This document shows positions 1 through 64,000 of a stretch of 64,000 bases of DNA, piece after piece. Position numbers and translations under genes: made by a program. A model generated the notes under the pieces. That model saw only the letters and a program-made list of their open reading frames with translations. It had not been told where the DNA came from and searched no databases. Position 1 is the stretch's first letter; every line of letters begins with the position of its first letter. Source of the stretch: Bacteroidia bacterium (GTDB taxonomy: Bacteria; Bacteroidota; Bacteroidia; B-17B0; Aurantibacillaceae); contig JAEUTQ010000011.1 of assembly GCA_016787445.1 (NCBI GenBank), positions 1 through 64,000 on the forward strand, read 5' to 3'.

Positions 1-58
1 TAGAATGGATTTATGTAAAATAATCGCTGTTTTTTACGTAAATTAGTACTGCAACATT

Positions 59-1021
59 TTGAGAAAATCAATCTTCATATTCGCTCTATTGATTTCAGCG
101 CTTGCCGCTAATGCACAACAATTTCCTTGGTATACACAATACCGTAGCAATCTTTATATGTTTAATCCCGGTTTTTGTGGCACAAAACGCTTTGTTGATT
201 TACGATTGTTTTATCGTTACCAGTGGGCCGGTTATAAAGGCGCGCCTAAAACGTATGCCGCAACTTTTAACATGCGTTTAATGGAAGGCAAAGTTGGTAC
301 TGGCTTAATTTTCTTCAATGATGAAATTGGTCCGTTTAAAAATACCAACGCTTCTTTAAGCTTTGCTTATCACTTAAAATTTGATGATGTTGAATTATCA
401 ATTGGCTTGCAAGGAAGTTATATGCAACAATTATTTAATGGAACGAAGTTAACTCTACATAATCAAGCTGATCAAAGTATAAATCTTTTAGCCTCTTCTA
501 AAACTACGGCCTATGATGGTAGTTTTGGTCTTGTACTGATTAACGACCGATTCTATTTAGGAGTGGGTGGGATTAATATCTTAGGAAAAGAAATGAACCA
601 CACGTATTACAATACGCCTGGCTTTTTAGGTAAATATAAAAATGAGGCCGCTTATAGCGTAGCTGCCGGTTATAACTACGCTGAAAACCCGAACTACACT
701 TTCGAAAATTCATTAATGGCTTTATACACAAGTGGAGTTCCAATTTATATCGATTACACTTTACGCCTTCACATCAATAAAATTTTACTTACCGGCTTCA
801 GCATTCGATTTAAAGACGCTGTTGCTTTGCATTTAGGATTTAATATAAAAAATCAGTTTCAAGTGGCTTACACCTATGATTATGTTACTTCGCCACTACG
901 TAAATATCAAAGCGGCTCGCATGAATTAAGTATTGTTTTTTCTTCTGATTTGGGACGTAATCAGCAAAAACGTGGATTTAACGGACGATTCCTCAAACAA
1001 AAATTTCAATATTTACTTTAA
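59..1021 (+). CDS. PorP/SprF family type IX secretion membrane protein
   Basis: The 320-aa product starts with a signal peptide (MRKSIFIFALLISALAANAQ) and continues with QFPWYTQYRSNLYMFNPGF, the typical opening of the PorP/SprF family. The rest is a run of amphipathic beta strands, as expected for an outer-membrane barrel. Family members occur with the T9SS or with SprB-like gliding adhesins in Bacteroidota. Many are stand-alone paralogues, so a role in secretion of one specific partner cannot be assigned here. The start codon is TTG at 59; no in-frame ATG would preserve the signal peptide. Only 58 bases of upstream DNA are in the window, so its operon partner, often a large adhesin upstream, may lie outside. 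Confidence 0.85.
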   Translation: MRKSIFIFALLISALAANAQQFPWYTQYRSNLYMFNPGFCGTKRFVDLRLFYRYQWAGYKGAPKTYAATFNMRLMEGKVGTGLIFFNDEIGPFKNTNASLSFAYHLKFDDVELSIGLQGSYMQQLFNGTKLTLHNQADQSINLLASSKTTAYDGSFGLVLINDRFYLGVGGINILGKEMNHTYYNTPGFLGKYKNEAAYSVAAGYNYAENPNYTFENSLMALYTSGVPIYIDYTLRLHINKILLTGFSIRFKDAVALHLGFNIKNQFQVAYTYDYVTSPLRKYQSGSHELSIVFSSDLGRNQQKRGFNGRFLKQKFQYLL

Positions 1022-1042
1022 TTACTGCTCTTAATCTATTGC

Positions 1043-2443
1043 ATGTATTCCTTTTTAAATCAACATATATTTAAACTTATTTCTGAATGCGCTGATGAGC
1101 TTCATGTAGAAGCGTATGTTATTGGTGGATATGTACGCGATGTGATAATGAAAAGACCAACCAAAGACATTGATGTGGTAACGGTTGGTAAAGGAATTGA
1201 CCTTGCTAAAAGATTACATCAGAAACTGGGAAAAGAAGCGCATCTTTCCGTTTTTAAAAATTTTGGAACGGCTCAAATTAAGTGTGGTGATTTAGATGTG
1301 GAATTTGTTGGCGCACGAAAAGAAAGTTATGATCGTAACTCACGCAAACCGGTTGTTGAAGACGGAACTCTGCAAGATGATCAGAATCGTCGCGATTTTA
1401 CCATCAATGCATTGGCAATTGGTCTTAGTAAAAATAATTACGGTCAACTACTCGATTCTTTTGGGGGAGTGAATGACATTGAAAACAAAATCATCCGTAC
1501 ACCGCTTGAACCGGGTATCACCTACAGTGATGATCCATTGAGGATGATGAGGGCTATTCGTTTCTCATCACAATTAGGATTTAGTATAGAAGAAAAATCA
1601 TTAGCTGCCATCACGGAAAATAAAGAACGTATTAAAATCGTATCGAAGGAACGTATCGCTGATGAGTTAAATAAAATCATACTCTCGCCTATTCCTTCTG
1701 TAGGATTTAAATTGTTATTCGATACCGGTTTACTCCCCATCATATTTCCTGAAATGGCGAAACTTCATGGGGTGGATACAATAAACGGATTATCTCATAA
1801 AGACAATTTCTATCACACATTAGAAGTATTGGATAATGTGGCGCGCAAAAGCGATAACCTTTGGTTACGTTGGTCGGCCATCTTACACGATATCGCAAAA
1901 CCTGCCACCAAACGATTTGAACCCGGACACGGATTTACTTTCCATGGTCACGAAGATAAAGGCGCCCGAATGGTACCGAAGATATTTGCCAATTTAAAAT
2001 TACCCTTGAACGAAAAAATGAAGTATGTACAAAAATTAGTATTGCTTCATCTTCGTCCGATTGTATTGGCAAAAACCGAAGTAACAGATAGTGCTGTGAG
2101 GCGCGTACTTTTTGAAGCGGGTGATGATATTGATGATTTAATGGCTTTGTGTGAAGCGGATATCACAACAAAGAATCCAAATAAAGTAAAACGCTATATG
2201 CACAATTTTGAAATTGTGCGCCAGAAATTAGTTGAAATAGAAGAAAAAGATCGTTTACGAAATTGGCAGCCTCCCGTTATGGGCGAAGAAATTATGCAAA
2301 TGTTTAATTTAAGTCCCGGCAGAGAAATTGGCATTTTAAAAAACGCATTAAGAGATGCCATTTTAGACGGCATTATCGAAAACAACTACGAAGCCGCCAA
2401 ACTCTTTCTCATAAACAAGCATAAAGAATTAATGGTCAAATAA
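1043..2443 (+). CDS. cca: CCA-adding tRNA nucleotidyltransferase (HD-domain type)
   Basis: This 466-aa class II nucleotidyltransferase has the GGYVRD loop at residues 28-33 and the catalytic DID at 42-44. A poly(A)-polymerase head/RNA-binding domain follows, with SDDPLRMMRAIRF near residue 161, and a C-terminal HD domain contains LHDIAKP near residue 280. The expected reaction is addition or repair of the tRNA 3' CCA end; the fusion to an HD phosphohydrolase domain is common in Bacteroidota. It is annotated as either CCA transferase or poly(A) polymerase in related genomes. The CCA role is the likelier one, notably because the tmRNA in this window does not encode its CCA. The stop overlaps the next ATG by one base (TAATG), which suggests co-transcription with the GSCFA gene. 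Confidence 0.85.
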   Translation: MYSFLNQHIFKLISECADELHVEAYVIGGYVRDVIMKRPTKDIDVVTVGKGIDLAKRLHQKLGKEAHLSVFKNFGTAQIKCGDLDVEFVGARKESYDRNSRKPVVEDGTLQDDQNRRDFTINALAIGLSKNNYGQLLDSFGGVNDIENKIIRTPLEPGITYSDDPLRMMRAIRFSSQLGFSIEEKSLAAITENKERIKIVSKERIADELNKIILSPIPSVGFKLLFDTGLLPIIFPEMAKLHGVDTINGLSHKDNFYHTLEVLDNVARKSDNLWLRWSAILHDIAKPATKRFEPGHGFTFHGHEDKGARMVPKIFANLKLPLNEKMKYVQKLVLLHLRPIVLAKTEVTDSAVRRVLFEAGDDIDDLMALCEADITTKNPNKVKRYMHNFEIVRQKLVEIEEKDRLRNWQPPVMGEEIMQMFNLSPGREIGILKNALRDAILDGIIENNYEAAKLFLINKHKELMVK

Positions 2444-3417
2444 TGCAGTTTCACCTTAACTATAATCATCCTAAACAAGATTTTGACATTACTCATGAAA
2501 GCAAATTATTCATGATGGGATCATGCTTTGCGGAGAACATAGGTGATAAATTAAACGAACTCAAATTTAACTGTACCTTAAACCCAAACGGAATTTTATT
2601 CAACCCCATCAGCATTGCCACTGCATTAAGTGCCTATATAAACAATACCATTTTATCAGAAGAAGAAGTTGTGTTTAATAACGAATTATATCACAGTTTC
2701 AATCATCATGGCGTTTTTTCATGCGGTAATAAAGAAGAACTCATCAACAAAATAAATCACAATACGCGTCAGGCCCATAACGCTTTAAAACATGCTGATG
2801 TATTACTGATAACATTTGGTACTTCTAACGTTTATGTTAACAATGCAAATAGCGAAGTAGTAGCCAACTGTCATAAATTTCCGCAACACCACTTTACAAA
2901 AGAGCAATTGCAGCCCGGTGAAATCATTAATCGTTATGAGCAGTTAATTGAAGATTTAAAATTATTTAATCCCAAATTAAAAATCATCTTCACGGTTTCT
3001 CCGGTTAAATATTTAAAAGACGGATTAATTGAGAATAATTTGAGCAAAGCGGTTCTGATTTATAGTATTCATGAAATCCTAAAGCAGCATTCTTATTGTT
3101 CTTATTTTCCAGCTTATGAGTTAGTAAACGACGATTTACGTGATTATCGTTTTTACAAAACCGACATGGCACATCCAAACGAACAAGCCATTGAGTACGT
3201 ATGGGATAAATTTTCGGTAAGTTACTTTACAGAATCAACGCTTAAAATAATTCAAAAAGTAAAAGAGATAAAGTCAGCGATGAATCACCGACCGTTAAAG
3301 GAATCTACTTTAGCTCATGCTGAATTTAAAAAATCATTTCTACAAAAATGTATGGAGCTGGAAAAGGCACTTCCGGATGTTAGTTTCGAAATCGAAAAAA
3401 AATTCTTTGCCTCATGA
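2443..3417 (+). CDS. GSCFA domain-containing protein
   Basis: The 324-aa protein carries the family's name motif, GSCFAENIG, from residue 26. A conserved LLITFGTSNVY segment follows in the middle, and DMAHPNEQAIEYVW near residue 240 completes an SGNH-hydrolase-like set (Ser27 in GSCFA, Asn in GTSNVY, Asp/His in DMAHPN). The family is widespread and chromosomal in Bacteroidota, but its substrate is not established. No signal peptide is visible, so it is probably cytoplasmic. It sits between the CCA enzyme (1-bp overlap) and the nitroreductase (4-bp ATGA overlap), so translation is probably coupled. Confidence 0.85.
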   Translation: MQFHLNYNHPKQDFDITHESKLFMMGSCFAENIGDKLNELKFNCTLNPNGILFNPISIATALSAYINNTILSEEEVVFNNELYHSFNHHGVFSCGNKEELINKINHNTRQAHNALKHADVLLITFGTSNVYVNNANSEVVANCHKFPQHHFTKEQLQPGEIINRYEQLIEDLKLFNPKLKIIFTVSPVKYLKDGLIENNLSKAVLIYSIHEILKQHSYCSYFPAYELVNDDLRDYRFYKTDMAHPNEQAIEYVWDKFSVSYFTESTLKIIQKVKEIKSAMNHRPLKESTLAHAEFKKSFLQKCMELEKALPDVSFEIEKKFFAS

Positions 3418-4079
3418 ACCAATATCCCTTCATAAACTACCTAAAAGAAACTTACCCTGAAGCGGAAGTAGTTAAACGCGCGTTAGACCATTTCGATTAT
3501 TATAACAAACGTCGTACCGTGCGTGATTTTTCGGACAAAGAAATCCCAATGGAAGTACTGGAAAATATTATTAAATCTGCTTCTACTGCACCTTCAGGAG
3601 CCAATAAACAACCGTGGACGTTTTGCATTGTAACAAATACGGAATTAAAAAAACAAATACGGGAAGCTGCAGAAAAAGAAGAATACGAAAGCTATAACGG
3701 GCGTATGACTCCTGAATGGCTGGAAGATTTAGCGCCTTTAGGCACCGACTGGCAAAAACCATTTCTGGAAACGGCACCTGCGCTTATTATTGTTTTTAAA
3801 CGCTCCTACGAAATAGTTAACGGAAAAAAGAAAAACAATTATTACGTTACCGAATCGGTTGGATTAGCTTGTGGCTTTTTACTGGAAGCTATTCATTACT
3901 GTGGATTGGTTGCCCTAACACATACTCCAAGTCCGATGAATTTTTTAAGTAAATTATTAAACCGACCGGAAAACGAAAAACCATTTTTACTAATACCGGT
4001 TGGCTATCCTGCAGAAAACACCATGGTGCCCGATATTAAAAGGAAAACATTAACAGATATAGCTGTATTCTATAAATAA
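3414..4079 (+). CDS. nitroreductase family protein
   Basis: The 221-aa flavin-dependent oxidoreductase has RRTVRDFSDKEIPMEVLE near residue 33 and PSGANKQPWTF near residue 61. Both are hallmark FMN-binding elements of the nitroreductase fold. The C-terminal half has the second conserved region (VGLACGFLLEAIHYCGL, then LIPVGYPAE). These enzymes are usually FMN homodimers using NAD(P)H on quinone- or nitro-type acceptors, and the natural substrate cannot be told from sequence. The iodotyrosine-deiodinase-like subgroup is a possible alternative label. It overlaps the GSCFA gene by four bases and is followed after 16 bases by the helicase gene. Confidence 0.85.
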   Translation: MNQYPFINYLKETYPEAEVVKRALDHFDYYNKRRTVRDFSDKEIPMEVLENIIKSASTAPSGANKQPWTFCIVTNTELKKQIREAAEKEEYESYNGRMTPEWLEDLAPLGTDWQKPFLETAPALIIVFKRSYEIVNGKKKNNYYVTESVGLACGFLLEAIHYCGLVALTHTPSPMNFLSKLLNRPENEKPFLLIPVGYPAENTMVPDIKRKTLTDIAVFYK

Positions 4080-4095
4080 TATAAAACCTAATACA

Positions 4096-5355
4096 TTGAC
4101 TTTCGACGATTTTAATTTTGATTCAGCCTTAATGGATGGCCTTTATAGTATGGGTTACAAACAGCCCACTCCCATACAAGAGCAGGCTATTCCTGTGATT
4201 CTTCAAAACAAAGACCTTATTGCCTGTGCGCAAACCGGAACAGGAAAAACGGCGGCATATCTCTTACCAATTATAAATCACATTTTACACGCTCCTACCC
4301 GACATCTCAACACATTAATCATTGCTCCAACACGTGAATTAGTATTGCAAATCGATCAGCAAATTGATGGCATGGGCTATTTTTGTTCGGTTGGTTCAAT
4401 TGCCGTATATGGCGGCAGTGATGGCATAACGTTCGAGAAACAAAGGCAAGCCATGCAAGAAGGGGTTGACATCGTGTGTGCCACGCCCGGTCGTTTAATT
4501 GCGTTATTGCAAATGGGACAACTTAATTTTGAACACCTTCAACATTTAGTTTTAGATGAAGCCGATCGAATGTTAGACATGGGCTTTTTTGATGATATCA
4601 GAACCATTATTAGTTATCTTCCGAAAAAAAGACAAACCATTTTGTTTTCGGCCACCATGCCTCCTAAAATCCGTCAGTTGGCAAACCAAATCTTAACCGA
4701 GCCTGAAACCATTAACATTGCGATTAGTAAACCTGCCGCAGGAATTAATCAGCAAGCGTATGTTGTATATGATAATCAAAAGGAGCCTTTACTTCAGGAA
4801 ATTCTAAAGAATGAAGATTATCAAAGTGTTATTATTTTTTCAAGCACCAAGGAAAATGTAAAAGCGCTCGAGAAAACAATCCGTAAAATGGAACCATCGG
4901 TAAAAGCGTTTCATAGTGATTTAGAGCAGGCAGAGCGCGAAGAAATTATGCGTGATTTTAAGAACAGAAAATTACGCGTTTTGATTGGAACAGATATTTT
5001 ATCAAGAGGAATTGATGTGGAAGGAATAAGTTTGGTAGTAAATTACGATGCGCCCCCCGATCCGGAAGATTATATCCACCGCATTGGCAGAACAGCGCGT
5101 GCGCAAAAAGCCGGCGTAGCCATTACTTTCATTAATCAAAAAGATCAAGGGAAATTTGCGCGCATAGAAGCCTTGATGGGATACGATGTAAATAAACTTC
5201 CGATTCCTGAACAATTAGGTGCGGGACCTGAATACAATCCTGAAGCCAATAAAAAATTTGAGAAGAAACCTTTTAAACCGGGTGGACAAAACCGAAAGGG
5301 TGGATTTAGAAGAAAAGGAAATTCAGGTGGAAATAACCGTCCGAATAAAAATTAA
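4096..5355 (+). CDS. DEAD-box ATP-dependent RNA helicase (RhlE-like)
   Basis: The 419-aa helicase has the full motif set. The Q motif contains MGYKQPTPIQ near residue 19. Motif I is AQTGTGKT, motif Ia is PTRELVLQ, motif II is DEAD (in VLDEADRML), and motif III is SAT. Motifs IV-VI include ILSRGIDVEG and HRIGRTARA. The C-terminal tail (about the last 45 residues) is rich in Lys, Arg, Gly and Asn, as in RhlE-type helicases that bind structured RNA. The start is the TTG at 4096: it places the Q motif at the usual distance, and no ATG precedes it in frame. The likely role is RNA remodelling in ribosome assembly, mRNA decay or cold adaptation. Confidence 0.92.
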   Translation: MTFDDFNFDSALMDGLYSMGYKQPTPIQEQAIPVILQNKDLIACAQTGTGKTAAYLLPIINHILHAPTRHLNTLIIAPTRELVLQIDQQIDGMGYFCSVGSIAVYGGSDGITFEKQRQAMQEGVDIVCATPGRLIALLQMGQLNFEHLQHLVLDEADRMLDMGFFDDIRTIISYLPKKRQTILFSATMPPKIRQLANQILTEPETINIAISKPAAGINQQAYVVYDNQKEPLLQEILKNEDYQSVIIFSSTKENVKALEKTIRKMEPSVKAFHSDLEQAEREEIMRDFKNRKLRVLIGTDILSRGIDVEGISLVVNYDAPPDPEDYIHRIGRTARAQKAGVAITFINQKDQGKFARIEALMGYDVNKLPIPEQLGAGPEYNPEANKKFEKKPFKPGGQNRKGGFRRKGNSGGNNRPNKN

Positions 5356-5447
5356 TCTACTGTTTAAATATTTTTAACACGATACTTTTCTATTGTATTA
5401 TAGTCACAAATAAGTTTTCACTATATTAGCAAAAAGTGAAAATTTAA

Positions 5448-6425
5448 TTGAACCCAATTTTCAAGCAAATAATTATCAAGCAAGTTCTGGATGAGAAAAA
5501 GAATAAATCATCCGGGAATACTAATGCGACAGCATATGAGTTTGCAAAAAAATGGCGTGTTTTAAAAGTTACCTATAAGGGTTTCGTAAAGGATTTTCTG
5601 TTTTTAGTAATAGGCATCGCGTCGGCAGCTTTTGGCCTCGAAAGCTTCTTATTGCCAAACAGTTTTATTGATGGCGGTGTTACCGGTATCTCACTTTTAA
5701 CTTCAGAAATCACTTCTACTCCTCTCTACATTCTGATACCGCTCATAAATATTCCGTTTATTATTTTAGGATACAGAATAATCGGAAAAGCATTTGTCAT
5801 CAAAACCACTATTGCTATTATTGGCCTTGCCCTAACATTAGCGCTATTTTCTTTTCCTGAAGTAACCCATGATAAATTACTTGTTTCCATTTTCGGTGGT
5901 TTCTTTTTAGGGGCCGGAATTGGTATGTCGGTGAGAGGTGGCGGCGTTCTAGACGGAACGGAAGTATTAGCTATTTATATTAGTCGGAAAGCCGGAGCTA
6001 CTATTGGTGATATCATCATGGTGATTAACATTGTGATTTTTTTAGCAGCGGCGTATTTTTTGTCCATTGATACCGCTCTTTACTCTATGCTAACTTATTT
6101 GGCGGCTTCCAAAACATTGGATTTTGTTATTGAAGGTATTGATGAATACACCGGCGTTACCATTGTTTCATCACACAGTGAAGAGTTAAGAATGATGATT
6201 ACAGAAACCATGGGACGAGGTGTAACGGTGTACAAAGGGAAAAGAGGTTACGGTAAAAAGGGACACAACTCAGAGTTTGACATTATTTATACCGTTATCA
6301 CGCGTCTTGAAATAAGTAAATTGAAATTGGAAATTGAAAAAATTGATCCGAATGCTTTTGTGGTAATGAGCAGTGTTAAAGATACCATTGGTGGAATGAT
6401 CAAGAAAAAATCATTTGCGCATTAA
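5448..6425 (+). CDS. YitT family membrane protein (DUF2179)
   Basis: The 325-aa protein has five or six hydrophobic segments between residues about 45 and 215. They include the glycine-rich FGGFFLGAGIGMSVRGGGVLDG stretch typical of YitT/DUF161 transporter-like proteins. A soluble C-terminal DUF2179 domain follows from about residue 230, containing GRGVTVYKGKRGYG. The family is broadly distributed, and its transported substrate is unknown. The only in-frame start before the conserved region is TTG at 5448, giving an N-terminal soluble extension of about 45 residues. It is preceded by a 92-bp gap after the helicase, so it probably has its own promoter, and it converges on the arsenic operon. 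Confidence 0.85.
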   Translation: MNPIFKQIIIKQVLDEKKNKSSGNTNATAYEFAKKWRVLKVTYKGFVKDFLFLVIGIASAAFGLESFLLPNSFIDGGVTGISLLTSEITSTPLYILIPLINIPFIILGYRIIGKAFVIKTTIAIIGLALTLALFSFPEVTHDKLLVSIFGGFFLGAGIGMSVRGGGVLDGTEVLAIYISRKAGATIGDIIMVINIVIFLAAAYFLSIDTALYSMLTYLAASKTLDFVIEGIDEYTGVTIVSSHSEELRMMITETMGRGVTVYKGKRGYGKKGHNSEFDIIYTVITRLEISKLKLEIEKIDPNAFVVMSSVKDTIGGMIKKKSFAH

Positions 6426-6456
6426 CTCCGTTTACAAGAGAAAATTAAAAAGCTTC

Positions 6457-7101
6457 TCATTTCATAAGCTTCCACAAGCCCACTGCTGTTACAGAGCCTA
6501 TAATAGGCGCACTCAAATAAACCCACAAATGTTCGGTATGACCTGAAACTATTGCCGGAGCCAATGAACGAATCGGATTCATGGAGGCTCCGCAAATCGG
6601 ACCTGCAAACATAGCCTCCAATAATACAACTGAACCTATGGCCAAACCTGCAAACATGCCTTGTTCCTTACTCCCTTTCGCTACTTGCATTATCACCAAT
6701 ACAAGAAAAAAAGTAAGCAACAACTCTAACACAAAGGATTGCATCGGTGTTCCTGCCGGTAAGGTTGAACCCAACGTATCGTTGCCGGAAAACAACAACT
6801 TTAAAATCATACTGGCGCCAAATGCTCCTATACCTTGACTCGTTACATATGGAATAATTTCTTTTGCCGGAAATGATTTAGCGATACAGAATCCGATTGT
6901 TACGGCGGGATTAAAATGCGCACCGGATACATTTCCTAATGCATAAATCATAGCAGTCACGATTAATCCCCAGGTACAAGCCACACCGGCATGTGTAATA
7001 ACACCGTTAGTGTGTTGATTAACTATAATGGCGCCGGTACCGCAAAATACCATAGCAAATGTGCCAATAATTTCAGCTAAATATTTTTTATACTTTTCCA
7101 T
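6457..7101 (-). CDS. NIP/AqpS-like aquaporin of the arsenic operon
   Basis: The 214-aa MIP channel has six transmembrane segments and two half-helix motifs: NPA at residues 64-66 (AHFNPAVTIG) and NPI at 175-177 (GASMNPIRSL). Arg178 is the selectivity-filter arginine. Replacing the second NPA with NPI, in a GPxxGxSMNPxRxLxP context, resembles plant NIP and bacterial AqpS metalloid channels rather than water-specific AqpZ. It is last in an ars operon and overlaps the phosphatase gene by 14 bases. Known AqpS channels in such operons let arsenite leave down its gradient after arsenate reduction, replacing an ArsB/Acr3 pump. No ArsB or Acr3 is present nearby, which fits this role. Confidence 0.88.
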   Translation of the reverse strand: MEKYKKYLAEIIGTFAMVFCGTGAIIVNQHTNGVITHAGVACTWGLIVTAMIYALGNVSGAHFNPAVTIGFCIAKSFPAKEIIPYVTSQGIGAFGASMILKLLFSGNDTLGSTLPAGTPMQSFVLELLLTFFLVLVIMQVAKGSKEQGMFAGLAIGSVVLLEAMFAGPICGASMNPIRSLAPAIVSGHTEHLWVYLSAPIIGSVTAVGLWKLMK

Positions 7102-7714
7102 TTCTTACCAACGAAAATACAAAGAAAGTCTCTAATGCAATTTGTCGGCAACGCTCATCGTATTTAGCATCCTGAAGCGGCGTGTTATCAAAGGCTTTGG
7201 GATCGTCGTACGTAGTACCAATCCTCAACTCAACACCCGGAATAAACGGACAGTTCTCTTCTGCATCGCTGCAGGTCATGATGGCGGCGAAATGGGCTTG
7301 CGGATTATCGGGATGATTATACACTTTAGAAAAACACAAACACGGTTTAGTGCTTTCACTATAAAAAACCTGATACAAGGGATTTACAGATAAATCAGAA
7401 GATTCAATTTTAAATCCTACACGTTTTAAAGCATTAATGGCATTCGGATTAAAAGCAGTGGCTTCTGTTCCGCCCGAATATGTGCTTACATTTTTTACTT
7501 GATAATAATCAGCCGCAACTTGTGCCCACACCTGTCCAAAATGACTGCGTCGTGAGTTGTGCGTACAAACGTAAATCAAATTAATAGGTTTATTCTCCTT
7601 CCTCTTTTCAAGAATGTAAGCTGCTATTTTACTAAGCAAAGATTTGCGTTCCGGTGAAATTTCACCGAATGAAGATACTAAGCTGTCACAATAGCTTTTA
7701 ACTGAATTAAACAT
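7088..7714 (-). CDS. arsC: low-molecular-weight phosphatase / arsenate reductase (ArsC-type)
   Basis: The 208-aa protein has the phosphatase P-loop CTHNSRRS beginning at Cys50, giving CX5R with Arg56, in the context NLIYVCTHNSRRSHF. This is the LMW-PTP fold used by thioredoxin-type arsenate reductases. Further cysteines lie at PCLCF, TCSDAEENCPF and DERCRQ and could serve as resolving thiols. The protein is longer than classical 130-140-aa ArsC, with an N-terminal helical extension of about 45 residues, a form common in Bacteroidota ars operons. It lies between the DUF6428-like gene (4-bp gap) and the aquaporin. Arsenate reduction is the inferred job from context; the family alone would also permit protein tyrosine phosphatase. 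Confidence 0.85.
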   Translation of the reverse strand: MFNSVKSYCDSLVSSFGEISPERKSLLSKIAAYILEKRKENKPINLIYVCTHNSRRSHFGQVWAQVAADYYQVKNVSTYSGGTEATAFNPNAINALKRVGFKIESSDLSVNPLYQVFYSESTKPCLCFSKVYNHPDNPQAHFAAIMTCSDAEENCPFIPGVELRIGTTYDDPKAFDNTPLQDAKYDERCRQIALETFFVFSLVRNGKV

Positions 7715-7718
7715 AAGC

Positions 7719-8192
7719 TTAACAACATCCGCCGCCCGGTGTGCAGCAAGCCTTCGATTGAGTTTGTAAATCTTTTAAGCTCACTTTTAATTTATCTTGC
7801 GGAATGCCACACTTATCGCTTGCTAAACAATTAGTATGTAAAGATGTAAGTATAAAATTCTCACCGTTAAATTCAACACCATATTTACCAATAGTATCGC
7901 TTTGATACTCTACTTCAATTTCGGCGTCTTCAATGTTTAACACCTTTTCTGATAACTGAATAATATCATTCAATTTTTTTGGCGCTAATCGATGATCAAA
8001 ATCATTGGCTTCCCATAACTGAAAGTTAACAACCTTTTCATTGCGTACCGTACCGCCGCAATCAATAAAATGTTTATTTATCTGCCCCACTTCCGTCACA
8101 TGAAAATGTGAAGGCACTGTTTGACCATTTGGTAACACAAATTGTAAATCATTTACATTTGCTAATTTTTGTTTGAATTCTGATAGTTTCAT
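7719..8192 (-). CDS. DUF6428-like Cys-rich protein of the ars operon
   Basis: The 157-aa soluble protein ends in a thiol-rich tail, CCTPGGGCC. It also has Cys pairs at TNCLASDKCG, which suggests binding of As(III) or another soft metal. It resembles the DUF6428 family found between arsR and arsC in Bacteroidota, but its biochemical role is not established. It is the second gene of the operon, starting about 30 bases after arsR and ending 4 bases before the phosphatase gene. A metallochaperone or storage role is inference from the cysteine tail only. Confidence 0.75.
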   Translation of the reverse strand: MKLSEFKQKLANVNDLQFVLPNGQTVPSHFHVTEVGQINKHFIDCGGTVRNEKVVNFQLWEANDFDHRLAPKKLNDIIQLSEKVLNIEDAEIEVEYQSDTIGKYGVEFNGENFILTSLHTNCLASDKCGIPQDKLKVSLKDLQTQSKACCTPGGGCC

Positions 8193-8224
8193 GGTATTTA
8201 GTTTTATCGGTTAATTACGATTAT

Positions 8225-8554
8225 TTAACAACACTTGTTTCTACTTGAATAAGAAGCGAACAATTGAGCAAGATAGTTTTTCGCCGACTCCCACTCTTTC
8301 TCGTCAATGCAATAACACACTTTTACGCCTTCAATATCTCCTTTAATCAGACCGGCCTCTTTTAATTCTTTTAAATGTTGTGAAACAGTACTCTGCGATA
8401 GAGGAAGATCTTCAACAATATCGCCGCACACACAAGACTGCTTTTTTATCAGTAGTTGAAGAATAGCAATGCGAGCCGGATGCGCCAATGCCTTTGCATA
8501 TTTGGCAATTTTATTATCCTTAACTGTGAACTCTTCGGTTTTTGACAGACCCAT
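8225..8554 (-). CDS. arsR: ArsR/SmtB family arsenic-responsive repressor
   Basis: The 109-aa winged-helix protein has the metalloid-sensing CVC motif (Cys41, Cys43) in the alpha-3 helix. The recognition helix [18 protein letters not shown] follows. It also has a terminal Cys-Cys pair (residues 108-109) that could supply further thiolate ligands. It is the first gene of the ars operon. An inverted repeat that overlaps its probable promoter lies 13 bases upstream of the ATG, as expected for autoregulation: As(III) binding would release the repressor and induce the four genes. Confidence 0.92.
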
Positions 8555-8566
8555 CTTTTTAAATTA

Positions 8567-8584
8567 TATCGCAATATTACGATA
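8567..8584 (-). promoter_or_regulatory. ArsR operator overlapping the ars promoter
   Basis: This is an 18-bp inverted repeat, TATCGTAATATTGCGATA on the minus strand, with a single mismatched pair. Inside it is TAATATTG (8572-8579), one mismatch from the Bacteroidota -7 box TAnnTTTG. A TTG (8600-8602, minus strand), 20 bases further upstream, fits the -33 box. Repressor binding would therefore directly cover the promoter. Confidence 0.7.
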
Positions 8585-8626
8585 AATAAGGGCCTATGTC
8601 AAGTTAAAAAAGCGAATCGATTGATT

Positions 8627-9775
8627 TTAAGCGTTTTTAATTTCTATTTTGCCATCGGCGTGTTTGGCAAAACGGGTTTTAGTGCGATCGTGAACTTGAT
8701 CGTATTTAGGCCAAGGCCAACCTCCAAATTGTGTTTTATGATAATCTTCGAAAGCCTGATTAATCTCTTCCTTCGTATTCATTACAAACGGACCATATTG
8801 CATTACAGGCTCGTTGATTGGTTTTCCCTGTAAAATCAAAATACTGGTTTCCTCAGTTCCACCTTCAATAATAACTTCCACATCAGATTTTAACTGTACA
8901 GCATTATATTTAGTAATTGTATTTCCGGAAAGCTTTATCTGATTGCCTTCATAGAAATATAAAGTCCTGTTTATCCCTGCAGATGCCTTAGGTAAAGTAA
9001 AGGTGGCTCCTACTTGCATTTTGATATTCCAAACCGCCACTTCATTCTTCGGATCTGCCGCCCATGAATCGGGCGGAGGCGCAACGGCAGTTTTATCTGC
9101 TAATTTACCGGCAATAACTTCTACCGTTGTTTTTTTCAGATTGGCATCGGTATGAATATAATTTGGGATGGATTCGCGCCATAACATTTTAAAATGCGGT
9201 TCCACCATTTTGTTTTTCTTTGGAAGGTTCAACCAAATTTGAAACAGCTCCATGGTGTTATCCTTATCAGCATGTATGAGCGGAAACATTTCAGAATGCT
9301 GTACACCCTTTCCTGCCGTCATCCATTGAACATCACCGTTTCCATAACGTCCGGCAGCACCCAACGAATCAGCATGATCTACAATTCCCTTACGGACAAC
9401 AGTAATCGTTTCAAATCCACGATGCGGATGACCGGGAAATCCGGGAACTGTTTTACCATGATACATTCTGAATCCATCTTTAATAATAAAATCATCGCCC
9501 ATATGACGACCTTTTAAAAACTCAGTTGCCGGTCCCATTTGCTCATTTCCTTTCGGGAAATAATCTTCGTGATGGACACAAAATAAAAACGGATCGGCGG
9601 TTTCCCACTGAAAACCAAGTGGCTTAATACTTAAAATAGGATTCATCATTTTATCGCTTTCTTCAATGGCTTTCTTTACTGATTTCGAAAATGAAGTAAA
9701 AGGCAATGCTATCAAAGAGCCTGCAGCGAAAGCCGCCCTTGATAAAAAACTTCTCCGGTGTAATGGATTGCTCAT
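8627..9775 (-). CDS. Tat-exported pirin family protein
   Basis: From the ATG at 9775 the product is 382 aa. It opens with MSNPLHRRSFLSRAAFAAG, a twin-arginine signal. A TTG six codons upstream is also possible, but the ATG gives a normal Tat n-region. The cupin core contains HPHRGFETITVVRKGIVDH and GDVQWMTAGKGVQHSEMF, the pirin metal-binding His/Glu set. Pirins bind Fe and some have quercetinase activity; export of a pirin by Tat is less usual than cytoplasmic forms. The substrate is unknown. The gene is monocistronic, divergent from the next gene and separated from arsR by about 70 bases. Confidence 0.85.
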   Translation of the reverse strand: MSNPLHRRSFLSRAAFAAGSLIALPFTSFSKSVKKAIEESDKMMNPILSIKPLGFQWETADPFLFCVHHEDYFPKGNEQMGPATEFLKGRHMGDDFIIKDGFRMYHGKTVPGFPGHPHRGFETITVVRKGIVDHADSLGAAGRYGNGDVQWMTAGKGVQHSEMFPLIHADKDNTMELFQIWLNLPKKNKMVEPHFKMLWRESIPNYIHTDANLKKTTVEVIAGKLADKTAVAPPPDSWAADPKNEVAVWNIKMQVGATFTLPKASAGINRTLYFYEGNQIKLSGNTITKYNAVQLKSDVEVIIEGGTEETSILILQGKPINEPVMQYGPFVMNTKEEINQAFEDYHKTQFGGWPWPKYDQVHDRTKTRFAKHADGKIEIKNA

Positions 9776-9957
9776 TGTGTTTAGTTTATTCAAAATTAAG
9801 ATAAATAATAAGTATCAAAAAGGATATCTCAAGCATTAACAATTAAAAAGCGTTAAAGTTTATTCTAAATTATTTTTAGATGAATCTTTTAACTGTTGTA
9901 ACAAAATTGTAGTATTCTTTCGTAAAAATTCGTTCTTTTGAATAAATACATATCTGT

Positions 9958-10803
9958 ATGACCAGGAAACTCCTTATTCACTTTGTTGCATTTTTAATTT
10001 TTGCGCCCCTTTGTTTATCGTCACAGAGTTTAATTTATAAGTTTAAAAGCAAGACTCTTGTTCGCAAATGGACCTTAAGTTCAAAGGCCTATAGACTAGA
10101 AGAAGTTTTGCCGGGCGCCACGGTTGAATTATTTGAAGGTTACAAGCGTCTGGCTCAAACCACCAGTGATGCAGAAGGCAACTTTGGATTTGATCTTCCT
10201 TCAAGTGGAAATTTTCTGATTGTTATTAGTAAGGCAGGTTACAATACCAGAAAATTCAGTGTTAATTGCAGCAGCATCATTATTAAAAATGGTGCGGCAG
10301 ACTTTATTCCTTCTGTCAATTTAACCGGGTTTATTGGTGATAAAACGATAAAAGATGTTGGGGATATAGGCTTAAGCGCTCCAATTGTACAAATGGCTGA
10401 CGATAAAAATGAGATTTTAAAATACAATGGATTAAATTTCCCGGTGAATGTAAATGATGGAGAAATACGCGTGATACAAAAATTCTGTACTTGCAATAAA
10501 CTTGGTGATATGGCTATGCAAAATAAAAATTATGCCATTGCAAAAAAATACTACCAAATGGCAAGCACCATAATTGGTAACGAAGAATATCCAAAAGAAC
10601 AATTGAAAAGAGCGGAAGACGGATTAAAGGAACAAATGCTTGCCGAGAGAGTTGCCTACTCAAATGCCAAAAAGAAATCAAACGCGGCTAAACCAATAGT
10701 GCAAAAACAAAATTCAAGTACTTCCACTTCGCAAAACAATACAACCCAAAAAAGCAGTTCCGGCGGACGAAAAGTACGACCGGTTATAGGAGGCAAGAAA
10801 TAA
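9958..10803 (+). CDS. secreted protein with carboxypeptidase-regulatory-like domain
   Basis: The 281-aa protein begins with a signal peptide (MTRKLLIHFVAFLIFAPLCLSSQ). It has a beta-sandwich segment (LPGATVELFEGYKRLAQTTS, then DAEGNFGFDLPSSGNFLIVI) around residues 44-85 that matches the carboxypeptidase D regulatory-like fold. The middle has a short helical, TPR-like stretch (GDMAMQNKNYAIAKKYYQMA). The C terminus is low-complexity Lys/Ser/Thr/Asn and ends in a basic cluster. Such proteins are common envelope components in Bacteroidota, often near gliding or T9SS genes, but no specific function can be assigned. It converges on the phosphatase gene at 10822. Confidence 0.65.
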   Translation: MTRKLLIHFVAFLIFAPLCLSSQSLIYKFKSKTLVRKWTLSSKAYRLEEVLPGATVELFEGYKRLAQTTSDAEGNFGFDLPSSGNFLIVISKAGYNTRKFSVNCSSIIIKNGAADFIPSVNLTGFIGDKTIKDVGDIGLSAPIVQMADDKNEILKYNGLNFPVNVNDGEIRVIQKFCTCNKLGDMAMQNKNYAIAKKYYQMASTIIGNEEYPKEQLKRAEDGLKEQMLAERVAYSNAKKKSNAAKPIVQKQNSSTSTSQNNTTQKSSSGGRKVRPVIGGKK

Positions 10804-10821
10804 TAAAATTAAGCTAAGCGA

Positions 10822-13200
10822 TTATACTTTAACACCAATTACCAATACATCATCAACCTGCGAGCCATTTCCTTTCCAGGACTCAAATTCTTTATCAAGA
10901 CTATTCTTTTGCTCCGTTAACTTCTGAGATTGAATTTTAACTAATAAATCTTCTAATTGTTTTTTACTAAACTTTCTATCGTTTGGTCCGCCGAATTGTG
11001 AAACATACCCATCACTCATGATGTACAAAATATCACCTGCATTCAACTCGATAATATGATTAGTAAATGGTTTGGTTTCTTGTCCGAATTTAAGTCCGGC
11101 CGTAAATAAATCACCGGGAATTATAGTTAATTCGCCCTTTCTCATAAGAAATAATGGGTTAAAGGCACCGGCAAATTGCATGGTCTTAAAACTTTTATCA
11201 AAGCAAAGCAGCGCAATATCCATTCCATCCTTTGTTTCTGTATTAGGATTATCCTGATTGAGGGATGCAATTAATTTCTCTCTTAAACGGTCTAAAATTG
11301 TGGCAGGCGATAAATTGTTATCGGATTTTATAATGTCATCTAAAAAACTATTACCTAAAATACTCAGGAAACCTGCCGGAACACCATGACCGGTACAATC
11401 AACGGCTGCTAAATAAATGCCTGATTCGGTTTCTTTATAAAAATAAAAATCCCCACTTACGATTTCCTTTGGTTTGGATAAAATAAACACCTCCTTAAAA
11501 CTCTTTTCAATTGTTTCTATAGGTACTTCTAAAGCTTTCTGAATATTTCTAGCGTATGTAATTCCATTCATTATGTCGCGGTTTTTCTTTCTCAACAACT
11601 CTTCGTTGTTTTTTCGGAGGGTTATATCTCTACAAATACCGGAATTTCGAATTAATTCACCTTTCTCATCGAAAATAGGAGATGATTTTTCAGCAATCCA
11701 CTTGATTTTATTATCCACAACGATTCTATATTCGATGTTATAAGCCATTCCGGAATCAACCAAAATATTTGCGTCAATCACCGATTGAAGATCTTCGGGG
11801 TGAACAACCTCCTTCATGCTTTTTCCACTGTATAAATAAGAAGGTTTTAATCCGATTACTTCAAAGCAATTAGGACTGACATACTCATACTTTTTTTCTC
11901 TTATATTATAGAGATAAAACACATCATGAATTGTTTCCGTAATTTGCTTGAACTTACTTTCGCTTACTTCAAGTGTTTTATAAGCAATTTCCACTTCTCG
12001 ATTCCGAGCATCTAAATTATAATTATCCTTTTGTTTTTGACGGTAAGCCAGATAAATTACAATGGATAATATCAATACAAAGAGTATAACTATAAGATAA
12101 ACTCTATTTAAAACCGCTTGTCTTTCCAATTGAGCTTTTTCCTTCAAAATTTCGGCATCCTTAAGCAACAATTTTTGTCTGGCGATCTCATTTTCCAATT
12201 CCTGTTTAACCGACGATAAATTAAACAAGTTCTTTAACTCTGCTTTTTTTAATGTATCCGAATAATTTTCACTTATGCTAAAAAATTCACCTGCATTTTT
12301 ATAATCGTTTGTTTCATAATAACATTTAGCAATGAATTTTGTAACATCATACAGTAAACCGTAATTTTTTAATCCGCCTTTTCCTATCTGATACGCCTCC
12401 AGTAAATATTTCAATCCACTGGTATGATCCTTCTTTCTCCCGCAATAATCATTACCAATAACACTCAAAATATAAACTACATTTTCCTTATCATTTACGC
12501 TCTTTGCAATTTCCAATCCTTTTAAACGCAACTCAACTGCCTTATCATACATATGCAAGGTTTCGTAAATTCTGGAGGTTTCGTTTAAAGAAGCTGCAAT
12601 TTCAGAAGGGGAACCTTTCTCCTCACGTATTTTTAAACTTTTAAGATAATAATCAAGGGCTTTTCTGTTGCTATTATTTGTTTTATCGAAAACGCCTTCA
12701 AAAATATTTCCAATCGCGCTATATATATATGAGGCACCTAGCTGATCATCGGTTTCAAGACAAAGCTGAATGCTTTTCTCATAATATTCCTTTGCTTTAA
12801 AAGGTTCCTGCGGCCGATATATAAATCCGATATAACGATAGGCGCTTTTGAGAATGTTTTTATCGCCAAGCGCATCTGCAATTTTAAGAGAACGGTTTAA
12901 ATTATCTAGTGCCAAAGCTTGTTTCCCGTCGAAATAGTACCATCGACCGATATCCAGAAAAGCTTGTGCTATGCCTCGGCTGTATTTTATTTTTTCAGCA
13001 AGTGCTAATTCACGTTCGGCGTAAGGAAGTGAATCGTTTACTAAATAAAGTTGATGTAAAATACGTACACGAAGGGTGTCGGAATTAGCCTCTTTAAATT
13101 CTACCAATAAAGAATCGCTTTTTCTATTGGCAAGTGAACTAAATACAAAAAGTAACGAGAAAAAAAATGAAAGAAAATATTTACAAATAATTTTAGTCAC
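10822..13200 (-). CDS. TPR-PAS-SpoIIE (PP2C-like) membrane phosphatase
   Basis: The 792-aa protein is ordered as follows: a signal/anchor at the N terminus, TPR repeats at about residues 40-320, a coiled coil, a membrane segment around 368-388 (VYLIVILFVLILSIVIYLAY), a PAS domain around 415-530, and a C-terminal SpoIIE/PP2C domain from about 560. Phosphatase metal-site motifs are IVSGDFYF, AVDCTGHGVPAG and MSDGYVSQFGG. The architecture puts TPR ligand sensing in the periplasm and the phosphatase in the cytoplasm. It lies directly before (in transcription order, after) a SiaC-type phosphoprotein gene 9 bases away, the natural substrate class of such phosphatases in partner-switching modules. 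Confidence 0.88.
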   Translation of the reverse strand: MTKIICKYFLSFFFSLLFVFSSLANRKSDSLLVEFKEANSDTLRVRILHQLYLVNDSLPYAERELALAEKIKYSRGIAQAFLDIGRWYYFDGKQALALDNLNRSLKIADALGDKNILKSAYRYIGFIYRPQEPFKAKEYYEKSIQLCLETDDQLGASYIYSAIGNIFEGVFDKTNNSNRKALDYYLKSLKIREEKGSPSEIAASLNETSRIYETLHMYDKAVELRLKGLEIAKSVNDKENVVYILSVIGNDYCGRKKDHTSGLKYLLEAYQIGKGGLKNYGLLYDVTKFIAKCYYETNDYKNAGEFFSISENYSDTLKKAELKNLFNLSSVKQELENEIARQKLLLKDAEILKEKAQLERQAVLNRVYLIVILFVLILSIVIYLAYRQKQKDNYNLDARNREVEIAYKTLEVSESKFKQITETIHDVFYLYNIREKKYEYVSPNCFEVIGLKPSYLYSGKSMKEVVHPEDLQSVIDANILVDSGMAYNIEYRIVVDNKIKWIAEKSSPIFDEKGELIRNSGICRDITLRKNNEELLRKKNRDIMNGITYARNIQKALEVPIETIEKSFKEVFILSKPKEIVSGDFYFYKETESGIYLAAVDCTGHGVPAGFLSILGNSFLDDIIKSDNNLSPATILDRLREKLIASLNQDNPNTETKDGMDIALLCFDKSFKTMQFAGAFNPLFLMRKGELTIIPGDLFTAGLKFGQETKPFTNHIIELNAGDILYIMSDGYVSQFGGPNDRKFSKKQLEDLLVKIQSQKLTEQKNSLDKEFESWKGNGSQVDDVLVIGVKV

Positions 13201-13209
13201 CGTAATACA

Positions 13210-13587
13210 CTAATCGATTTCGATGTTTTCGATGGGATAGTTGATGAGTTTAGAAACCAGATTGGCGTAATCAATACCGTCTTCATCCCCGCCATAATGA
13301 TACCACTTAATGGTTAATTCCTTTCCCTGGTTTAGTACATTTTTACATTTTACAATAAAATCATACACCAAGCGACTTGTCACGGAGTTTGAATAATCTA
13401 TTTGAAGCATTAAAGTAGTAGTTTGATTTGGTTTAGCAAGATAAGCATCCAACCATTCGTTAAGTTGCTTAAATAAGTTAACCATATCGTTAGAATAGGC
13501 ACGACCGGTAATTCTAAGAACGCCGGTGCTTGCATTAAAATTTACTTCTGGGGAATCTTCTTGAGCGGAAATGATTAAATCATCCAT
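13210..13587 (-). CDS. SiaC family regulatory phosphoprotein (DUF1987)
   Basis: The 125-aa product matches the SiaC/DUF1987 family. It has SPEVNFNASTGVLRITGRAY near the N terminus, a TLMLQIDYSNSVTSRLVYDF core with the Ser/Thr phosphorylation region, and WYHYGGDEDGIDYANLVSKL near the end. In Pseudomonas, SiaC is phosphorylated by SiaB and dephosphorylated by the PP2C phosphatase SiaA, and it activates the diguanylate cyclase SiaD. Here the phosphatase candidates flank it on both sides, but no SiaB-like kinase or GGDEF protein is in the window, so the output is unknown. It is probably co-transcribed with the 792-aa phosphatase. Confidence 0.85.
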   Translation of the reverse strand: MDDLIISAQEDSPEVNFNASTGVLRITGRAYSNDMVNLFKQLNEWLDAYLAKPNQTTTLMLQIDYSNSVTSRLVYDFIVKCKNVLNQGKELTIKWYHYGGDEDGIDYANLVSKLINYPIENIEID

Positions 13588-13713
13588 GTTTAGTTTCTTT
13601 TATGCTATAATTATAGTGAATTTACGACAAATAAGCAGAAATATCTTAGAATCGTTTGAGTTTTATCACACGGATGTGTTTAAAACATTTTACTTAAGTC
13701 GTTTTAGACTAAA

Positions 13714-15963
13714 TTATACACGAATGCCAATTACACACACATCATCCACTTGCTCAAGCATACCTTGCCAATTTTTAAATGAGGCTTCAATCTTGGCCTT
13801 TTGTACACTCATAGATTCATTTGAAACAGAAAGTAAAAGCTCGCATAGCTGTTTATATTTAAACTTTTTACCTTTTGGTCCACCAAACTGATCGGCGAAT
13901 CCATCTGAAAAGGTGTAAATCACATCACCCTTCTGTAATTGAATTTCGTTAAATGTAAACAGTATTGAATTGTCTTGTCCAACACCCACCGGCATTTTAT
14001 CAGGTTTACAATAAATAACATTGTTGTTGCGAATAATATAAAATGTATTATTGGCTGAAGCATATTGCAATTTCAGCGTTTTAAAATCGATTTTACAAAG
14101 AACAGCATCCATACCATCACGGCTAAGCTCAGAACTGCCTTCGGGATTTAATGCGTTAATTATTTCAGTTCTTACCGTATTTAAAATCAAATCCGGCCTG
14201 TAAATTTTATTTTCATTTATTGCCTGATTGAGTTTACTAATATTTAATAAGCTCATGAAAGCACCCGGTACACCATGACCTGTACAGTCAGCAGTTATGT
14301 AAATAAACCCCTCAGGCGTATTGCATGCCCAATAAAAATCGCCACTAACAACGCTTTTAGGTTGAAAGAAAACAAAATAATCATGTAAATGAGTCGACAG
14401 TAATTTATCACCGGCCAATAAAGCGTATTGAATTCGGCGGGCATAATTAATCGAGTCTAGAATTTCCTTTCTGCTTTCCTCCACTTCCATTTTTTGCTGT
14501 GTTATGATTGTGTTCGCTCTTTTATTCTCACGTAAGCTATTAAACAGAAACATTGAAAATATCCCAACAATTACTAAGCCTATAATCGAACAAATAATCA
14601 CTATGTTTTTTCTTTGTTGGTCGGCTTCATTCTTTTGTCTAATCAGTTTTAATTCCAGATCGGATTTTAATTTCATGTCGCGTTCCTTCAAATCATACTC
14701 CACTTGAAACTGACTTTTAAGAGCTGCTTTACGTGTATTCTCGTTAGTTAAACTATCCCTCATCAAAATATGAGTTTTATACATTTCAAGAGATTTGGAA
14801 TGTTGATTCAAAGATTCATAAATAGTACTTAGTTTTTTGGTTGTGTTCATCACAATGGAAACATAACTCATCTTCTTACTCATCTCATAGGCTTCCTCAC
14901 AAAATTGCAGCGCCTTCTTATACTCCTTCTTTTCCAGGTAAACACTTCCAATACTATTTAAAGAAAAGGCAACACCATCGTTATCTTGTATCTCTCTGCG
15001 AATAGCTAAAGACATCTCGTAATAGTTCAGAGCTTCATCCATTTTACCTTCACGCATACTTAACGAACCTAAATTATGGTAACTGGACGCAACACCATAC
15101 TTATCATCCAATTTCAATCGCAAGTCAAGTGCCTTCTTATGATATTGAGTGGACTTATCATTTAAACCCAAATCGTAGTATATGGAACCAATGTTATTGT
15201 AAGATTCAGCGACTAATTTTACGAGTCCTAATTCCTCACGAATAGCCAAACTCTTATTGTAATATTCTAGGGCTTTATCGAATTCCTTTAAATCTGCATA
15301 AATACCCGCTAAATGGTTATATGAAGCCGAAATACCTCTTTTTTCGCCCAATGCTTCCTTTATTTTCAAGCTAAGAAGATGGCAATTTATAGACTGCGTA
15401 TAATTACCCATGTTTGAATAAGAATGTCCAATGTTATTCAAGTTTAGAGCAATACCGGAAGAATCTTTCAATTCCATTCTGAGTTTAAGTGCCATCAGTT
15501 GAAAATCCAATCCTAATTTCAAATTTCCTTGTCCGCTATAAACACTCCCAATATTACCGTAACAGCCGGCCATTCCATACTTATCATCAACTATTTTATA
15601 ATACCTTAGACTTTTAAAGTAATAATATAAGGCCTGATCGGGATTATTATTTTCTCGAATGAAATAACCCTTATTATTATAATAGGCCGCTAAACAAGCG
15701 GTGTAAAAATTAAATAAGTAAGTTCCCTGTTTTTCTGTTTTCAAATTCAATTGAGCTAACTCACCTAATTGATCGTTAAAAGCAGGCCATTCATTATCAT
15801 CTGCATTCTCTGAAAGAAAAAACAAAGCCTGACAGCGAACCGTGTCATGTTTTGCGTTTTTAAGCACCGCTTTAACCGAATCAAGATTTTGAGCAAATGA
15901 AAAATCGCAGCAAATACAAATGTAAATGCTTAATATGTAAATTATTGTTTTAAAGTACTTCAT
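13714..15963 (-). CDS. TPR-SpoIIE (PP2C-like) membrane phosphatase
   Basis: The 749-aa protein has a signal peptide and then about ten TPR repeats (residues about 75-410; recurring forms like YGNIGSVYSGQGNLKLGLDF and YNNIGSIYYDLGL). A coiled coil, a membrane segment near 455-478 (IVIICSIIGLVIVGIFSMFLF) and a C-terminal SpoIIE phosphatase domain with VVSGDFYWA, TADCTGHGVPGAFM and FSDGFADQFGG complete it. It lacks the PAS domain of its neighbour but is otherwise a paralogue. It precedes the SiaC gene by about 125 bases on the same strand. The likely role is periplasmic sensing coupled to dephosphorylation of a cytoplasmic SiaC-type partner. Confidence 0.88.
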   Translation of the reverse strand: MKYFKTIIYILSIYICICCDFSFAQNLDSVKAVLKNAKHDTVRCQALFFLSENADDNEWPAFNDQLGELAQLNLKTEKQGTYLFNFYTACLAAYYNNKGYFIRENNNPDQALYYYFKSLRYYKIVDDKYGMAGCYGNIGSVYSGQGNLKLGLDFQLMALKLRMELKDSSGIALNLNNIGHSYSNMGNYTQSINCHLLSLKIKEALGEKRGISASYNHLAGIYADLKEFDKALEYYNKSLAIREELGLVKLVAESYNNIGSIYYDLGLNDKSTQYHKKALDLRLKLDDKYGVASSYHNLGSLSMREGKMDEALNYYEMSLAIRREIQDNDGVAFSLNSIGSVYLEKKEYKKALQFCEEAYEMSKKMSYVSIVMNTTKKLSTIYESLNQHSKSLEMYKTHILMRDSLTNENTRKAALKSQFQVEYDLKERDMKLKSDLELKLIRQKNEADQQRKNIVIICSIIGLVIVGIFSMFLFNSLRENKRANTIITQQKMEVEESRKEILDSINYARRIQYALLAGDKLLSTHLHDYFVFFQPKSVVSGDFYWACNTPEGFIYITADCTGHGVPGAFMSLLNISKLNQAINENKIYRPDLILNTVRTEIINALNPEGSSELSRDGMDAVLCKIDFKTLKLQYASANNTFYIIRNNNVIYCKPDKMPVGVGQDNSILFTFNEIQLQKGDVIYTFSDGFADQFGGPKGKKFKYKQLCELLLSVSNESMSVQKAKIEASFKNWQGMLEQVDDVCVIGIRV

Positions 15964-15978
15964 TCACTATTGCGATAA

Positions 15979-16503
15979 TTAAAGAGGTTCAACTGCATTT
16001 ATCATTTCCATTAATTCTCTTTCATTGGTAGAATTTAAAGCATTCATACTTTCCTGCCAAGCATAAAAAACATAGATGCGTCCTTCATGTTTAGCCTGGA
16101 AGCGAATTACCTCGTATGATTTCGATTTTGATTTGAGATCGGTAAAGTTGGATTTACGTTTTTCGAAGGAAAAATTTTTATTGGTGGTTTTATCGTACTT
16201 AATCATATTCTCGAAATGAAGGTTGCCTACATTTAATCGCTTAGTTGAGTCCAATCCGCTTACTGTACTTGGATATACGACCACATGCATTTTACCGTCT
16301 TTGTGTGGTTTTGAGAAAGACACACCGGCACATTTACAATACGTACTGTTACCATCTTCCCATGGCGACATACCGCCAAATTCCTCGGCGCTCCAGTTTT
16401 CGGGCAGCGTATATTTTAACTGCAGATTTTTTGATTTAACGGCTTTTTGTGCATGAATAGAAAGAGAAAATAAAATCAAGAGTAAAAGACCTGTTTTTTT
16501 CAT
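15979..16503 (-). CDS. secreted protein of unknown function
   Basis: The 174-aa protein begins with a signal peptide (MKKTGLLLLILFSLSIHAQ). The mature part has KYTLPENWSAEEFGGMSPW, a CKC pair near residue 60, and a mixed alpha/beta pattern reminiscent of small PsbP/DUF-type envelope proteins. No family is recognised with confidence. It lies 15 bases upstream of the TPR-SpoIIE gene on the same strand and may be co-transcribed with it. It is divergent from ssrA. Confidence 0.6.
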   Translation of the reverse strand: MKKTGLLLLILFSLSIHAQKAVKSKNLQLKYTLPENWSAEEFGGMSPWEDGNSTYCKCAGVSFSKPHKDGKMHVVVYPSTVSGLDSTKRLNVGNLHFENMIKYDKTTNKNFSFEKRKSNFTDLKSKSKSYEVIRFQAKHEGRIYVFYAWQESMNALNSTNERELMEMINAVEPL

Positions 16504-16564
16504 AGTATTTGATATTAGCAGAGTTAAATATATTAAAAATGGTAAAATCCCCTTTAAATTGTAG

Positions 16565-16572
16565 TATCTTTG
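16565..16572 (+). promoter_or_regulatory. Bacteroidota-type -7 box upstream of ssrA
   Basis: TATCTTTG is an exact match to the Bacteroidota -7 consensus TAnnTTTG. It ends 21 bases before the mature tmRNA 5' end. That spacing is consistent with a short precursor leader removed by RNase P. No clear -33 TTTG was seen. Confidence 0.6.
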
Positions 16573-16593
16573 TTAAAAGTTCTTTTACAAATG

Positions 16594-16961
16594 GGGCCCG
16601 ACCGGTTTTGACAGTGAGCGCGGTGGGTAAGTAAGCATGTAGTGCGTTGTGGATATGGCACTTTAATCCTAATTCTCAAAACTATAATTGGCGAAGAGAA
16701 TTCTTACGCTATGGCTGCTTAATCAACTCAGTTGATTCGGCCTTTGCAAACTCAGTAGCGTTTCTGCTTAGCGATTGAGACCTTGCATCATAAAATGGCA
16801 GGTTGTTTTAGTGATGATGTTATCTAAAGCAATATTAGCATCTAAGTTTAGCTTTGGTTTGAATTTATGCCTGGGTTAAATCGAAAATTAAATAAGTTCT
16901 AAACGTGTAGAAAGCTTATCAACTCCTTATTTGGACCAGGGTTCGAATCCCTGCGGGTCCA
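16594..16961 (+). ncRNA. ssrA: tmRNA (ssrA), tag GEENSYAMAA
   Basis: The 5' end GGGCCCG (16594-16600) pairs over 7 bp with CGGGTCC (16954-16960), with one G-U pair. The T-arm contains GGTTCGAATCC, and a discriminator A sits at 16961. CCA is not encoded and must be added. The resume reading frame at 16690-16719 encodes G-E-E-N-S-Y-A-M-A-A, followed by TAA at 16720. The length of about 368 nt is normal. tmRNA with SmpB rescues stalled ribosomes and tags nascent chains for proteolysis. The tag's C-terminal AMAA, in place of the frequent ALAA, is a small variation. The 3' end is the probable integration site of the element next to it. Confidence 0.97.
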
Positions 16962-16967
16962 CAAAAT

Positions 16968-17003
16968 TAAACCCTCTGGAAGCCTTGCTACCAGAGGGTT
17001 TTA
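16968..17003 (+). terminator. Rho-independent terminator after ssrA
   Basis: An 11-bp perfect stem, AAACCCTCTGG paired with CCAGAGGGTTT, has an 11-nt loop and is followed by a T-rich stretch. It lies directly behind the tmRNA 3' end, so it terminates ssrA. It would belong to the integrated element if the attachment core ends at the tmRNA 3' end. Confidence 0.85.
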
Positions 17004-17031
17004 ACTTTTATGTAGTTCTATTTTGGCCCCC

Positions 17032-17057
17032 GGAGTACGGAAATGGAGTACGGAAAT
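17032..17057. repeat. 13-bp tandem repeat between ssrA and the integrase region
   Basis: GGAGTACGGAAAT occurs twice in direct tandem (17032-17044 and 17045-17057). Its position just beyond the tmRNA 3' end and terminator fits integrase arm-type or core-adjacent binding sites of an ssrA-integrated element. That function is inferred from position only. Confidence 0.6.
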
Positions 17058-17150
17058 TTGTTAAACCGTTAATTTATTTGGTTTTAGAATACTCACTTTA
17101 AGTTTTAAAGAACAATAAGTAAATATTATAAATTTTGTTAACTTGCATTT

Positions 17151-17576
17151 ATGGCGTTAAACGAAAGTATAAAAAATTTTGTCGATATAAGTAACCAAGC
17201 TACACAAAAACATTATGAGTGGTTAAGAAATATCTTATTAACAGCATCTGGATTAATTGGCATATTAATTTCATTACATAATACTAAATCAAATTCTGCT
17301 TTACAACATTACTTTTATAGTTTTTCAATTGGTTTTATTGGATTAGGAATTTTATGCTGTTCAATTGCTTTATATGGTGAGGTTCATATTTTAAATAAAC
17401 TAAAAAACAAATTAAGCGGTAACTTGAATGAAGAAATAAAAACTGGTGTAAATCCAAATTCAATAACTGGTATTAAAAGAGATAAAAAATATGACTATTG
17501 TGAAAACATTTGTTATTATTCATTTTCCTTTGGCATTATTTCACTAACGATTTATGCCATATTAATTGATCAGTAA
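17151..17576 (+). CDS. small membrane protein of unknown function
   Basis: The 141-aa protein has three hydrophobic segments, around residues 28-44 (ILLTASGLIGILISL), 55-80 (FSIGFIGLGILCCSIALYG) and 120-140. A Lys-rich loop lies between the second and third. No family is recognised. It is the first gene of the putative ssrA-integrated element, between the attachment site and the convergent integrase, a typical location for small accessory genes. Confidence 0.6.
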   Translation: MALNESIKNFVDISNQATQKHYEWLRNILLTASGLIGILISLHNTKSNSALQHYFYSFSIGFIGLGILCCSIALYGEVHILNKLKNKLSGNLNEEIKTGVNPNSITGIKRDKKYDYCENICYYSFSFGIISLTIYAILIDQ

Positions 17577-17599
17577 TTTTTTACCGATTCTTCAATTAG

Positions 17600-18925
17600 C
17601 TATCGGCCATTATTTTTATGATTTTTCCCAAACACCGAAAATTTCTCCTTTGCTTCATCACGTGTTACTTCCTTATCATAGTAATGCTTGTTTGTAATGG
17701 AAGGATTTTTATGATTAGTTAAAGCAGTTGACGCCACACCAAATTCCTTAAAAGCACTTGTCATGAAAGTCTTTCTTAAGTTTCTGAATGAAATATCTTT
17801 TCCTGTTTTCAATTGTGCATAATAATGCGAAAATGCTCTACTAATTATTGATGCCACATTAGATCTCTTTAATCCGTCTTCTGGTGCTAAAATATACTTG
17901 TTGGTTTTTTTATATGTTTCATATCCCATTTCAAGTAATAACTCACCCAATTCTTTAGTAATAGCAAATGATTTTGTAAATCTGTCGGTCTCGCTAATTC
18001 TATGTCTATTGGCTTTATTAATTTTATGATCAATAGTTTCAATAACATCAAAATTTCCATCATCTTGCAACCTAATATCAGACCATTTTAACTCAACAAT
18101 ATCCTCACTTCTCCCTCCGGTATAAAGTCCAAGCCTGAAAGCAAATTTTAACCATGGCTTATAATGGTTTGTTTTCTTTGCATTTTTTCTTGTTCGCAAA
18201 TTCTTAAGTTGGATTCCGTTCTCCGGGGTAATAATACTTAAAAGAGTCTCAAATTCCTTTTCTTGAATAGATTTTACCTTCGGCACTACCAGCATTTCAG
18301 GAATTCCAAGAAAGGGATTCTGATAGTCAAATTTAAATTTATTAATAATATGCGTCGTAAATGAGCGCATAAGCGCCATATTATTGTTATATGTTTTATT
18401 TGAAAACGAAAGATTCTTTAAAAAATAGTCATGCAAATATCCAACCATATCGTCATTAACTTCTGTAAATTTTAATATTTTCCAATCAACACCATTTATA
18501 TCTAGCGCCATTTTAAAGTTTTGAAAAAGTAAATCATATTTATCAATATGCAATTTGTCACGTTGTTTCTGTTTGTGCTTTGGTACGTTCACATTATTAA
18601 GGTAGCCCATATAATAAGCAAAGCATTCTATTAAACGGGTTGGTACATTCACATTTTTCTTAATTGGTATGTTTTGATACGAATTCTGTTCAAGACTTTC
18701 TTTATAGTCATTGAATATATGGAGCGCCTCACTAAAATGTTTTGCTTTGATAACCTTTAATTTAGTTCCATGTGTAGTTCCGGGAATATGAATTCTAGCC
18801 TTATAAACCAAATTATTGCATTGGCATATTTTCTCCCTATCGTTTGAATAATATCTTTTACAAGTATTACAAAACAGATATAATCCTTTAGGTCTATTTT
18901 TCTTTGGTAGTTGAAGAATTGACAT
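17600..18925 (-). CDS. tyrosine recombinase / site-specific integrase
   Basis: From the ATG at 18925 the product is 441 aa. The N terminus has a zinc-ribbon-like CNTCKRYYS...CQC motif. A SAM-like core-binding region is followed by a catalytic domain with GGRSEDIVELKWSD (box I Arg), FRNLRKTFMTSAF (box II) and HKNPSITNKHYYD (terminal Tyr). Box II reads R-N-L-R-K where most family members have H-x-L-R-H, so both usual histidines appear replaced; the Arg and Tyr are intact. An upstream start at 18982 is possible but would overlap the HTH gene further. It points toward ssrA, as integrases next to their attachment site often do, and probably integrates the element at the tmRNA 3' end. Confidence 0.88.
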   Translation of the reverse strand: MSILQLPKKNRPKGLYLFCNTCKRYYSNDREKICQCNNLVYKARIHIPGTTHGTKLKVIKAKHFSEALHIFNDYKESLEQNSYQNIPIKKNVNVPTRLIECFAYYMGYLNNVNVPKHKQKQRDKLHIDKYDLLFQNFKMALDINGVDWKILKFTEVNDDMVGYLHDYFLKNLSFSNKTYNNNMALMRSFTTHIINKFKFDYQNPFLGIPEMLVVPKVKSIQEKEFETLLSIITPENGIQLKNLRTRKNAKKTNHYKPWLKFAFRLGLYTGGRSEDIVELKWSDIRLQDDGNFDVIETIDHKINKANRHRISETDRFTKSFAITKELGELLLEMGYETYKKTNKYILAPEDGLKRSNVASIISRAFSHYYAQLKTGKDISFRNLRKTFMTSAFKEFGVASTALTNHKNPSITNKHYYDKEVTRDEAKEKFSVFGKNHKNNGR

Positions 18926-19247
18926 CGCTTTCGTACTTATTAAGGTATTTAGAAACAACTTCGTTTTCCGGTGTATAGACAATATATCTTGATGCCGCTC
19001 CAGGCTTACTGTTTTCTACAGGTGCCCTGTTGCCATTAACAGATAACCTCTCATTGATCATTTTCATGATTATATCTTTGTGGATATATCTTCTTTTACC
19101 CAATTCAAGAATCGGGATTTGATTATCAGAGCACCATTTTCTAACAGATCTCTCATCAGTGTACCCCAACAATACCATCAGTTCCTCTAAACCAATCAGA
19201 TTATATTTCTCTTCAAATCCAGTATTATTACAGTTGCCGTTTTTCAT
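18894..19247 (-). CDS. helix-turn-helix (excisionase/MerR-like) protein
   Basis: From the ATG at 19247 the product is 117 aa; an upstream TTG at 19271 is less likely. The central part, LIGLEELMVLLGYTDERSVR followed by WCSDNQIPILELGKRRYIHK, is a winged-helix excisionase/MerR-like DNA-binding domain. Its 3' end overlaps the start of the integrase gene by about 32 bases, so the two are translationally linked. Such small HTH proteins commonly act as recombination directionality factors or integrase regulators. The C-terminal tail is polar and unstructured. Confidence 0.75.
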   Translation of the reverse strand: MKNGNCNNTGFEEKYNLIGLEELMVLLGYTDERSVRKWCSDNQIPILELGKRRYIHKDIIMKMINERLSVNGNRAPVENSKPGAASRYIVYTPENEVVSKYLNKYESDVNSSTTKEK

Positions 19248-19371
19248 GTCAAAATGAGTATATAAAACCAAAAATTAAGAACTCCTTTGAAATCCGCGCC
19301 AGACAAGGCCTCCAGAGGCACTTAAGTCGTTATCAACCTACACTACAACAAAGATAGATGTAATTTTTTAA

Positions 19372-19393
19372 AAATAGGCGTATACGCCTATTT
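19372..19393. promoter_or_regulatory. 22-bp palindromic operator upstream of an XRE gene
   Basis: The arms AAATAGGCG and CGCCTATTT are perfectly inverted around TATA. The palindrome ends 34 bases before the ATG at 19428 and lies between two divergent genes (HTH protein and XRE regulator). It is the expected form of an autoregulatory XRE operator. Confidence 0.65.
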
Positions 19394-19427
19394 ATTTATT
19401 ATAAAATATTCCACATATTTGAACAAA

Positions 19428-19685
19428 ATGAAAAAAGACCTAAAAAAAGTCACAGAAAACGAAGATACCCGTTTATTAATATCACTTGGAGAAAAAATCC
19501 AAAAGCTCAGACTTGAAAAGAAAATGACCCAGCTTGAGTTAGCACGTGAGTGTGATCTTGACAAACAAACTATTTATAGAATAGAGAAAGGTCAACTGAA
19601 TATTACTCTTAATACACTTTTTAAAATTGCTGATGCGCTAGATGTAGTAGCTACGTCCCTAATTACAAGTACAAAAAAACAATAG
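19428..19685 (+). CDS. XRE family transcriptional regulator
   Basis: From the ATG at 19428 the product is 85 aa. The Cro/CI-type helix-turn-helix spans LGEKIQKLRLEKKMTQLELA, then ARECDLDKQTIYRIEKGQLN. It is short, with no sensor domain. It lies right after a perfect 22-bp palindrome and is divergent from the integrase/HTH pair, so it probably regulates itself and possibly the recombination genes. A TTG three codons upstream is an alternative start. Confidence 0.85.
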   Translation: MKKDLKKVTENEDTRLLISLGEKIQKLRLEKKMTQLELARECDLDKQTIYRIEKGQLNITLNTLFKIADALDVVATSLITSTKKQ

Positions 19686-19688
19686 ACA

Positions 19689-20336
19689 CTACTCTTCCGT
19701 GTCATTATTGCATATTCCCAACTCATTTTTAATCAAACAATAGACTTCTGAGTGATTAGACACAACCCAGTCTAAATAATTAGCAGAAATTTTACCGCAG
19801 GCCCAAAGTCTTATTATCCGGTCGCAAATTGCCCACTTTTTAAAGTCCTCCATGTAGCCCGCGCCAGACGGGGCTTGCAGGGTATTTAATCCCCGTGAAA
19901 TCAACCAACGGATTTCGGAGGAGTCCAGAGTTCTTATATGCTCAATAAAATCTAATGGATCATTGAGGAACAAATAAGGTAATGGATGAGTAGCCGGGAA
20001 AACATCTATCAGTTCCTTTTCGAATAATGACCCAACGGGCAAATTGTAATACAGACCAACTCTGATTCTTTGAACTAAATCACCGGTGCTAAAATGAACG
20101 GATAAAGTATTATTGACAAAGTCGGATTTATTGATAATAAATCGCCGCACAAATTTCTCACCCCACATATAATGTATGACATCCACGAAACCGTTGATTT
20201 CTAAATCAGGATCTGATAGATCTGACGTGAGTGAAGTTAATTTAAATTCAAGGTATGGTGGAAATCCTTTCTCGCCCGGCATAAAGCCGGTAAAGTGCTT
20301 CTTACCTTCCAAAACGAATGTTCGTGATAGTTTCAT
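19689..20336 (-). CDS. hypothetical protein paired with an XRE regulator
   Basis: The 215-aa protein has no recognisable family. The N-terminal half is beta-rich (FTGFMPGEKGFPPYLEFKLT, later VRRFIINKSDFVNNTLSVHF). The C-terminal half is helical with a Trp/Cys-rich stretch (KKWAICDRIIRLWACGK). No signal peptide or membrane segment is visible. It is divergently transcribed from the 72-aa XRE gene at 20449 with shared palindromic operators between them. This is the geometry of a regulator and its target, so control by that XRE protein is likely. A toxin-like or effector role is possible but unsupported. Confidence 0.6.
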   Translation of the reverse strand: MKLSRTFVLEGKKHFTGFMPGEKGFPPYLEFKLTSLTSDLSDPDLEINGFVDVIHYMWGEKFVRRFIINKSDFVNNTLSVHFSTGDLVQRIRVGLYYNLPVGSLFEKELIDVFPATHPLPYLFLNDPLDFIEHIRTLDSSEIRWLISRGLNTLQAPSGAGYMEDFKKWAICDRIIRLWACGKISANYLDWVVSNHSEVYCLIKNELGICNNDTEE

Positions 20337-20346
20337 GTTTTTTATC

Positions 20347-20354
20347 CAAATGTA
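20347..20354 (-). promoter_or_regulatory. -7 box of the 215-aa hypothetical gene
   Basis: TACATTTG on the minus strand exactly matches TAnnTTTG and ends 10 bases before the ATG at 20336. The transcript leader is therefore only a few bases long. Confidence 0.6.
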
Positions 20355-20370
20355 GTATATTTTTTGATGC

Positions 20371-20438
20371 TGTAACCGTTAACGGTTACATTTTATGAAA
20401 AACTAACAAATTTGTTAGTGTAACTCCAAACGGTTACA
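20371..20438. promoter_or_regulatory. cluster of three palindromic operators between divergent genes
   Basis: TGTAACCGTTAACGGTTACA (20371-20390) is a perfect 20-bp palindrome. ACTAACAAATTTGTTAGT (20402-20419) is a perfect 18-bp palindrome. 20419-20438 repeats the first site imperfectly, as TGTAAC and GGTTACA arms around TCCAAAC. The third site overlaps the -7 box of the XRE gene. Two sites share one half-site sequence; the middle one differs, which suggests a second regulator or an RNA/terminator role. Confidence 0.75.
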
Positions 20439-20442
20439 TTTG
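20435..20442 (+). promoter_or_regulatory. -7 box of the XRE gene at 20449
   Basis: TACATTTG is an exact TAnnTTTG match. It overlaps the third operator and ends 6 bases before the ATG. This implies a near-leaderless mRNA and direct repression by the XRE product. Confidence 0.65.
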
Positions 20443-20448
20443 ATTTAT

Positions 20449-20664
20449 ATGGAACAAGAGATATTTATAAAGAAATTAGGGAAACGTATTACAAAAGTAA
20501 GAGAAGATAAAAAGCTAACCCAATCGGAACTTGCTCGGCTAATGAAACTTCCGAGACAAAATATTTATAGACTAGAGACCGGAACCGTGAACCCAAAGGC
20601 TCATACAATTTACGAATTAGCCCGTGTAATGAAGGTGGATGTCGGAGAATTGATGAAGGTTTAA
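20449..20664 (+). CDS. XRE family transcriptional regulator
   Basis: From the ATG at 20449 the product is 71 aa and is almost entirely one Cro/CI HTH domain: LGKRITKVREDKKLTQSELA, then RLMKLPRQNIYRLETGTVNP. It is divergent from the 215-aa hypothetical, with three palindromes in between, one covering its own promoter. Autoregulation and control of the divergent gene are the natural reading. A TTG three codons earlier is the alternative start but lies inside the -7 box. Confidence 0.85.
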   Translation: MEQEIFIKKLGKRITKVREDKKLTQSELARLMKLPRQNIYRLETGTVNPKAHTIYELARVMKVDVGELMKV

Positions 20665-20687
20665 AAAGTGATTAATATTATATCTAA

Positions 20688-21845
20688 TTAAAACCCATTA
20701 CTTATCTGGAATAATGGCATATACATTGCCACCAGGATAAAACCTATAATAAGTCCTAGTATAATGATAAAAAAGGGCTCTATCACTTTGCCAATTACTG
20801 CCTGCTGATGTTCAATTTCTTCGCTGTATTGATTCGCTAACTTATCGAATATCATTTCCGGAGCATTTACCTCTTCGGAAACTTTAATTAATGCAATCAA
20901 TTTCACAGGAAATATCTTATGCTTCTCTAAACTTTTATGGAGACTAGTACCTGAAATTACATCTTCACGAGCTTGATTTAATGCCTTTTCAATTGGATAG
21001 TAACCTATCATATTCTCTACCAATCCTAATGCGTCAGTAAAGAGTACCTTTGCACCCAATAACAACCGCATACTTTGACAAAACCTAGCTAAATAGATTT
21101 TTAGAATTAGTTTATTGACTATTGGTACACGTAAAAAAACACGAGAGGTAACGGATCTGTACCAAATCCTTTTACTCTGTGTTCTATGTATAACAAATAG
21201 AAGTACCGCAATAGAAAGCAAAGAATAAAAGATGAATGATGATTTATTACTTATAAGAATTAATAATTGTGTGGTGGCAGGAAGTTGCCCCCCCGTTTGC
21301 TTAAAAATATCACCGAACATTGGAACCACAAATGAAAGCATAAAATACACTATAAAAATTGCCAATGTAATAACAATGATTGGATAGGTTAATGTACCAA
21401 TAATTTGCCGTCTAAGCTTAATTGCACTTGTGTAATACTTTCCTAATTCAATAAGCACCTCTGATAATTTACCGGTTTCCTCTCCAATCTTTATACTTTG
21501 TGATTCATAGCTTGAAAAAACGTCCTTATGCTTTTCAAAAGCTGCGTAAACCCCTAATCCTTTAAGCACATCTGTCTTAATTTCTATTATTAACTTTAGA
21601 TGTTTTTTATTTGATGTCTCTTGTTCAATTATTTCAAAAGCAGTTTTAATATCAACTCCGGAAGAAAGTAAAACGCCAAGCTCAGAATAAAACCACTCTT
21701 TCTGTTTAGCATCAAATTTTCTTTCAAAAAGTTTAATCTCCGTATTTAATAACTTAGTCAAAGAACCGCCACCGTCACTTACCTTTTGTATAGAAGCGAT
21801 ATTCTCGGGCTTACCTTTATATTTTGACAAATCAATTTGAACCAT
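20688..21845 (-). CDS. type II secretion inner-membrane platform protein GspF-like
   Basis: From the ATG at 21845 the product is 385 aa. It has the two repeated T2SSF domains, around residues 60-180 (KEWFYSELGVLLSSGVDIKTAFEIIE) and 255-385 (LARFCQSMRLLLGAKVLFTDALGLVENM). Three membrane segments are present (near residues 165-190, 215-235, and at the C terminus, IIILGLIIGFILVAMYMPLF). GspF/PilC forms the platform that couples the GspE ATPase to pseudopilus assembly. It is last in the leftward operon and overlaps the GspJ-like gene by 14 bases. Its ATPase partner is encoded 18 kb away in the opposite operon. Confidence 0.9.
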   Translation of the reverse strand: MVQIDLSKYKGKPENIASIQKVSDGGGSLTKLLNTEIKLFERKFDAKQKEWFYSELGVLLSSGVDIKTAFEIIEQETSNKKHLKLIIEIKTDVLKGLGVYAAFEKHKDVFSSYESQSIKIGEETGKLSEVLIELGKYYTSAIKLRRQIIGTLTYPIIVITLAIFIVYFMLSFVVPMFGDIFKQTGGQLPATTQLLILISNKSSFIFYSLLSIAVLLFVIHRTQSKRIWYRSVTSRVFLRVPIVNKLILKIYLARFCQSMRLLLGAKVLFTDALGLVENMIGYYPIEKALNQAREDVISGTSLHKSLEKHKIFPVKLIALIKVSEEVNAPEMIFDKLANQYSEEIEHQQAVIGKVIEPFFIIILGLIIGFILVAMYMPLFQISNGF

Positions 21846-22335
21846 GATCAAAAGCTAATTTCAATTTAGTTTTAGCATCATAATTTTTACAGAAAATCAG
21901 ATGAAATTTTTGTTTCTTAAAATAAACATCAAACTCTAAACATTTAACTATTCTCTTATTTGTAATGTTATTATCAATAATTTCATATTCACATCTACGA
22001 TTACTAATCATAAAAGGGAAATCCTCAACTTTATTAAACCTATTTACCTGCATTAGATCTTCGTGAATATTGACAACTGATTGGCTTGAATCCAAATAAA
22101 ATATATACTTTCCATCCTCACTCTCTTCAATAAATTCTGACTCTTCAAATAATGATTGCAAACGCATACTTACTTCATTCATGTTGTTTAAAAAAGAAGA
22201 GGCCTCGTTAAATTCATAGAGTAGTTTTTGAATATAGCTAACTCCTGTATACGAAAACATTATCAAAATACTCGTAAGAGCTAATGTAACTAACATTTCC
22301 GCAAGAGTAAAAGCTCTAAGTTTTTTATTCGGCAT
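21832..22335 (-). CDS. GspJ-like minor pseudopilin
   Basis: The 167-aa protein starts with a class III signal, MPNKKLRAFTLAEMLVTLAL. Cleavage is expected between Ala8 and Phe9, with Glu at +5. The -1 residue is Ala rather than the canonical Gly. One hydrophobic helix is followed by a beta-rich globular part with a short Cys pair. Size and position between GspI- and GspF-like genes suggest GspJ. Overlaps of 11 bases upstream and 14 downstream show a tightly coupled operon. Confidence 0.75.
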   Translation of the reverse strand: MPNKKLRAFTLAEMLVTLALTSILIMFSYTGVSYIQKLLYEFNEASSFLNNMNEVSMRLQSLFEESEFIEESEDGKYIFYLDSSQSVVNIHEDLMQVNRFNKVEDFPFMISNRRCEYEIIDNNITNKRIVKCLEFDVYFKKQKFHLIFCKNYDAKTKLKLAFDHGSN

Positions 22336-22681
22336 AAATAGTTACGTTTAACTCGCTTAGCTTTTTCCTGTTCAAATTATAAACCTCGATTATAATATCT
22401 TTACAATCTAAAAGTTTATTGTTTCTTATCACTCTTTGAATAATAATAAATTCTTCTTCTTTATATTCTTTATCAAGAATCTCATTTTTTTGTATAGCGG
22501 AAGAAATATACTTACTTGCCAATTCATTAGCTTTTATGCGAATAAATGGCATCGTGCTTTGTTGAATGTTAATATATATAACCACGGCTAAGGTTGCGCA
22601 GATACTGGTCAGTGCAATTGCTACCAAAACCTCCGCTAAGGTACTACCGCTTAATTTACTATTTAAAGCCATTTTGCACAT
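22325..22681 (-). CDS. GspI-like minor pseudopilin
   Basis: The 118-aa protein has the prepilin-like segment KLSGSTLAEVLVAIALTSIC. Gly is at -1, Ser (not Phe or Met) at +1 and Glu at +5. A single hydrophobic helix and a small alpha/beta globular domain follow. The short length fits GspI. It begins inside the 3' end of the GspK-like gene and ends inside the start of the GspJ-like gene, giving the order K-I-J-F in transcription. An internal ATG at 22672 is an alternative start. Confidence 0.7.
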   Translation of the reverse strand: MCKMALNSKLSGSTLAEVLVAIALTSICATLAVVIYINIQQSTMPFIRIKANELASKYISSAIQKNEILDKEYKEEEFIIIQRVIRNNKLLDCKDIIIEVYNLNRKKLSELNVTIYAE

Positions 22682-23904
22682 TTCAACTTATTCTGTGTTT
22701 CAAAAAGCATTGGTATTATTAAAGAAGAAGAAAATTTATGACTATCTAATTCGATATTTAACAAATGATTATCATAAAGTGCTAAAGGAGTTTTAAGCAT
22801 TAATCTATCAACATATACATTTCCGAAATATTTACCTTGTAAACTAGCGTATCCAGAAGAGAATACTACACCGAAAACCTCTACCTCTTTACCTACGTTA
22901 AGCATAGCCTTGTTTTCAATTAATTTACAAGTCACAATAATATCACCCATAATTTTACAATTATCACCAATATAAATTCCAGGCATTTGACTTACCTTTT
23001 TTTCATTATCATTAAAAACAATGAGTGATGATGGATATTCAAGCTCACAATCTTCTTCAATAATAATAGAGTCACTAGCAAGCACATGAACAATACCTTT
23101 AAAACCCTTTTTTATTAGAACTTTTTTCGAAATAATGAATATATCATTTAAGAGAGCTTGGTTTCCTACCACAACTTTATCTGTAGCGATTAGCTTTATA
23201 TTTCCCCTGAGTTTATTATCATTTAATGATATATTACTATTCTCATAAATAGCTGTTTTACCTCTGAAAGAATTGTCGACATTATCAATTATTCCTATTA
23301 AACTATCGGTTTTTAGATTAATGGTTTGTCTTGAATTTTCTAATCGCTTAAGAAACACTCTCGAAAGTTCAGGTAAGCTATTAGGTGCGTTTCGGATAAA
23401 CTTATTGATATTACCGGAGGGATTAAATGAAGAACCTTCTATATCTGTTGCCTTAAATTGCCCCTTAGGGATATAACACAACCCATTTAATCTGATTTTA
23501 CCTGCAATACTTAATGGCCTTGGAAAATCTCTTATTATTAAAGCGGTGTCTGAAGCTACCGAACAACCAAATATTCCGCACTTTAATTGGCTCTGATGAT
23601 TGTTTTTTGTATCAACCGAAATTAAGGAATAGGCCCCCCATTGTCTTGCTGTTACCTTAATTGAGTCATATCCATATTCAGATTTTTTCCATTCACCGTT
23701 ATCAATATCCATAAAAAAGGATGATTGAGCATAATTAAGCCCGGAAATAAGGTTGTGTCTCAGTTGCTCTGTCCCAATACGACTTAAAACTTGCTTTTGA
23801 TTAAACCAAGCAATCAAAATAAATATACTTAGCATTACACCAATTAAAATACTAATGATTAATGCAATATAAAGTGCGCCACCTTTTAATTTATAAATTG
23901 ACAT
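22663..23904 (-). CDS. GspK-like pseudopilin with beta-helix-like domain
   Basis: The 413-aa protein has an N-terminal KLKGGALYIALIISILIGVM segment. It is pseudopilin-like and lacks Glu at +5, as GspK tip proteins do. The long C-terminal part has regularly spaced hydrophobic strands (LIATDKVVVGN, IFIISKKVLIKKG, VHVLASDSIIIEE, then GIYIGDNCKIMGDIIVTC and NVGKEVEVFGVVFSSG). This pattern resembles a parallel beta-helix or bactofilin-type fold and is not the usual GspK globular domain. Its position first among the pseudopilin genes supports a tip role. No closer family is recognised. Confidence 0.6.
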   Translation of the reverse strand: MSIYKLKGGALYIALIISILIGVMLSIFILIAWFNQKQVLSRIGTEQLRHNLISGLNYAQSSFFMDIDNGEWKKSEYGYDSIKVTARQWGAYSLISVDTKNNHQSQLKCGIFGCSVASDTALIIRDFPRPLSIAGKIRLNGLCYIPKGQFKATDIEGSSFNPSGNINKFIRNAPNSLPELSRVFLKRLENSRQTINLKTDSLIGIIDNVDNSFRGKTAIYENSNISLNDNKLRGNIKLIATDKVVVGNQALLNDIFIISKKVLIKKGFKGIVHVLASDSIIIEEDCELEYPSSLIVFNDNEKKVSQMPGIYIGDNCKIMGDIIVTCKLIENKAMLNVGKEVEVFGVVFSSGYASLQGKYFGNVYVDRLMLKTPLALYDNHLLNIELDSHKFSSSLIIPMLFETQNKLKCAKWL

Positions 23905-24608
23905 TAAGTAGTGGTTGTTTGTGATTTTTCGGTGTTATTCGATTTATTGGGATCTTGGGTTTTCCTTTTAAAGATTCCCTTTGTTTTTTTCTCAGTAGAA
24001 CCTTTTTCCTTTTCTAAAGAGTCGTTATTATTTTCAGACGACTTCTTTGACTTTTTGTTTTGCTTAGCACTTATAGCTACTTCATCGCCGTTTTTATATT
24101 CTTTTGTATCGATTACTTTCCCCGTTATATCATAGGTAAAAAACTTACCGTTTAGCTTATCCTTCTTAAAAGTGCTTTTAGCCATTAGCCTGCCATTTTC
24201 ATTATACAACATATAAACTCCGCTCTTACGTCCATCCCTCCAATTGATAATCTCTTTTAATTGACCATTGCTATACCAGTATTTCCATTCTTTATTTTTC
24301 AACCCATATTTTAATTCTCCTTGCTCTTTGAGCTGATTGTTCAAATAAAATGATTTAAAATAACCATGTAACAATCGCCCGTCAAATCCACCGCTAGTCT
24401 CAATTATTTGATTTGATTTATACCATAAATAAATTAAATCATTCTGAGTTTTTATTTTTTTTCCTTCTTTTAATATTTGAGTCTTAACGGTATAATCAGA
24501 ATAATTGACAGTTATATTGAAAGCTTCGATTTGGCTAGGACTTACAAAACTTTGCGCCTGTACAGCTATTCTTAATAATAGAAGAAATAAAATAGAAAAT
24601 CGAATCAT
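23904..24608 (-). CDS. secreted MORN/YwqK-like repeat protein
   Basis: The 234-aa protein has a signal peptide (MIRFSILFLLLLRIAVQAQ) and three or more MORN-variant repeats: GRLLHGYFKSFYLNNQLKEQ, GLKNKEWKYWYSNGQLKEII, and GRKSGVYMLYNENGRLMAKS. The repeats match the YwqK-type pattern common in Bacteroidota secreted proteins. The C-terminal 50 residues are highly charged, with Lys/Asn/Ser runs. It is first in the leftward secretion operon, with its stop overlapping the GspK-like start. It may be a periplasmic accessory of the secretion system. A one-mismatch -7 box (TAATATTG, minus strand 24625-24632) lies just upstream. Confidence 0.7.
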   Translation of the reverse strand: MIRFSILFLLLLRIAVQAQSFVSPSQIEAFNITVNYSDYTVKTQILKEGKKIKTQNDLIYLWYKSNQIIETSGGFDGRLLHGYFKSFYLNNQLKEQGELKYGLKNKEWKYWYSNGQLKEIINWRDGRKSGVYMLYNENGRLMAKSTFKKDKLNGKFFTYDITGKVIDTKEYKNGDEVAISAKQNKKSKKSSENNNDSLEKEKGSTEKKTKGIFKRKTQDPNKSNNTEKSQTTTT

Positions 24609-24874
24609 AAACTAAAACTTTAGCCAATATTAGGAAGTTTTTTCATGCTAACGAAATCATAACCTCTTTGAATAACTAACTGCTTTTATACAAATCATAA
24701 ATTAATCTTCTTTATTTACGTCTGTAATTTTATAACCACTTCATGCATCACTCAAGCAACTTAAATGAATTGTTAAAAAACATAATTTATTGTTTTATAG
24801 TTTAATATACTTGGTTACTTAAAATAAACTGGCGTTTTTATCAACACCATTAAAAATTTCCTAAATGTTTAGAT

Positions 24875-24882
24875 TATGTTTG
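24875..24882 (+). promoter_or_regulatory. -7 box of the first RHS-type gene
   Basis: TATGTTTG exactly matches TAnnTTTG and lies 19 bases before the ATG at 24902. It sits in the 293-bp AT-rich divergent region (24609-24901) between the two arms of the secretion locus. That region holds no gene. Confidence 0.5.
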
Positions 24883-24901
24883 GTGCAAAGATTTTTGGAT
24901 T

Positions 24902-27900
24902 ATGAGCTTAATAAAAAACATTTTCAAATCACTACCACTATTTATTGCATTCAATACATTTTCGCAAAATGTAAATGAGTTTACAGGATCGTTAAACCAT
25001 GGAATTCCGCTGATGAATGTTCCCTCTAATAAAGGAGGCGGAGTTAATATTTCTGCCTCCTATAATGCGGGAATCGGGGTTAAGCAACCAGCCAGCGAAA
25101 TAGGTCTTGGCTGGCAATTAAATGCCGGAGGAGCAATTTATAGAAGTGTTTTTGGTTTACCTGATGATGGCTTTAATATGGATGTTTTTGATTCAAAAAC
25201 AAAAAACTTCAATCAGCAAAACGGAATTCTATACGGTGGTGGGGACGCTGAAATATATAGAACAAGTAGGAATATGGATTCATTAGAATTTATGTTTCCT
25301 GAATACGATGATTACCAGGTATCAGGACCTGGAATTGGAGGAAGGATGACGCCATTTATTATGGACTATGAAATGTTTACTAAGGATGATAATTACGATA
25401 AGAGATTTTTTAAAGACCCAACCTACTACGGAAAAACTAGGTCACCTCAATTTCATTTTAATGGAGATTTTGCAGATACACTAGTATCAAGACATTACTC
25501 CGTTACGCCAATTTCAGGTTCAACACCATTTACTTTACCAAATCAAACTATTAGTGGATTATATTATAACAATGATGAACCATACCTCGGAAAAAGCATT
25601 ACTGGCTCATCAATAACAGCTCAAAATTATGATCCGTCAACTATGCGACTTGCATCCTCAAACTACATTGAATATTTTAGAAACAGTAGAATTGATTCCA
25701 TTTCTATTAATAATCTAGCTGGTTTTATAAACTATCAAACTTCTTGTACTAGAAACTCTTCAGACTTTCCATCAAATGGTATTGGCGCTTTCAGAATTAC
25801 AACATCTGCGGGATATGTATATCATTACTCCCTTCCTGTTTATATAATAAGAACGGAAAACCATAATTACCCTCTTGAAAATGATTACAATGTACCAACC
25901 TACGATCTTTCGGCATATACTAATAATCCAAATGACCAATACTATACATGGACTCAAAACACTGAGATAGTTACTAAACATAAAATCAACAATAAGTATG
26001 CTTATCAATGGTTGCTAACTGCCATTACCGGGCCTGATTACGAGGACTCCAACAATAATCATATTGTTGATGTTGCTGACAAAGGTTATTGGGTGTACTT
26101 TGATTACAAGAAATGGAGTGGCGATTTTGCGGTAAGGTCTCCTCACTATGGTTTTGATTATTATTTCGGTTTTGATGATAATTCTAAAACCTTACCTGCA
26201 TCACAACCTCTTACCGGAACTAATTATAAATTGACCGGAAAATCAGGAATTGTTAATCTTACCATTAAACAAGTCTATCATCTATCAAAAATCCAAACAT
26301 CAAGCCACACAGCTATTTTTGTGCGAGAAACACGAAATGATGAAGTAAGTGGCCACGGTGCAACCTCATTGACTTCATCAATTACACCAACACCTATTCT
26401 AAGCACCAAAAGAATTATCTTGTTTAAAAACGATGCTTTCGATTCGATTCCTGCACCAAACTCTACAATTACATTTGGCTGGGGATTAAATGACTTCTAT
26501 ACAACAAATGGCTCGGGTTATTTTTATGGGGAAAATTGGTATACTACTTATGCAAATACCATCAAGAATAGAATACTTAAACATGTTGAGTTTAGTCAAG
26601 ATTATTCACTATGCAGAAAGTATCAGGGAAATGTACATGCAAAATCATTAAATACCAGCGTTGTAAGTTCGCCATCAACCGTGCAAAGCAATTTAAGCGT
26701 TCAAACATACTCGCTGAGCGGTAAACTTACATTAAATAAAATTACCATTTATGATTTTACCAATGTAAAAACCCTACCCTCCACAGTTTTTGATTATAAT
26801 GTTTCAGTATCTAATGATAATCCCGATTACGACCCACGAAAAATTGACTATTGGGGGTTTTATAAGTCAGATATTACGGCAAACGGATATAGTGGTTACA
26901 CCAGTCATATATCAAAAGATTATACCGATGCATGGAGTCTTCGAAAAATTACAGAACCTTTAGGGGCAGTTTCTGAATTTGAGTACGAGTCTAACTCTTA
27001 CTCAAAAGTACTTGACAACAAATCTTCATCAGGATATCGGGGCGCAAGCTTTATATTTCCTTTCAAGTCCATTGCACTTGCCGCTAATCCAAGAGATTTA
27101 GACATTACACTTGAGGAAGGCAGCGCAACACCTAATGAATTTCTGCCCCTTATTTCAGGAACTATAACAGGACTCTCAAAAAAAATGTGCTTGCCTCTGA
27201 GTATCACACCAATTGATCCAAAATATCCTGACAATTATTATCATATAAGTCATCTTTTCTTTGGTAATTGCTCATTTACCGGAACTGTTTCACCACTCAA
27301 TTTTACAAATGTTGAGCGCTCAGGATACCAATATATTGGCAACGCTAATTGCTATGATGATGGTGGATATACCATTAATTTCCGCCCAGGTGAAGGTGAT
27401 GGAAATTATGGTTACCAAGGCTCAGGATATGGCGGTGCTGAGATGACTTATGCCGGATATGGATATTTGCATTTTGAAATGCCTTCTACATATGAAGTTT
27501 ATGGAGGGGGGATTAGAGTGCGGAAAATCAAAACAAAAAATAACGATAATGAAATTTATGTTACGGAATATCAATACGAGAACGGCGTTGCCAGCATGGA
27601 AGCTGATCGGTTTGAATATCCAGGATTAAAAAAGGGTTGTGGAGTTTCTAATGGATTCATGCCGCGACTTACACCTATTAGTTTCGATAAGCATTCCCTT
27701 GGCTATGGTATAGGTTACGGAAAAGTAACAGTTAAAAACAAAGGCCGGTCTAATACGGCAAATGGTTCTGTGGTTAATGAATTCATAAACTCTAATCCTA
27801 TTAGTGGCAGTACAAAAACCGATGATTTTAAAATGTTGCATTTCTATTCAACCAATTCGGGTGATTTAAGAAATTTATTCGAATGTATTGACAAGTTTTC

Positions 27901-29413
27901 GCCTTTCTGGGGTTTAACTAGAGAATCAAAAGTACTGGATGTAAATAATAATATTGTAAGCAGAACTGTTTACGAATATGAAAACACAGAACAAGGTGCA
28001 ATTGTTGAAAATTTCGTTTTTAGAAATTCTGTCTCAGATGATTATTATTCCAACGTTGACAATGTATGCATTTTGAGACACTATCCCGCTGTATTGAAGA
28101 AGACTAAAAATTACGGAATGGGTTCTTATACTGAATCAGAAGTTTTAAAACGAGATGAAATTACAGGTGAGACTAGTTTAATGCGTAGTATAGGACAAAA
28201 TGCCAGCTCTTCATTAATATCAAAAGTTCCCGCATTCAGAATATCCACATACGCGAATATGGGACCTAAATCTATCAATGCGTCCTACAAAAACATTCTT
28301 AGTCCGGAAGCTTATAGTTATTCTGCGATTGATACAACGATATCTACGAATGGCTTTGCCAATGCAATTGCAATGACCTATACTAATCAGTCGAATGTTC
28401 TTACATACAATGGCAATTATCCATTCAGTGTACAAACAAACACCTTAAATTATTGGAAATCATGGCTGAGTGCTAGTTGGACCGGTACTGTAGGTTCAAT
28501 TAATGAATATGGTCTGCATAAACGCTCTGAATTAAATTCTAATCCATATAATTTCTCTAATCCACTTGGAAGTAGTGCATATTGGCGATTGAGTACGGAA
28601 ACAACTCTTTCTGACGAAGTAGGACACGCACTTGAATCGAGAGATTTTAATAATCGTTTTAATTCAATAAAATTTGGATATAATAACTACTACTTGAATT
28701 CAAGTTGCTCCAATGCTAACTACTCTAGCTTTACCTATGCCAATTTTGAAAGCATTAAACCAAACACAGGAGGTACAACTGTGGATGGCGAAGTTCTATT
28801 ACCAACCAGTAACGGTTCTTTAACCACTACTACAGCGCATACTGGGTATAGGTCACTTTGTTTAGGTACAGGAAGCACCTCATGGTATCAGCTTAAAGTT
28901 GGCAATAATGGTTCTTATGAAACGGGAATTGAAAGGGGTAGAATTTATCGTGCTATAGTTTGGGTAAGTACGTCTAGCCCTAATAACGCTTCACTTAATG
29001 TTACTTTGGATGGAAAAATTTCAGGAGTACCTTACAGCCAAACTTACACTATGTATGCCAATGATGCAAGCGCCATTACTGTTGGTAATTGGAAACGCCT
29101 GTCATTAGAGTTCAAATTACCAGACAACTTTGAAGATAACTCTAATTCTGCCAACGTTAAAGTCTATTTAATAGGAGGTTCCAGTAATTCGTATTTTGAT
29201 GACCTGATTTTTTATCCAGTTGAAGCTAGTTTTAAAGGCAATGTATATCATACAGGTAACGGACGTGTGATAGCTGAAATCAACCAGTTAGGTTATGCAA
29301 CCTTTTACACTTATGATGCTGCCGGTAGAATTTTAGAGATCAACCAAGAGATTCCTGGATCTGGTATAAAATTAATCAAACGCAACTCTTACAACTTTGC
29401 CAACACTAACTAA
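24902..29413 (+). CDS. giant secreted RHS/YD-type protein
   Basis: The 1503-aa protein has a signal peptide, then VNEFTGSLNHGIPLMNVPSN with an SpvB-like start to a beta-rich shell (ISASYNAGIGVKQPASEIGL, GWQLNAGGAIYR). The central 1000 residues are aromatic and Asn/Gly/Ser rich without a clear catalytic motif. A jelly-roll, carbohydrate-binding-like segment is at about 1290-1440, and a YD repeat (GYATFYTYDAAGRILEINQE) is near the C terminus. It lacks an RHS core or toxin domain of its own; these are in the 1895-aa protein two genes downstream. It probably supplies part of a shell or surface structure with that protein. Such pairs recur in Bacteroidota. Confidence 0.75.
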   Translation: MSLIKNIFKSLPLFIAFNTFSQNVNEFTGSLNHGIPLMNVPSNKGGGVNISASYNAGIGVKQPASEIGLGWQLNAGGAIYRSVFGLPDDGFNMDVFDSKTKNFNQQNGILYGGGDAEIYRTSRNMDSLEFMFPEYDDYQVSGPGIGGRMTPFIMDYEMFTKDDNYDKRFFKDPTYYGKTRSPQFHFNGDFADTLVSRHYSVTPISGSTPFTLPNQTISGLYYNNDEPYLGKSITGSSITAQNYDPSTMRLASSNYIEYFRNSRIDSISINNLAGFINYQTSCTRNSSDFPSNGIGAFRITTSAGYVYHYSLPVYIIRTENHNYPLENDYNVPTYDLSAYTNNPNDQYYTWTQNTEIVTKHKINNKYAYQWLLTAITGPDYEDSNNNHIVDVADKGYWVYFDYKKWSGDFAVRSPHYGFDYYFGFDDNSKTLPASQPLTGTNYKLTGKSGIVNLTIKQVYHLSKIQTSSHTAIFVRETRNDEVSGHGATSLTSSITPTPILSTKRIILFKNDAFDSIPAPNSTITFGWGLNDFYTTNGSGYFYGENWYTTYANTIKNRILKHVEFSQDYSLCRKYQGNVHAKSLNTSVVSSPSTVQSNLSVQTYSLSGKLTLNKITIYDFTNVKTLPSTVFDYNVSVSNDNPDYDPRKIDYWGFYKSDITANGYSGYTSHISKDYTDAWSLRKITEPLGAVSEFEYESNSYSKVLDNKSSSGYRGASFIFPFKSIALAANPRDLDITLEEGSATPNEFLPLISGTITGLSKKMCLPLSITPIDPKYPDNYYHISHLFFGNCSFTGTVSPLNFTNVERSGYQYIGNANCYDDGGYTINFRPGEGDGNYGYQGSGYGGAEMTYAGYGYLHFEMPSTYEVYGGGIRVRKIKTKNNDNEIYVTEYQYENGVASMEADRFEYPGLKKGCGVSNGFMPRLTPISFDKHSLGYGIGYGKVTVKNKGRSNTANGSVVNEFINSNPISGSTKTDDFKMLHFYSTNSGDLRNLFECIDKFSPFWGLTRESKVLDVNNNIVSRTVYEYENTEQGAIVENFVFRNSVSDDYYSNVDNVCILRHYPAVLKKTKNYGMGSYTESEVLKRDEITGETSLMRSIGQNASSSLISKVPAFRISTYANMGPKSINASYKNILSPEAYSYSAIDTTISTNGFANAIAMTYTNQSNVLTYNGNYPFSVQTNTLNYWKSWLSASWTGTVGSINEYGLHKRSELNSNPYNFSNPLGSSAYWRLSTETTLSDEVGHALESRDFNNRFNSIKFGYNNYYLNSSCSNANYSSFTYANFESIKPNTGGTTVDGEVLLPTSNGSLTTTTAHTGYRSLCLGTGSTSWYQLKVGNNGSYETGIERGRIYRAIVWVSTSSPNNASLNVTLDGKISGVPYSQTYTMYANDASAITVGNWKRLSLEFKLPDNFEDNSNSANVKVYLIGGSSNSYFDDLIFYPVEASFKGNVYHTGNGRVIAEINQLGYATFYTYDAAGRILEINQEIPGSGIKLIKRNSYNFANTN

Positions 29414-29422
29414 TACATTGAT

Positions 29423-29845
29423 ATGAAAAAAACATTATTAATAATCTTTTCGCTTTGCTGTTTAAGTAATCTTAACGCGCAAGACGATTTTGAAATCAAT
29501 TTTGTTCGTGAATCTGTAAAATCCTTACTAGATCCGGAAACTGATAGTCTATTTATTGACAAAGCTGAAATCAAAATATTTGAGGCGAATTCAGCTTCTT
29601 CCATTGAGGTTAAATTTTATGACTTTGTAAATAACGATTTTAATTTATCCAACTCGGCTAGTAACAACTTAAGCTCACTCACATCCAATAACTGTAACCT
29701 TCCTTTGTGCTTTTATAAGCTTAATGACAATTTGATTTATGTTTTCTTAAGCACTAAAACGGATTTAAGCTCCAGACAAAAAGTTTTTATTAAAGTTAAC
29801 GGTAAGGCAGGTAAACAAACCGTTACCAAAGAAGTAGAACTATAA
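29423..29845 (+). CDS. small secreted protein between two RHS-type genes
   Basis: The 140-aa protein has a signal peptide (MKKTLLIIFSLCCLSNLNAQ). The mature part is predicted beta-sandwich-like (IDKAEIKIFEANSASSIEVK, then VFIKVNGKAGKQTVTKEVEL), with a CNLPLCF cysteine pair. It is separated by only 9 bases from each giant neighbour, so it is certainly in their operon. No family is recognised; an adaptor or chaperone for the RHS proteins is a plausible guess only. Confidence 0.7.
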   Translation: MKKTLLIIFSLCCLSNLNAQDDFEINFVRESVKSLLDPETDSLFIDKAEIKIFEANSASSIEVKFYDFVNNDFNLSNSASNNLSSLTSNNCNLPLCFYKLNDNLIYVFLSTKTDLSSRQKVFIKVNGKAGKQTVTKEVEL

Positions 29846-29854
29846 AACAAAACT

Positions 29855-32800
29855 ATGTTAAATAGAATATTAACGTTAATACTTTTAGTTAGTTCAACCT
29901 GGGTTGTACGACTAGGGGCTCAAACCTACACTGTAGAATTACAACCTGATTCCAGGGGTTATGATGCTATATTATCAAGTGCCAATGGTGGAGTTAACTA
30001 TGGTAATAACACCCGCATCAGAGCTTCACGTAATACTTCATCGCAATATGAGAGAACACTCATGATGTTTGATTTAAATTCAATTCCTTCTAATGCTGTT
30101 TTAGTTTCTGCTAATCTTTACTTATATGGTTCTAATCACACAGGTTCCGGTTCAAACTCCTCTTACTTACAAATTGTAGATAAACCCTGGAGCGAAGGCT
30201 CTATTACATGGAATACTGCTACCAGTATGGCAGGTGCAACCAATCAATTAACCTTAACGGCCTCTGCCGGCGCAACTGATAACTACACCCTTAATGTGAA
30301 AACAAGTTTGCAAACCATGGTTAACACCCAGGCTCGCAATTTTGGTTATCAGTTAAAGTTAGTTACTGAAAACAATACCAATGCGCAGATGGAATTCTAC
30401 AGCAGTGATGAAACCACAAATCCAACTAAACGACCAAAACTTATCATTACCTACGAATTGCCTCTTGACATAAAGATGAATGTCACCTCTACCTCTACTA
30501 CATCGGCAACAGATGGTGCCATTAACTTATCGGTTTTTGGAGGTACAGCTCCCTTTACTTTTGCATGGTCCAATAGTGCTACTACACAAAACGTGAGCGG
30601 ACTTGCTAGTGGAGTATACACTGTAACTGTTACGGATGCCAATAGTGTTCAGGCAAAAAAAATAATCCCGGTTGGTTGTTATGTAGGCAGTAACACCTTT
30701 ACCATTAAATCAGACGCACTCTCTTTTAAAGATGCAAACCTTCAAACCGCTACCCTTGAAGCTGCCATTGCTAATACCAATTACGGTACTTTAATTAATA
30801 ATCAATGTTTGTATCAAAACATTGCCAACGGATGGAATACAACAAGAGCTGTAATGGCCTTTGATTTAAGTTCTATCCCTTCCAATGCAGTTCTTCAAAG
30901 CGCAACTCTAAAAATAACCCATCAGGCTAATCCAACTATTACCTCCAGTGTACAAATCATGCCTTTAAAAGGAGAATGGAATGAAAGTACCGTTACCTGG
31001 AACAATCAACCTGCGGCGGATGCTGCCTCTGCGATTACGTTTACTGTTTTAAGTGGTACTACTGCTTATACACTAAACGTACTGACTCATTTACAGAAAA
31101 TGATTAATGAAGGTACTACTGAGAATGGTTGGTTACTTCGTCAGCAAAATGAAACAGACCAGCGTTCGGGTTTAAAGTTTTATTCTTCTGATCACTCCAA
31201 TACTGCAAAACCTGAAATCACCATCACCTATACCTTACCTGCAAACAGCAACGATAAGAATTTAAACTGGACAAAAACCGAAGTCTTTGATGAGAATGGA
31301 AACGTAATTAGTTCGGAAAAATCCTATGCCGATGCTTTAGGCAGAAACATGCAATCTTTAAGTAAAAATGCCTTTAATGAAGTGTTTGCCTCGCAAGTTG
31401 TGTATGATCAATATGGTCGTCCTGCATTAAATACACTTCCCGCCTATGTAGGTAACAGCTTAAATTATCAAGATGGATTTTTTAAAAACAACAGTGGGGT
31501 AAATTACTCTTACAAAGATTTTGATACCACTACCACATTAAATAACCCTAACGGATTACAAAATACAGTAGTGGGTACCTTAGGAAATTACTACAGCACT
31601 AACAATCCCTTTGATAAATACCAAGCAACTGCTACCCATCCATACAACAGAGTTGAGTATACCTCTGATCCTTCTTCATCTGTTAGGCGGGTGGCTAAAC
31701 CCGGCAATCAATTTAAAATGGGCTCTGGTAGAGAAACCTATAACTTCACTATGGTCAGTGGGAATGAATTGAACGTTGTTTACTCTTCTTTGTCTTTTAA
31801 AGTCAAACATAGTCTTAGTGCGCCATTGACCAATACTGCACTAACCGTTGGATTAATGGCCGCTCAAAAATCGATAATTGTAACGCCTGATAGTAAGGAG
31901 GCTATTTCGTTTTCTATAGGTAATAAAATAATTGCAACTTGTATTAGCGGACTAACGACTAACAATTGCTCTTTTGCAGCGCAATCAAACATGAACTGGT
32001 ACGGAACCAAAAGCACTGACATTCATTTACCGGATGTAAACAAAACAAGTCTAAAATTACCATTACCGACTTACACAATAAGTGGTGTTAGTTATACCGT
32101 TAGTACTTCTGACATTACATATACAATTACTAATTTATTTAATGATAAAATATTAGTAAGTAACACAGACTACACACTAAATACTTCTACAAGATCAGTG
32201 ACTTTTGGATCAACCTTTCTGAATGGTTATACCGGCAAATCGCTCATGCTTCGTTTAAGTTTTGATTTATCTACCTCTCTTACAAATACTATAATTGCGC
32301 AAGGCGGGGTAATTTCAAACGCATTAGCAACTTATAGTTTAGATTATGGACAATGGAGTCTTAACTTCTACGATTTAGCAGGTAATTTGAGAGTTCAATC
32401 TTCTCCAAAATTAGTTGGTTGCGCTGTTTCAAGTTCCTCATTAGCATCAACTATTTATGATTATAGTCACTTAGGTCAGGTTATTACTCAATCTCACAAT
32501 GAAAAAGGTATTACTCGGAATGTTTACGATAAGGAAGGTAAATTAAGATTTTCCCAAAATGCAGAACAACAAAACACAAAGCGTTATTCATATATTAATT
32601 ACGATGCAAGAGGGCGTATAATAGAAACCGGCGAATACAACGTAGGAACCTTAACCGGCACAACCAATGTTGCCTTCATGGATTATTATGGTGGTACATA
32701 TGGATATAATTCAGGAAATATCTTCACAAACTCTATTATTAATAATTTAGATGGATTACTCAATTCGCAATGTGAAAATATTTTCTACACTTCCTATGAA

Positions 32801-35542
32801 GCACCGAGTGGTGGTGATGATATACCGAGTGCTTATACTTATTCAGCCCAGTACATGGGTAAATATTTAAACGGTGCTGTGTGCCGTACCTGGAACTCTC
32901 AAACAAGTACCTGGTACAATTATGACAAACTGGGACGATTAATCGCAACGGTGAAACAAATTTACGATAGCGAATACACCTCGTATAAAACAAACATTGA
33001 TGATCAAATAAAAACCAGTGAAACTACTTACAACAACTTTAACAGTTTGGTTACCTCTAGTACCTTCCAAAAGAATTTAAGTACTGAGCTCCTGGAAGTA
33101 AAACCTGTATACGACATCGCGCTTAGGCCTTATATCACTTACATCAACTCCTTTGCCGGAAGCGGCATCAAAACAAGTGAAGTGAAGTTTGATAAGATGG
33201 GGCGTGCTGTAAGAAACATCATCGGAAACAACCTGCAAGGTGTAGACATGGTTTATACCCTTGATGGAAACTTAAAAGCTATTAATCATCCCGCCTTACA
33301 CAGCTCTCTTGACAGAGGGGGCGATGCCGGAGATTTTAGCGGTTCAAATCCTTTTGCCGTGAACAGCGATTTATTCGGAGAGATTTTAGAATACCATTAC
33401 AACGATTATGAAGCTGCAAACTCCTACTCGGTTAACTCCATTACCTCGGGTAATAGTATTTACGATGGTTTAATTTACAGTCAGCGTTTTAAAGTACCGG
33501 ATGTGGTAAATGGTGTAAACACCGGAGCTAATTATATTGATTGGGCCGGTGCTAATCAAACTCAGTTACACAGCCCTGCCAGTCCTGAAACCAAGGAAAT
33601 GATTTTTAAGTATACGTATGATCAATACAAACAACTCGCTACTTCTTCCTTTGGTTTATACAACAACAGCAGTAATGTTGTAACTGCCCGCAATGAATAC
33701 CGTGAGGGTGGGCCTTCATCAGGAAACATTACCTATGATGCTAACGGAAATATTACACGCTTGGTTCGTGCTACTTACAGTGTGAGTGGCTCGCTTAAAT
33801 ACTATGATGACTTAACTTATACTATCTCTACCAATGGCAATCAGGTAAGTTCTATACTGGATGCTGCTGTAAATAGTTTTGGAAGCAACGTTAACTTTAA
33901 AACAGCTACCACTACAACTCCTCAGAATTTTACTTACAATGCCATCGGACAAATGACAGTAAGCCCTGCTGAAAACATTGCTACCATAACTTACTATCCT
34001 AATGGGCAGGTTAAACAAGTTACTTTTAATAATGGAAGCACCACGCAATATTTTTATGATGACCAAGGGCAGAAATACAAGGTAAAATACTATGATAACA
34101 TTAACGACCGAAATAAAATAACCTGGTACATTGGTGCAGCTATTTATGTTTTTGATGATAACATTGGTGCTCAAATCAACTTAAACGAGATGAATACGCC
34201 AAGCGGACAAATACGCAAAAACGGCAGCAACTATGAAAACATTTACAGCATCAGTGATCACTTAGGTAATGTACGCGTAACCTTTACTGAAAGTGGCATC
34301 GGAAACGGTGTAACCATATTAAGCTACAACGATTACTATGCATGGGGTGGTACCCTGCCGGGAAGAGGTTATGTAAACACTGCTTATCGTTATGGCTATC
34401 AAGGACAGGAAAAACCCGAAGACGGTTCTCTCTGGGATCAGTTTGAACTCCGTCTCTTTAACCATGACCTGGGTCGTTGGTTCGCTCCTGACCCTTATAA
34501 CCAATACCACAGCCCGTATCTTGCTATGGGGAATAATCCTATTAATGGTGTTGACCCGGATGGTGGGTATACGTATCAAATGACTAATGAGTCTGCTCGT
34601 TTGGGAAGAAACAAAAGACAAATGGATTACGAAAAGGGAATTGGTGCAGGATATTGGTCGCAGGAAAATCTAACAAAAGAATACAGGAGACGATACAAGG
34701 ACATAATTGACAGAAATAACCTAAGGTATGCTGGAAAAGAAGGCGTGGAAAACTTCCAAGCAGAAATGAAATTACTTAACAATGAATTTCAAGGACTTGG
34801 ACTATCTGGAACAGTTTTAGAGACAGGTGTTGAAATTATGACCCAATCACAATGTGTATTATACCAAAACGGAACATTTGATTTAAAATCTCAAATGGGA
34901 GGGCCATTACTAGAAACCGGTTGGGACAAAGAAGGAACGGGACAAATAATACCATCTCCAGATGATGTTATAATGAGTTCAGCGAATGGTTATGATTTAC
35001 AAGAACAGGAAAAGGCTGGAATACTAAATTCTTTTGGTGGGGTGGGTTTGTTTGATATCATTAACTTTGGATCAGCAACTAACGATGTCATTTCATATGA
35101 TGAAACAGGATTAAAACAGTATTTCGCAATTGTAGCTGGTGAATCAGGAGACAACTATTTGGAAGCACAAGCCATAGGAGAGGTTATTTTAAGAAGGCTT
35201 GATTACAAAGGAGCAAATTTAACTAAAGATTTTGTTAAGTATATAGGTGGAGAAGCTCAATTCGATGCGATTGGAGCTCCAATATACAATGAAATAATGA
35301 ATTCTACTTTTCAAGAAATCTTTAGCTCAGATAATGCGTATTCTACCCGTATACAAGGTGCGCTGCATGCTTTAATTAACCCAAATGAAAACGTATCAAA
35401 AGGTGCATATTTTTGGAATGCATCTTCGCCTGAATCAGGTTTTATTTGGAGAACATATAACAACGGTGTGTTTGAAATAACTACCTCATACGGTGGAACT
35501 ACATTTTTCCAATACGTTGACCCAAAAAAACATTGGCCTTAA
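29855..35542 (+). CDS. RHS-repeat polymorphic toxin-like protein with variable C-terminal domain
   Basis: The 1895-aa secreted protein is modular. A signal peptide is followed by a DNRLRE domain (about 25-200), an SprB-type repeat (GGTAPFTFAWSNSATTQNVS, about 205-275), a second DNRLRE domain (280-460), a DUF6443-like segment (from about 470), YD/RHS repeats, and the RHS core end (DLGRWFAPDPYNQYHSPYLA, NNPINGVDPDGG) near residue 1568. After this boundary the remaining about 325 residues are unrelated to the shell. They contain AGESGDNYLEAQAIGEVILR near residue 1763 and GAYFWNASSPESGFIWR, which resembles SleB-type cell-wall hydrolases. A toxin aimed at peptidoglycan is inferred. It is followed by a candidate immunity gene. 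Confidence 0.82.
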   Translation: MLNRILTLILLVSSTWVVRLGAQTYTVELQPDSRGYDAILSSANGGVNYGNNTRIRASRNTSSQYERTLMMFDLNSIPSNAVLVSANLYLYGSNHTGSGSNSSYLQIVDKPWSEGSITWNTATSMAGATNQLTLTASAGATDNYTLNVKTSLQTMVNTQARNFGYQLKLVTENNTNAQMEFYSSDETTNPTKRPKLIITYELPLDIKMNVTSTSTTSATDGAINLSVFGGTAPFTFAWSNSATTQNVSGLASGVYTVTVTDANSVQAKKIIPVGCYVGSNTFTIKSDALSFKDANLQTATLEAAIANTNYGTLINNQCLYQNIANGWNTTRAVMAFDLSSIPSNAVLQSATLKITHQANPTITSSVQIMPLKGEWNESTVTWNNQPAADAASAITFTVLSGTTAYTLNVLTHLQKMINEGTTENGWLLRQQNETDQRSGLKFYSSDHSNTAKPEITITYTLPANSNDKNLNWTKTEVFDENGNVISSEKSYADALGRNMQSLSKNAFNEVFASQVVYDQYGRPALNTLPAYVGNSLNYQDGFFKNNSGVNYSYKDFDTTTTLNNPNGLQNTVVGTLGNYYSTNNPFDKYQATATHPYNRVEYTSDPSSSVRRVAKPGNQFKMGSGRETYNFTMVSGNELNVVYSSLSFKVKHSLSAPLTNTALTVGLMAAQKSIIVTPDSKEAISFSIGNKIIATCISGLTTNNCSFAAQSNMNWYGTKSTDIHLPDVNKTSLKLPLPTYTISGVSYTVSTSDITYTITNLFNDKILVSNTDYTLNTSTRSVTFGSTFLNGYTGKSLMLRLSFDLSTSLTNTIIAQGGVISNALATYSLDYGQWSLNFYDLAGNLRVQSSPKLVGCAVSSSSLASTIYDYSHLGQVITQSHNEKGITRNVYDKEGKLRFSQNAEQQNTKRYSYINYDARGRIIETGEYNVGTLTGTTNVAFMDYYGGTYGYNSGNIFTNSIINNLDGLLNSQCENIFYTSYEAPSGGDDIPSAYTYSAQYMGKYLNGAVCRTWNSQTSTWYNYDKLGRLIATVKQIYDSEYTSYKTNIDDQIKTSETTYNNFNSLVTSSTFQKNLSTELLEVKPVYDIALRPYITYINSFAGSGIKTSEVKFDKMGRAVRNIIGNNLQGVDMVYTLDGNLKAINHPALHSSLDRGGDAGDFSGSNPFAVNSDLFGEILEYHYNDYEAANSYSVNSITSGNSIYDGLIYSQRFKVPDVVNGVNTGANYIDWAGANQTQLHSPASPETKEMIFKYTYDQYKQLATSSFGLYNNSSNVVTARNEYREGGPSSGNITYDANGNITRLVRATYSVSGSLKYYDDLTYTISTNGNQVSSILDAAVNSFGSNVNFKTATTTTPQNFTYNAIGQMTVSPAENIATITYYPNGQVKQVTFNNGSTTQYFYDDQGQKYKVKYYDNINDRNKITWYIGAAIYVFDDNIGAQINLNEMNTPSGQIRKNGSNYENIYSISDHLGNVRVTFTESGIGNGVTILSYNDYYAWGGTLPGRGYVNTAYRYGYQGQEKPEDGSLWDQFELRLFNHDLGRWFAPDPYNQYHSPYLAMGNNPINGVDPDGGYTYQMTNESARLGRNKRQMDYEKGIGAGYWSQENLTKEYRRRYKDIIDRNNLRYAGKEGVENFQAEMKLLNNEFQGLGLSGTVLETGVEIMTQSQCVLYQNGTFDLKSQMGGPLLETGWDKEGTGQIIPSPDDVIMSSANGYDLQEQEKAGILNSFGGVGLFDIINFGSATNDVISYDETGLKQYFAIVAGESGDNYLEAQAIGEVILRRLDYKGANLTKDFVKYIGGEAQFDAIGAPIYNEIMNSTFQEIFSSDNAYSTRIQGALHALINPNENVSKGAYFWNASSPESGFIWRTYNNGVFEITTSYGGTTFFQYVDPKKHWP

Positions 35543-35549
35543 TAACTCA

Positions 35550-36263
35550 ATGAAAGTATTACTTTATATAATTTATATACTAATTTGTTTTCCTTATAGC
35601 TTGAGGAGTAGAAATGAAGGTGATTTGATTGCTGTTCGAAACTACCCTAAAAACAAGGTTACTTTATATTATGTAACAAACAAACAAAAAACTGATAGTA
35701 TAACCTTAAATAACTTAAATTTTAAAGTCGACTCGCTGACAAGAATTAATGACTCAACCTGGTATTATGTCTTTTCTACTCGAGCTGGAAGTAATTTGAA
35801 AATAAGGAAAAATGCGATATTCAGAGTTTTAAACAATAAAATAAAACCAATTTATGCTGGTTATCTTATTTATTCTTTGAGATTTGATGAAAAATATAAC
35901 TCAGAATCAAAAAACTCTTTATACCAAGACGGGGAATATAAAAATTTATTTTATATTTTAGATAAAAGTATATTTGGAACTAGTCCTAAAATCATTGAAT
36001 ATTATTATTCTGGAAAAGTTCCAGATACTGGGAATGGAAAAAAAACAATTTACAATTTAAAATACGACGCCAAAAATCAGATCATTTATAATAGGTTAGA
36101 TAGTTTAAAAGGAGTTTATTACATTATTAATCAAAACACAACAAAAACCGCGATAATTAATGAACAAACTTATTTTTTAAAATTTCAACATTCATGTTTT
36201 GTTTACTATAACAAAAAATGGTTTGAAATTAATGCAAAAAGAAAATTAGTTTCCTTCGAATAA
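35550..36263 (+). CDS. candidate secreted immunity protein for the RHS toxin domain
   Basis: From the ATG at 35550 the product is 237 aa with an N-terminal hydrophobic signal (MKVLLYIIYILICFPYSL). The rest is beta-rich, very Lys/Asn/Tyr-rich and AT-rich in DNA composition. It resembles no family I can name. It begins 7 bases after the RHS stop, the classic immunity-gene position behind a polymorphic toxin. Periplasmic export fits a partner acting on the cell wall. The base composition, much lower in GC than the RHS shell just upstream, fits exchange of toxin and immunity as one cassette. The immunity role is inference. Confidence 0.6.
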   Translation: MKVLLYIIYILICFPYSLRSRNEGDLIAVRNYPKNKVTLYYVTNKQKTDSITLNNLNFKVDSLTRINDSTWYYVFSTRAGSNLKIRKNAIFRVLNNKIKPIYAGYLIYSLRFDEKYNSESKNSLYQDGEYKNLFYILDKSIFGTSPKIIEYYYSGKVPDTGNGKKTIYNLKYDAKNQIIYNRLDSLKGVYYIINQNTTKTAIINEQTYFLKFQHSCFVYYNKKWFEINAKRKLVSFE

Positions 36264-36333
36264 CATTTTAATAACAAGATGCTTTAAACTAACCTAAGTG
36301 TAACCCGTATTAAACCAAATTAAAACCTAGTGT

Positions 36334-37962
36334 ATGAATTACCCTAAATTCAAATTAAACAACAATAAACTATTAATTTGTTTGTTGTTCATACTATCAA
36401 TTGCAAACATTTACTCTCAATGTCCATCGATTACCTTAAGCTCAAGCTCAAATTCACTAACATGTAATGGCCCTGCGGTAACTTTAACCGCTGTGTTTAG
36501 TCCAACTAATAACACCATTGGTAAATGGATAGGTCCACAAGGTGCCCCCATGTTAAGTTCAAGTGTTTCACCGGTTATTGTTACAACAGGAAATCCGGAA
36601 ACCTACACCTTTGTTGCTACGAATACTTTAACTTCTTGCTCAACACAACAAACAATTTCAATCACCTCCTCATCTATTATTCCTTCAGTTTATATAAGTC
36701 CGGCATGGGGAAATACAGGTTTTGCATACGGTTGTAGCGCCAGTAACTGGTACGCAATAAATATGTCAACCTGGGGTCCTGCCCCTATCAATTATACTTG
36801 GACCAACGTGCAAACTAATACAGTTAATTTAAGTACTAATGGAGCTTACCAAATTCCAGGCCCAGGAAATTATATTGCACAAATGAGTAATGGCACAGGT
36901 TGCGTTTCATGGCAACCTCTTGAAATTTTACTGGATTCGAGTAAAGTAACATTAAATATATTAACGAACTTATCAAGTAATAGTTTTACATTAAATTGCT
37001 TTAATCCGGTATTAACTGCTAGTGCAATTGCCAACCCAACATTACCTGTTACAAATTTTACGTGGACAATACCGACATTAGGAAGTTTTAATTCTTCAAC
37101 TGTTTCATTAACGAGCCTCTCTTTACCCCTAAATTCATCCACATCTACAATAACGGCGCTAAACACGAACGGATGTAAAACAACATCACTCGTTACATTT
37201 TACAATGACAGGGGTACTCCAACTTATAGTATTACATCGTCAACACCAAAAATAAATTGTTATACAACCAGTGTAACATTTACTCCTGTTTGTGTTAATG
37301 CAACTACGGTGTGCTCTATCCCTGTTTCATATATTTGGACGGATCCAATTACATCCCAAACAACATCCATAACAAATCCTACATTTACGAATGGTGGCAG
37401 TTATACCTTGGAAATCATTAACCAATTAAATGGTTGTTCATCTTTTGCTACCAAATCGATAACGAAAGACATTTCCGTTAGTACTATTTTCTTCACAGGA
37501 AATACAACCATTTGCCCCGGACAAACTACCACCATTACCGCTTCTGCAAGTGGAGTAACAAGTTATACATGGAGTACAGGAGCAACTACTGCAAGTGTTG
37601 CCGTTAGTCCAACTGTAAGCGCCACATACACAGTTAATGGATTCAGTCCCTCAAATGGCTGTATAGGTCAGAATACCGTTTCAATTAATATGTGCGCAAC
37701 GGATGTTGAGGAATATATAGAGAAATCAGAAGGAAATTTCATTCTTTACCCTAACCCGGCCCAAGATTTTATAACGATTAAAGCAATCGATATTCAGAGA
37801 TTACAAGGCAGCAGAATTAAAATACTAAACTCGAATGGAAGAATAATAGTTGACCGAACCTTTGAAGATAAAATAAATGTTTCTGCTTTAAACTCCGGAT
37901 TTTATATCTTAGTTATTGAATCAAAAGAAAGAATTTTATATTCAAAATTTATCAAGAATTAA
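36334..37962 (+). CDS. secreted protein with T9SS type A sorting domain
   Basis: The 542-aa protein has a signal peptide. A Thr/Ser/Cys-rich region of Ig-like PKD/gliding-adhesin-type repeats follows (paired cysteines, SYTWSTGATTASVAVSPTVS near 405). The C terminus has FILYPNPAQDFITIKA through INVSALNSGFYILVI, the type A T9SS sorting signal. It is therefore predicted to cross the outer membrane through the type IX system and become anchored or released. It lies between the RHS cassette and the secretin operon, so one locus contains clients of two secretion systems. Confidence 0.85.
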   Translation: MNYPKFKLNNNKLLICLLFILSIANIYSQCPSITLSSSSNSLTCNGPAVTLTAVFSPTNNTIGKWIGPQGAPMLSSSVSPVIVTTGNPETYTFVATNTLTSCSTQQTISITSSSIIPSVYISPAWGNTGFAYGCSASNWYAINMSTWGPAPINYTWTNVQTNTVNLSTNGAYQIPGPGNYIAQMSNGTGCVSWQPLEILLDSSKVTLNILTNLSSNSFTLNCFNPVLTASAIANPTLPVTNFTWTIPTLGSFNSSTVSLTSLSLPLNSSTSTITALNTNGCKTTSLVTFYNDRGTPTYSITSSTPKINCYTTSVTFTPVCVNATTVCSIPVSYIWTDPITSQTTSITNPTFTNGGSYTLEIINQLNGCSSFATKSITKDISVSTIFFTGNTTICPGQTTTITASASGVTSYTWSTGATTASVAVSPTVSATYTVNGFSPSNGCIGQNTVSINMCATDVEEYIEKSEGNFILYPNPAQDFITIKAIDIQRLQGSRIKILNSNGRIIVDRTFEDKINVSALNSGFYILVIESKERILYSKFIKN

Positions 37963-37983
37963 TCCTTATAGTTTAAAATTAGC

Positions 37984-37991
37984 TAATTTTG
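37984..37991 (+). promoter_or_regulatory. -7 box of the rightward secretion operon
   Basis: TAATTTTG matches TAnnTTTG exactly and ends 6 bases before the ATG at 37998. The mRNA would be almost leaderless. It is the probable promoter for the eight-gene GspG-to-GspC operon, which has no later gap of note. Confidence 0.6.
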
Positions 37992-37997
37992 CCCAAA

Positions 37998-38399
37998 ATG
38001 ACCAATAAAAAACTATCTGCCTTTACTCTTGCTGAACTACTTGTAGTTTTAGCTATTATTGGCATTTTAGTTTTAATGGCCTTACCCTCTTTAATGCCCT
38101 TAATTGTAAAAACAAAATCACTGGAGGCACAATTACAATTAAAACATCTGTTGCAACTTCAAAAAAGCTATTACTTCGTTCACTCCAAATACACCAATAA
38201 TCTGGATGATTTAGGATTTGAACAGGCTAAACTGGTCACCAACGATGGTCATGCCAATTATAAAATAGAAATTATTGAAGCCTCTGCTAAAACTTTCAAA
38301 GCTATCGCAACCTCAGTAACCGATTTCGATCAGGATGGCGTCCTTAACGTGTGGGAGTTAGATGGATCGGAAAATATTAAAGAAACTACAAAAGATTAA
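37998..38399 (+). CDS. GspG-like major pseudopilin
   Basis: From the ATG at 37998 the product is 133 aa with a class III leader, MTNKKLSAFTLAELLVVLAI. Cleavage is expected after Ala8, with Phe at +1 and Glu at +5. Canonical Gly at -1 is replaced by Ala. A hydrophobic helix and a short alpha/beta head with a C-terminal Asp-rich loop (SVTDFDQDGVLNVWELDGSE) follow. That loop resembles the calcium-binding site of GspG major pseudopilins. It is first in the rightward operon, with its stop overlapping the peptidase ATG. Confidence 0.8.
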   Translation: MTNKKLSAFTLAELLVVLAIIGILVLMALPSLMPLIVKTKSLEAQLQLKHLLQLQKSYYFVHSKYTNNLDDLGFEQAKLVTNDGHANYKIEIIEASAKTFKAIATSVTDFDQDGVLNVWELDGSENIKETTKD

Positions 38400-38899
38400 T
38401 GGCTATTCAGCTTGTTTTTTTTAGTTTATTATTCTTCATTTCATTGGCTATTGCCTGGCAGGATTTTAAATCGCGTTTAGTAAGTGTTTGGTTAATTATT
38501 GTATTTTTCGCTATTACAACAGGAAACACTCTCTATTCTACCGGGTGGCTACCAATACTATTTAATTTCTTGGGAACTTTACTTTACTTTGGTCTAACTT
38601 TTTTGGTTATTTACCTCTATTACTTTCTTAAAGAGAAGAAGTGGCCAAAAATTATTAACGAAAAAATAGGATGGGCTGATATTTGGATTTTCCTTGCCAT
38701 TGGTATTAACCTTAACATCATAGAATTAATACTCTTTTTCACAGGAGCTTTTATTATTTCTGCTTTAATTGGCTTGCTACTTTTGAGGCAAAACAAAACT
38801 GTGCCTTTGGCAGGTATTTTGGTGATTTTATATAACTTCTTTTTTTGCATTTTAACCATTTTCCATTTAGATTTAGTTGTTCTAAATGGATTAGGATGA
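38399..38899 (+). CDS. short A24 prepilin peptidase (GspO/PilD-like)
   Basis: The 166-aa polytopic protein has about six membrane segments. The two catalytic Asp positions of A24 peptidases are Asp22 in AWQDFKSRLVS and Asp94 in IGWADIWIF (the GxGD-type motif appears as GWAD). The N-terminal zinc/methyltransferase domain found in full PilD is absent, so it should cleave but not N-methylate. It lies directly between the pseudopilin and ATPase genes, with overlaps of one and four bases. It probably accepts the Ala(-1) leaders encoded here. Confidence 0.8.
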   Translation: MAIQLVFFSLLFFISLAIAWQDFKSRLVSVWLIIVFFAITTGNTLYSTGWLPILFNFLGTLLYFGLTFLVIYLYYFLKEKKWPKIINEKIGWADIWIFLAIGINLNIIELILFFTGAFIISALIGLLLLRQNKTVPLAGILVILYNFFFCILTIFHLDLVVLNGLG

Positions 38900-40332
38900 T
38901 TAGCAAACAAGCGATTAACGCTCAATATAAAAACACTCTTACTGTAGACCAAGCCTGGTACTATAAAATAATACCATCTAATTTGGAAAATGGCGTATTG
39001 ACTTTGCTTGTACAAGAAAGTAAAAACAATTCAGGTTTAACAGATGAGCTTGAAATTATACTTGGAAAACCTGTTCAAATTAGTCCGGCATCCGATTCTT
39101 TTATAGAGGAACAATTACAAAAGTTATATCCTAAATCTGGACAATTACTGAATACCTCTCAAACTGAAACTTATAGAATTAATGTTCAAAGCGATTTGTT
39201 TTTAGAAACACTTGTGAAGGAAGCAAAATCATTAAATAGTTCTGACATACATATTGAAACGTATGGAGAGAAGTGTCGCATTCGCTTTAGAGTAGACGGA
39301 CATTTAATAGATAGGCATAAGATAAATAAAGCTGAATATCCTATTTTAATTAATAAAATAAAGATCGCAGCATCAGCAGATATAGCTGAAAAAAGAATGC
39401 CTCAAGATGGCAGAATTAGATTTAAAATAAACAATAGTAATCTTGACATACGCGTTTCCATATTGCCAACCCTATATGGTGAGAAAATTGTACTTCGCTT
39501 ACTTGGAAGTGACGCAAGTCATATAGACATAGAAAGATTAGGTTTTAAACCAGATGAATTAGCACGATATAAATTAGCTATACAAAAACCAACTGGCATT
39601 ATTTTAATTAGTGGTCCTACCGGCTCCGGAAAAACCACGACGCTTTATGCGACTCTAAAACAATTGAACAAAACAACTTCAAATATTTTAACCATTGAAG
39701 ATCCCATTGAATATACCCTTGATGGAGTTAATCAGGTTCAATTAAAGGAAGACATTGGTCTTACTTATACAGAAGCATTAAGAACTTTTTTACGACAAGA
39801 CCCTGATGTAATTATGCTTGGTGAAATACGGGATGCACAAACTGCGCAGATGGCAATCCGCGCAGCATTAACTGGCCATTTGGTGTTGTCAACCATACAC
39901 ACCAACTCAGCATGGGGAACCATTTCAAGGCTAATAGATATGGGCGTTCCGGGTTACTTACTAGCCGGAACACTCAATTTATCTGTGGCTCAAAGATTGG
40001 TTAGAACACTTTGTCCGAATTGTAAATCAAAAGCTGTACTTGATAGAAATGAATTGCCAACAAAATACAACAATATAAATATCTCGGAACATTATTTACC
40101 GAAAGGCTGTAATAGTTGTCATTTTACGGGTTACAAAGGCCGAAAAGCTATATATGAAGTAATCAACATCAACAAAGAGCTTACTGATGAAATAAAACTG
40201 AACAGCACAAATATTGATTCGTATTGTAAAACAAATAAAATAACTAAACTTTCTGAGAATGCTTTGAATTTGTTTATTGATGGAGAAACAACCTTAGAAG
40301 AAATTTATCCTTATCTGATTAATGAAGACTAA
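38896..40332 (+). CDS. gspE: type II secretion/pilus assembly ATPase GspE
   Basis: From the ATG at 38896 (ATGA overlap with the peptidase stop) the product is 478 aa. An earlier ATG at 38845 would overlap the peptidase gene by 55 bases and is unlikely. Domains: an N-terminal GspE-N-like segment (to about residue 90), an N2E domain, and an ATPase core. The core has Walker A GPTGSGKTTT near 240, an Asp box (TIEDPIEYT), Walker B (PDVIMLGEIRDAQTAQ) and a His box (LTGHLVLSTIHTN). A four-cysteine zinc motif (CPNC and CNSC) lies near the C terminus, as in secretion-type GspE. It powers pseudopilus assembly with GspF. Confidence 0.93.
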   Translation: MISKQAINAQYKNTLTVDQAWYYKIIPSNLENGVLTLLVQESKNNSGLTDELEIILGKPVQISPASDSFIEEQLQKLYPKSGQLLNTSQTETYRINVQSDLFLETLVKEAKSLNSSDIHIETYGEKCRIRFRVDGHLIDRHKINKAEYPILINKIKIAASADIAEKRMPQDGRIRFKINNSNLDIRVSILPTLYGEKIVLRLLGSDASHIDIERLGFKPDELARYKLAIQKPTGIILISGPTGSGKTTTLYATLKQLNKTTSNILTIEDPIEYTLDGVNQVQLKEDIGLTYTEALRTFLRQDPDVIMLGEIRDAQTAQMAIRAALTGHLVLSTIHTNSAWGTISRLIDMGVPGYLLAGTLNLSVAQRLVRTLCPNCKSKAVLDRNELPTKYNNINISEHYLPKGCNSCHFTGYKGRKAIYEVININKELTDEIKLNSTNIDSYCKTNKITKLSENALNLFIDGETTLEEIYPYLINED

Positions 40333-42211
40333 ACTAATAATATTTGCCACAATTATCATTTGTGCGCTACAGAGTAACGCGCAAGATAGATTTGATCTAT
40401 TGGATGAAAAATTAAATCAATTGTCGAAAAACTATCCTGGAGTAAACGAGAAGGTAGAGCTCTCGGTCAATTCAACCTCAATTCAGGATTTTTTAAGAGC
40501 CATAGCGACTAGTAATAATTTGAATATTAACGTAGATCCTACCTTAGATATTAAAATCACAAATAATTTCAAAAACGTAACTGCCAAAGAAGTCCTCATA
40601 TATGTATGCAAGAACTACAATTTAGAAATTAATTTTATTGGCCCTATAATGACTGTTGGCCGATACAATCCTGCAACTCAAGTAAAAATTAATCCAAAAA
40701 AAATAAATATTGAATATAATCCTACCGCTGAATTACTAAGCTTTGATTTAAAGGCAGACACTTTGAGTTCAGTTACCAAAGAGATCACCAAGCTGAGTGA
40801 TAAAAACATTATATTTTCACCGGAGCTAAGCGGTAAACTTGTAAGTGGCTATGTTCAGAATGCTCCATTTTCAAGCGCTTTAGAAAAACTGGCATTCGCT
40901 AATGACTTGAAGGTGTCACTTTCGCCGGACAATTTCTATATTATTGAGAAAAAAACATTTAATGGGGATAAACAGAACCTTACCGGAGGGGTCACAAATC
41001 CATTTGGACAAATAAACTCAAATCCACAGTTACAGGTTTCTGAAGGCATGGTTACTGCTGATCTTCAAAATACACCTATTCTGGATATTGTCAACTCAGT
41101 TTCCAAAGAACTTGGAAAGAATTACTTCCTCTTTTCTGAATTAAAGGGAAATGCAACAGTAAAAGTTAAACAAGCCAATTATGATGATTTTTTAAAACTA
41201 TTGTTTAACGGAACTGAATTTACATTTAAAAAAGAAGGTGAAATTTATTTGATGGGAGATAGAAACTTAGAAGGTTTAAGAAGCAGTAAGGTTATTACAT
41301 TGAAAAACCGAACCGTTGAAAAAGTAATTGAGCATATACCCTCTGAACTAAAAAAAGGAATAGACATAAAACCATTTGATGATTTAAATGGCATCATTGT
41401 GAGTGGTTCACAGCCTAGAATAAATGAACTGGAGAGCTTTTTAAAACAAATTGATCAAATTGTACCACTTGTTCACATTGAAGTCATAATTGCTGATGTT
41501 AGAAAGAGCAACACACTCTCTGCGGGAATTTCAGCCGGACTTGGCCAAAAACCTGCAACAACCTCCGGAACTCTTGTACCTCAATTTGATTTAAATCTAA
41601 ACGCAAATAGCATTAATAATTTAATAAGTGGAATTAATGGCTTAGGCGTTATAAATCTCGGAAATGTAACACCTAACTTTTATTTAACCATAAAAGCCTT
41701 AGAAGAACAAGGAGTTTTAAAAGTGCGCTCCACTCCACAGCTGGCAACATTAAATGGCCATGAGGCCAAACTAAGTATTGGCAAAACTGAATATTATCTG
41801 GAAGTTCAAAATCAACTTGTAAATACGAATAATGTTCAACAAAACTTATTACAGTCGCAACAATATAAACCGGTAAATGCAGATTTAGCTCTAACGATTG
41901 ATCCCCAAGTTTCAGGGGATGAACAAATCACAATGACCATTAACGTTAAGCAATCAACATTTACGGAGAGAATTTCTAATACAGCTCCTCCGGGGTCAAT
42001 TAATCGAGATTTTCAATCACTGGTAAGAGTAAAAAATGGAGAAATGATTATGTTAGGTGGCCTGGAGGAGAACACAACTTCTCATTCAGGAAAGGGGTTA
42101 CCGGGAATTTCACGAATTCCATTCATACGCTGGCTTTTCGGTGATAGAACAAAAACAAAATCTGAGAACAAACTAACTATTTTTATTAAACCAACTATTA
42201 TCTACGGCTAA
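40322..42211 (+). CDS. gspD: secretin GspD-like outer-membrane channel
   Basis: The 629-aa protein has a signal peptide (ending in SNAQ) and N-domains. These include an STN-like segment (IQDFLRAIATSNNLNINVDP) and two repeats of the type TPILDIVNSVSKELGKNYFL. It ends in a C-terminal secretin domain with VRSTPQLATLNGHEAKLSIG and GEMIMLGGLEENTT. The last part (PGISRIPFIRWLFGDR) is the conserved secretin C-terminal motif. The overlap of 11 bases with gspE shows coupling. It should form the outer-membrane gate of the T2SS-like system. Confidence 0.92.
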   Translation: MKTKLIIFATIIICALQSNAQDRFDLLDEKLNQLSKNYPGVNEKVELSVNSTSIQDFLRAIATSNNLNINVDPTLDIKITNNFKNVTAKEVLIYVCKNYNLEINFIGPIMTVGRYNPATQVKINPKKINIEYNPTAELLSFDLKADTLSSVTKEITKLSDKNIIFSPELSGKLVSGYVQNAPFSSALEKLAFANDLKVSLSPDNFYIIEKKTFNGDKQNLTGGVTNPFGQINSNPQLQVSEGMVTADLQNTPILDIVNSVSKELGKNYFLFSELKGNATVKVKQANYDDFLKLLFNGTEFTFKKEGEIYLMGDRNLEGLRSSKVITLKNRTVEKVIEHIPSELKKGIDIKPFDDLNGIIVSGSQPRINELESFLKQIDQIVPLVHIEVIIADVRKSNTLSAGISAGLGQKPATTSGTLVPQFDLNLNANSINNLISGINGLGVINLGNVTPNFYLTIKALEEQGVLKVRSTPQLATLNGHEAKLSIGKTEYYLEVQNQLVNTNNVQQNLLQSQQYKPVNADLALTIDPQVSGDEQITMTINVKQSTFTERISNTAPPGSINRDFQSLVRVKNGEMIMLGGLEENTTSHSGKGLPGISRIPFIRWLFGDRTKTKSENKLTIFIKPTIIYG

Positions 42212-42212
42212 T

Positions 42213-43427
42213 ATGTTTTGGGATAATTGGATACCTAGAAGTTTTTTGACAAAATCCAGTGTATGTGGACTAGAAGTGGTCCTTACTGAATCTGGATATC
42301 AAATTTATTATTCTGTTTTAAAAAAGCATAATAACAAGTTGCAAATTTTGGAGACCGGAAATGCAATTTCTTTAAGCAATATCCCAAAATCTGTTATAAA
42401 AAACAAAACTCCAATCGTTTTGCTTGTTAACGGAAGAGGAGTGATTACAAAAAAAATAAACCTAAACACCAGCGATGAAATCACCGCTGCCGAATTTATC
42501 CACAATAATTTTCCCGCAATCCAATCTGATGAATTTAATATACAAGCACACTTGCAAACCAATAACAGTTGTTTTGTTTCTTTGATTCGCTCGTCTAATT
42601 TAAATACGATAGTTGAAGAAATTAGGTCAATCAAAGCTGAAATTGCAGATGTAATAATTGGTCCGGCAGCTATAATTGCTTTACAGCAACTTCTAAGTGG
42701 TTTTAATCAAGTCAATTCGGCAGTAAACTCATTCAATCTATTAAATGATTATGTTGAAGAAATTGAAATAGCGAACAGTGAGATTAAAATTATTAATCTC
42801 GAGAATCTAAGTTTTAATACAACATATCTATTATCCATTGCTATAGGCTTTGGTTACTTAACGCAACAAAACAATTCCATTGACTTAAATAAAAAAACAT
42901 TGTTCAAGGAAAGGCACCTTGAGGAGCAAAAATTCAAAACTGTTCTGTATTCATTAATTACTTTAGCGTTCCTCTTATGTTTGATTAATTTCTTTCTGTT
43001 TTCAAATTATTTTAGCTCCTCCAATAAATTACAAACTGAATTGGATGTATACCAAGGAAAATATGAGCAAATAAATGAGCTACTTGAAAACTATGAAAAA
43101 AAGAAAGTACTTATAGAAAAAACCGGTTTACTAGAAAATAACCCAATTTCCAAATTCGCAGATAAAATTGCTTCAACCATTCCTGAAGAGGTAATTATTA
43201 CCGAAATGATATTTAACCCAATAAACCTAAATGAAGAGGATAGTCTTGTCGCATTTTCAAAAAATCAACTCATAATAAAAGGTAATTGCAATAAGAGTCT
43301 TTTAATTAATGAGTGGGTAAATATTTTAAAAAGTCAGAGTTTTATTCAATCCGTAAGTTTAGAGAAGTTCTTATTTAAAACAGAATCCAGTCAGCCCAAT
43401 TTTGAGTTAATGGTAGAAACAAAGTAA
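42213..43427 (+). CDS. GspL/PilM-PilN-like assembly platform protein
   Basis: The 404-aa protein has an N-terminal actin-like PilM/GspL cytoplasmic domain (VCGLEVVLTESGYQIYYSVL). A single membrane segment near residues 245-265 (SLITLAFLLCLINFFLF) follows, then a coiled coil and a PilN-like periplasmic ferredoxin-like domain (IPEEVIITEMIFNP). It thus combines both parts of the GspL architecture. It links the ATPase to the platform and to GspM. It starts 1 base after the secretin stop and overlaps the next gene by 1 base. Confidence 0.75.
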   Translation: MFWDNWIPRSFLTKSSVCGLEVVLTESGYQIYYSVLKKHNNKLQILETGNAISLSNIPKSVIKNKTPIVLLVNGRGVITKKINLNTSDEITAAEFIHNNFPAIQSDEFNIQAHLQTNNSCFVSLIRSSNLNTIVEEIRSIKAEIADVIIGPAAIIALQQLLSGFNQVNSAVNSFNLLNDYVEEIEIANSEIKIINLENLSFNTTYLLSIAIGFGYLTQQNNSIDLNKKTLFKERHLEEQKFKTVLYSLITLAFLLCLINFFLFSNYFSSSNKLQTELDVYQGKYEQINELLENYEKKKVLIEKTGLLENNPISKFADKIASTIPEEVIITEMIFNPINLNEEDSLVAFSKNQLIIKGNCNKSLLINEWVNILKSQSFIQSVSLEKFLFKTESSQPNFELMVETK

Positions 43428-43963
43428 TGCTAACTAATTTAACATATCCAAAAAAATGCTTAGCTCTAATAATTGGCTTTGGATTATTTCTTTTTATATT
43501 TTATAAACTTGCCTTTTCCAAAACCTTACAATTAAAAAATGAAATTAACGGAAAAGAACAAAAAATAGAGTGGTTAAAAGAAAAGGAAAAAGATTTGCCT
43601 TTTTTAAAATCAAAAATGGATTTGATTGAAAAAGCCTATAATAATGATACAACGTCCGTAAGAGATAAATTGACAGCGTCGATTTCTGAATTTGCAGAAG
43701 GCAATGAGTGTACTGTTACTGAGATTCCTTCTAGCTCTTCTTACTTAAAAGACAATTTACTAATTCAAACAAATACCTTTACAATAAAAGGTAAATTTCA
43801 TGATTTGTTACGTTTAGTTTATAAAATGGAAACAGAATATAATATAAGCGCTAAAATTATGTCTGCTCGTTTCTTTTCTATTAAAGATTTTCAAAGCAAA
43901 AGAAAATTTTTATATCTAACATTAATTACTCAGTCATTTAAACAAATTGAAAAAAACAACTAA
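43427..43963 (+). CDS. GspM/PilO-like assembly protein
   Basis: The 178-aa protein has one N-terminal membrane helix (LALIIGFGLFLFIFYKLAF). A coiled coil (LKNEINGKEQKIEWLKEKEK) and a PilO/GspM-like alpha/beta domain (NTFTIKGKFHDLLRLVYKME) follow. Size and order after the GspL-like gene fit GspM. It overlaps the GspL-like gene by one base, and the lipoprotein ATG follows one base after its stop. Confidence 0.7.
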   Translation: MLTNLTYPKKCLALIIGFGLFLFIFYKLAFSKTLQLKNEINGKEQKIEWLKEKEKDLPFLKSKMDLIEKAYNNDTTSVRDKLTASISEFAEGNECTVTEIPSSSSYLKDNLLIQTNTFTIKGKFHDLLRLVYKMETEYNISAKIMSARFFSIKDFQSKRKFLYLTLITQSFKQIEKNN

Positions 43964-43964
43964 A

Positions 43965-44918
43965 ATGAAACCATTAAAACATTTTTCCATATTAATAATA
44001 TGCTTGGTCATTTTATCCTGCACTAAGGATTTTATAGTAAAGGATATTAAGAACGAAGTTGTAAGCATTCTTGCACCAGGCAATAACCTGGTAACTTCAT
44101 CCAACTCCATTACTTTTTGGTGGGAAGAATTAGAAGGTGCAGAGAATTATAATATTCAGATAGTAAAACCGAGTTTCGCATCCGTTTTACAATTAATCGT
44201 AGATACTAATATCACTGGAGACAAATTTAATTACACACTTAACCCGGGAGTATACCAATGGCGGATTAAAGCAAAGAATGCAGGTGGCAGTACTGCCTAC
44301 ACAACATATAATTTAACGATTGATACAACAAGCAATCTCAGTAATCAATTAGTCTCAACTATTGCTCCAATAAACAACCTCCTAACTTCTAATACATCGG
44401 TTAGTTTTTCATGGAACAATTTAAGTGCCGCCAGTCAGTATCAAATTCAGATTTTAAATTCAGTAAGCACAATAATTAAAGATACTACAACCACGAACTC
44501 GAATTATTTTTGGTCAAATACTTCCGGAGGTGCTTTTACCTGGAAGGTTAGAGCTCTCAACGGATTTAGTATTTCACAATATAATACTCCGTTGAGCTTT
44601 ACAATTGATATTACTCCGCCCATTGCTTCAGTCCTGTCCTCACCGACTCATGGAAGCTTTGTTAAAGATACAATCGATTTAAAATGGACCCGTAGCACTA
44701 TGGATACAAAATATGATAGTTTATATGTAAGTATCGATTCCTCTTTTAACTCAATTATTAGCTCAGCGAGAGTTTATTCAACAAAACTAAAAATTAACGC
44801 GTTAAGTCCCAACATTCCAGTCTCTGCCAATTACTATTGGTGGCGCGTTAGATCTATTGATTCAGTTGGAAATAAATCAGGCTTTAGCAATCAATTAAAA
44901 TTCAAGTTAATTCCATAA
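43965..44918 (+). CDS. lipoprotein with fibronectin-type repeats, in the secretion operon
   Basis: From the ATG at 43965 the product is 317 aa. The lipobox ILSC (residues 18-21) suggests lipidation at Cys21. Three fibronectin III-like beta-sandwich repeats follow, at about residues 35-125, 130-220 and 225-317 (VTSSNSITFWWEELEGAENY; SNTSVSFSWNNLSAASQYQI; FVKDTIDLKWTRSTMDTKYD). A TTG start six codons earlier is the alternative. It is embedded between GspM- and GspC-like genes with no spacing. A pilotin-like or surface role in secretion is possible, but such an FN3 lipoprotein is not a standard T2SS part. Confidence 0.75.
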   Translation: MKPLKHFSILIICLVILSCTKDFIVKDIKNEVVSILAPGNNLVTSSNSITFWWEELEGAENYNIQIVKPSFASVLQLIVDTNITGDKFNYTLNPGVYQWRIKAKNAGGSTAYTTYNLTIDTTSNLSNQLVSTIAPINNLLTSNTSVSFSWNNLSAASQYQIQILNSVSTIIKDTTTTNSNYFWSNTSGGAFTWKVRALNGFSISQYNTPLSFTIDITPPIASVLSSPTHGSFVKDTIDLKWTRSTMDTKYDSLYVSIDSSFNSIISSARVYSTKLKINALSPNIPVSANYYWWRVRSIDSVGNKSGFSNQLKFKLIP

Positions 44919-45407
44919 ATGTTAAAAGGTAAAAATAGCCTATACATTCTTTTGCCTATTAATCTCTTCATTTGGGGATATATTGGCTTAAAAATCTATT
45001 CAGCTTTAAATGAAGGAGAAGGTTTTATACCTCAGGAATTTTCCATATCAAAATCAAAACTAACAAACAACGATACTATTGATTATAAACTATCACTTAA
45101 TTACAAAGATCCATTCCTGAAGGAAGAATATAACTATAATAAAGTGATTAATGCTACTTCCGGCAATCAGAGACCAATACAACACAACAATAACAATGCT
45201 TTAACCACATCAAAAGAGAAGGACATTAAATTCTTAGGTTTAATTGAAAACAAATCGAATGGAATTATCACCGCTCTTATTTCCATTAATGGAAATTCAT
45301 TTATTGTAAAGAAAGGTCAAATAATCGATGATTTATTGATAAAAAATATAACCGAAAAAGAATTACTCGTTAAAGACAAAAAAAACACTCTGGTCATAAG
45401 AAGGTAA
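44919..45407 (+). CDS. GspC/PilP-like protein
   Basis: The 162-aa protein has an N-terminal membrane helix (LYILLPINLFIWGYIGLKIY) and a disordered Asn-rich linker. A C-terminal small beta domain (IKFLGLIENKSNGIITALIS, then GNSFIVKKGQIIDDLLIKNI) matches the homology region of GspC/PilP. In T2SS this part contacts the secretin N0 domain and bridges the two membranes. There is no PDZ domain. It is the last gene of the operon; a terminator overlaps its stop. Confidence 0.72.
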   Translation: MLKGKNSLYILLPINLFIWGYIGLKIYSALNEGEGFIPQEFSISKSKLTNNDTIDYKLSLNYKDPFLKEEYNYNKVINATSGNQRPIQHNNNNALTTSKEKDIKFLGLIENKSNGIITALISINGNSFIVKKGQIIDDLLIKNITEKELLVKDKKNTLVIRR

Positions 45408-45431
45408 ATCTAACAGTTTTGTTAGATTTTA
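45406..45431 (+). terminator. terminator of the secretion operon
   Basis: AAATCTAAC pairs perfectly with GTTAGATTT around a 6-nt loop, followed by T residues. The stem begins inside the stop codon of the GspC-like gene. Confidence 0.75.
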
Positions 45432-45528
45432 ATGAATCTAACAAATTTGTTATAACGGTCGTCGTACAGCGGCTAATAAGATGTTTATATCTTTCGTACT
45501 AAAACGTTAGTCGTATTACTTGTATCCT

Positions 45529-45536
45529 TACTTTTG
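45529..45536 (+). promoter_or_regulatory. possible -7 box in the region before the accessory island
   Basis: TACTTTTG matches TAnnTTTG exactly. The nearest gene starts 118 bases later at 45655, so any transcript would have a leader. The remaining 45432-45654 segment holds no gene. Confidence 0.35.
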
Positions 45537-45654
45537 TTACATGGGTGGCAATTATCTTTCCCCCCTACTTTCCGACGCTCACGGGGAGTTTTTTAAACAA
45601 AGTACTTTTCAATAAGAAATTTAGAAGCATAGATTTTAATTTATAATTAGACCC

Positions 45655-46359
45655 ATGGAATTATCTAATCAGCACCTGGAATTAAAAAATAAGGTTACCA
45701 TTAATGAAGAATTTCAACTCCGACTTACCGAATTTCATAACAGGATTGAAAATATTTCGGATAGTAAAAATGTAATTAGGTATATCAATGACTTAATATG
45801 GCACTACAAAAACCAAGCACTTATAATTGAAAACTCTGGACTTGAAAGACCTGAGTTTAAGATGATGCTTCAACAGGTTCTCATACCGGAATTATCCAAA
45901 TGGGAAAAAATTCATCAAGAACAAGATACTCATTCTGTTATTAGCCAAACTAATGAAGTCTTGGGTAATGAACCTGCTGTCAAACTCATCAACTGTTCAG
46001 CTTCAGCGGAACAAATAACCAATTACTTTATGCTACTTGTTACGTTGGGGTTCATGACCGAAGAAGATGTAAAAGATTTTCTTTACAATACTTTCGCTGT
46101 TTTCAGAAACCCAAATCCGGTGCAAAAAAAATACCCGATTAACCTTAAAAATAAAAGAGCACTGTTATATTTGGTGTATAGATTCTATTTCGAATTCGAC
46201 GCAACAGGTTCAAAAACGGAGTATGCTACACTCTTAAAAAATTCGTTTGATAAATTTAATCAGACTACTCTTTTGACCATTTCAAGTAACATGGCTAAAC
46301 CACCGTCAAAACAATATCTGGTTCCAATCGAAGAGCATTTTAAAAAGTTACGGTATTAA
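45655..46359 (+). CDS. hypothetical protein of the accessory region
   Basis: The 234-aa soluble, helix-rich protein has no recognised family. It contains FTEEDVKDFLYNTF-type helices (FMTEEDVKDFLYNTFAVFRN) and KNKRALLYLVYRFYFEFDAT. Proteins of this kind are frequent in Bacteroidota mobile elements, but no direct match is claimed. It has its own good terminator and stands just upstream of three small genes. Confidence 0.6.
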   Translation: MELSNQHLELKNKVTINEEFQLRLTEFHNRIENISDSKNVIRYINDLIWHYKNQALIIENSGLERPEFKMMLQQVLIPELSKWEKIHQEQDTHSVISQTNEVLGNEPAVKLINCSASAEQITNYFMLLVTLGFMTEEDVKDFLYNTFAVFRNPNPVQKKYPINLKNKRALLYLVYRFYFEFDATGSKTEYATLLKNSFDKFNQTTLLTISSNMAKPPSKQYLVPIEEHFKKLRY

Positions 46360-46377
46360 ATTCCTTGAACATTTTAT

Positions 46378-46404
46378 AAGCCCATCAATGATGGGCTTTT
46401 TTAT
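46378..46404 (+). terminator. strong Rho-independent terminator
   Basis: A perfect 9-bp stem, AAGCCCATC paired with GATGGGCTT, has an AAT loop followed by TTTTTT. It ends the 45655-46359 transcript. Confidence 0.9.
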
Positions 46405-46440
46405 TCAATTACTTGTACATTACTAATAATCTACTAGCGT

Positions 46441-46477
46441 ACTAAAGCCTTACTAAGCAACTACTAAAGCCTTACTA
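46441..46477. repeat. 15-bp direct repeat pair
   Basis: ACTAAAGCCTTACTA occurs at 46441-46455 and 46463-46477, 22 bases apart (two helical turns). The stretch just before also contains related TACTAAT and CTACTAG words. Spacing of 22 bp on the same DNA face suggests a protein-binding site upstream of the small zinc-ribbon genes. Confidence 0.6.
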
Positions 46478-46534
46478 TCAGTTGATTACAGGATATTGAC
46501 AAACTAAATTCGCATCAAATCTAAAACCAATATT

Positions 46535-46765
46535 ATGAAAAAACTCAATGCACAACCTGGCGTGGAAAGCGAACGTCGTTCCTGCGCCAACCCAAACTGT
46601 CAAAAGGTATTTTATCCTCAAAACCCTTTTCAGATCTATCATGCAAGGGCATGTAAAAGCAGAAAAAAATCGGTTCGGGAAATACAGAACAAACTTGTGG
46701 CCTTATTTCGCCGACTTATTACTTTCTTATGTTTAACCATTAAAAGACAAAGCCATGTTCAATAG
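46535..46765 (+). CDS. small zinc-ribbon-like protein A
   Basis: The 76-aa protein contains CANPNCQKVFYPQNPFQIYH followed by ACKSRKK. This is a C-x4-C...H/C zinc-binding module of the kind seen in small nucleic-acid-linked proteins. The position of the usual third ligand reads His. The C-terminal half is hydrophobic and basic. It overlaps the next gene by 11 bases. It is similar in its module to the following protein, which suggests duplication and divergence. Confidence 0.55.
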   Translation: MKKLNAQPGVESERRSCANPNCQKVFYPQNPFQIYHARACKSRKKSVREIQNKLVALFRRLITFLCLTIKRQSHVQ

Positions 46766-47123
46766 ACACAGAAGATGCATTAATCCTTCATGTAGGAAAG
46801 TGTTTGATCCGGTCAACCCAGCCGCTAACTGTTGCTCTAAAAGCTGCGGTAATAGAATTAACTACCTCAAAGGTCTTGCCAAAAAACATGGTATTACTGA
46901 CCCTAGACTCATCTGGGCGTTCGTGGTTATTCAAAGTTTCCTGGATCAACGGAAACTTTTTACAACAACTGAGGAACTAGAATCATTAAATGTTGATTTT
47001 AATTGTTTCCCTCCACCGCTTCCTATGAATAAAGGCGATGATCCATCCGTACTTTGTGCGGGAAATCTTGGCTTGGTACTCATTAGAGACAATGTGTTAC
47101 GTATTGTTAAACAAAAAAAGTAA
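46755..47123 (+). CDS. small zinc-ribbon-like protein B
   Basis: The 122-aa protein has CINPSCRKVFDPVNPAANCC then KSCGNRINYL at the N terminus. The four-cysteine module is similar to that of the preceding gene but has all ligands as Cys. The remaining 80 residues are helical and unrecognised (DPRLIWAFVVIQSFLDQRKL). It is part of the same three-gene run and ends 3 bases before the next ATG. A DNA- or RNA-binding accessory role is possible. Confidence 0.6.
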   Translation: MFNRHRRCINPSCRKVFDPVNPAANCCSKSCGNRINYLKGLAKKHGITDPRLIWAFVVIQSFLDQRKLFTTTEELESLNVDFNCFPPPLPMNKGDDPSVLCAGNLGLVLIRDNVLRIVKQKK

Positions 47124-47126
47124 AAA

Positions 47127-47651
47127 ATGGCATTACCAAAAAATCTTAAACCAACAAAGGTGAACCTGGATTTCTTTATTGGTCCACATGAAAGCACACC
47201 TTACGAAACCCCATCTGAAAACACCTCCTCAGCGGCAAGCGATACGGCGCCGTCTAACAGTGAAAAAGAAAGCACCGCTTCAAGATATCTAAAAATGATT
47301 AATGAAAGCCGTTATTTTGATTCGCAAAGTACTTCTAGAACAACAACTGAAACGAAATTCAATCCGGAAGGAACCGATAAAGGCAAAACAGTGATGTACA
47401 TTTTGGTTCTTATCATGGTTGGATTCATCGTTTTCTATGTTGCCAGAAGGCAACGAAAAAATCAAGCAGCCGCGCTTGAACGGATTGAAAAAGGCGAATT
47501 TTCACAGTTAGACAAGTTTCTATCTTCTGAATTCACGCGAAATATATTGATTGGTACAGAGGCTGCGATCTATATTGGCTTATTAATCGGTGTATTTTTC
47601 TTAATCAAGAAACTCACAAAAGAAGCTGATGGCATTGCTGCCGATTTATAA
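47127..47651 (+). CDS. two-helix membrane protein of unknown function
   Basis: The 174-aa protein has a Ser/Thr/Glu-rich N-terminal half. A membrane helix near residues 90-108 (VMYILVLIMVGFIVFYVA), a basic RRQRKNQ patch, and a second helix near 141-160 (EAAIYIGLLIGVFFLIKKL) follow. No family is recognised. It is last in the three-gene run 46535-47651. Confidence 0.6.
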   Translation: MALPKNLKPTKVNLDFFIGPHESTPYETPSENTSSAASDTAPSNSEKESTASRYLKMINESRYFDSQSTSRTTTETKFNPEGTDKGKTVMYILVLIMVGFIVFYVARRQRKNQAAALERIEKGEFSQLDKFLSSEFTRNILIGTEAAIYIGLLIGVFFLIKKLTKEADGIAADL

Positions 47652-48174
47652 AAAGCACCTTAAGCAGCTTAGCCTGTGCTAAAAAAGGGTCTCCGCACAC
47701 CAAACGGTTACCGGCGGCATTCGCTTACCGCGTTCGCTCCTGTGAAATTTTGCCACTGCGAAAACTCCGGCCATATGATATTAAGTGTGCTGAAATTTTG
47801 GATAAATTTTGTGAGTCTGCTGAAAAAGACTTAACAGTAATGAAACGAAAATACAAGTGCTTATCATTGCTTTTTATGGCTTATTATTGCTGAAATTTTC
47901 CAAATTTTTACGCGGAATTCCGTAAAAATGAGCGCTGGATATCGCTGATACCGAAACCGAATTATTGGACACGATAGTGTAATTCCAATCAATTACTAAT
48001 AACCTAGTAATATCAAATTTGTACAGGCTTAAAAGTTCAACTTTAAGAAAAAAGAAAAGAGCCAAGAGAATAATCCTTTGGCCCTTTTCACCATTTTTGA
48101 AACAGATGAATCTGTCGTTGTAAATATACAATTTTGAAATAAACTTTTGATTGGATGTTTAAGTACGTACTCCT
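47652..48174. other. 523-bp intergenic region with repeats
   Basis: No convincing gene is present. It is locally more GC-rich (47695-47775) than its surroundings. It contains the word TGCTGAAATTTT twice, exactly 100 bases apart (47788-47799, 47888-47899), plus a partial third copy near 47818. It also carries a hairpin described separately. A noncoding RNA or a remnant of mobile DNA is possible. Confidence 0.5.
47905..47928. repeat. inverted repeat around an EcoRI-like palindrome
   Basis: TTTTTACG and CGTAAAAA arms (8 bp each, perfect) enclose CGGAATTC. The word GGAATTCCG recurs at 48939-48948 in the next intergenic region (48760-49079), so the two gaps may share an origin. Confidence 0.6.
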
Positions 48175-48405
48175 TTAGATGTTTTTGGGCATCCCAATTA
48201 ATAGCTCACTTACATCTACACCCAAAGATGCTGCTAACTTAAAAATTAACTCCATGGTGATGCGACCTCCATTCTCAATTCGATGAAGTTCTTTACTTGA
48301 CAAACCTACTTCATGTGCTAATTCTTCAAGTGTCATTCTTTTTTCCTCACGTAATTTTTTAACCTTAGCACCAAAGAGCGACAGATAATCTTCTTTTTTA
48401 GCCAT
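48175..48405 (-). CDS. XRE family transcriptional regulator
   Basis: The 76-aa protein is a single Cro/CI HTH domain (LREEKRMTLEELAHEVGLSS, KELHRIENGGRITM). It is second in a leftward pair, 21 bases after the 110-aa hypothetical. It resembles the regulators of restriction and defence modules (C-protein type size). Its target may be that pair or the nearby 570-aa gene; no palindromic operator was found next to it. Confidence 0.82.
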   Translation of the reverse strand: MAKKEDYLSLFGAKVKKLREEKRMTLEELAHEVGLSSKELHRIENGGRITMELIFKLAASLGVDVSELLIGMPKNI

Positions 48406-48426
48406 TATTCTTTTGCAAATAATTAA

Positions 48427-48759
48427 TTACTTTGATTCAACAGAAAGCTCAATATCCATCCCATTCGACGCTTTCACCGAAAACAGCAAATATGTCTTGT
48501 GTTCGAACTTGACTATATCACAAGGTCTAACTCTCGTCAATGGCCCCTTTACTTCCACTGGTAACACGATAGCTGAGTCATTCAAAGCACCGGTCATGGT
48601 TTTTAAAACAAACTCAACATGAACTGACTCCTCAAATTTCAACTTAGATTCAATTATAAATACAACATCGGCCGGGTTTAGGGAAACCGGTATTGAAAGG
48701 ACAAAAACCTTGTCTTTAATTAGGGCAATCTTTTTGCGCGACAAAATGAAATTTTCCAT
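48427..48759 (-). CDS. hypothetical protein linked to an XRE regulator
   Basis: The 110-aa soluble protein has a beta-rich pattern (DKVFVLSIPVSLNPADVVFI, VHVEFVLKTMTGALND, KTYLLFSVKASNGMDIELSV). It has no family I recognise, no signal peptide and no cysteines beyond one. It is upstream of the XRE gene on the same strand, so it is probably co-transcribed with it. The gene begins at an ATG at 48759; the upstream DNA up to 49079 holds no gene. Confidence 0.55.
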   Translation of the reverse strand: MENFILSRKKIALIKDKVFVLSIPVSLNPADVVFIIESKLKFEESVHVEFVLKTMTGALNDSAIVLPVEVKGPLTRVRPCDIVKFEHKTYLLFSVKASNGMDIELSVESK

Positions 48760-49079
48760 GCGGGCGTAAAAATAACAATTTTGCTAACCTGCTTAGAATT
48801 TTTTTGCTATTGGCATGCCTTACCCCACCGTTACCGGCGCACCCTAAAGACATTTTTCGTTGAAATTCTCCGTAGAAACCTAATGAAGGATGTACCAATT
48901 CTACGGAAGAAAACCGAAATCCCCTTAAAACTTCGGAATTCCGTGGATTTTTACGGGATTCTATGGAGAAAAGATGGTTTAGTGCAAAGAAGAAACTAAA
49001 TTCCGCTGAGAATGTTGACGTTAAAACAGGTCCTTAAAGCGCTTTTTATCAGTAAATTTGATTATACAAATTATAGGGA
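48760..49079. other. 320-bp intergenic region with imperfect inverted repeats
   Basis: No convincing gene is present. An inverted repeat pairs 48866-48877 (TTCTCCGTAGAA) with 48899-48911 (TTCTACGGAAGAA). The words GTTACCGGCG and GGAATTCCG occur both here and in 47652-48174. The end of the region holds the promoter of the 570-aa gene. Confidence 0.45.
49053..49060 (+). promoter_or_regulatory. -7 box of the 570-aa gene
   Basis: TAAATTTG is an exact TAnnTTTG match, 19 bases before the ATG at 49080. It suggests independent, probably constitutive, transcription. Confidence 0.55.
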
Positions 49080-50792
49080 ATGGTAAAGGTAACGAGAGAT
49101 AATAATGGTGATAGAAAATATGACCTAAGTGGTTACAATCCTGAACAAGATAGATACTGGAGATTCACATACGTATTCAACTACTATGACAAAAAGCAAA
49201 AAAGATTTCGTCCACTTTTTGACTTAGAATGTGAGAAGCAAGAGAATCTTGAAAAAGCCCGTAAGGATAAAAATTTTGTCGAGCATGAATTACACAAAAT
49301 GCCCGATGCACCTCCTTATGACAAACATATTCAGTACCTGAGTTGGACACGAGGTTTACTAATAAATTTTTTCAAGGAGGTTTTTGATATTAGAGCATTT
49401 GATTTTGGATATATTCCGGAAAATAAATATTATCGAGTTATATTAACTAAGAAAGAGTTTAATGCGATACAAAATTTTATTTCGGTAAATAAACTTGACA
49501 AAATCGGAGATTTGATTTTTGAAATAATTGCCACAGCCCAACACATTTATTTCAATGATGTTTTTTTATTCGATAATAAAAAGTACGAACAACAAATTCG
49601 CGATAGCGCTAAGCAAGCAAAGATCGCATACGAGATATTAGATAGAGAATTTGATAAAACATGGTTAATCAAAGGGAAAAAACTACAGCCTGATCTTCAA
49701 AAAATTGATTTTATTTATGCTGATGGAAAGAAAACTCTTACAGATCCTTGGCTAACTAAAGATATTTTACAGCACTTTAAACAACAACTTGAGGAAAATT
49801 CACATTTTAAAAATTGGAAAATTGAATTAGAGAGATTTCCTAACAGGTACGCCTCTATAGTTAAGAAATTGAATTTTAAGAAAGACCTCGTACTGTCTCT
49901 CTGTAATTTTTTCAAAGCAAGTGGGGTAGTCAAGAGTAAGGCTGTAACGTCGAACGAGCTGCTTTTATTAGTTGTGAAGATGTTTGAATTTTCACGTATT
50001 CCACTTGGTGATGAAGGACATTCTGAGAGTGAAAAAATCAAACTCATTCGTAATTGGCCTAAACGTAATGAGCTAAATGAAAAGATCACTCATGCAAATG
50101 TCCCAATCAATAGAGATAAACTGCTAAAGTATTTTGAACCGTCGTTCATAGATTTGGCTAAAGAAGAAACAAGGGCCGATTCGTTAATAGTAGCAAGCAC
50201 AATAGGTATAAGATTTGGACTAATGAACTTGAGACAGGATTTTGCTCATATCTCTCAATGCTTGAAAGAAAACAATATGTTTATAAGCGCTCAACTTTCG
50301 CTTGAAAGAATAAAGAAAGTTCCAGATTACTCTGAGTTAGCAATGCTATTTAAAGCAATGAGAGCAAACGGCAAACTTAAAAGTATAAAATTCGAGTTGA
50401 ATGATGGATCAGGTGTTCAAGCTTTAAATGAACCTCTTTCAATGTATATTTTTGAACAGGCATTGAAGAATCACATAATGGATAATGAGGAAGACTTTGA
50501 AGTTGGTATAGTTGATACCAAGGTAAAGGAAGTAAGTGATGGCAATTTTCAAATTCAATATGGAAATAAATTGAGTCTTCCGGAAGATCGTTTTGTTGTA
50601 AAATTTGTTTGCGCGTTTTATAAATATCTTCTTAATGAAGCTCCACCAGGTGAGTTTGAATCTCCTTCGGAGATGTACTTTACGATTATCGCTTTAATGC
50701 TACAGAAGTCAGGCTTTTTCCGTCACATAAGGGACTCTGAAAATTTTGTGGTAGATAAGGTCAAGACTTGGCACAAGCTGGGAAACCCATAA
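49080..50792 (+). CDS. 570-aa hypothetical protein of the accessory island
   Basis: The soluble, mostly helical protein has no family I recognise. Its N-terminal 100 residues are aromatic and charged (YWRFTYVFNYYDKKQKRFRP). The middle has SWTRGLLINFFKEVFDIRAF and long Lys-rich helices, and the C terminus has PSEMYFTIIALMLQKSGFFR. No nuclease, ATPase or membrane motif is evident. It is monocistronic with its own promoter and sits at the left edge of a run of defence-like genes. Its position makes a defence role conceivable, but the sequence does not show one. Confidence 0.65.
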   Translation: MVKVTRDNNGDRKYDLSGYNPEQDRYWRFTYVFNYYDKKQKRFRPLFDLECEKQENLEKARKDKNFVEHELHKMPDAPPYDKHIQYLSWTRGLLINFFKEVFDIRAFDFGYIPENKYYRVILTKKEFNAIQNFISVNKLDKIGDLIFEIIATAQHIYFNDVFLFDNKKYEQQIRDSAKQAKIAYEILDREFDKTWLIKGKKLQPDLQKIDFIYADGKKTLTDPWLTKDILQHFKQQLEENSHFKNWKIELERFPNRYASIVKKLNFKKDLVLSLCNFFKASGVVKSKAVTSNELLLLVVKMFEFSRIPLGDEGHSESEKIKLIRNWPKRNELNEKITHANVPINRDKLLKYFEPSFIDLAKEETRADSLIVASTIGIRFGLMNLRQDFAHISQCLKENNMFISAQLSLERIKKVPDYSELAMLFKAMRANGKLKSIKFELNDGSGVQALNEPLSMYIFEQALKNHIMDNEEDFEVGIVDTKVKEVSDGNFQIQYGNKLSLPEDRFVVKFVCAFYKYLLNEAPPGEFESPSEMYFTIIALMLQKSGFFRHIRDSENFVVDKVKTWHKLGNP

Positions 50793-50895
50793 CGCGCTGA
50801 TAATCAACAGGAACAACGCCTCGTAAAAATAGCCACCTTCTGTTCCTATAATCACTTTTATGATTACGCAACTTTATGTTATTAATAACGATAAC

Positions 50896-51021
50896 ATGAA
50901 AAAAGCTAAAAGAACCAAAACCCCTAGATCAACAAAAAAGCCTGTACCGTACTACGAGATCTTTAAGTGTATAGCACAACTGTCGGTGTGTTTTATAAAA
51001 CTTTATTTAGTGTGGCATTAA
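50896..51021 (+). CDS. possible 41-aa basic peptide
   Basis: A short ATG-to-TAA frame encodes MKKAKRTKTPRSTKKP and then a more hydrophobic tail ending VCFIKLYLVWH. It is preceded by the palindrome TTATTAATAA. There is no supporting homology. It may be chance, and its end meets the CoiA-like pseudogene end. Confidence 0.25.
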   Translation: MKKAKRTKTPRSTKKPVPYYEIFKCIAQLSVCFIKLYLVWH

Positions 51022-51421
51022 CCTTTATACTTATCAATAAACTCCTGTTTTGATACGCGAATTCCTTCGCCGGATTTTTGACCTAAACCGCTTTTGATCC
51101 AAATGAGCTCGTTTTCGTTTAGATCAATAAACACGGGTCGTATTGAATCTTGCCAGGAACGGCGCGACCAATCCCTATTAAATTTAATTTTCTTTCGGGG
51201 CTCATCTCCGAGCATTCTTCCCCAAAATGCTCTTTCCAATCTCGGTGCCACTGAGTTTCCGGTTCATACCAATCGTCGCAATTTTCAATTGCCTCATGCG
51301 CCCAATGCCAAATATTTATTGTTCCGCATTTTGCAAGCACATCACTCTTGCAATGGGAGCAAACACCTTTTAATTTCGGTTCTGCTTTTTTCCTAATTCC
51401 TGATACTAAAGCGTATTACAT
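51018..51421 (-). pseudogene. decayed CoiA-like competence protein gene
   Basis: Reading leftward from 51421 the sequence is ATG-TAA-TAC, then YALVSGIRKKAEPKLKGVC, a CxxC zinc motif, IWHWAHEAIENCDDWY and ETQWHRDWKEHFG. This is the opening of CoiA-type proteins, but with a stop at codon 2. The frame then shifts. The other frame gives KIKFNRDWSRRSWQDSIRPV and ends IRVSKQEFIDKYKG, which looks like the CoiA-family C terminus. The nuclease-like middle section is missing. So at least a nonsense mutation, a deletion and a frameshift have occurred. Its start touches the stop of the HEPN gene (TAGATG), so it was once the second gene of that operon. Confidence 0.7.
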
Positions 51422-52270
51422 CTATTTAAAGGAGTCTAAAACTTTTGGTATGTATTTTCCTGCTCTAAGCTTTATCAAAACCTTTATTGCTTTTTCTAGT
51501 AATCTTAGATAATCGGGCAAAAACTTCACGAGAGGTTGTTTACTAGTATAAAATTTTAAGGGGTCTACACCTTTGAAAGGATACCTGCAATAAGAAAAAT
51601 GGGCAGCACTCATGATCGTAGTAAAAAAAAGAACTTTGGTTACGAATAAACTAATCATGTACTCTTTCAGCGGATACCAGGATAAAGCTTCCAATTGTTC
51701 ATCACTTAACTTATCCATTTCATCTCTAAATTCTTTTGCGTTGTTTTCACTAATACGCCTAGTAAAGTCTTCGGTTTTTAGAGAGTAGTCGCGTAGTTTT
51801 CCAGCTAACCCTTTAAATGATGGCAATCTTACTTTTTCAACTTCTTCCAAATGATCCAAAACCCAAACATGATCATTATGAGTTAGATTCAGTAGGTCTA
51901 ATTTTTCTATCGTTTCTTTGAAAACTTTTTCATCTTCGATCATTTTATTGAATTCATCCAATTTCATGTTTTTGTAAACCTCATGATCTTTGATACCCTC
52001 AATCTTGTCATACGCTTGCATTGCTCCTTTAACGGTTTTCTCTTGGTCCGTTAAAGCCTTCCAATAAATTTTAATATGTTTATGGCTTATCTTCTGAATC
52101 TCATCTTCCTTAATAATTCCCGCAAAGATTCCCCAAGCTTTAAAGGCTTTCTCAGTTGATTGTTGAAAATAAAATACCGACTGCGGATATTGTTTAGCTT
52201 CGCGCAATTTTCTCGAGGCTTTTATGTCCGACAATGCTATTTCTACTAACTGATTTGCGATACCATTCAT
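51422..52270 (-). CDS. HEPN domain-containing protein
   Basis: From the ATG at 52270 the product is 282 aa. The N-terminal 100 residues (ANQLVEIALSDIKASRKLRE, QYPQSVFYFQQSTEKAFKAW) form a HEPN domain. It continues with an acidic helical region and a C-terminal segment of aromatic residues. No clear RNxxxH active site is seen; HEPN proteins without it are often non-catalytic or antitoxin-like. It lies upstream of the decayed CoiA-like gene and is divergent from the metallopeptidase-like gene at 52492. The function is unknown; the domain is frequent in toxin-antitoxin and phage-defence genes. Confidence 0.7.
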   Translation of the reverse strand: MNGIANQLVEIALSDIKASRKLREAKQYPQSVFYFQQSTEKAFKAWGIFAGIIKEDEIQKISHKHIKIYWKALTDQEKTVKGAMQAYDKIEGIKDHEVYKNMKLDEFNKMIEDEKVFKETIEKLDLLNLTHNDHVWVLDHLEEVEKVRLPSFKGLAGKLRDYSLKTEDFTRRISENNAKEFRDEMDKLSDEQLEALSWYPLKEYMISLFVTKVLFFTTIMSAAHFSYCRYPFKGVDPLKFYTSKQPLVKFLPDYLRLLEKAIKVLIKLRAGKYIPKVLDSFK

Positions 52271-52491
52271 AAATCTAAGGTACAAAACAGCTCCTAAAGA
52301 GATAAATCAATTTTACTTAATAATTCAATAATATACTTTACAGGATCTTTTGATAGCGGTCTGCTAGGCAACCACTACAACGTTTATTTAGAGATCTACA
52401 TTCGCAAAACAAACCACAAAAATTCTTATCTTTAATACAAGAATCCCTCTCCAAACGAATGGGTTAGCAGGATGAAAAATAAATAATAACC

Positions 52492-53874
52492 ATGGAAAAA
52501 GAAATCGATTTAACTAAGATAAAATATTATCCAGACAGATTTTATATTTGCTTGGATGGATTTGATACTGAGAATCTAACAACATTTATAACGGACTTGA
52601 ATATTGGGCAGCAACAAGCTATATTTATTCATGAATATTATCACTACTTAACCAATATTACAACATTTCCGGGTATAAGGCAGTTTCATTTGAATTTCTG
52701 TGATAGATTTCGAACCCTGACAATTCTTACACACAAGGAAAAATTACATGCATATCCCATTAATACAAATAAACTCCCGAATCTAAAAGACGATATCGAA
52801 TACTGGAATTCAGTGACAGAAATGATAAATGAAGATGATATTGACTATAAATTGGTCGAGGAGACGGTGAACTCTCAAAATAGAAGCTTCGAAATATTAG
52901 ATATTAATGAAGTAATTAAACCAATGTCTGTTCCTGGTTCTCCAGTTAAAGGAGATCGTAAACTAATAGAGATAGAAATCGGTGGCCTCATTAGTATACA
53001 TAAATTTTATCTAACATATGGTGCAATAGATGAGTTCTTGAGTTCTGCAATTGATGAATATCTATTTGAAAATGATCTTTCTGATATCGATCCAAGAAAA
53101 CTAAGTCAAAGACCTTTTTATCCTTATCGCTTTTTTGACGCTCTGCTATTACACTATGGTATTCAACGACCAACAGCATTTGAGAAAATTCTGATTGCCT
53201 ACTTTGCTTTGAATTCGTTTAACCCCGCAGTTAAAATGATCGAAATTCTTCAAAAACTAAAAGTAGAGGCTGATTATGCTTTGTTCCAGGAAAATCCTGA
53301 AAATTATTTATTATCGCACTTTAAGGATACACCGCAATACAATGAAGTTCTCAATGCAACAGATTCTTTTGCCAATGAATTATTTGGCCAGAATCGAATC
53401 CATATCTCGCAGGCAATAAAGTATTATTATGACAAATTTTATGCTGCACAAAAGTTTAAGGAAAAGGATTTCTTTTATTTTATCAGACCTTTTTTTATTC
53501 CTGAGACAAACACAGTCGGTGGCAAACAACGGTTTCTCTTGGCGTTTGCTAGAATATTAAATCAATTCTCTCCTCCTGTAATCTTAAAGGATAAGGTTTT
53601 TAGGTATGTTGATAAATTAACCACATTCGGTGAGTCAACAATGCTTATAATAGCAATTTATGAAATTTTTGAAAGTTTGAAAACTGAAAAAATTGCAAAA
53701 CGACCAGCTTACTATAAGGGCAAATATAATTTTCCTGATAATGATCCCGAAAGTGATAATTTTGAAAAATTCAAGGAACCACCCTTAACTAACGTATTTC
53801 AGTTAGCTTTAAACGAGTTAAGTTTGTACGGGGTTTATCTTGAAGAACTGAAACGGCAGAAAGGTAATCTCTAA
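52492..53874 (+). CDS. putative HExxH metallopeptidase-like protein
   Basis: The 460-aa protein has AIFIHEYYHYLTN, with H47, E48 and H51 forming an HExxH zinc motif. A later acidic helix (AIDEFLSSAIDEYLFE, residues about 184-199) could supply the third ligand. The remainder is helical and unrecognised. No signal peptide or membrane helix is seen, so it acts in the cytoplasm. It is first in the rightward run that ends with the PD-(D/E)xK protein, with a 241-bp gap before the next clear gene. Metallopeptidases occur in several defence systems as processing or effector modules; that role is inference here. Confidence 0.65.
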   Translation: MEKEIDLTKIKYYPDRFYICLDGFDTENLTTFITDLNIGQQQAIFIHEYYHYLTNITTFPGIRQFHLNFCDRFRTLTILTHKEKLHAYPINTNKLPNLKDDIEYWNSVTEMINEDDIDYKLVEETVNSQNRSFEILDINEVIKPMSVPGSPVKGDRKLIEIEIGGLISIHKFYLTYGAIDEFLSSAIDEYLFENDLSDIDPRKLSQRPFYPYRFFDALLLHYGIQRPTAFEKILIAYFALNSFNPAVKMIEILQKLKVEADYALFQENPENYLLSHFKDTPQYNEVLNATDSFANELFGQNRIHISQAIKYYYDKFYAAQKFKEKDFFYFIRPFFIPETNTVGGKQRFLLAFARILNQFSPPVILKDKVFRYVDKLTTFGESTMLIIAIYEIFESLKTEKIAKRPAYYKGKYNFPDNDPESDNFEKFKEPPLTNVFQLALNELSLYGVYLEELKRQKGNL

Positions 53875-53887
53875 AATATATCCCAAA

Positions 53888-54103
53888 TTGGTTTCAACTC
53901 TGGAAACAAACCGAACCATTCTCAACATTTTTGCGCCAATACTTCAAAACAGTATGTATGGTAATACAATTCGCATAATTGTTGAAATTGATAAATTGTC
54001 TTTATTGAAAGAGTCGGCACTACAAAACCTTACATTTCTGTTATGTAAGATTTTTTTGGTAGACAAAATCGGCTTAAAATCACCTTTTTTACTATATTCA
54101 TAG
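53888..54103 (+). CDS. doubtful small ORF between two clear genes
   Basis: A 71-codon frame from TTG at 53888 fits the gap almost exactly (13 bases after one stop, 12 before the next ATG). The product (MVSTLETNRTILNIFAPILQ...) is hydrophobic at the end, with no family and no good start. An ATG-started version would be 49 aa. It is listed only because the spacing is operon-like. Confidence 0.25.
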   Translation: MVSTLETNRTILNIFAPILQNSMYGNTIRIIVEIDKLSLLKESALQNLTFLLCKIFLVDKIGLKSPFLLYS

Positions 54104-54115
54104 TCCCATTTACCT

Positions 54116-55636
54116 ATGAAATCTAATGCATCCCTATTAACATTCCTTACTATTTCAGAACCATCTGAAGAAAAGATATTTTTCGGGTATCTGAAAGAAT
54201 TGGAAGAAGTTGCTCCCGATAAACCTCACTGGTATAAAGGAAAAGGAAGTCATGGAAATGCCATATTTCTTTGGGAAGAAAAAAAAGTCAAACAGTGGAC
54301 TGTTGTTGGCAATGATAAATTTACTCAAGCCCTTTTCCAAGATCTTAGTTCCAAATTTGAATTGAACATTAACTTGGGCTCCGTTAACAAAAAGTTTACG
54401 GCACCACAGTTTGAAAAGGAAGTTGTTAAAGATAATATATATGCTATTCCTGATGTTGATAATTGTGACAAAGGAGATAGACCCGATGATTTCATATGTA
54501 AGTCATGGCATACAGATATTAGTTTTTTTCTCAACGAAGAAAAGAATTGCGAATTTATCAGTGGATATAAGCACTTTAACGGCATTAAACAAGTTGAGCC
54601 TTATGGTTTGTTCTATGAGAAATTTTTATTCCAAAAACTAAATAAAAAAATTTGTTTTGTTTATGATAGCAGAGGTGTTTTCTATTCTTTGCGAGGTGTT
54701 AGAAAGGACACAAAAAAAGATCCCACAAAATATTTCGGATTTGTTCAAGAAGATCTAAAGTTTAAAACAAACAGTAAAGTAATTATCAGAGATATTTCGG
54801 GTACGAGAACACTAGGAGAGTCAGAGATTGATCCTACAAACGGAAGGTGGTCAATGGATTTATCCGAAGCCATCAATAAAGGTGAATTCTTATTCGTTGA
54901 TAAAACCACTGGTAAGTTTCTCTGTGGTGAGAAATTTTATTTAATTAAAGACATTAGTCTGAACACCCAGATAGTAAGTATCACAATAAAAGATTTATTC
55001 GGCAGAGATATTAATATTGTTTCAAATGAAGGTCGCGTCGCCCCTTTGTCCGAATCTGTAGTATGGCATTCGTCATCCGCACCTAGCGATAAACAAAGTG
55101 AGATTGAGTTAAGTGATCGGATTTCACAGATTTTACTTTCTCTTGGAAAAAGTATAATTATTAGTGACCCATATTTCCTAGGGGAAATAATTGTTGAGGA
55201 TTCGCAGTTGAAACTTTCAAAAAGCCAGCTGGTATTTATGAATGCACTTGTTATAGCTTTAGCAAAAGGGGGAATAGAAGAACTAAATATTCTTGGCAGC
55301 TGGAGAAAGGCATCTTCGTTAAGTGATGGTAGTCAGGAGAAATTTATTGAAGGTTATAAAGCGATTTACAAAGCGCTGAAAGCAACCTTTACCAATTCAA
55401 GCTATCTCAAATTGAAAACTTTTAATATTTGCTTTAGCAAACAGCCTTTTCACGATAGATACGTTTTGAATGGAAAAGACGAGAACGTTATTTATAGCGT
55501 TTCAAATAGTATAAACGGAATTATTCAAAGTACAGAGCTAATGGTTCTGCCACTAACCCAAATCGACATTTTTAAAATTAGACCTAAGGTTCTTCAACGT
55601 TTTGAAGAATCCGATAAATACAATTTGATTTACTAA
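54116..55636 (+). CDS. large HDR/PLD-like protein of the putative defence cluster
   Basis: The 506-aa protein has an unrecognised N-terminal region to about residue 330. The C-terminal part (about 335-506) carries IIISDPYFLGEI near 354 and KQPFHDRYVLNG near 443, followed by SVSNSINGI. The HDR(Y/F)(V/I)L motif plus a DPYF segment matches the pattern of phospholipase D-like nuclease/phosphodiesterase domains. Only one HDR copy is present, while PLD enzymes need two, so it may dimerise. Its last base starts the next gene (TAATG). No membrane helix or signal is seen. Confidence 0.65.
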   Translation: MKSNASLLTFLTISEPSEEKIFFGYLKELEEVAPDKPHWYKGKGSHGNAIFLWEEKKVKQWTVVGNDKFTQALFQDLSSKFELNINLGSVNKKFTAPQFEKEVVKDNIYAIPDVDNCDKGDRPDDFICKSWHTDISFFLNEEKNCEFISGYKHFNGIKQVEPYGLFYEKFLFQKLNKKICFVYDSRGVFYSLRGVRKDTKKDPTKYFGFVQEDLKFKTNSKVIIRDISGTRTLGESEIDPTNGRWSMDLSEAINKGEFLFVDKTTGKFLCGEKFYLIKDISLNTQIVSITIKDLFGRDINIVSNEGRVAPLSESVVWHSSSAPSDKQSEIELSDRISQILLSLGKSIIISDPYFLGEIIVEDSQLKLSKSQLVFMNALVIALAKGGIEELNILGSWRKASSLSDGSQEKFIEGYKAIYKALKATFTNSSYLKLKTFNICFSKQPFHDRYVLNGKDENVIYSVSNSINGIIQSTELMVLPLTQIDIFKIRPKVLQRFEESDKYNLIY

Positions 55637-56205
55637 TGTGCCCGTATTATAGTCATATAAAATATTTGAACGCTGGTAAAAATCTTTATGATAGGATAGA
55701 TGAAGTTGTTATGTTCATCGATGATTATTTTAAACCACAGAAATCGGACCAGTTTTTTATTATGGATCCATATTTTAACGTCTTTACTGCATTACGTGAT
55801 CCTTTTACAAACAATAAGCTAGAAGAAACTATTTGGAGCTCTTTGATTATTCTTATGGCCAACGAAGATTCATCTTTTTCTATTATAACCAATGAACAAA
55901 TGTCGATAGGAATTCCTCCGTCAAAAGTAGATTTTCCCAAAAGTGAAAGCAAGACAGTAAATATCGAAGCCTGTTATTACCCTAACGGTGTCTTCTATAA
56001 CGATTATACTTTGCACGACAGGTATATCTTAAGAAAGAATGGTGATGACGTATCTGGTTTGCACATAGGGCCAAGCTTGACTGATATACATAACAAGGAT
56101 GTTTCTATAACTGTTTTCGAGATAAAAGAGGCTGAGTTGGCTTTGGATAACTTTGTTTTTATATGGGATCAGTGTAAATTAAATAAGGGATGGCGGAAAA
56201 GTTAA
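55636..56205 (+). CDS. short HDR/PLD-like protein
   Basis: The 189-aa protein is essentially one PLD-like domain, with FIMDPYFNVFTALRD near residue 42 and DYTLHDRYILRKNG near 130. Its order DPYF...HDRYIL...GPSL parallels the C-terminal domain of the preceding 506-aa protein, indicating a homologous pair. Each has a single HDR, so a heterodimeric active site is an attractive possibility. It overlaps the upstream gene by 1 base and the downstream gene by 16 bases, so the three are translationally coupled. Confidence 0.65.
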   Translation: MCPYYSHIKYLNAGKNLYDRIDEVVMFIDDYFKPQKSDQFFIMDPYFNVFTALRDPFTNNKLEETIWSSLIILMANEDSSFSIITNEQMSIGIPPSKVDFPKSESKTVNIEACYYPNGVFYNDYTLHDRYILRKNGDDVSGLHIGPSLTDIHNKDVSITVFEIKEAELALDNFVFIWDQCKLNKGWRKS

Positions 56206-57806
56206 TTCATATTAAACCGGATCTCGAAAGTTGGCTAAAAGAAATTATTCTTTTAGATAAAAGTACTTTTTTTATACTTTATCTTTTAAAAGATCAGGAA
56301 ATAGATTATGAAACTATAGAGCTTAAATTTTATTCTGACACTCGTCGCCGTTCTTCTCCAATTAAAAGGGACTTGGGATTTTTAATTTTTAAAAGCAATC
56401 AGAATGGCGAAATTGAACGTGAATTTCTCTCAATAGTTTTTGAGGCAATTGAACATAATAGATTCAGTATTCATGGATTAGTAAATTATTTAATTCTTAT
56501 TGATCGTTTGGGTTCATTGCATGATGAGTTTCAATATAACATGACGCTTGAAGTTCTCAAAAAACTCTCTGATGGCCAACGTAAGCAAATTATAGAGATC
56601 TTAATTGATCAATTTAATAAAGAGTATCATTTTAGTCAACATGAAACTAAGAAAGCACTAACTTGTGAGGAATGGGATAAACTCTTTTTTACTTTGCAAT
56701 ATGTGGAACGATTTAATAACCCGATCGATCTTTTGCGAAGGATTATTAATTATTCTGATAATGCAATTGATCTCGTAGAATCGATAAGCAAGCTTTATCC
56801 GGATCCAAGAGTAGCCCTATGCGAATATGGATTGAACTTTAATTCAATATCTGAGAAAAGAGTTTTGGATTTTTTGCGTAGGACGCCAGAAGAGATTACT
56901 TTTTGCGCTGTGTTGATTCTTGATGAGTTCCAAGTCAAACCCTCGTTCGCGGGCGAAAAACTCATTTCATTTTTTATTAAGGACAACTGGCAAACATCGG
57001 GAAAATATTATTTCCTAAAAGCGGTCAGTAAACCAAGAACCCCTATAAATGAAAGTACAAAGGACGTGATCACTAGGGTAATTGACCAGTACCTTCGGGC
57101 TCAATTTTCTGTAGTTGATTCTAAGTACGAAGTATTTCAGAACTTTTCTTGGCCGGATGACTATTTGGCATTGGGAGGATGGTTGTTATATATTCACAAA
57201 AATGGTGAGCCAGACTTCGATTTTACTCAAGATTTTCAAAATAGCCTTACCCATTGTTTCACAAATACTCTTTCCGAAATAGTTGAAACAATACCGCTTT
57301 GTTTTAGTGATTCAATGCAATCTTATAGAATCTGGTTTACAGATTTATTTGATGATAGAGTCCAATATGCTCAGGCGTATATGCAGTGGTCTATTCTCCA
57401 GTGTTCACAAGAGGTTTTCGAAGAGTATCATAAGCAGTTCAAAAATTTGTGTTACTCAGTTAAGGAATTGTATTATGGATCGTATACTGCCAATAGATTA
57501 GCTCAAAAACTAACTAATAATTTGCTTGGATTAACTTTAGCTTACCCAACAATTCAGTCTAATAATATAGAAAGAGAGCGTAAGCTTCTAAACACTATTG
57601 CTGAAATAATTTTATATCCCTGGGTTATATATACTGAACGTGAAGATCAGGTATCAAATCCTGAAAGAAAACCATCTGGTCATTCAGAAGTGGAGCTTTA
57701 TATTGTTCTTGAAAGATTACGTAAACCTCATGAGCTCTATAGCGAGGTAGTATCAGAATTCAAGAATAAAATATCCAAAAATTCAACTATTATATGGCCA
57801 ATTTAG
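56190..57806 (+). CDS. 538-aa hypothetical protein of the putative defence cluster
   Basis: The soluble, helix-rich protein has no family I recognise. Segments such as LEVLKKLSDGQRKQIIEILI and NPIDLLRRIINYSDNAIDLV suggest an alpha-solenoid or scaffold. No P-loop, nuclease or membrane signature is seen. It overlaps the PLD-like gene by 16 bases and touches the next gene without a gap (stop then ATG), so it belongs to the same functional unit. A scaffold or sensor subunit is a guess from shape only. Confidence 0.6.
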   Translation: MAEKLIHIKPDLESWLKEIILLDKSTFFILYLLKDQEIDYETIELKFYSDTRRRSSPIKRDLGFLIFKSNQNGEIEREFLSIVFEAIEHNRFSIHGLVNYLILIDRLGSLHDEFQYNMTLEVLKKLSDGQRKQIIEILIDQFNKEYHFSQHETKKALTCEEWDKLFFTLQYVERFNNPIDLLRRIINYSDNAIDLVESISKLYPDPRVALCEYGLNFNSISEKRVLDFLRRTPEEITFCAVLILDEFQVKPSFAGEKLISFFIKDNWQTSGKYYFLKAVSKPRTPINESTKDVITRVIDQYLRAQFSVVDSKYEVFQNFSWPDDYLALGGWLLYIHKNGEPDFDFTQDFQNSLTHCFTNTLSEIVETIPLCFSDSMQSYRIWFTDLFDDRVQYAQAYMQWSILQCSQEVFEEYHKQFKNLCYSVKELYYGSYTANRLAQKLTNNLLGLTLAYPTIQSNNIERERKLLNTIAEIILYPWVIYTEREDQVSNPERKPSGHSEVELYIVLERLRKPHELYSEVVSEFKNKISKNSTIIWPI

Positions 57807-60680
57807 ATGAGAATAACTGAGCCTATAGTAAGGATAAACCGGTTTCTTTCCAAAATGCAATGGAATATGCTCCCCATTGAATTGTCATCTCCATCAGAAG
57901 CTATGGAATTGCATGAATGTATTTTTTTCTTTGACTTAAATAAGTTGGCTTATGTATGCTATATTGAAAGTAAAGACGAAGGTATTTCTGATGGACAAGT
58001 GCGCGAGATTCTTGAGAAAAGACAGGGAACAATCACCAAAACAGTTAGTGAATATGTAAAAGAAGAATGGAATTTCCGTGATATAGAATTTCTGACCATG
58101 TATTTAATACCAGAAAATAATCAGAGATGGTCTAAGCTTTTACCATCACCCAAAACGCGGTTCATAAATACCTTTTTTACGCTCGATGAATTAAAATACA
58201 TCTGTAACACAGAGGAATCCGATCCTTTGACTCTGTGGAAATTTGCAAAATCATATACTGAAGCGATTACACTTAGTAGAATAAATTCAAAAGGAGGTAA
58301 CCTCGCTGTTTTCGCTGGATACTTACAAAATAATTGCTGTATTTGGCCGGAGGATGAAATAAGACCTGACATTATAGACTTTCGTCCATTACTCGCAACG
58401 AGATACATCGAAAGATCAAACGAAAGAAGAAAAGAGCATAAAGCTAAGTTTAGAATAGACGGCGAGCAGAAAGAAATATCCGTATATAACTATTGTGATT
58501 ATGCTCCTTTTTATCGGGAAGTGGAAGATACAGATCGGAATACTATATTATTGGAGGAGTTCCTTTCTCCTATTTGGTTTACTAATGATCAGGAAGAAAC
58601 ACAACATTCTCAACTGATTAGTTCCCAACTCGAAATGTTGGCTTTTTGGATCCATGTTTTAGAACCGGATTTAAAAGAAAATTTTACTCTCTCAATAAAT
58701 GATACTCCGATTATTGTAAAAGTAATTATTGATTCCAGATTTAAACCCGAGATGAGGCCACGGGATATCCTGCCTGAAAAGTCACTTGATAAGATACAAA
58801 TACCTATTACTATAAATGGTTCTGATGTGGAAATAACGATTCCGCTCGAAATGGCTAATTGGTATTCTAAATCAGATAACCAAGGGGAGCGACATGTAGT
58901 ATTTCATTTCCTTAATTCTATTTTGAACAGTAAGAAGGGAAATAAAGCGGAAGTGCTTAAAGTGATCATTGACGAACGTATTCCCATCGGAATAGCAAAA
59001 ATGTCCAGCATGCTTGGCAATGCGAAAAATATTCTGATGGAATCCAGGCATATGACATCATATCGTAAGGTGCAGCCACATGATGTTTCAGAAATTCAGA
59101 TCAATCTTACCCGTGCTTACGGAATAAAGGTTGATGATACCTTACTAAAGACCAAAGAGGGAAGGAAAAAAATATGTCGAGATATTGCAGCGGCTTTGCA
59201 TGGAAAGCTAATTAAGGATTTAAAAGAGTATGATGGGATGCATCTATTGCCAGTACTTTTGAATTATCATGAAGCCTGTGTTCGCGAAAAAGCAATTAAG
59301 CAGTTGGATAGACCGGCTCGTGTCGCATTATTTGGTGCCGATGCAGCAGTCATATACAAAGAACATATGGAGGAGAACGAACGTACAAAAACAGCATTAA
59401 CAGTTCGTTGTCTTGTAGAGCAAATTGTTGCGTACAATATGGTTGAAGGCGATAAGCTTCCTAATTTCGATGATATTGACAAACTTATAGCCTTGATGTC
59501 CGAGTTGATATCATGGGCTAATCTTTCAGATGGTATTCATCTTGATTTATATGATCCTGAAATGAAATTACTCCCTTGTGGGAGAATTGACGTGGACTAT
59601 CCTTCAATTAATTCAACCATGTTCACATTCGGTATAAATCGAACTCAGATTGAACTTGATCAATATGATTCTGGTTACGTTGATTTATTCACAATGACTA
59701 CTATAGAAAAAGGCGATGAATATTCACCGGAAGTTAAAGAAGTTGAAGATGCCTTCTTCGCAGAACTCGGGATGAGTTTTCTGCGACTGCATGATTTTCT
59801 TACCGATTTGGTAGAGCTGGTCCGTAGGAACAATAGTTCAACAATAAGTATTGATGAAGAAATTCTGTATGAAGAATTAAGGAAAACGAAATTTAATTGG
59901 ACGGATTCTGAAATAAGAACTGCTTTAGATTATTTTGTTTTGCTTCAAGGATGGCAGATTGACAATCCACCTAAAGGTTACCGTAAAACGGATACTCGTC
60001 CTTGGTATTATAATCGTGCTCTTTCATTTAATAGAAGGCCTATTGCTAAATTGGTAAAAGGCGGTAGAACTTACTATACGTGGAGTTATAGGCATTTGTA
60101 TGCATCGTTTGAAAATATTTATGTATTAATGACTGAGGGAATTCTTTGGAACCCTTCAAACGGCTCGATAAGTCAACTTGTAAAAAAATATGCAGATCGT
60201 AAAGGTGATGAATTCAGGGGATCGGTCTTGTATTGGTTAAAAAAGAACTCTGGCTTTGAGGTTTTTGAAGAAGAGGTTGATATTAAGCCAGGCGCAAAGC
60301 TGAATGCAAAGGAAAATGAAGGAGATATAGATATTCTAATGGTAGATCATACGCAAAAGGTAGTCTACAGTTTAGAGTGCAAGAACACTGCCGAATCAAA
60401 GTCCGTTCATGATTTTAAAGCGGATCTTGATAAATACATTGAGCCGGGAGGAAAAGAATACATTCGAAAACACGTTGATCGTGATGCATGGTTAAAGTCG
60501 AATATTAAAATGCTAAATGTTTACGTTAAAAATGTCGAAACATATCAGATACTTTCTGTAGTTATTACAGCTTTTGATATTCCATTATCTTATTCGAATT
60601 TATCACCTCTTCCAATTATTTCTTTTCCACGCCTTAAAATAGAGGGAATTGACGCCTTAAAAGAATTACTTATAAAATAA
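57807..60680 (+). CDS. 957-aa protein with C-terminal PD-(D/E)xK nuclease domain
   Basis: The N-terminal 750 residues are unrecognised and mixed alpha/beta, with no P-loop visible. The C-terminal part (about 805-957) has a PD-(D/E)xK fold signature: an acidic helix at KGDEFRGSVLYWLKK, then GDIDILMVD with Asp840 and Asp842, and YSLECKN with Glu857 and Lys859. The E-x-K spacing is that of restriction-like endonucleases. The protein follows the 538-aa gene without a gap and is followed by a 21-base gap before the LRAT-like gene. It is the best candidate for the nucleic-acid-cutting effector of the cluster. The large N-terminal part may provide sensing or DNA binding. Confidence 0.7.
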   Translation: MRITEPIVRINRFLSKMQWNMLPIELSSPSEAMELHECIFFFDLNKLAYVCYIESKDEGISDGQVREILEKRQGTITKTVSEYVKEEWNFRDIEFLTMYLIPENNQRWSKLLPSPKTRFINTFFTLDELKYICNTEESDPLTLWKFAKSYTEAITLSRINSKGGNLAVFAGYLQNNCCIWPEDEIRPDIIDFRPLLATRYIERSNERRKEHKAKFRIDGEQKEISVYNYCDYAPFYREVEDTDRNTILLEEFLSPIWFTNDQEETQHSQLISSQLEMLAFWIHVLEPDLKENFTLSINDTPIIVKVIIDSRFKPEMRPRDILPEKSLDKIQIPITINGSDVEITIPLEMANWYSKSDNQGERHVVFHFLNSILNSKKGNKAEVLKVIIDERIPIGIAKMSSMLGNAKNILMESRHMTSYRKVQPHDVSEIQINLTRAYGIKVDDTLLKTKEGRKKICRDIAAALHGKLIKDLKEYDGMHLLPVLLNYHEACVREKAIKQLDRPARVALFGADAAVIYKEHMEENERTKTALTVRCLVEQIVAYNMVEGDKLPNFDDIDKLIALMSELISWANLSDGIHLDLYDPEMKLLPCGRIDVDYPSINSTMFTFGINRTQIELDQYDSGYVDLFTMTTIEKGDEYSPEVKEVEDAFFAELGMSFLRLHDFLTDLVELVRRNNSSTISIDEEILYEELRKTKFNWTDSEIRTALDYFVLLQGWQIDNPPKGYRKTDTRPWYYNRALSFNRRPIAKLVKGGRTYYTWSYRHLYASFENIYVLMTEGILWNPSNGSISQLVKKYADRKGDEFRGSVLYWLKKNSGFEVFEEEVDIKPGAKLNAKENEGDIDILMVDHTQKVVYSLECKNTAESKSVHDFKADLDKYIEPGGKEYIRKHVDRDAWLKSNIKMLNVYVKNVETYQILSVVITAFDIPLSYSNLSPLPIISFPRLKIEGIDALKELLIK

Positions 60681-60701
60681 TTTAACATCTGTAAATAACT
60701 T

Positions 60702-61379
60702 ATGCATCCGTTAGCATTTTGTCATGTATTAGGATTAAAAATATTCTGTTTTCACGAAAACAGATTTCCTATTTTTCGACCTTTTAATGATCCAATTGAT
60801 TTAAAATCGATTCCCCATATCGTTGACGATTTTATTAAGCTTCCTAATGGCAGTATTGTTCAAAGCGGAACAATTTTACAACGACCTTTAGAAAAACTAC
60901 CAATAGAACATCAATTCTTACATCACGAAGGTGTAGTGATAGGAACGACTGCAAACAAGCAGCAGGTAATACTGGAAATGAATGAAACACAGAAAAGAAG
61001 CGGAATTCATGACGTCAATTTCAAGGGGTTTATGCTTCACTATAGCATTAGCGATCTAGTAGTAAGGCATACACCAGAAACTCCGATCTCACCTTCATTA
61101 TTATTGGAGCGGGCTAAAAAATATCGAACTACTCTTTATGATGTTACTAAGTTTAATTGTCAGGATTTGGCGCACTGGCTTGTTTTTGCTGAAAGAAGAT
61201 CCTTTTTTAAAGAAAAGCAACTGGAGAGGATTGATGATCTGATTGCATATTTCGAACTTATGGAAAAAGAAACACCTTCTCGGGAATTAAAACCTAGCCT
61301 TGAAAAAGATTTGCAATCCATTAAATCCAGGAAGGCATTTCTTAAAAAAGAAATTGAACTGATAAAGAAGTATGGTTAA
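60702..61379 (+). CDS. LRAT/NlpC-P60-like thiol protein
   Basis: The 225-aa protein has FLHHEGVVIG (His75) and FNCQDLAHWLV (Cys153). This matches the LRAT/NlpC-like circularly permuted papain fold, in which His precedes the catalytic Cys in an N-C-(E/Q)-H/D motif. The C-terminal 50 residues form a charged coiled coil. Family members act as acyltransferases, phospholipases or peptidases; the substrate here is unknown. Close spacing to the nuclease gene suggests the same operon, perhaps as an accessory effector. No signal peptide or membrane helix is seen. Confidence 0.65.
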   Translation: MHPLAFCHVLGLKIFCFHENRFPIFRPFNDPIDLKSIPHIVDDFIKLPNGSIVQSGTILQRPLEKLPIEHQFLHHEGVVIGTTANKQQVILEMNETQKRSGIHDVNFKGFMLHYSISDLVVRHTPETPISPSLLLERAKKYRTTLYDVTKFNCQDLAHWLVFAERRSFFKEKQLERIDDLIAYFELMEKETPSRELKPSLEKDLQSIKSRKAFLKKEIELIKKYG

Positions 61380-61389
61380 TAGTGCAAGT

Positions 61390-61998
61390 TTACTTGTGCG
61401 GCCCTAACTTCACTTTTTTTCCAATTTCTCCCATCTCTTTGAAAAAAGTTGGATACTGCTTTGAAAAATTATCCCAATGGCCTTTCACTTCAATACTTGA
61501 AACACTGAAAAGCTTAATACACATATAGGTAAATTCAGAGACTCTTTCCTCTATCGAAAGTTTAGCAGGATCTGCAAGTTTAAAAAAAGTTAGATAAATA
61601 TCAATCTCACTCATATCTTCTGTAGTTACCTCGTAGTTGATATTGTGAGTGATTTGATTTCTGATGTAATTCAATCGATCAACACCGGGTAAAAGGCAAC
61701 AGAATAATTTTCCTTCTGTTGGTAGTTTCTTGAGTTTTTCTGAGAACTTTAATTTTTCAACAACTTCTTTTTTACTACCTAAACTAATAAGGGAGTTCTT
61801 AAGTAAATTCTCAATAACAAGATGACAATGAATAATTTTACCCGCATAACCACTTGTGGACAAAAGCTGCTCGTTACTTTTACAAACTTTCTCCCATGAT
61901 TTAATTGAATCCATAAAAGTTTGCCCAAGATCAGCTAATCCTGAACTTATTCTCTCAATTTCATCTTCACTTAATTCTATTTTATGCATATCATCCAT
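61390..61998 (-). CDS. HEPN-like protein with RNxxxH motif
   Basis: The 202-aa helical protein has LNYIRNQITHNI, with R113-N114 and H118 forming the Rx4-6H ribonuclease motif of HEPN domains. A preceding CHLVIENLLKNSLISL helix is typical of the same fold. It is transcribed opposite to the defence-like cluster and converges on the LRAT-like gene, 10 bases apart. It may be a separate toxin-like or abortive-infection gene. No antitoxin partner is seen next to it. Confidence 0.65.
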   Translation of the reverse strand: MDDMHKIELSEDEIERISSGLADLGQTFMDSIKSWEKVCKSNEQLLSTSGYAGKIIHCHLVIENLLKNSLISLGSKKEVVEKLKFSEKLKKLPTEGKLFCCLLPGVDRLNYIRNQITHNINYEVTTEDMSEIDIYLTFFKLADPAKLSIEERVSEFTYMCIKLFSVSSIEVKGHWDNFSKQYPTFFKEMGEIGKKVKLGPHK

Positions 61999-62277
61999 CT
62001 AATTAAAGTTACAAAAATTATCTTATCAAAGAAAGGAACTACATCTCCAAACAGTTAAAACGGCGTTCCTCATACCTTTCACGAAAAAATCATGCCAAAA
62101 CCATTACTGTATTTATTGGTCAATCTTTGGAATCAAAACTATAATGCCCTTCGGGCTCGTTCCTCAGTTTTGTTTTGCCTTTTTCGGGGTCTGCGGCATT
62201 CGTCGAATAAGCCTCTTTTGTCCTGCCTAGTCGCTCCGGCTTTGGGCAAAGGGCTGCAAACTGGTTGGTGTATAATT
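61999..62277. other. intergenic region with a GC-rich hairpin-bearing patch
   Basis: No supported gene is present. A patch at 62146-62360 is clearly richer in GC than its surroundings and contains a short hairpin, GCCC-TTC-GGGC (62146-62156). Long overlapping open frames on both strands look compositional. It could be a remnant of a mobile element. Confidence 0.4.
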
Positions 62278-62490
62278 TTATTGATGTTTGCATCTCTTTT
62301 GCCCTCGTTTTGCGGGTGCGTGGCACAAATCAAAGCCTCCCCGGATCTTTTCATGGGCCACGCTGTCAAAATAGGTTGCAACCACTCCATTCTGGGCTCC
62401 TTTACTCATCCTCGCTCCACAGTGTTCGCATGCCGTAGACGACTTTTCAAAATACTCAGTAAAACTCGTATATTTAAAATTAGATTTCAT
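62278..62490 (-). CDS. possible small Cys-rich protein
   Basis: From the ATG at 62490 a 70-aa frame encodes MKSNFKYTSFTEYFEKSSTA, then CEHCGARMSK and DLCHAPAKRGQKRC. The four cysteines suggest a zinc ribbon. Its ATG is only 4 bases from the ATG of the divergent 62495 gene, which is unusual, so one of the two starts may be wrong. Low confidence. Confidence 0.35.
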   Translation of the reverse strand: MKSNFKYTSFTEYFEKSSTACEHCGARMSKGAQNGVVATYFDSVAHEKIRGGFDLCHAPAKRGQKRCKHQ

Positions 62491-62494
62491 CTGT

Positions 62495-64000
62495 ATGAAC
62501 ACCCTTTCACTCTTTCCACAAAACTTTTTAGCACCATATTTATCTGATTTCTCTTTGTCTGCAATCCCTGATATAAGAAAGATAACAGAACGTATTAAAG
62601 GTCTAAATGACGAAGTACAATCCGGCAAACTCGAAAGTTTAAAAGAAGAAGAAATCAAATCCCGATTTATATCAACCTTCTTTGGTGATGTTCTGGGATT
62701 CAACTATGGTAACTCCAACAAGTGGTTACTTCGCGAAGAAAAGAAATCTGTTATTGATGCAACGAAAGCAGATGCAGCTCTAGGATATTTTTTTGTTGAC
62801 AAATCTAAAGATGATGTCAGAGCAGTTGTAGAACTAAAGAATGCAAAAACTAACCTCGATGACGCCCAAAGTAGACCCGATAAACAAAGCCCCGTTGCAC
62901 AAGCCTTTGCTTATTCATCAAAAACAGGAGGCAATTGCAAGTGGGTTATTGTTTCAAATATGATCGAGACTCGTTTCTACGCATCTGGAGATCAATCAAA
63001 GTGTCAAGCTTTTTTTCTAAAGGATTTAATAAATGAAGATAAACTGAAGGAACTACTTTATTTATTTCACAAGGATCGTTTCATAAAGGAGGATGGAATA
63101 TCAGGAACAGAAAAGTTAACCGAATATTTAAAAACTCAAAAGCAGACCGAAAGTGAATCTGTGCATATCATAGATAAAATGTATCACTTTCTCCTTGGGT
63201 TTAAAGGGCTTGGTTTCGTTGATCCGAATTTTATTGCCGCTTCATCCCCCTTTAATATCCTTAATGAACACGTTTGGCATTATGGTGAACGTATTCTGTT
63301 TACTATTAACACAGAAATATACGAATTGCTGAATGCCATTACTATTCATGCAGATTCAATTAGTTTTTCTGCTGAATACGAAAAGGAGTTGATCAATAAC
63401 AATGTTACCGATCCAAAGGGCAAAATGGAATCAGTATTCAGGTTTCTAAATCAATGCATGATTCATAAAATAAGTGGGGTAAAAGATTATAAACAAATTG
63501 AGGAAAGAAGAAAAAAGGCAATAGGCTTTTCTTATAGAACAATGTTTGATTTCAAAGAGGGCGTTGATGGAGTAACAAAAAATATATGGATTTCACGATC
63601 TGAAAAGTGCGATTGTCTGTTGTGCAATTATAGAAGCTTAAATTTTAAATCTTTGATTAATAAATTAAAAGCAGCAGACGGAGATCCAAAAAACAACACT
63701 CTTGAATATGCATACGGAAATTACTTGACAGCAACAGATAACTTCAAAAAAGCATATCTTATTTATAAAGAGATTGAGAAAGACTTAAAGGGAAAAGATA
63801 ATAATGCGCCGGCATATTTCGTATGTAAATTAAACTTAAAACTTCTTCATAATTTAATTTTGGATTACGAGTTAGCGGATAGTAAAGAAATCATGGGTAA
63901 CATCAGGTCAGTTGATCTGGATAAGGTCATATATGATGAAATAGAATTCTCGGTTACCAAGCAAGTAAAAAAGTACTTGATAGATGTTAAAGAAGATGCT
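62495..64000 (+). CDS. PD-(D/E)xK nuclease-TPR-like protein, incomplete at the window end
   Basis: An open frame of 502 codons starts at ATG 62495 and has no stop before the window ends. Near residue 62, FFGDVLGFNYGNSNKWLL precedes DATKADAALGYF (Asp93), VVELKNAK (Glu113, Lys115) and SPVAQAFAYSS. This set matches the N-terminal nuclease domain of type IIG/type I-like restriction enzymes (Asp, E-x-K, then Gln-rich helix). After about residue 370, KCDCLLCNYRSLNF is a CxCx2C site followed by TPR-like helices (TLEYAYGNYLTATDNFKKAY). No methyltransferase motif is in the visible part, so this is not a standard type IIG enzyme so far. Confidence 0.75.
   Translation, partial: MNTLSLFPQNFLAPYLSDFSLSAIPDIRKITERIKGLNDEVQSGKLESLKEEEIKSRFISTFFGDVLGFNYGNSNKWLLREEKKSVIDATKADAALGYFFVDKSKDDVRAVVELKNAKTNLDDAQSRPDKQSPVAQAFAYSSKTGGNCKWVIVSNMIETRFYASGDQSKCQAFFLKDLINEDKLKELLYLFHKDRFIKEDGISGTEKLTEYLKTQKQTESESVHIIDKMYHFLLGFKGLGFVDPNFIAASSPFNILNEHVWHYGERILFTINTEIYELLNAITIHADSISFSAEYEKELINNNVTDPKGKMESVFRFLNQCMIHKISGVKDYKQIEERRKKAIGFSYRTMFDFKEGVDGVTKNIWISRSEKCDCLLCNYRSLNFKSLINKLKAADGDPKNNTLEYAYGNYLTATDNFKKAYLIYKEIEKDLKGKDNNAPAYFVCKLNLKLLHNLILDYELADSKEIMGNIRSVDLDKVIYDEIEFSVTKQVKKYLIDVKEDA

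Follow-up and report, generated by a model that had tools for sequence, protein, structure and literature searches.

The segment 16594-19247 of the window (i.e., the whole stretch of 64,000 nucleotides that was analysed, with which a contig of 137,947 bp begins) very probably represents attL, the left boundary of a genomic island of 50.75 kb that entered the tmRNA gene, ssrA, by site-specific insertion at its 3' end. This reading, drawn from sequence comparison, rests on: (i) 26-bp core repeats; (ii) doubled 13-mers at both ends; (iii) an integrase gene and an HTH gene at attL; (iv) a genus-mate (G007) in which the chromosomal flanks of the island enclose another element. The case is well supported and belongs to an ordinary class, i.e., a tmRNA-targeted island with a clear end signature, at a site which is common to unrelated serine-recombinase islands. 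Islands of ssrA as such are already known: the integrase is a new subfamily, while the island is a further example of that known class. The features of the left end are the following:

16594-16964, plus strand: ssrA (tmRNA), integration target with its 3' end preserved (ARAGORN, Rfam RF00023).
16938-16963, plus strand: attL core, 26 bp of the tmRNA 3' end, with an exact copy at 67690-67715 of the contig, outside the window.
16964-17031, plus strand: terminator-like hairpin (by folding), between core and arm sites, proposed as an island-borne replacement for the ssrA terminator.
17032-17057, plus strand: tandem 13-bp repeat, proposed integrase arm-type sites of the left end, with an identical copy at 67588-67613 of the contig.
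17151-17576, plus strand: 141-aa protein with hydrophobic stretches, encoded between the arm sites and the integrase gene.
17600-18982, minus strand: tyrosine recombinase, i.e., the integrase (Pfam Phage_integrase, PHROG integrase, alignment of 8 homologues).
18894-19271, minus strand: small HTH protein (HTH_17), plausibly an excisionase or directionality factor, its gene overlapping that of the integrase.
19419-19685, plus strand: HTH_3 regulator (HTH_3, E 4.9e-15), divergent from the xis-like and integrase genes.

The ssrA gene extends from 16594 to 16962 (ARAGORN) or 16964 (Rfam RF00023, 123.6 bits) and encodes the tag peptide GEENSYAMAA. On its 3' side lie, in order, the terminator-like hairpin, the doubled 13-mer, the 141-aa ORF (for which no Pfam family was found), the integrase on the minus strand, the overlapping HTH gene and the divergent HTH_3 gene. 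The 26 bp of the tmRNA 3' end (16938-16963) are found again, as an exact direct repeat on the same strand of the same contig, at 67690-67715, i.e., 3.7 kb beyond the end of the window. The earlier note had seen no second tmRNA 3' end in the window, rightly, and had suggested a search for one downstream. Over 100 kb of the contig, with up to 6 substitutions allowed, these two copies were the only ones found, without a third core. Just inside each core is a 26-bp arm pair, exactly the same at both ends (17032-17057 and 67588-67613), in which the 13-mer GGAGTACGGAAAT occurs twice in tandem. Elsewhere in the 100 kb scanned, the 9-bp arm motif occurs as one single copy, at 68164, outside the island; no further one was found between 17.1 and 67.5 kb. 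The island thus extends from 16964 to 67715 (50,752 bp), and 16594-19247 is its left end only. The layout core-arms ... arms-core is what one would expect after integration of an element that has both kinds of site. Base composition does not set the island apart; a GC shift was thus rejected as an island marker. The tandem 13-bp repeat, reported downstream of ssrA in the earlier note and left there without explanation, can be considered as a mark of the element's ends: both of them have it, and it is conserved along with the integrase.

Among the 87 genomes of the order, 11 have the pattern GGAGTAMGGNNNNGGAGTAMGG, at 25 sites in total, whereas the reversed control gave no hit. These sites were sorted by script into 9 left-type, 12 right-type and 4 of neither type. 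Left-type arms begin 68-77 bp past the end of an RNA gene at all nine sites (6 ssrA, 2 tRNA-Met, 1 tRNA-Leu); for all twelve right-type sites, the gene end or a variant of it ends 100-102 bp past the arms (7 ssrA, 1 tRNA-Leu, 4 variant cores). Given this recurrence, the constant distances to ssrA and tRNA ends and the absence of control hits, the doubled 13-mer is most likely the arm-site pair of the integrase. At the level of the class, the motif is present in 5 of 395 genomes, three of them already known from the family, with one control hit. Beside the tRNA-Met gene of G070, a related pair with a 13-bp period, GGAGTCGGA, was read by eye; the usual motif search with 4 mismatches gave nothing there. 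No description of the island or of the 13-bp motif was found in the literature searched, which was mostly open-access.

The hairpin at 16964-17031 has a folding energy of -21.6 kcal/mol (z -4.0, 200 mononucleotide shuffles). It is absent from the output of a simple terminator scan, but folding does support it. A hairpin is found within the first 70 nt past the RNA gene end at all ten left ends folded (z -3.7 to -6.9, mononucleotide shuffles), i.e., six of the window integrase type and four adjoining proven or apparent serine recombinases; the native right flank also has one (z -4.3). Elements of both recombinase classes thus seem to bring their own ssrA terminator.

The integrase adjoins attL and is transcribed toward ssrA; the earlier note had described a tyrosine recombinase pointing at ssrA, and this identification is borne out on the minus strand by Pfam Phage_integrase (31 bits, cut-off 27.1). 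PHROG integrase families are matched as well; NCBIfam gave no match. According to the alignment of homologues, the start is probably near 18925. In the alignment of 8 sequences (the G084 fragment being left out), R291, K320, R403, H424 and Y434 are invariant, and the residue three before R403, R400 in the window integrase, is variable. A search of PDB with a two-sequence integrase profile gave no sequence match, thus the roles of these residues, which we take to be of catalytic type, are putative and assigned from general motifs. Three N-terminal cysteines (CxxC..C motif) are invariant in the eight integrases, window copy included (17603-18982), and perhaps form a zinc-ribbon arm-binding domain. 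With a full ORF and the putative catalytic residues kept, the integrase appears intact as judged from its sequence. Of the excisionase-like HTH gene proposed in the earlier note, the HTH gene overlapping the integrase stands; the excisionase role is plausible but weak, since the HTH_17 score (23.3 bits, E 7.8e-5) is under the Pfam cut-off of 27.

Matches to the integrase at E <= 1e-60 are found in 8 of the 87 genomes, its own included. Full-length relatives near 70% identity are present in three genomes, each time in association with ssrA: at the gene itself in G072 and G087, and at a second tmRNA 3'-end copy, 23.6 kb downstream of ssrA, in G017. Both ends of the G072 element were found, 45.7 kb apart. 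More distant integrases (about 35-38% identity) adjoin tRNA genes in G106 (Met), G102 (Leu) and G070 (Met). G084 has a truncated integrase copy at ssrA; on its contig C55 (L130), two tmRNA-end copies 313 bp apart are followed by arms and the truncated integrase, and this locus is a decayed element.

The cargo within the window comprises:

20688-24608, minus strand: T2SS GspF, two pseudopilins, an unnamed 413-aa protein and a MORN-repeat protein.
24902-37962, plus strand: RHS/YD-repeat proteins and Por_Secre_tail proteins.
37989-45407, plus strand: pseudopilin, prepilin peptidase, T2SS ATPase, secretin and accessory proteins.
45655-64000, no strand assigned: unnamed genes and defence-like genes, the island running on to 67715.
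51422-52285: HEPN protein, defence-like.
54116-55636: VPA1262-N-like protein, far under the NCBIfam cut-off.
57807-60680: Upx-like protein (PADLOC E 2.7e-20; NCBIfam 89.8 bits for a cut-off of 1900).

T2SS parts, RHS/YD-repeat proteins and T9SS-tail proteins occupy 20.7-45.4 kb, and defence-like genes span 49-67 kb; the guess of the earlier note that the element may run to the right and include the secretion and defence regions was correct. It is possible that the Upx-like and VPA1262-N-like genes form, with two unnamed genes, an undescribed defence operon inside the island. No relaxase or conjugation genes were recognised with Pfam (the island proteins scanned) or with PHROG and NCBIfam (a subset), several proteins being unnamed. 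In the same way, no virion or replication genes were recognised in the Pfam scans or with PHROG (a subset). The island may have become a defective remnant, i.e., fixed at its site with excision lost, and it is in favour of this that no mobilisation genes were recognised among the island proteins scanned. However, the integrase ORF and the HTH gene are undamaged, as are the cores and arm pairs, which match exactly between the two ends, and such a loss, while possible, is doubtful.

In the genus-mate G007, the same gene is found to the left (94% identical; 92-94% for the left genes overall), then ssrA, then a different element, the first gene of which encodes a large serine recombinase with Resolvase, Recombinase and zinc-ribbon domains (E 3.6e-27 with the CcrB model). 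About 36 kb further on, 168 bp are 96% identical to C75:67710-67877, right of attR, native terminator included, and from PhnA on, gene by gene, the identity with the region right of the attR of the window island is 86-99%. Both genomes thus share the chromosomal frame and differ in the insert. The downstream side of ssrA was inspected in the loci of 18 relatives, the gene end being recognised by script in 15 (not in G012, G015 and G017); in one of these 15 (G002), the contig ends at the tmRNA end. An ORF against ssrA resembles a serine recombinase in G001, G011 and G035 (by eye, not by Pfam), and the remaining loci have other genes or apparent remnants. The PhnA side of the window was found in G007 only, with a distant likeness to efflux genes further right in G015 and G035. 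A truly empty ssrA site with both flanks was found in no relative. The earlier note had asked for this comparison, and had named as evidence against an integrated element identical neighbours of ssrA in all relatives and the lack of a direct repeat of the tmRNA end: the neighbours differ and the repeat is there, so that neither part of this objection holds.

The secretin is present in 23 of the 87 genomes. G007 contains a 31-kb T2SS/RHS block (C2:537988-568897, L076-L078) that lies outside the serine element, with the native ssrA flank on one side and PhnA on the other; no att repeat was recognised at the ends of this block. The position of the cargo thus need not stem from one insertion. In G085, which belongs to another genus of the family, tmRNA, serine recombinase and T2SS/RHS cluster are in a row (C7:96662-123184; L163, L164), the cluster being a few kb from ssrA. 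The T2SS-cluster proteins of G000 and G007 are 31-75% identical, whereas the flanking genes are 86-99% identical; in the secretin tree, which includes 15 of the 23 secretin-bearing genomes, G007 joins G085 (support 0.97) and not G000. On these grounds, separate arrivals of the T2SS/RHS clusters of G000 and G007 are favoured, and vertical inheritance of the T2SS shared at this locus with G007 is not. Nor is T2SS an obligatory cargo of ssrA: it is near ssrA only in G000, G007 and G085, while in the other 20 secretin genomes the secretin is on another contig or far from ssrA, or ssrA is unmatched (G022). It must be noticed that the secretin is far from ssrA in G060 and G061, which consist of 1 and 2 contigs, respectively.

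The locus could be composite, i.e., a smaller integrase element and one or several older islands (T2SS/RHS, defence) gathered separately at ssrA, the inner att sites being lost and the outer repeats bounding several elements. The divergent T2SS/RHS cluster of G007, in the same ssrA-PhnA interval at another position, is in agreement with this, and so are the tandem elements at ssrA in relatives (the second core copy with its integrase in G017; several right ends in series in G092, G089 and G087). However, the absence of a third core (<=6 substitutions) and of any extra 9-bp arm motif between 17.1 and 67.5 kb makes a composite locus unlikely. A prophage or a plasmid-derived integrated element is very improbable: tyrosine integrases also occur in phages and that of the window matches PHROG integrase families, but virion and replication genes were not recognised in the island, and the integrase has no match in 50,697 phage and 72,556 plasmid records and none confirmed in viral contigs. 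This origin was rejected, the integrase being without phage, plasmid or viral-contig relative. A fortuitous association of repeats and integrase near ssrA, without functional link, has a practically negligible probability given the exact 26-bp repeat pair, the identical arm pairs at both ends and the recurrence of this layout where integrases have diverged and other RNA genes are targeted.

For a single island inserted at ssrA, the following mechanism can be proposed. The attP of the circular island would have recombined with the T-arm/acceptor part of ssrA; in the integrase, the N-terminal domain would bind the doubled 13-mers, whereas contact with the core would be made by the core-binding and catalytic domains. 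The island would rebuild the tmRNA 3' end and supply a new terminator, and the HTH protein would direct excision. Since no transfer machinery was recognised in the island, it would have to rely on a helper or on DNA uptake to pass from cell to cell. Integration sites in tRNA and tmRNA genes have reportedly been classified by Williams in 2002, with insertion in the T-arm/acceptor part and restoration of the 3' end; these classes describe the general class and not the window integrase.

The ssrA islands of Dehalococcoides (PMC3146451) are bounded by 20-bp direct repeats, and their integrase genes lie at attL, in reverse orientation; several islands are in tandem, some are without integration module, and they have no self-transfer genes. 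The window island is similar by its place at the ssrA 3' end, its direct repeat and its integrase at attL on the reverse strand (PMC3146451). On the contrary, DsiB of Dehalococcoides is a CcrB-like serine recombinase, unlike the tyrosine recombinase with doubled 13-bp sites of the window; the G007 element is nearer to these islands than the window island is (PMC3146451). The IntCTnDOT/NBU1 group, as outlined in PMC8138268, comprises tyrosine integrases of Bacteroidetes in which arm-binding domains go together with arm sites in subterminal position; the target of NBU1 is the 3' end of tRNA-Leu. The window integrase is likewise a tyrosine recombinase with subterminal proposed arm sites but, in a comparison by description, it differs by the N-terminal Cys motif, the ssrA target, the lack of recognised mobilisation genes and the lack of an NCBIfam or PDB match (PMC8138268). 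The 10K island of Riemerella anatipestifer, also in Bacteroidota, excises, and inserts at an RNA gene, by means of an integrase that it encodes itself (PMC6764341). It differs by its target (tRNA-Arg), its size (10 kb) and its att (53 bp) (PMC6764341).

In G087, G089 and G092, right-type ends occur in series, 2.0-5.6 kb apart, without integrase between them; the loci concerned (L121, L124:4910-6975 and L126:7658-15834) lie behind ssrA-type att sites. Four units share one left-end sequence, found at 4 sites in 3 genomes and nowhere else in the 87 genomes (control 0, <=3 mismatches), each time about 100 bp behind an arm pair. The units contain a PemK toxin-like gene, a DDE transposase, possibly an AbiEii-like gene, and a peptidase. 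As the assemblies of these three genomes are drafts, the series could be due to misassembly. Islands of ssrA without integrase are known in Dehalococcoides, but the arms at one end only have no counterpart in the available part of that account (PMC3146451). In addition, extra short tmRNA-end copies, 170-190 bp apart and each followed by a different terminator-like sequence, are located downstream of right ends (L122:1131, L125:6601 and 6776); they are possibly scars of earlier insertions.

As a tentative proposal, on the improbable side, the ssrA end would serve this family as a landing strip, much like that of an integron. A single subfamily of tyrosine integrases, with a doubled GGAGT-type 13-bp arm code, would insert there both large islands and small integrase-less units. 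These units, which have arms only at their right end and contain, in G087, G089 and G092, toxin-antitoxin-like, transposase and peptidase genes, would stack up behind an attR already in place. Unrelated serine-recombinase islands, with the same T2SS/RHS cargo class, would compete for the site.

The doubled 13-bp motif provides a specific marker for element ends in other Bacteroidota, at ssrA as well as at tRNA genes. An RNA gene present in a single copy can receive a secretion (T2SS/RHS) cluster and defence-like genes together, as one block, and relatives swap blocks at one address using two unrelated recombinases. Should the integrase-less units prove mobile, ssrA would act as a collecting point for cassettes, with a single integrase serving it.
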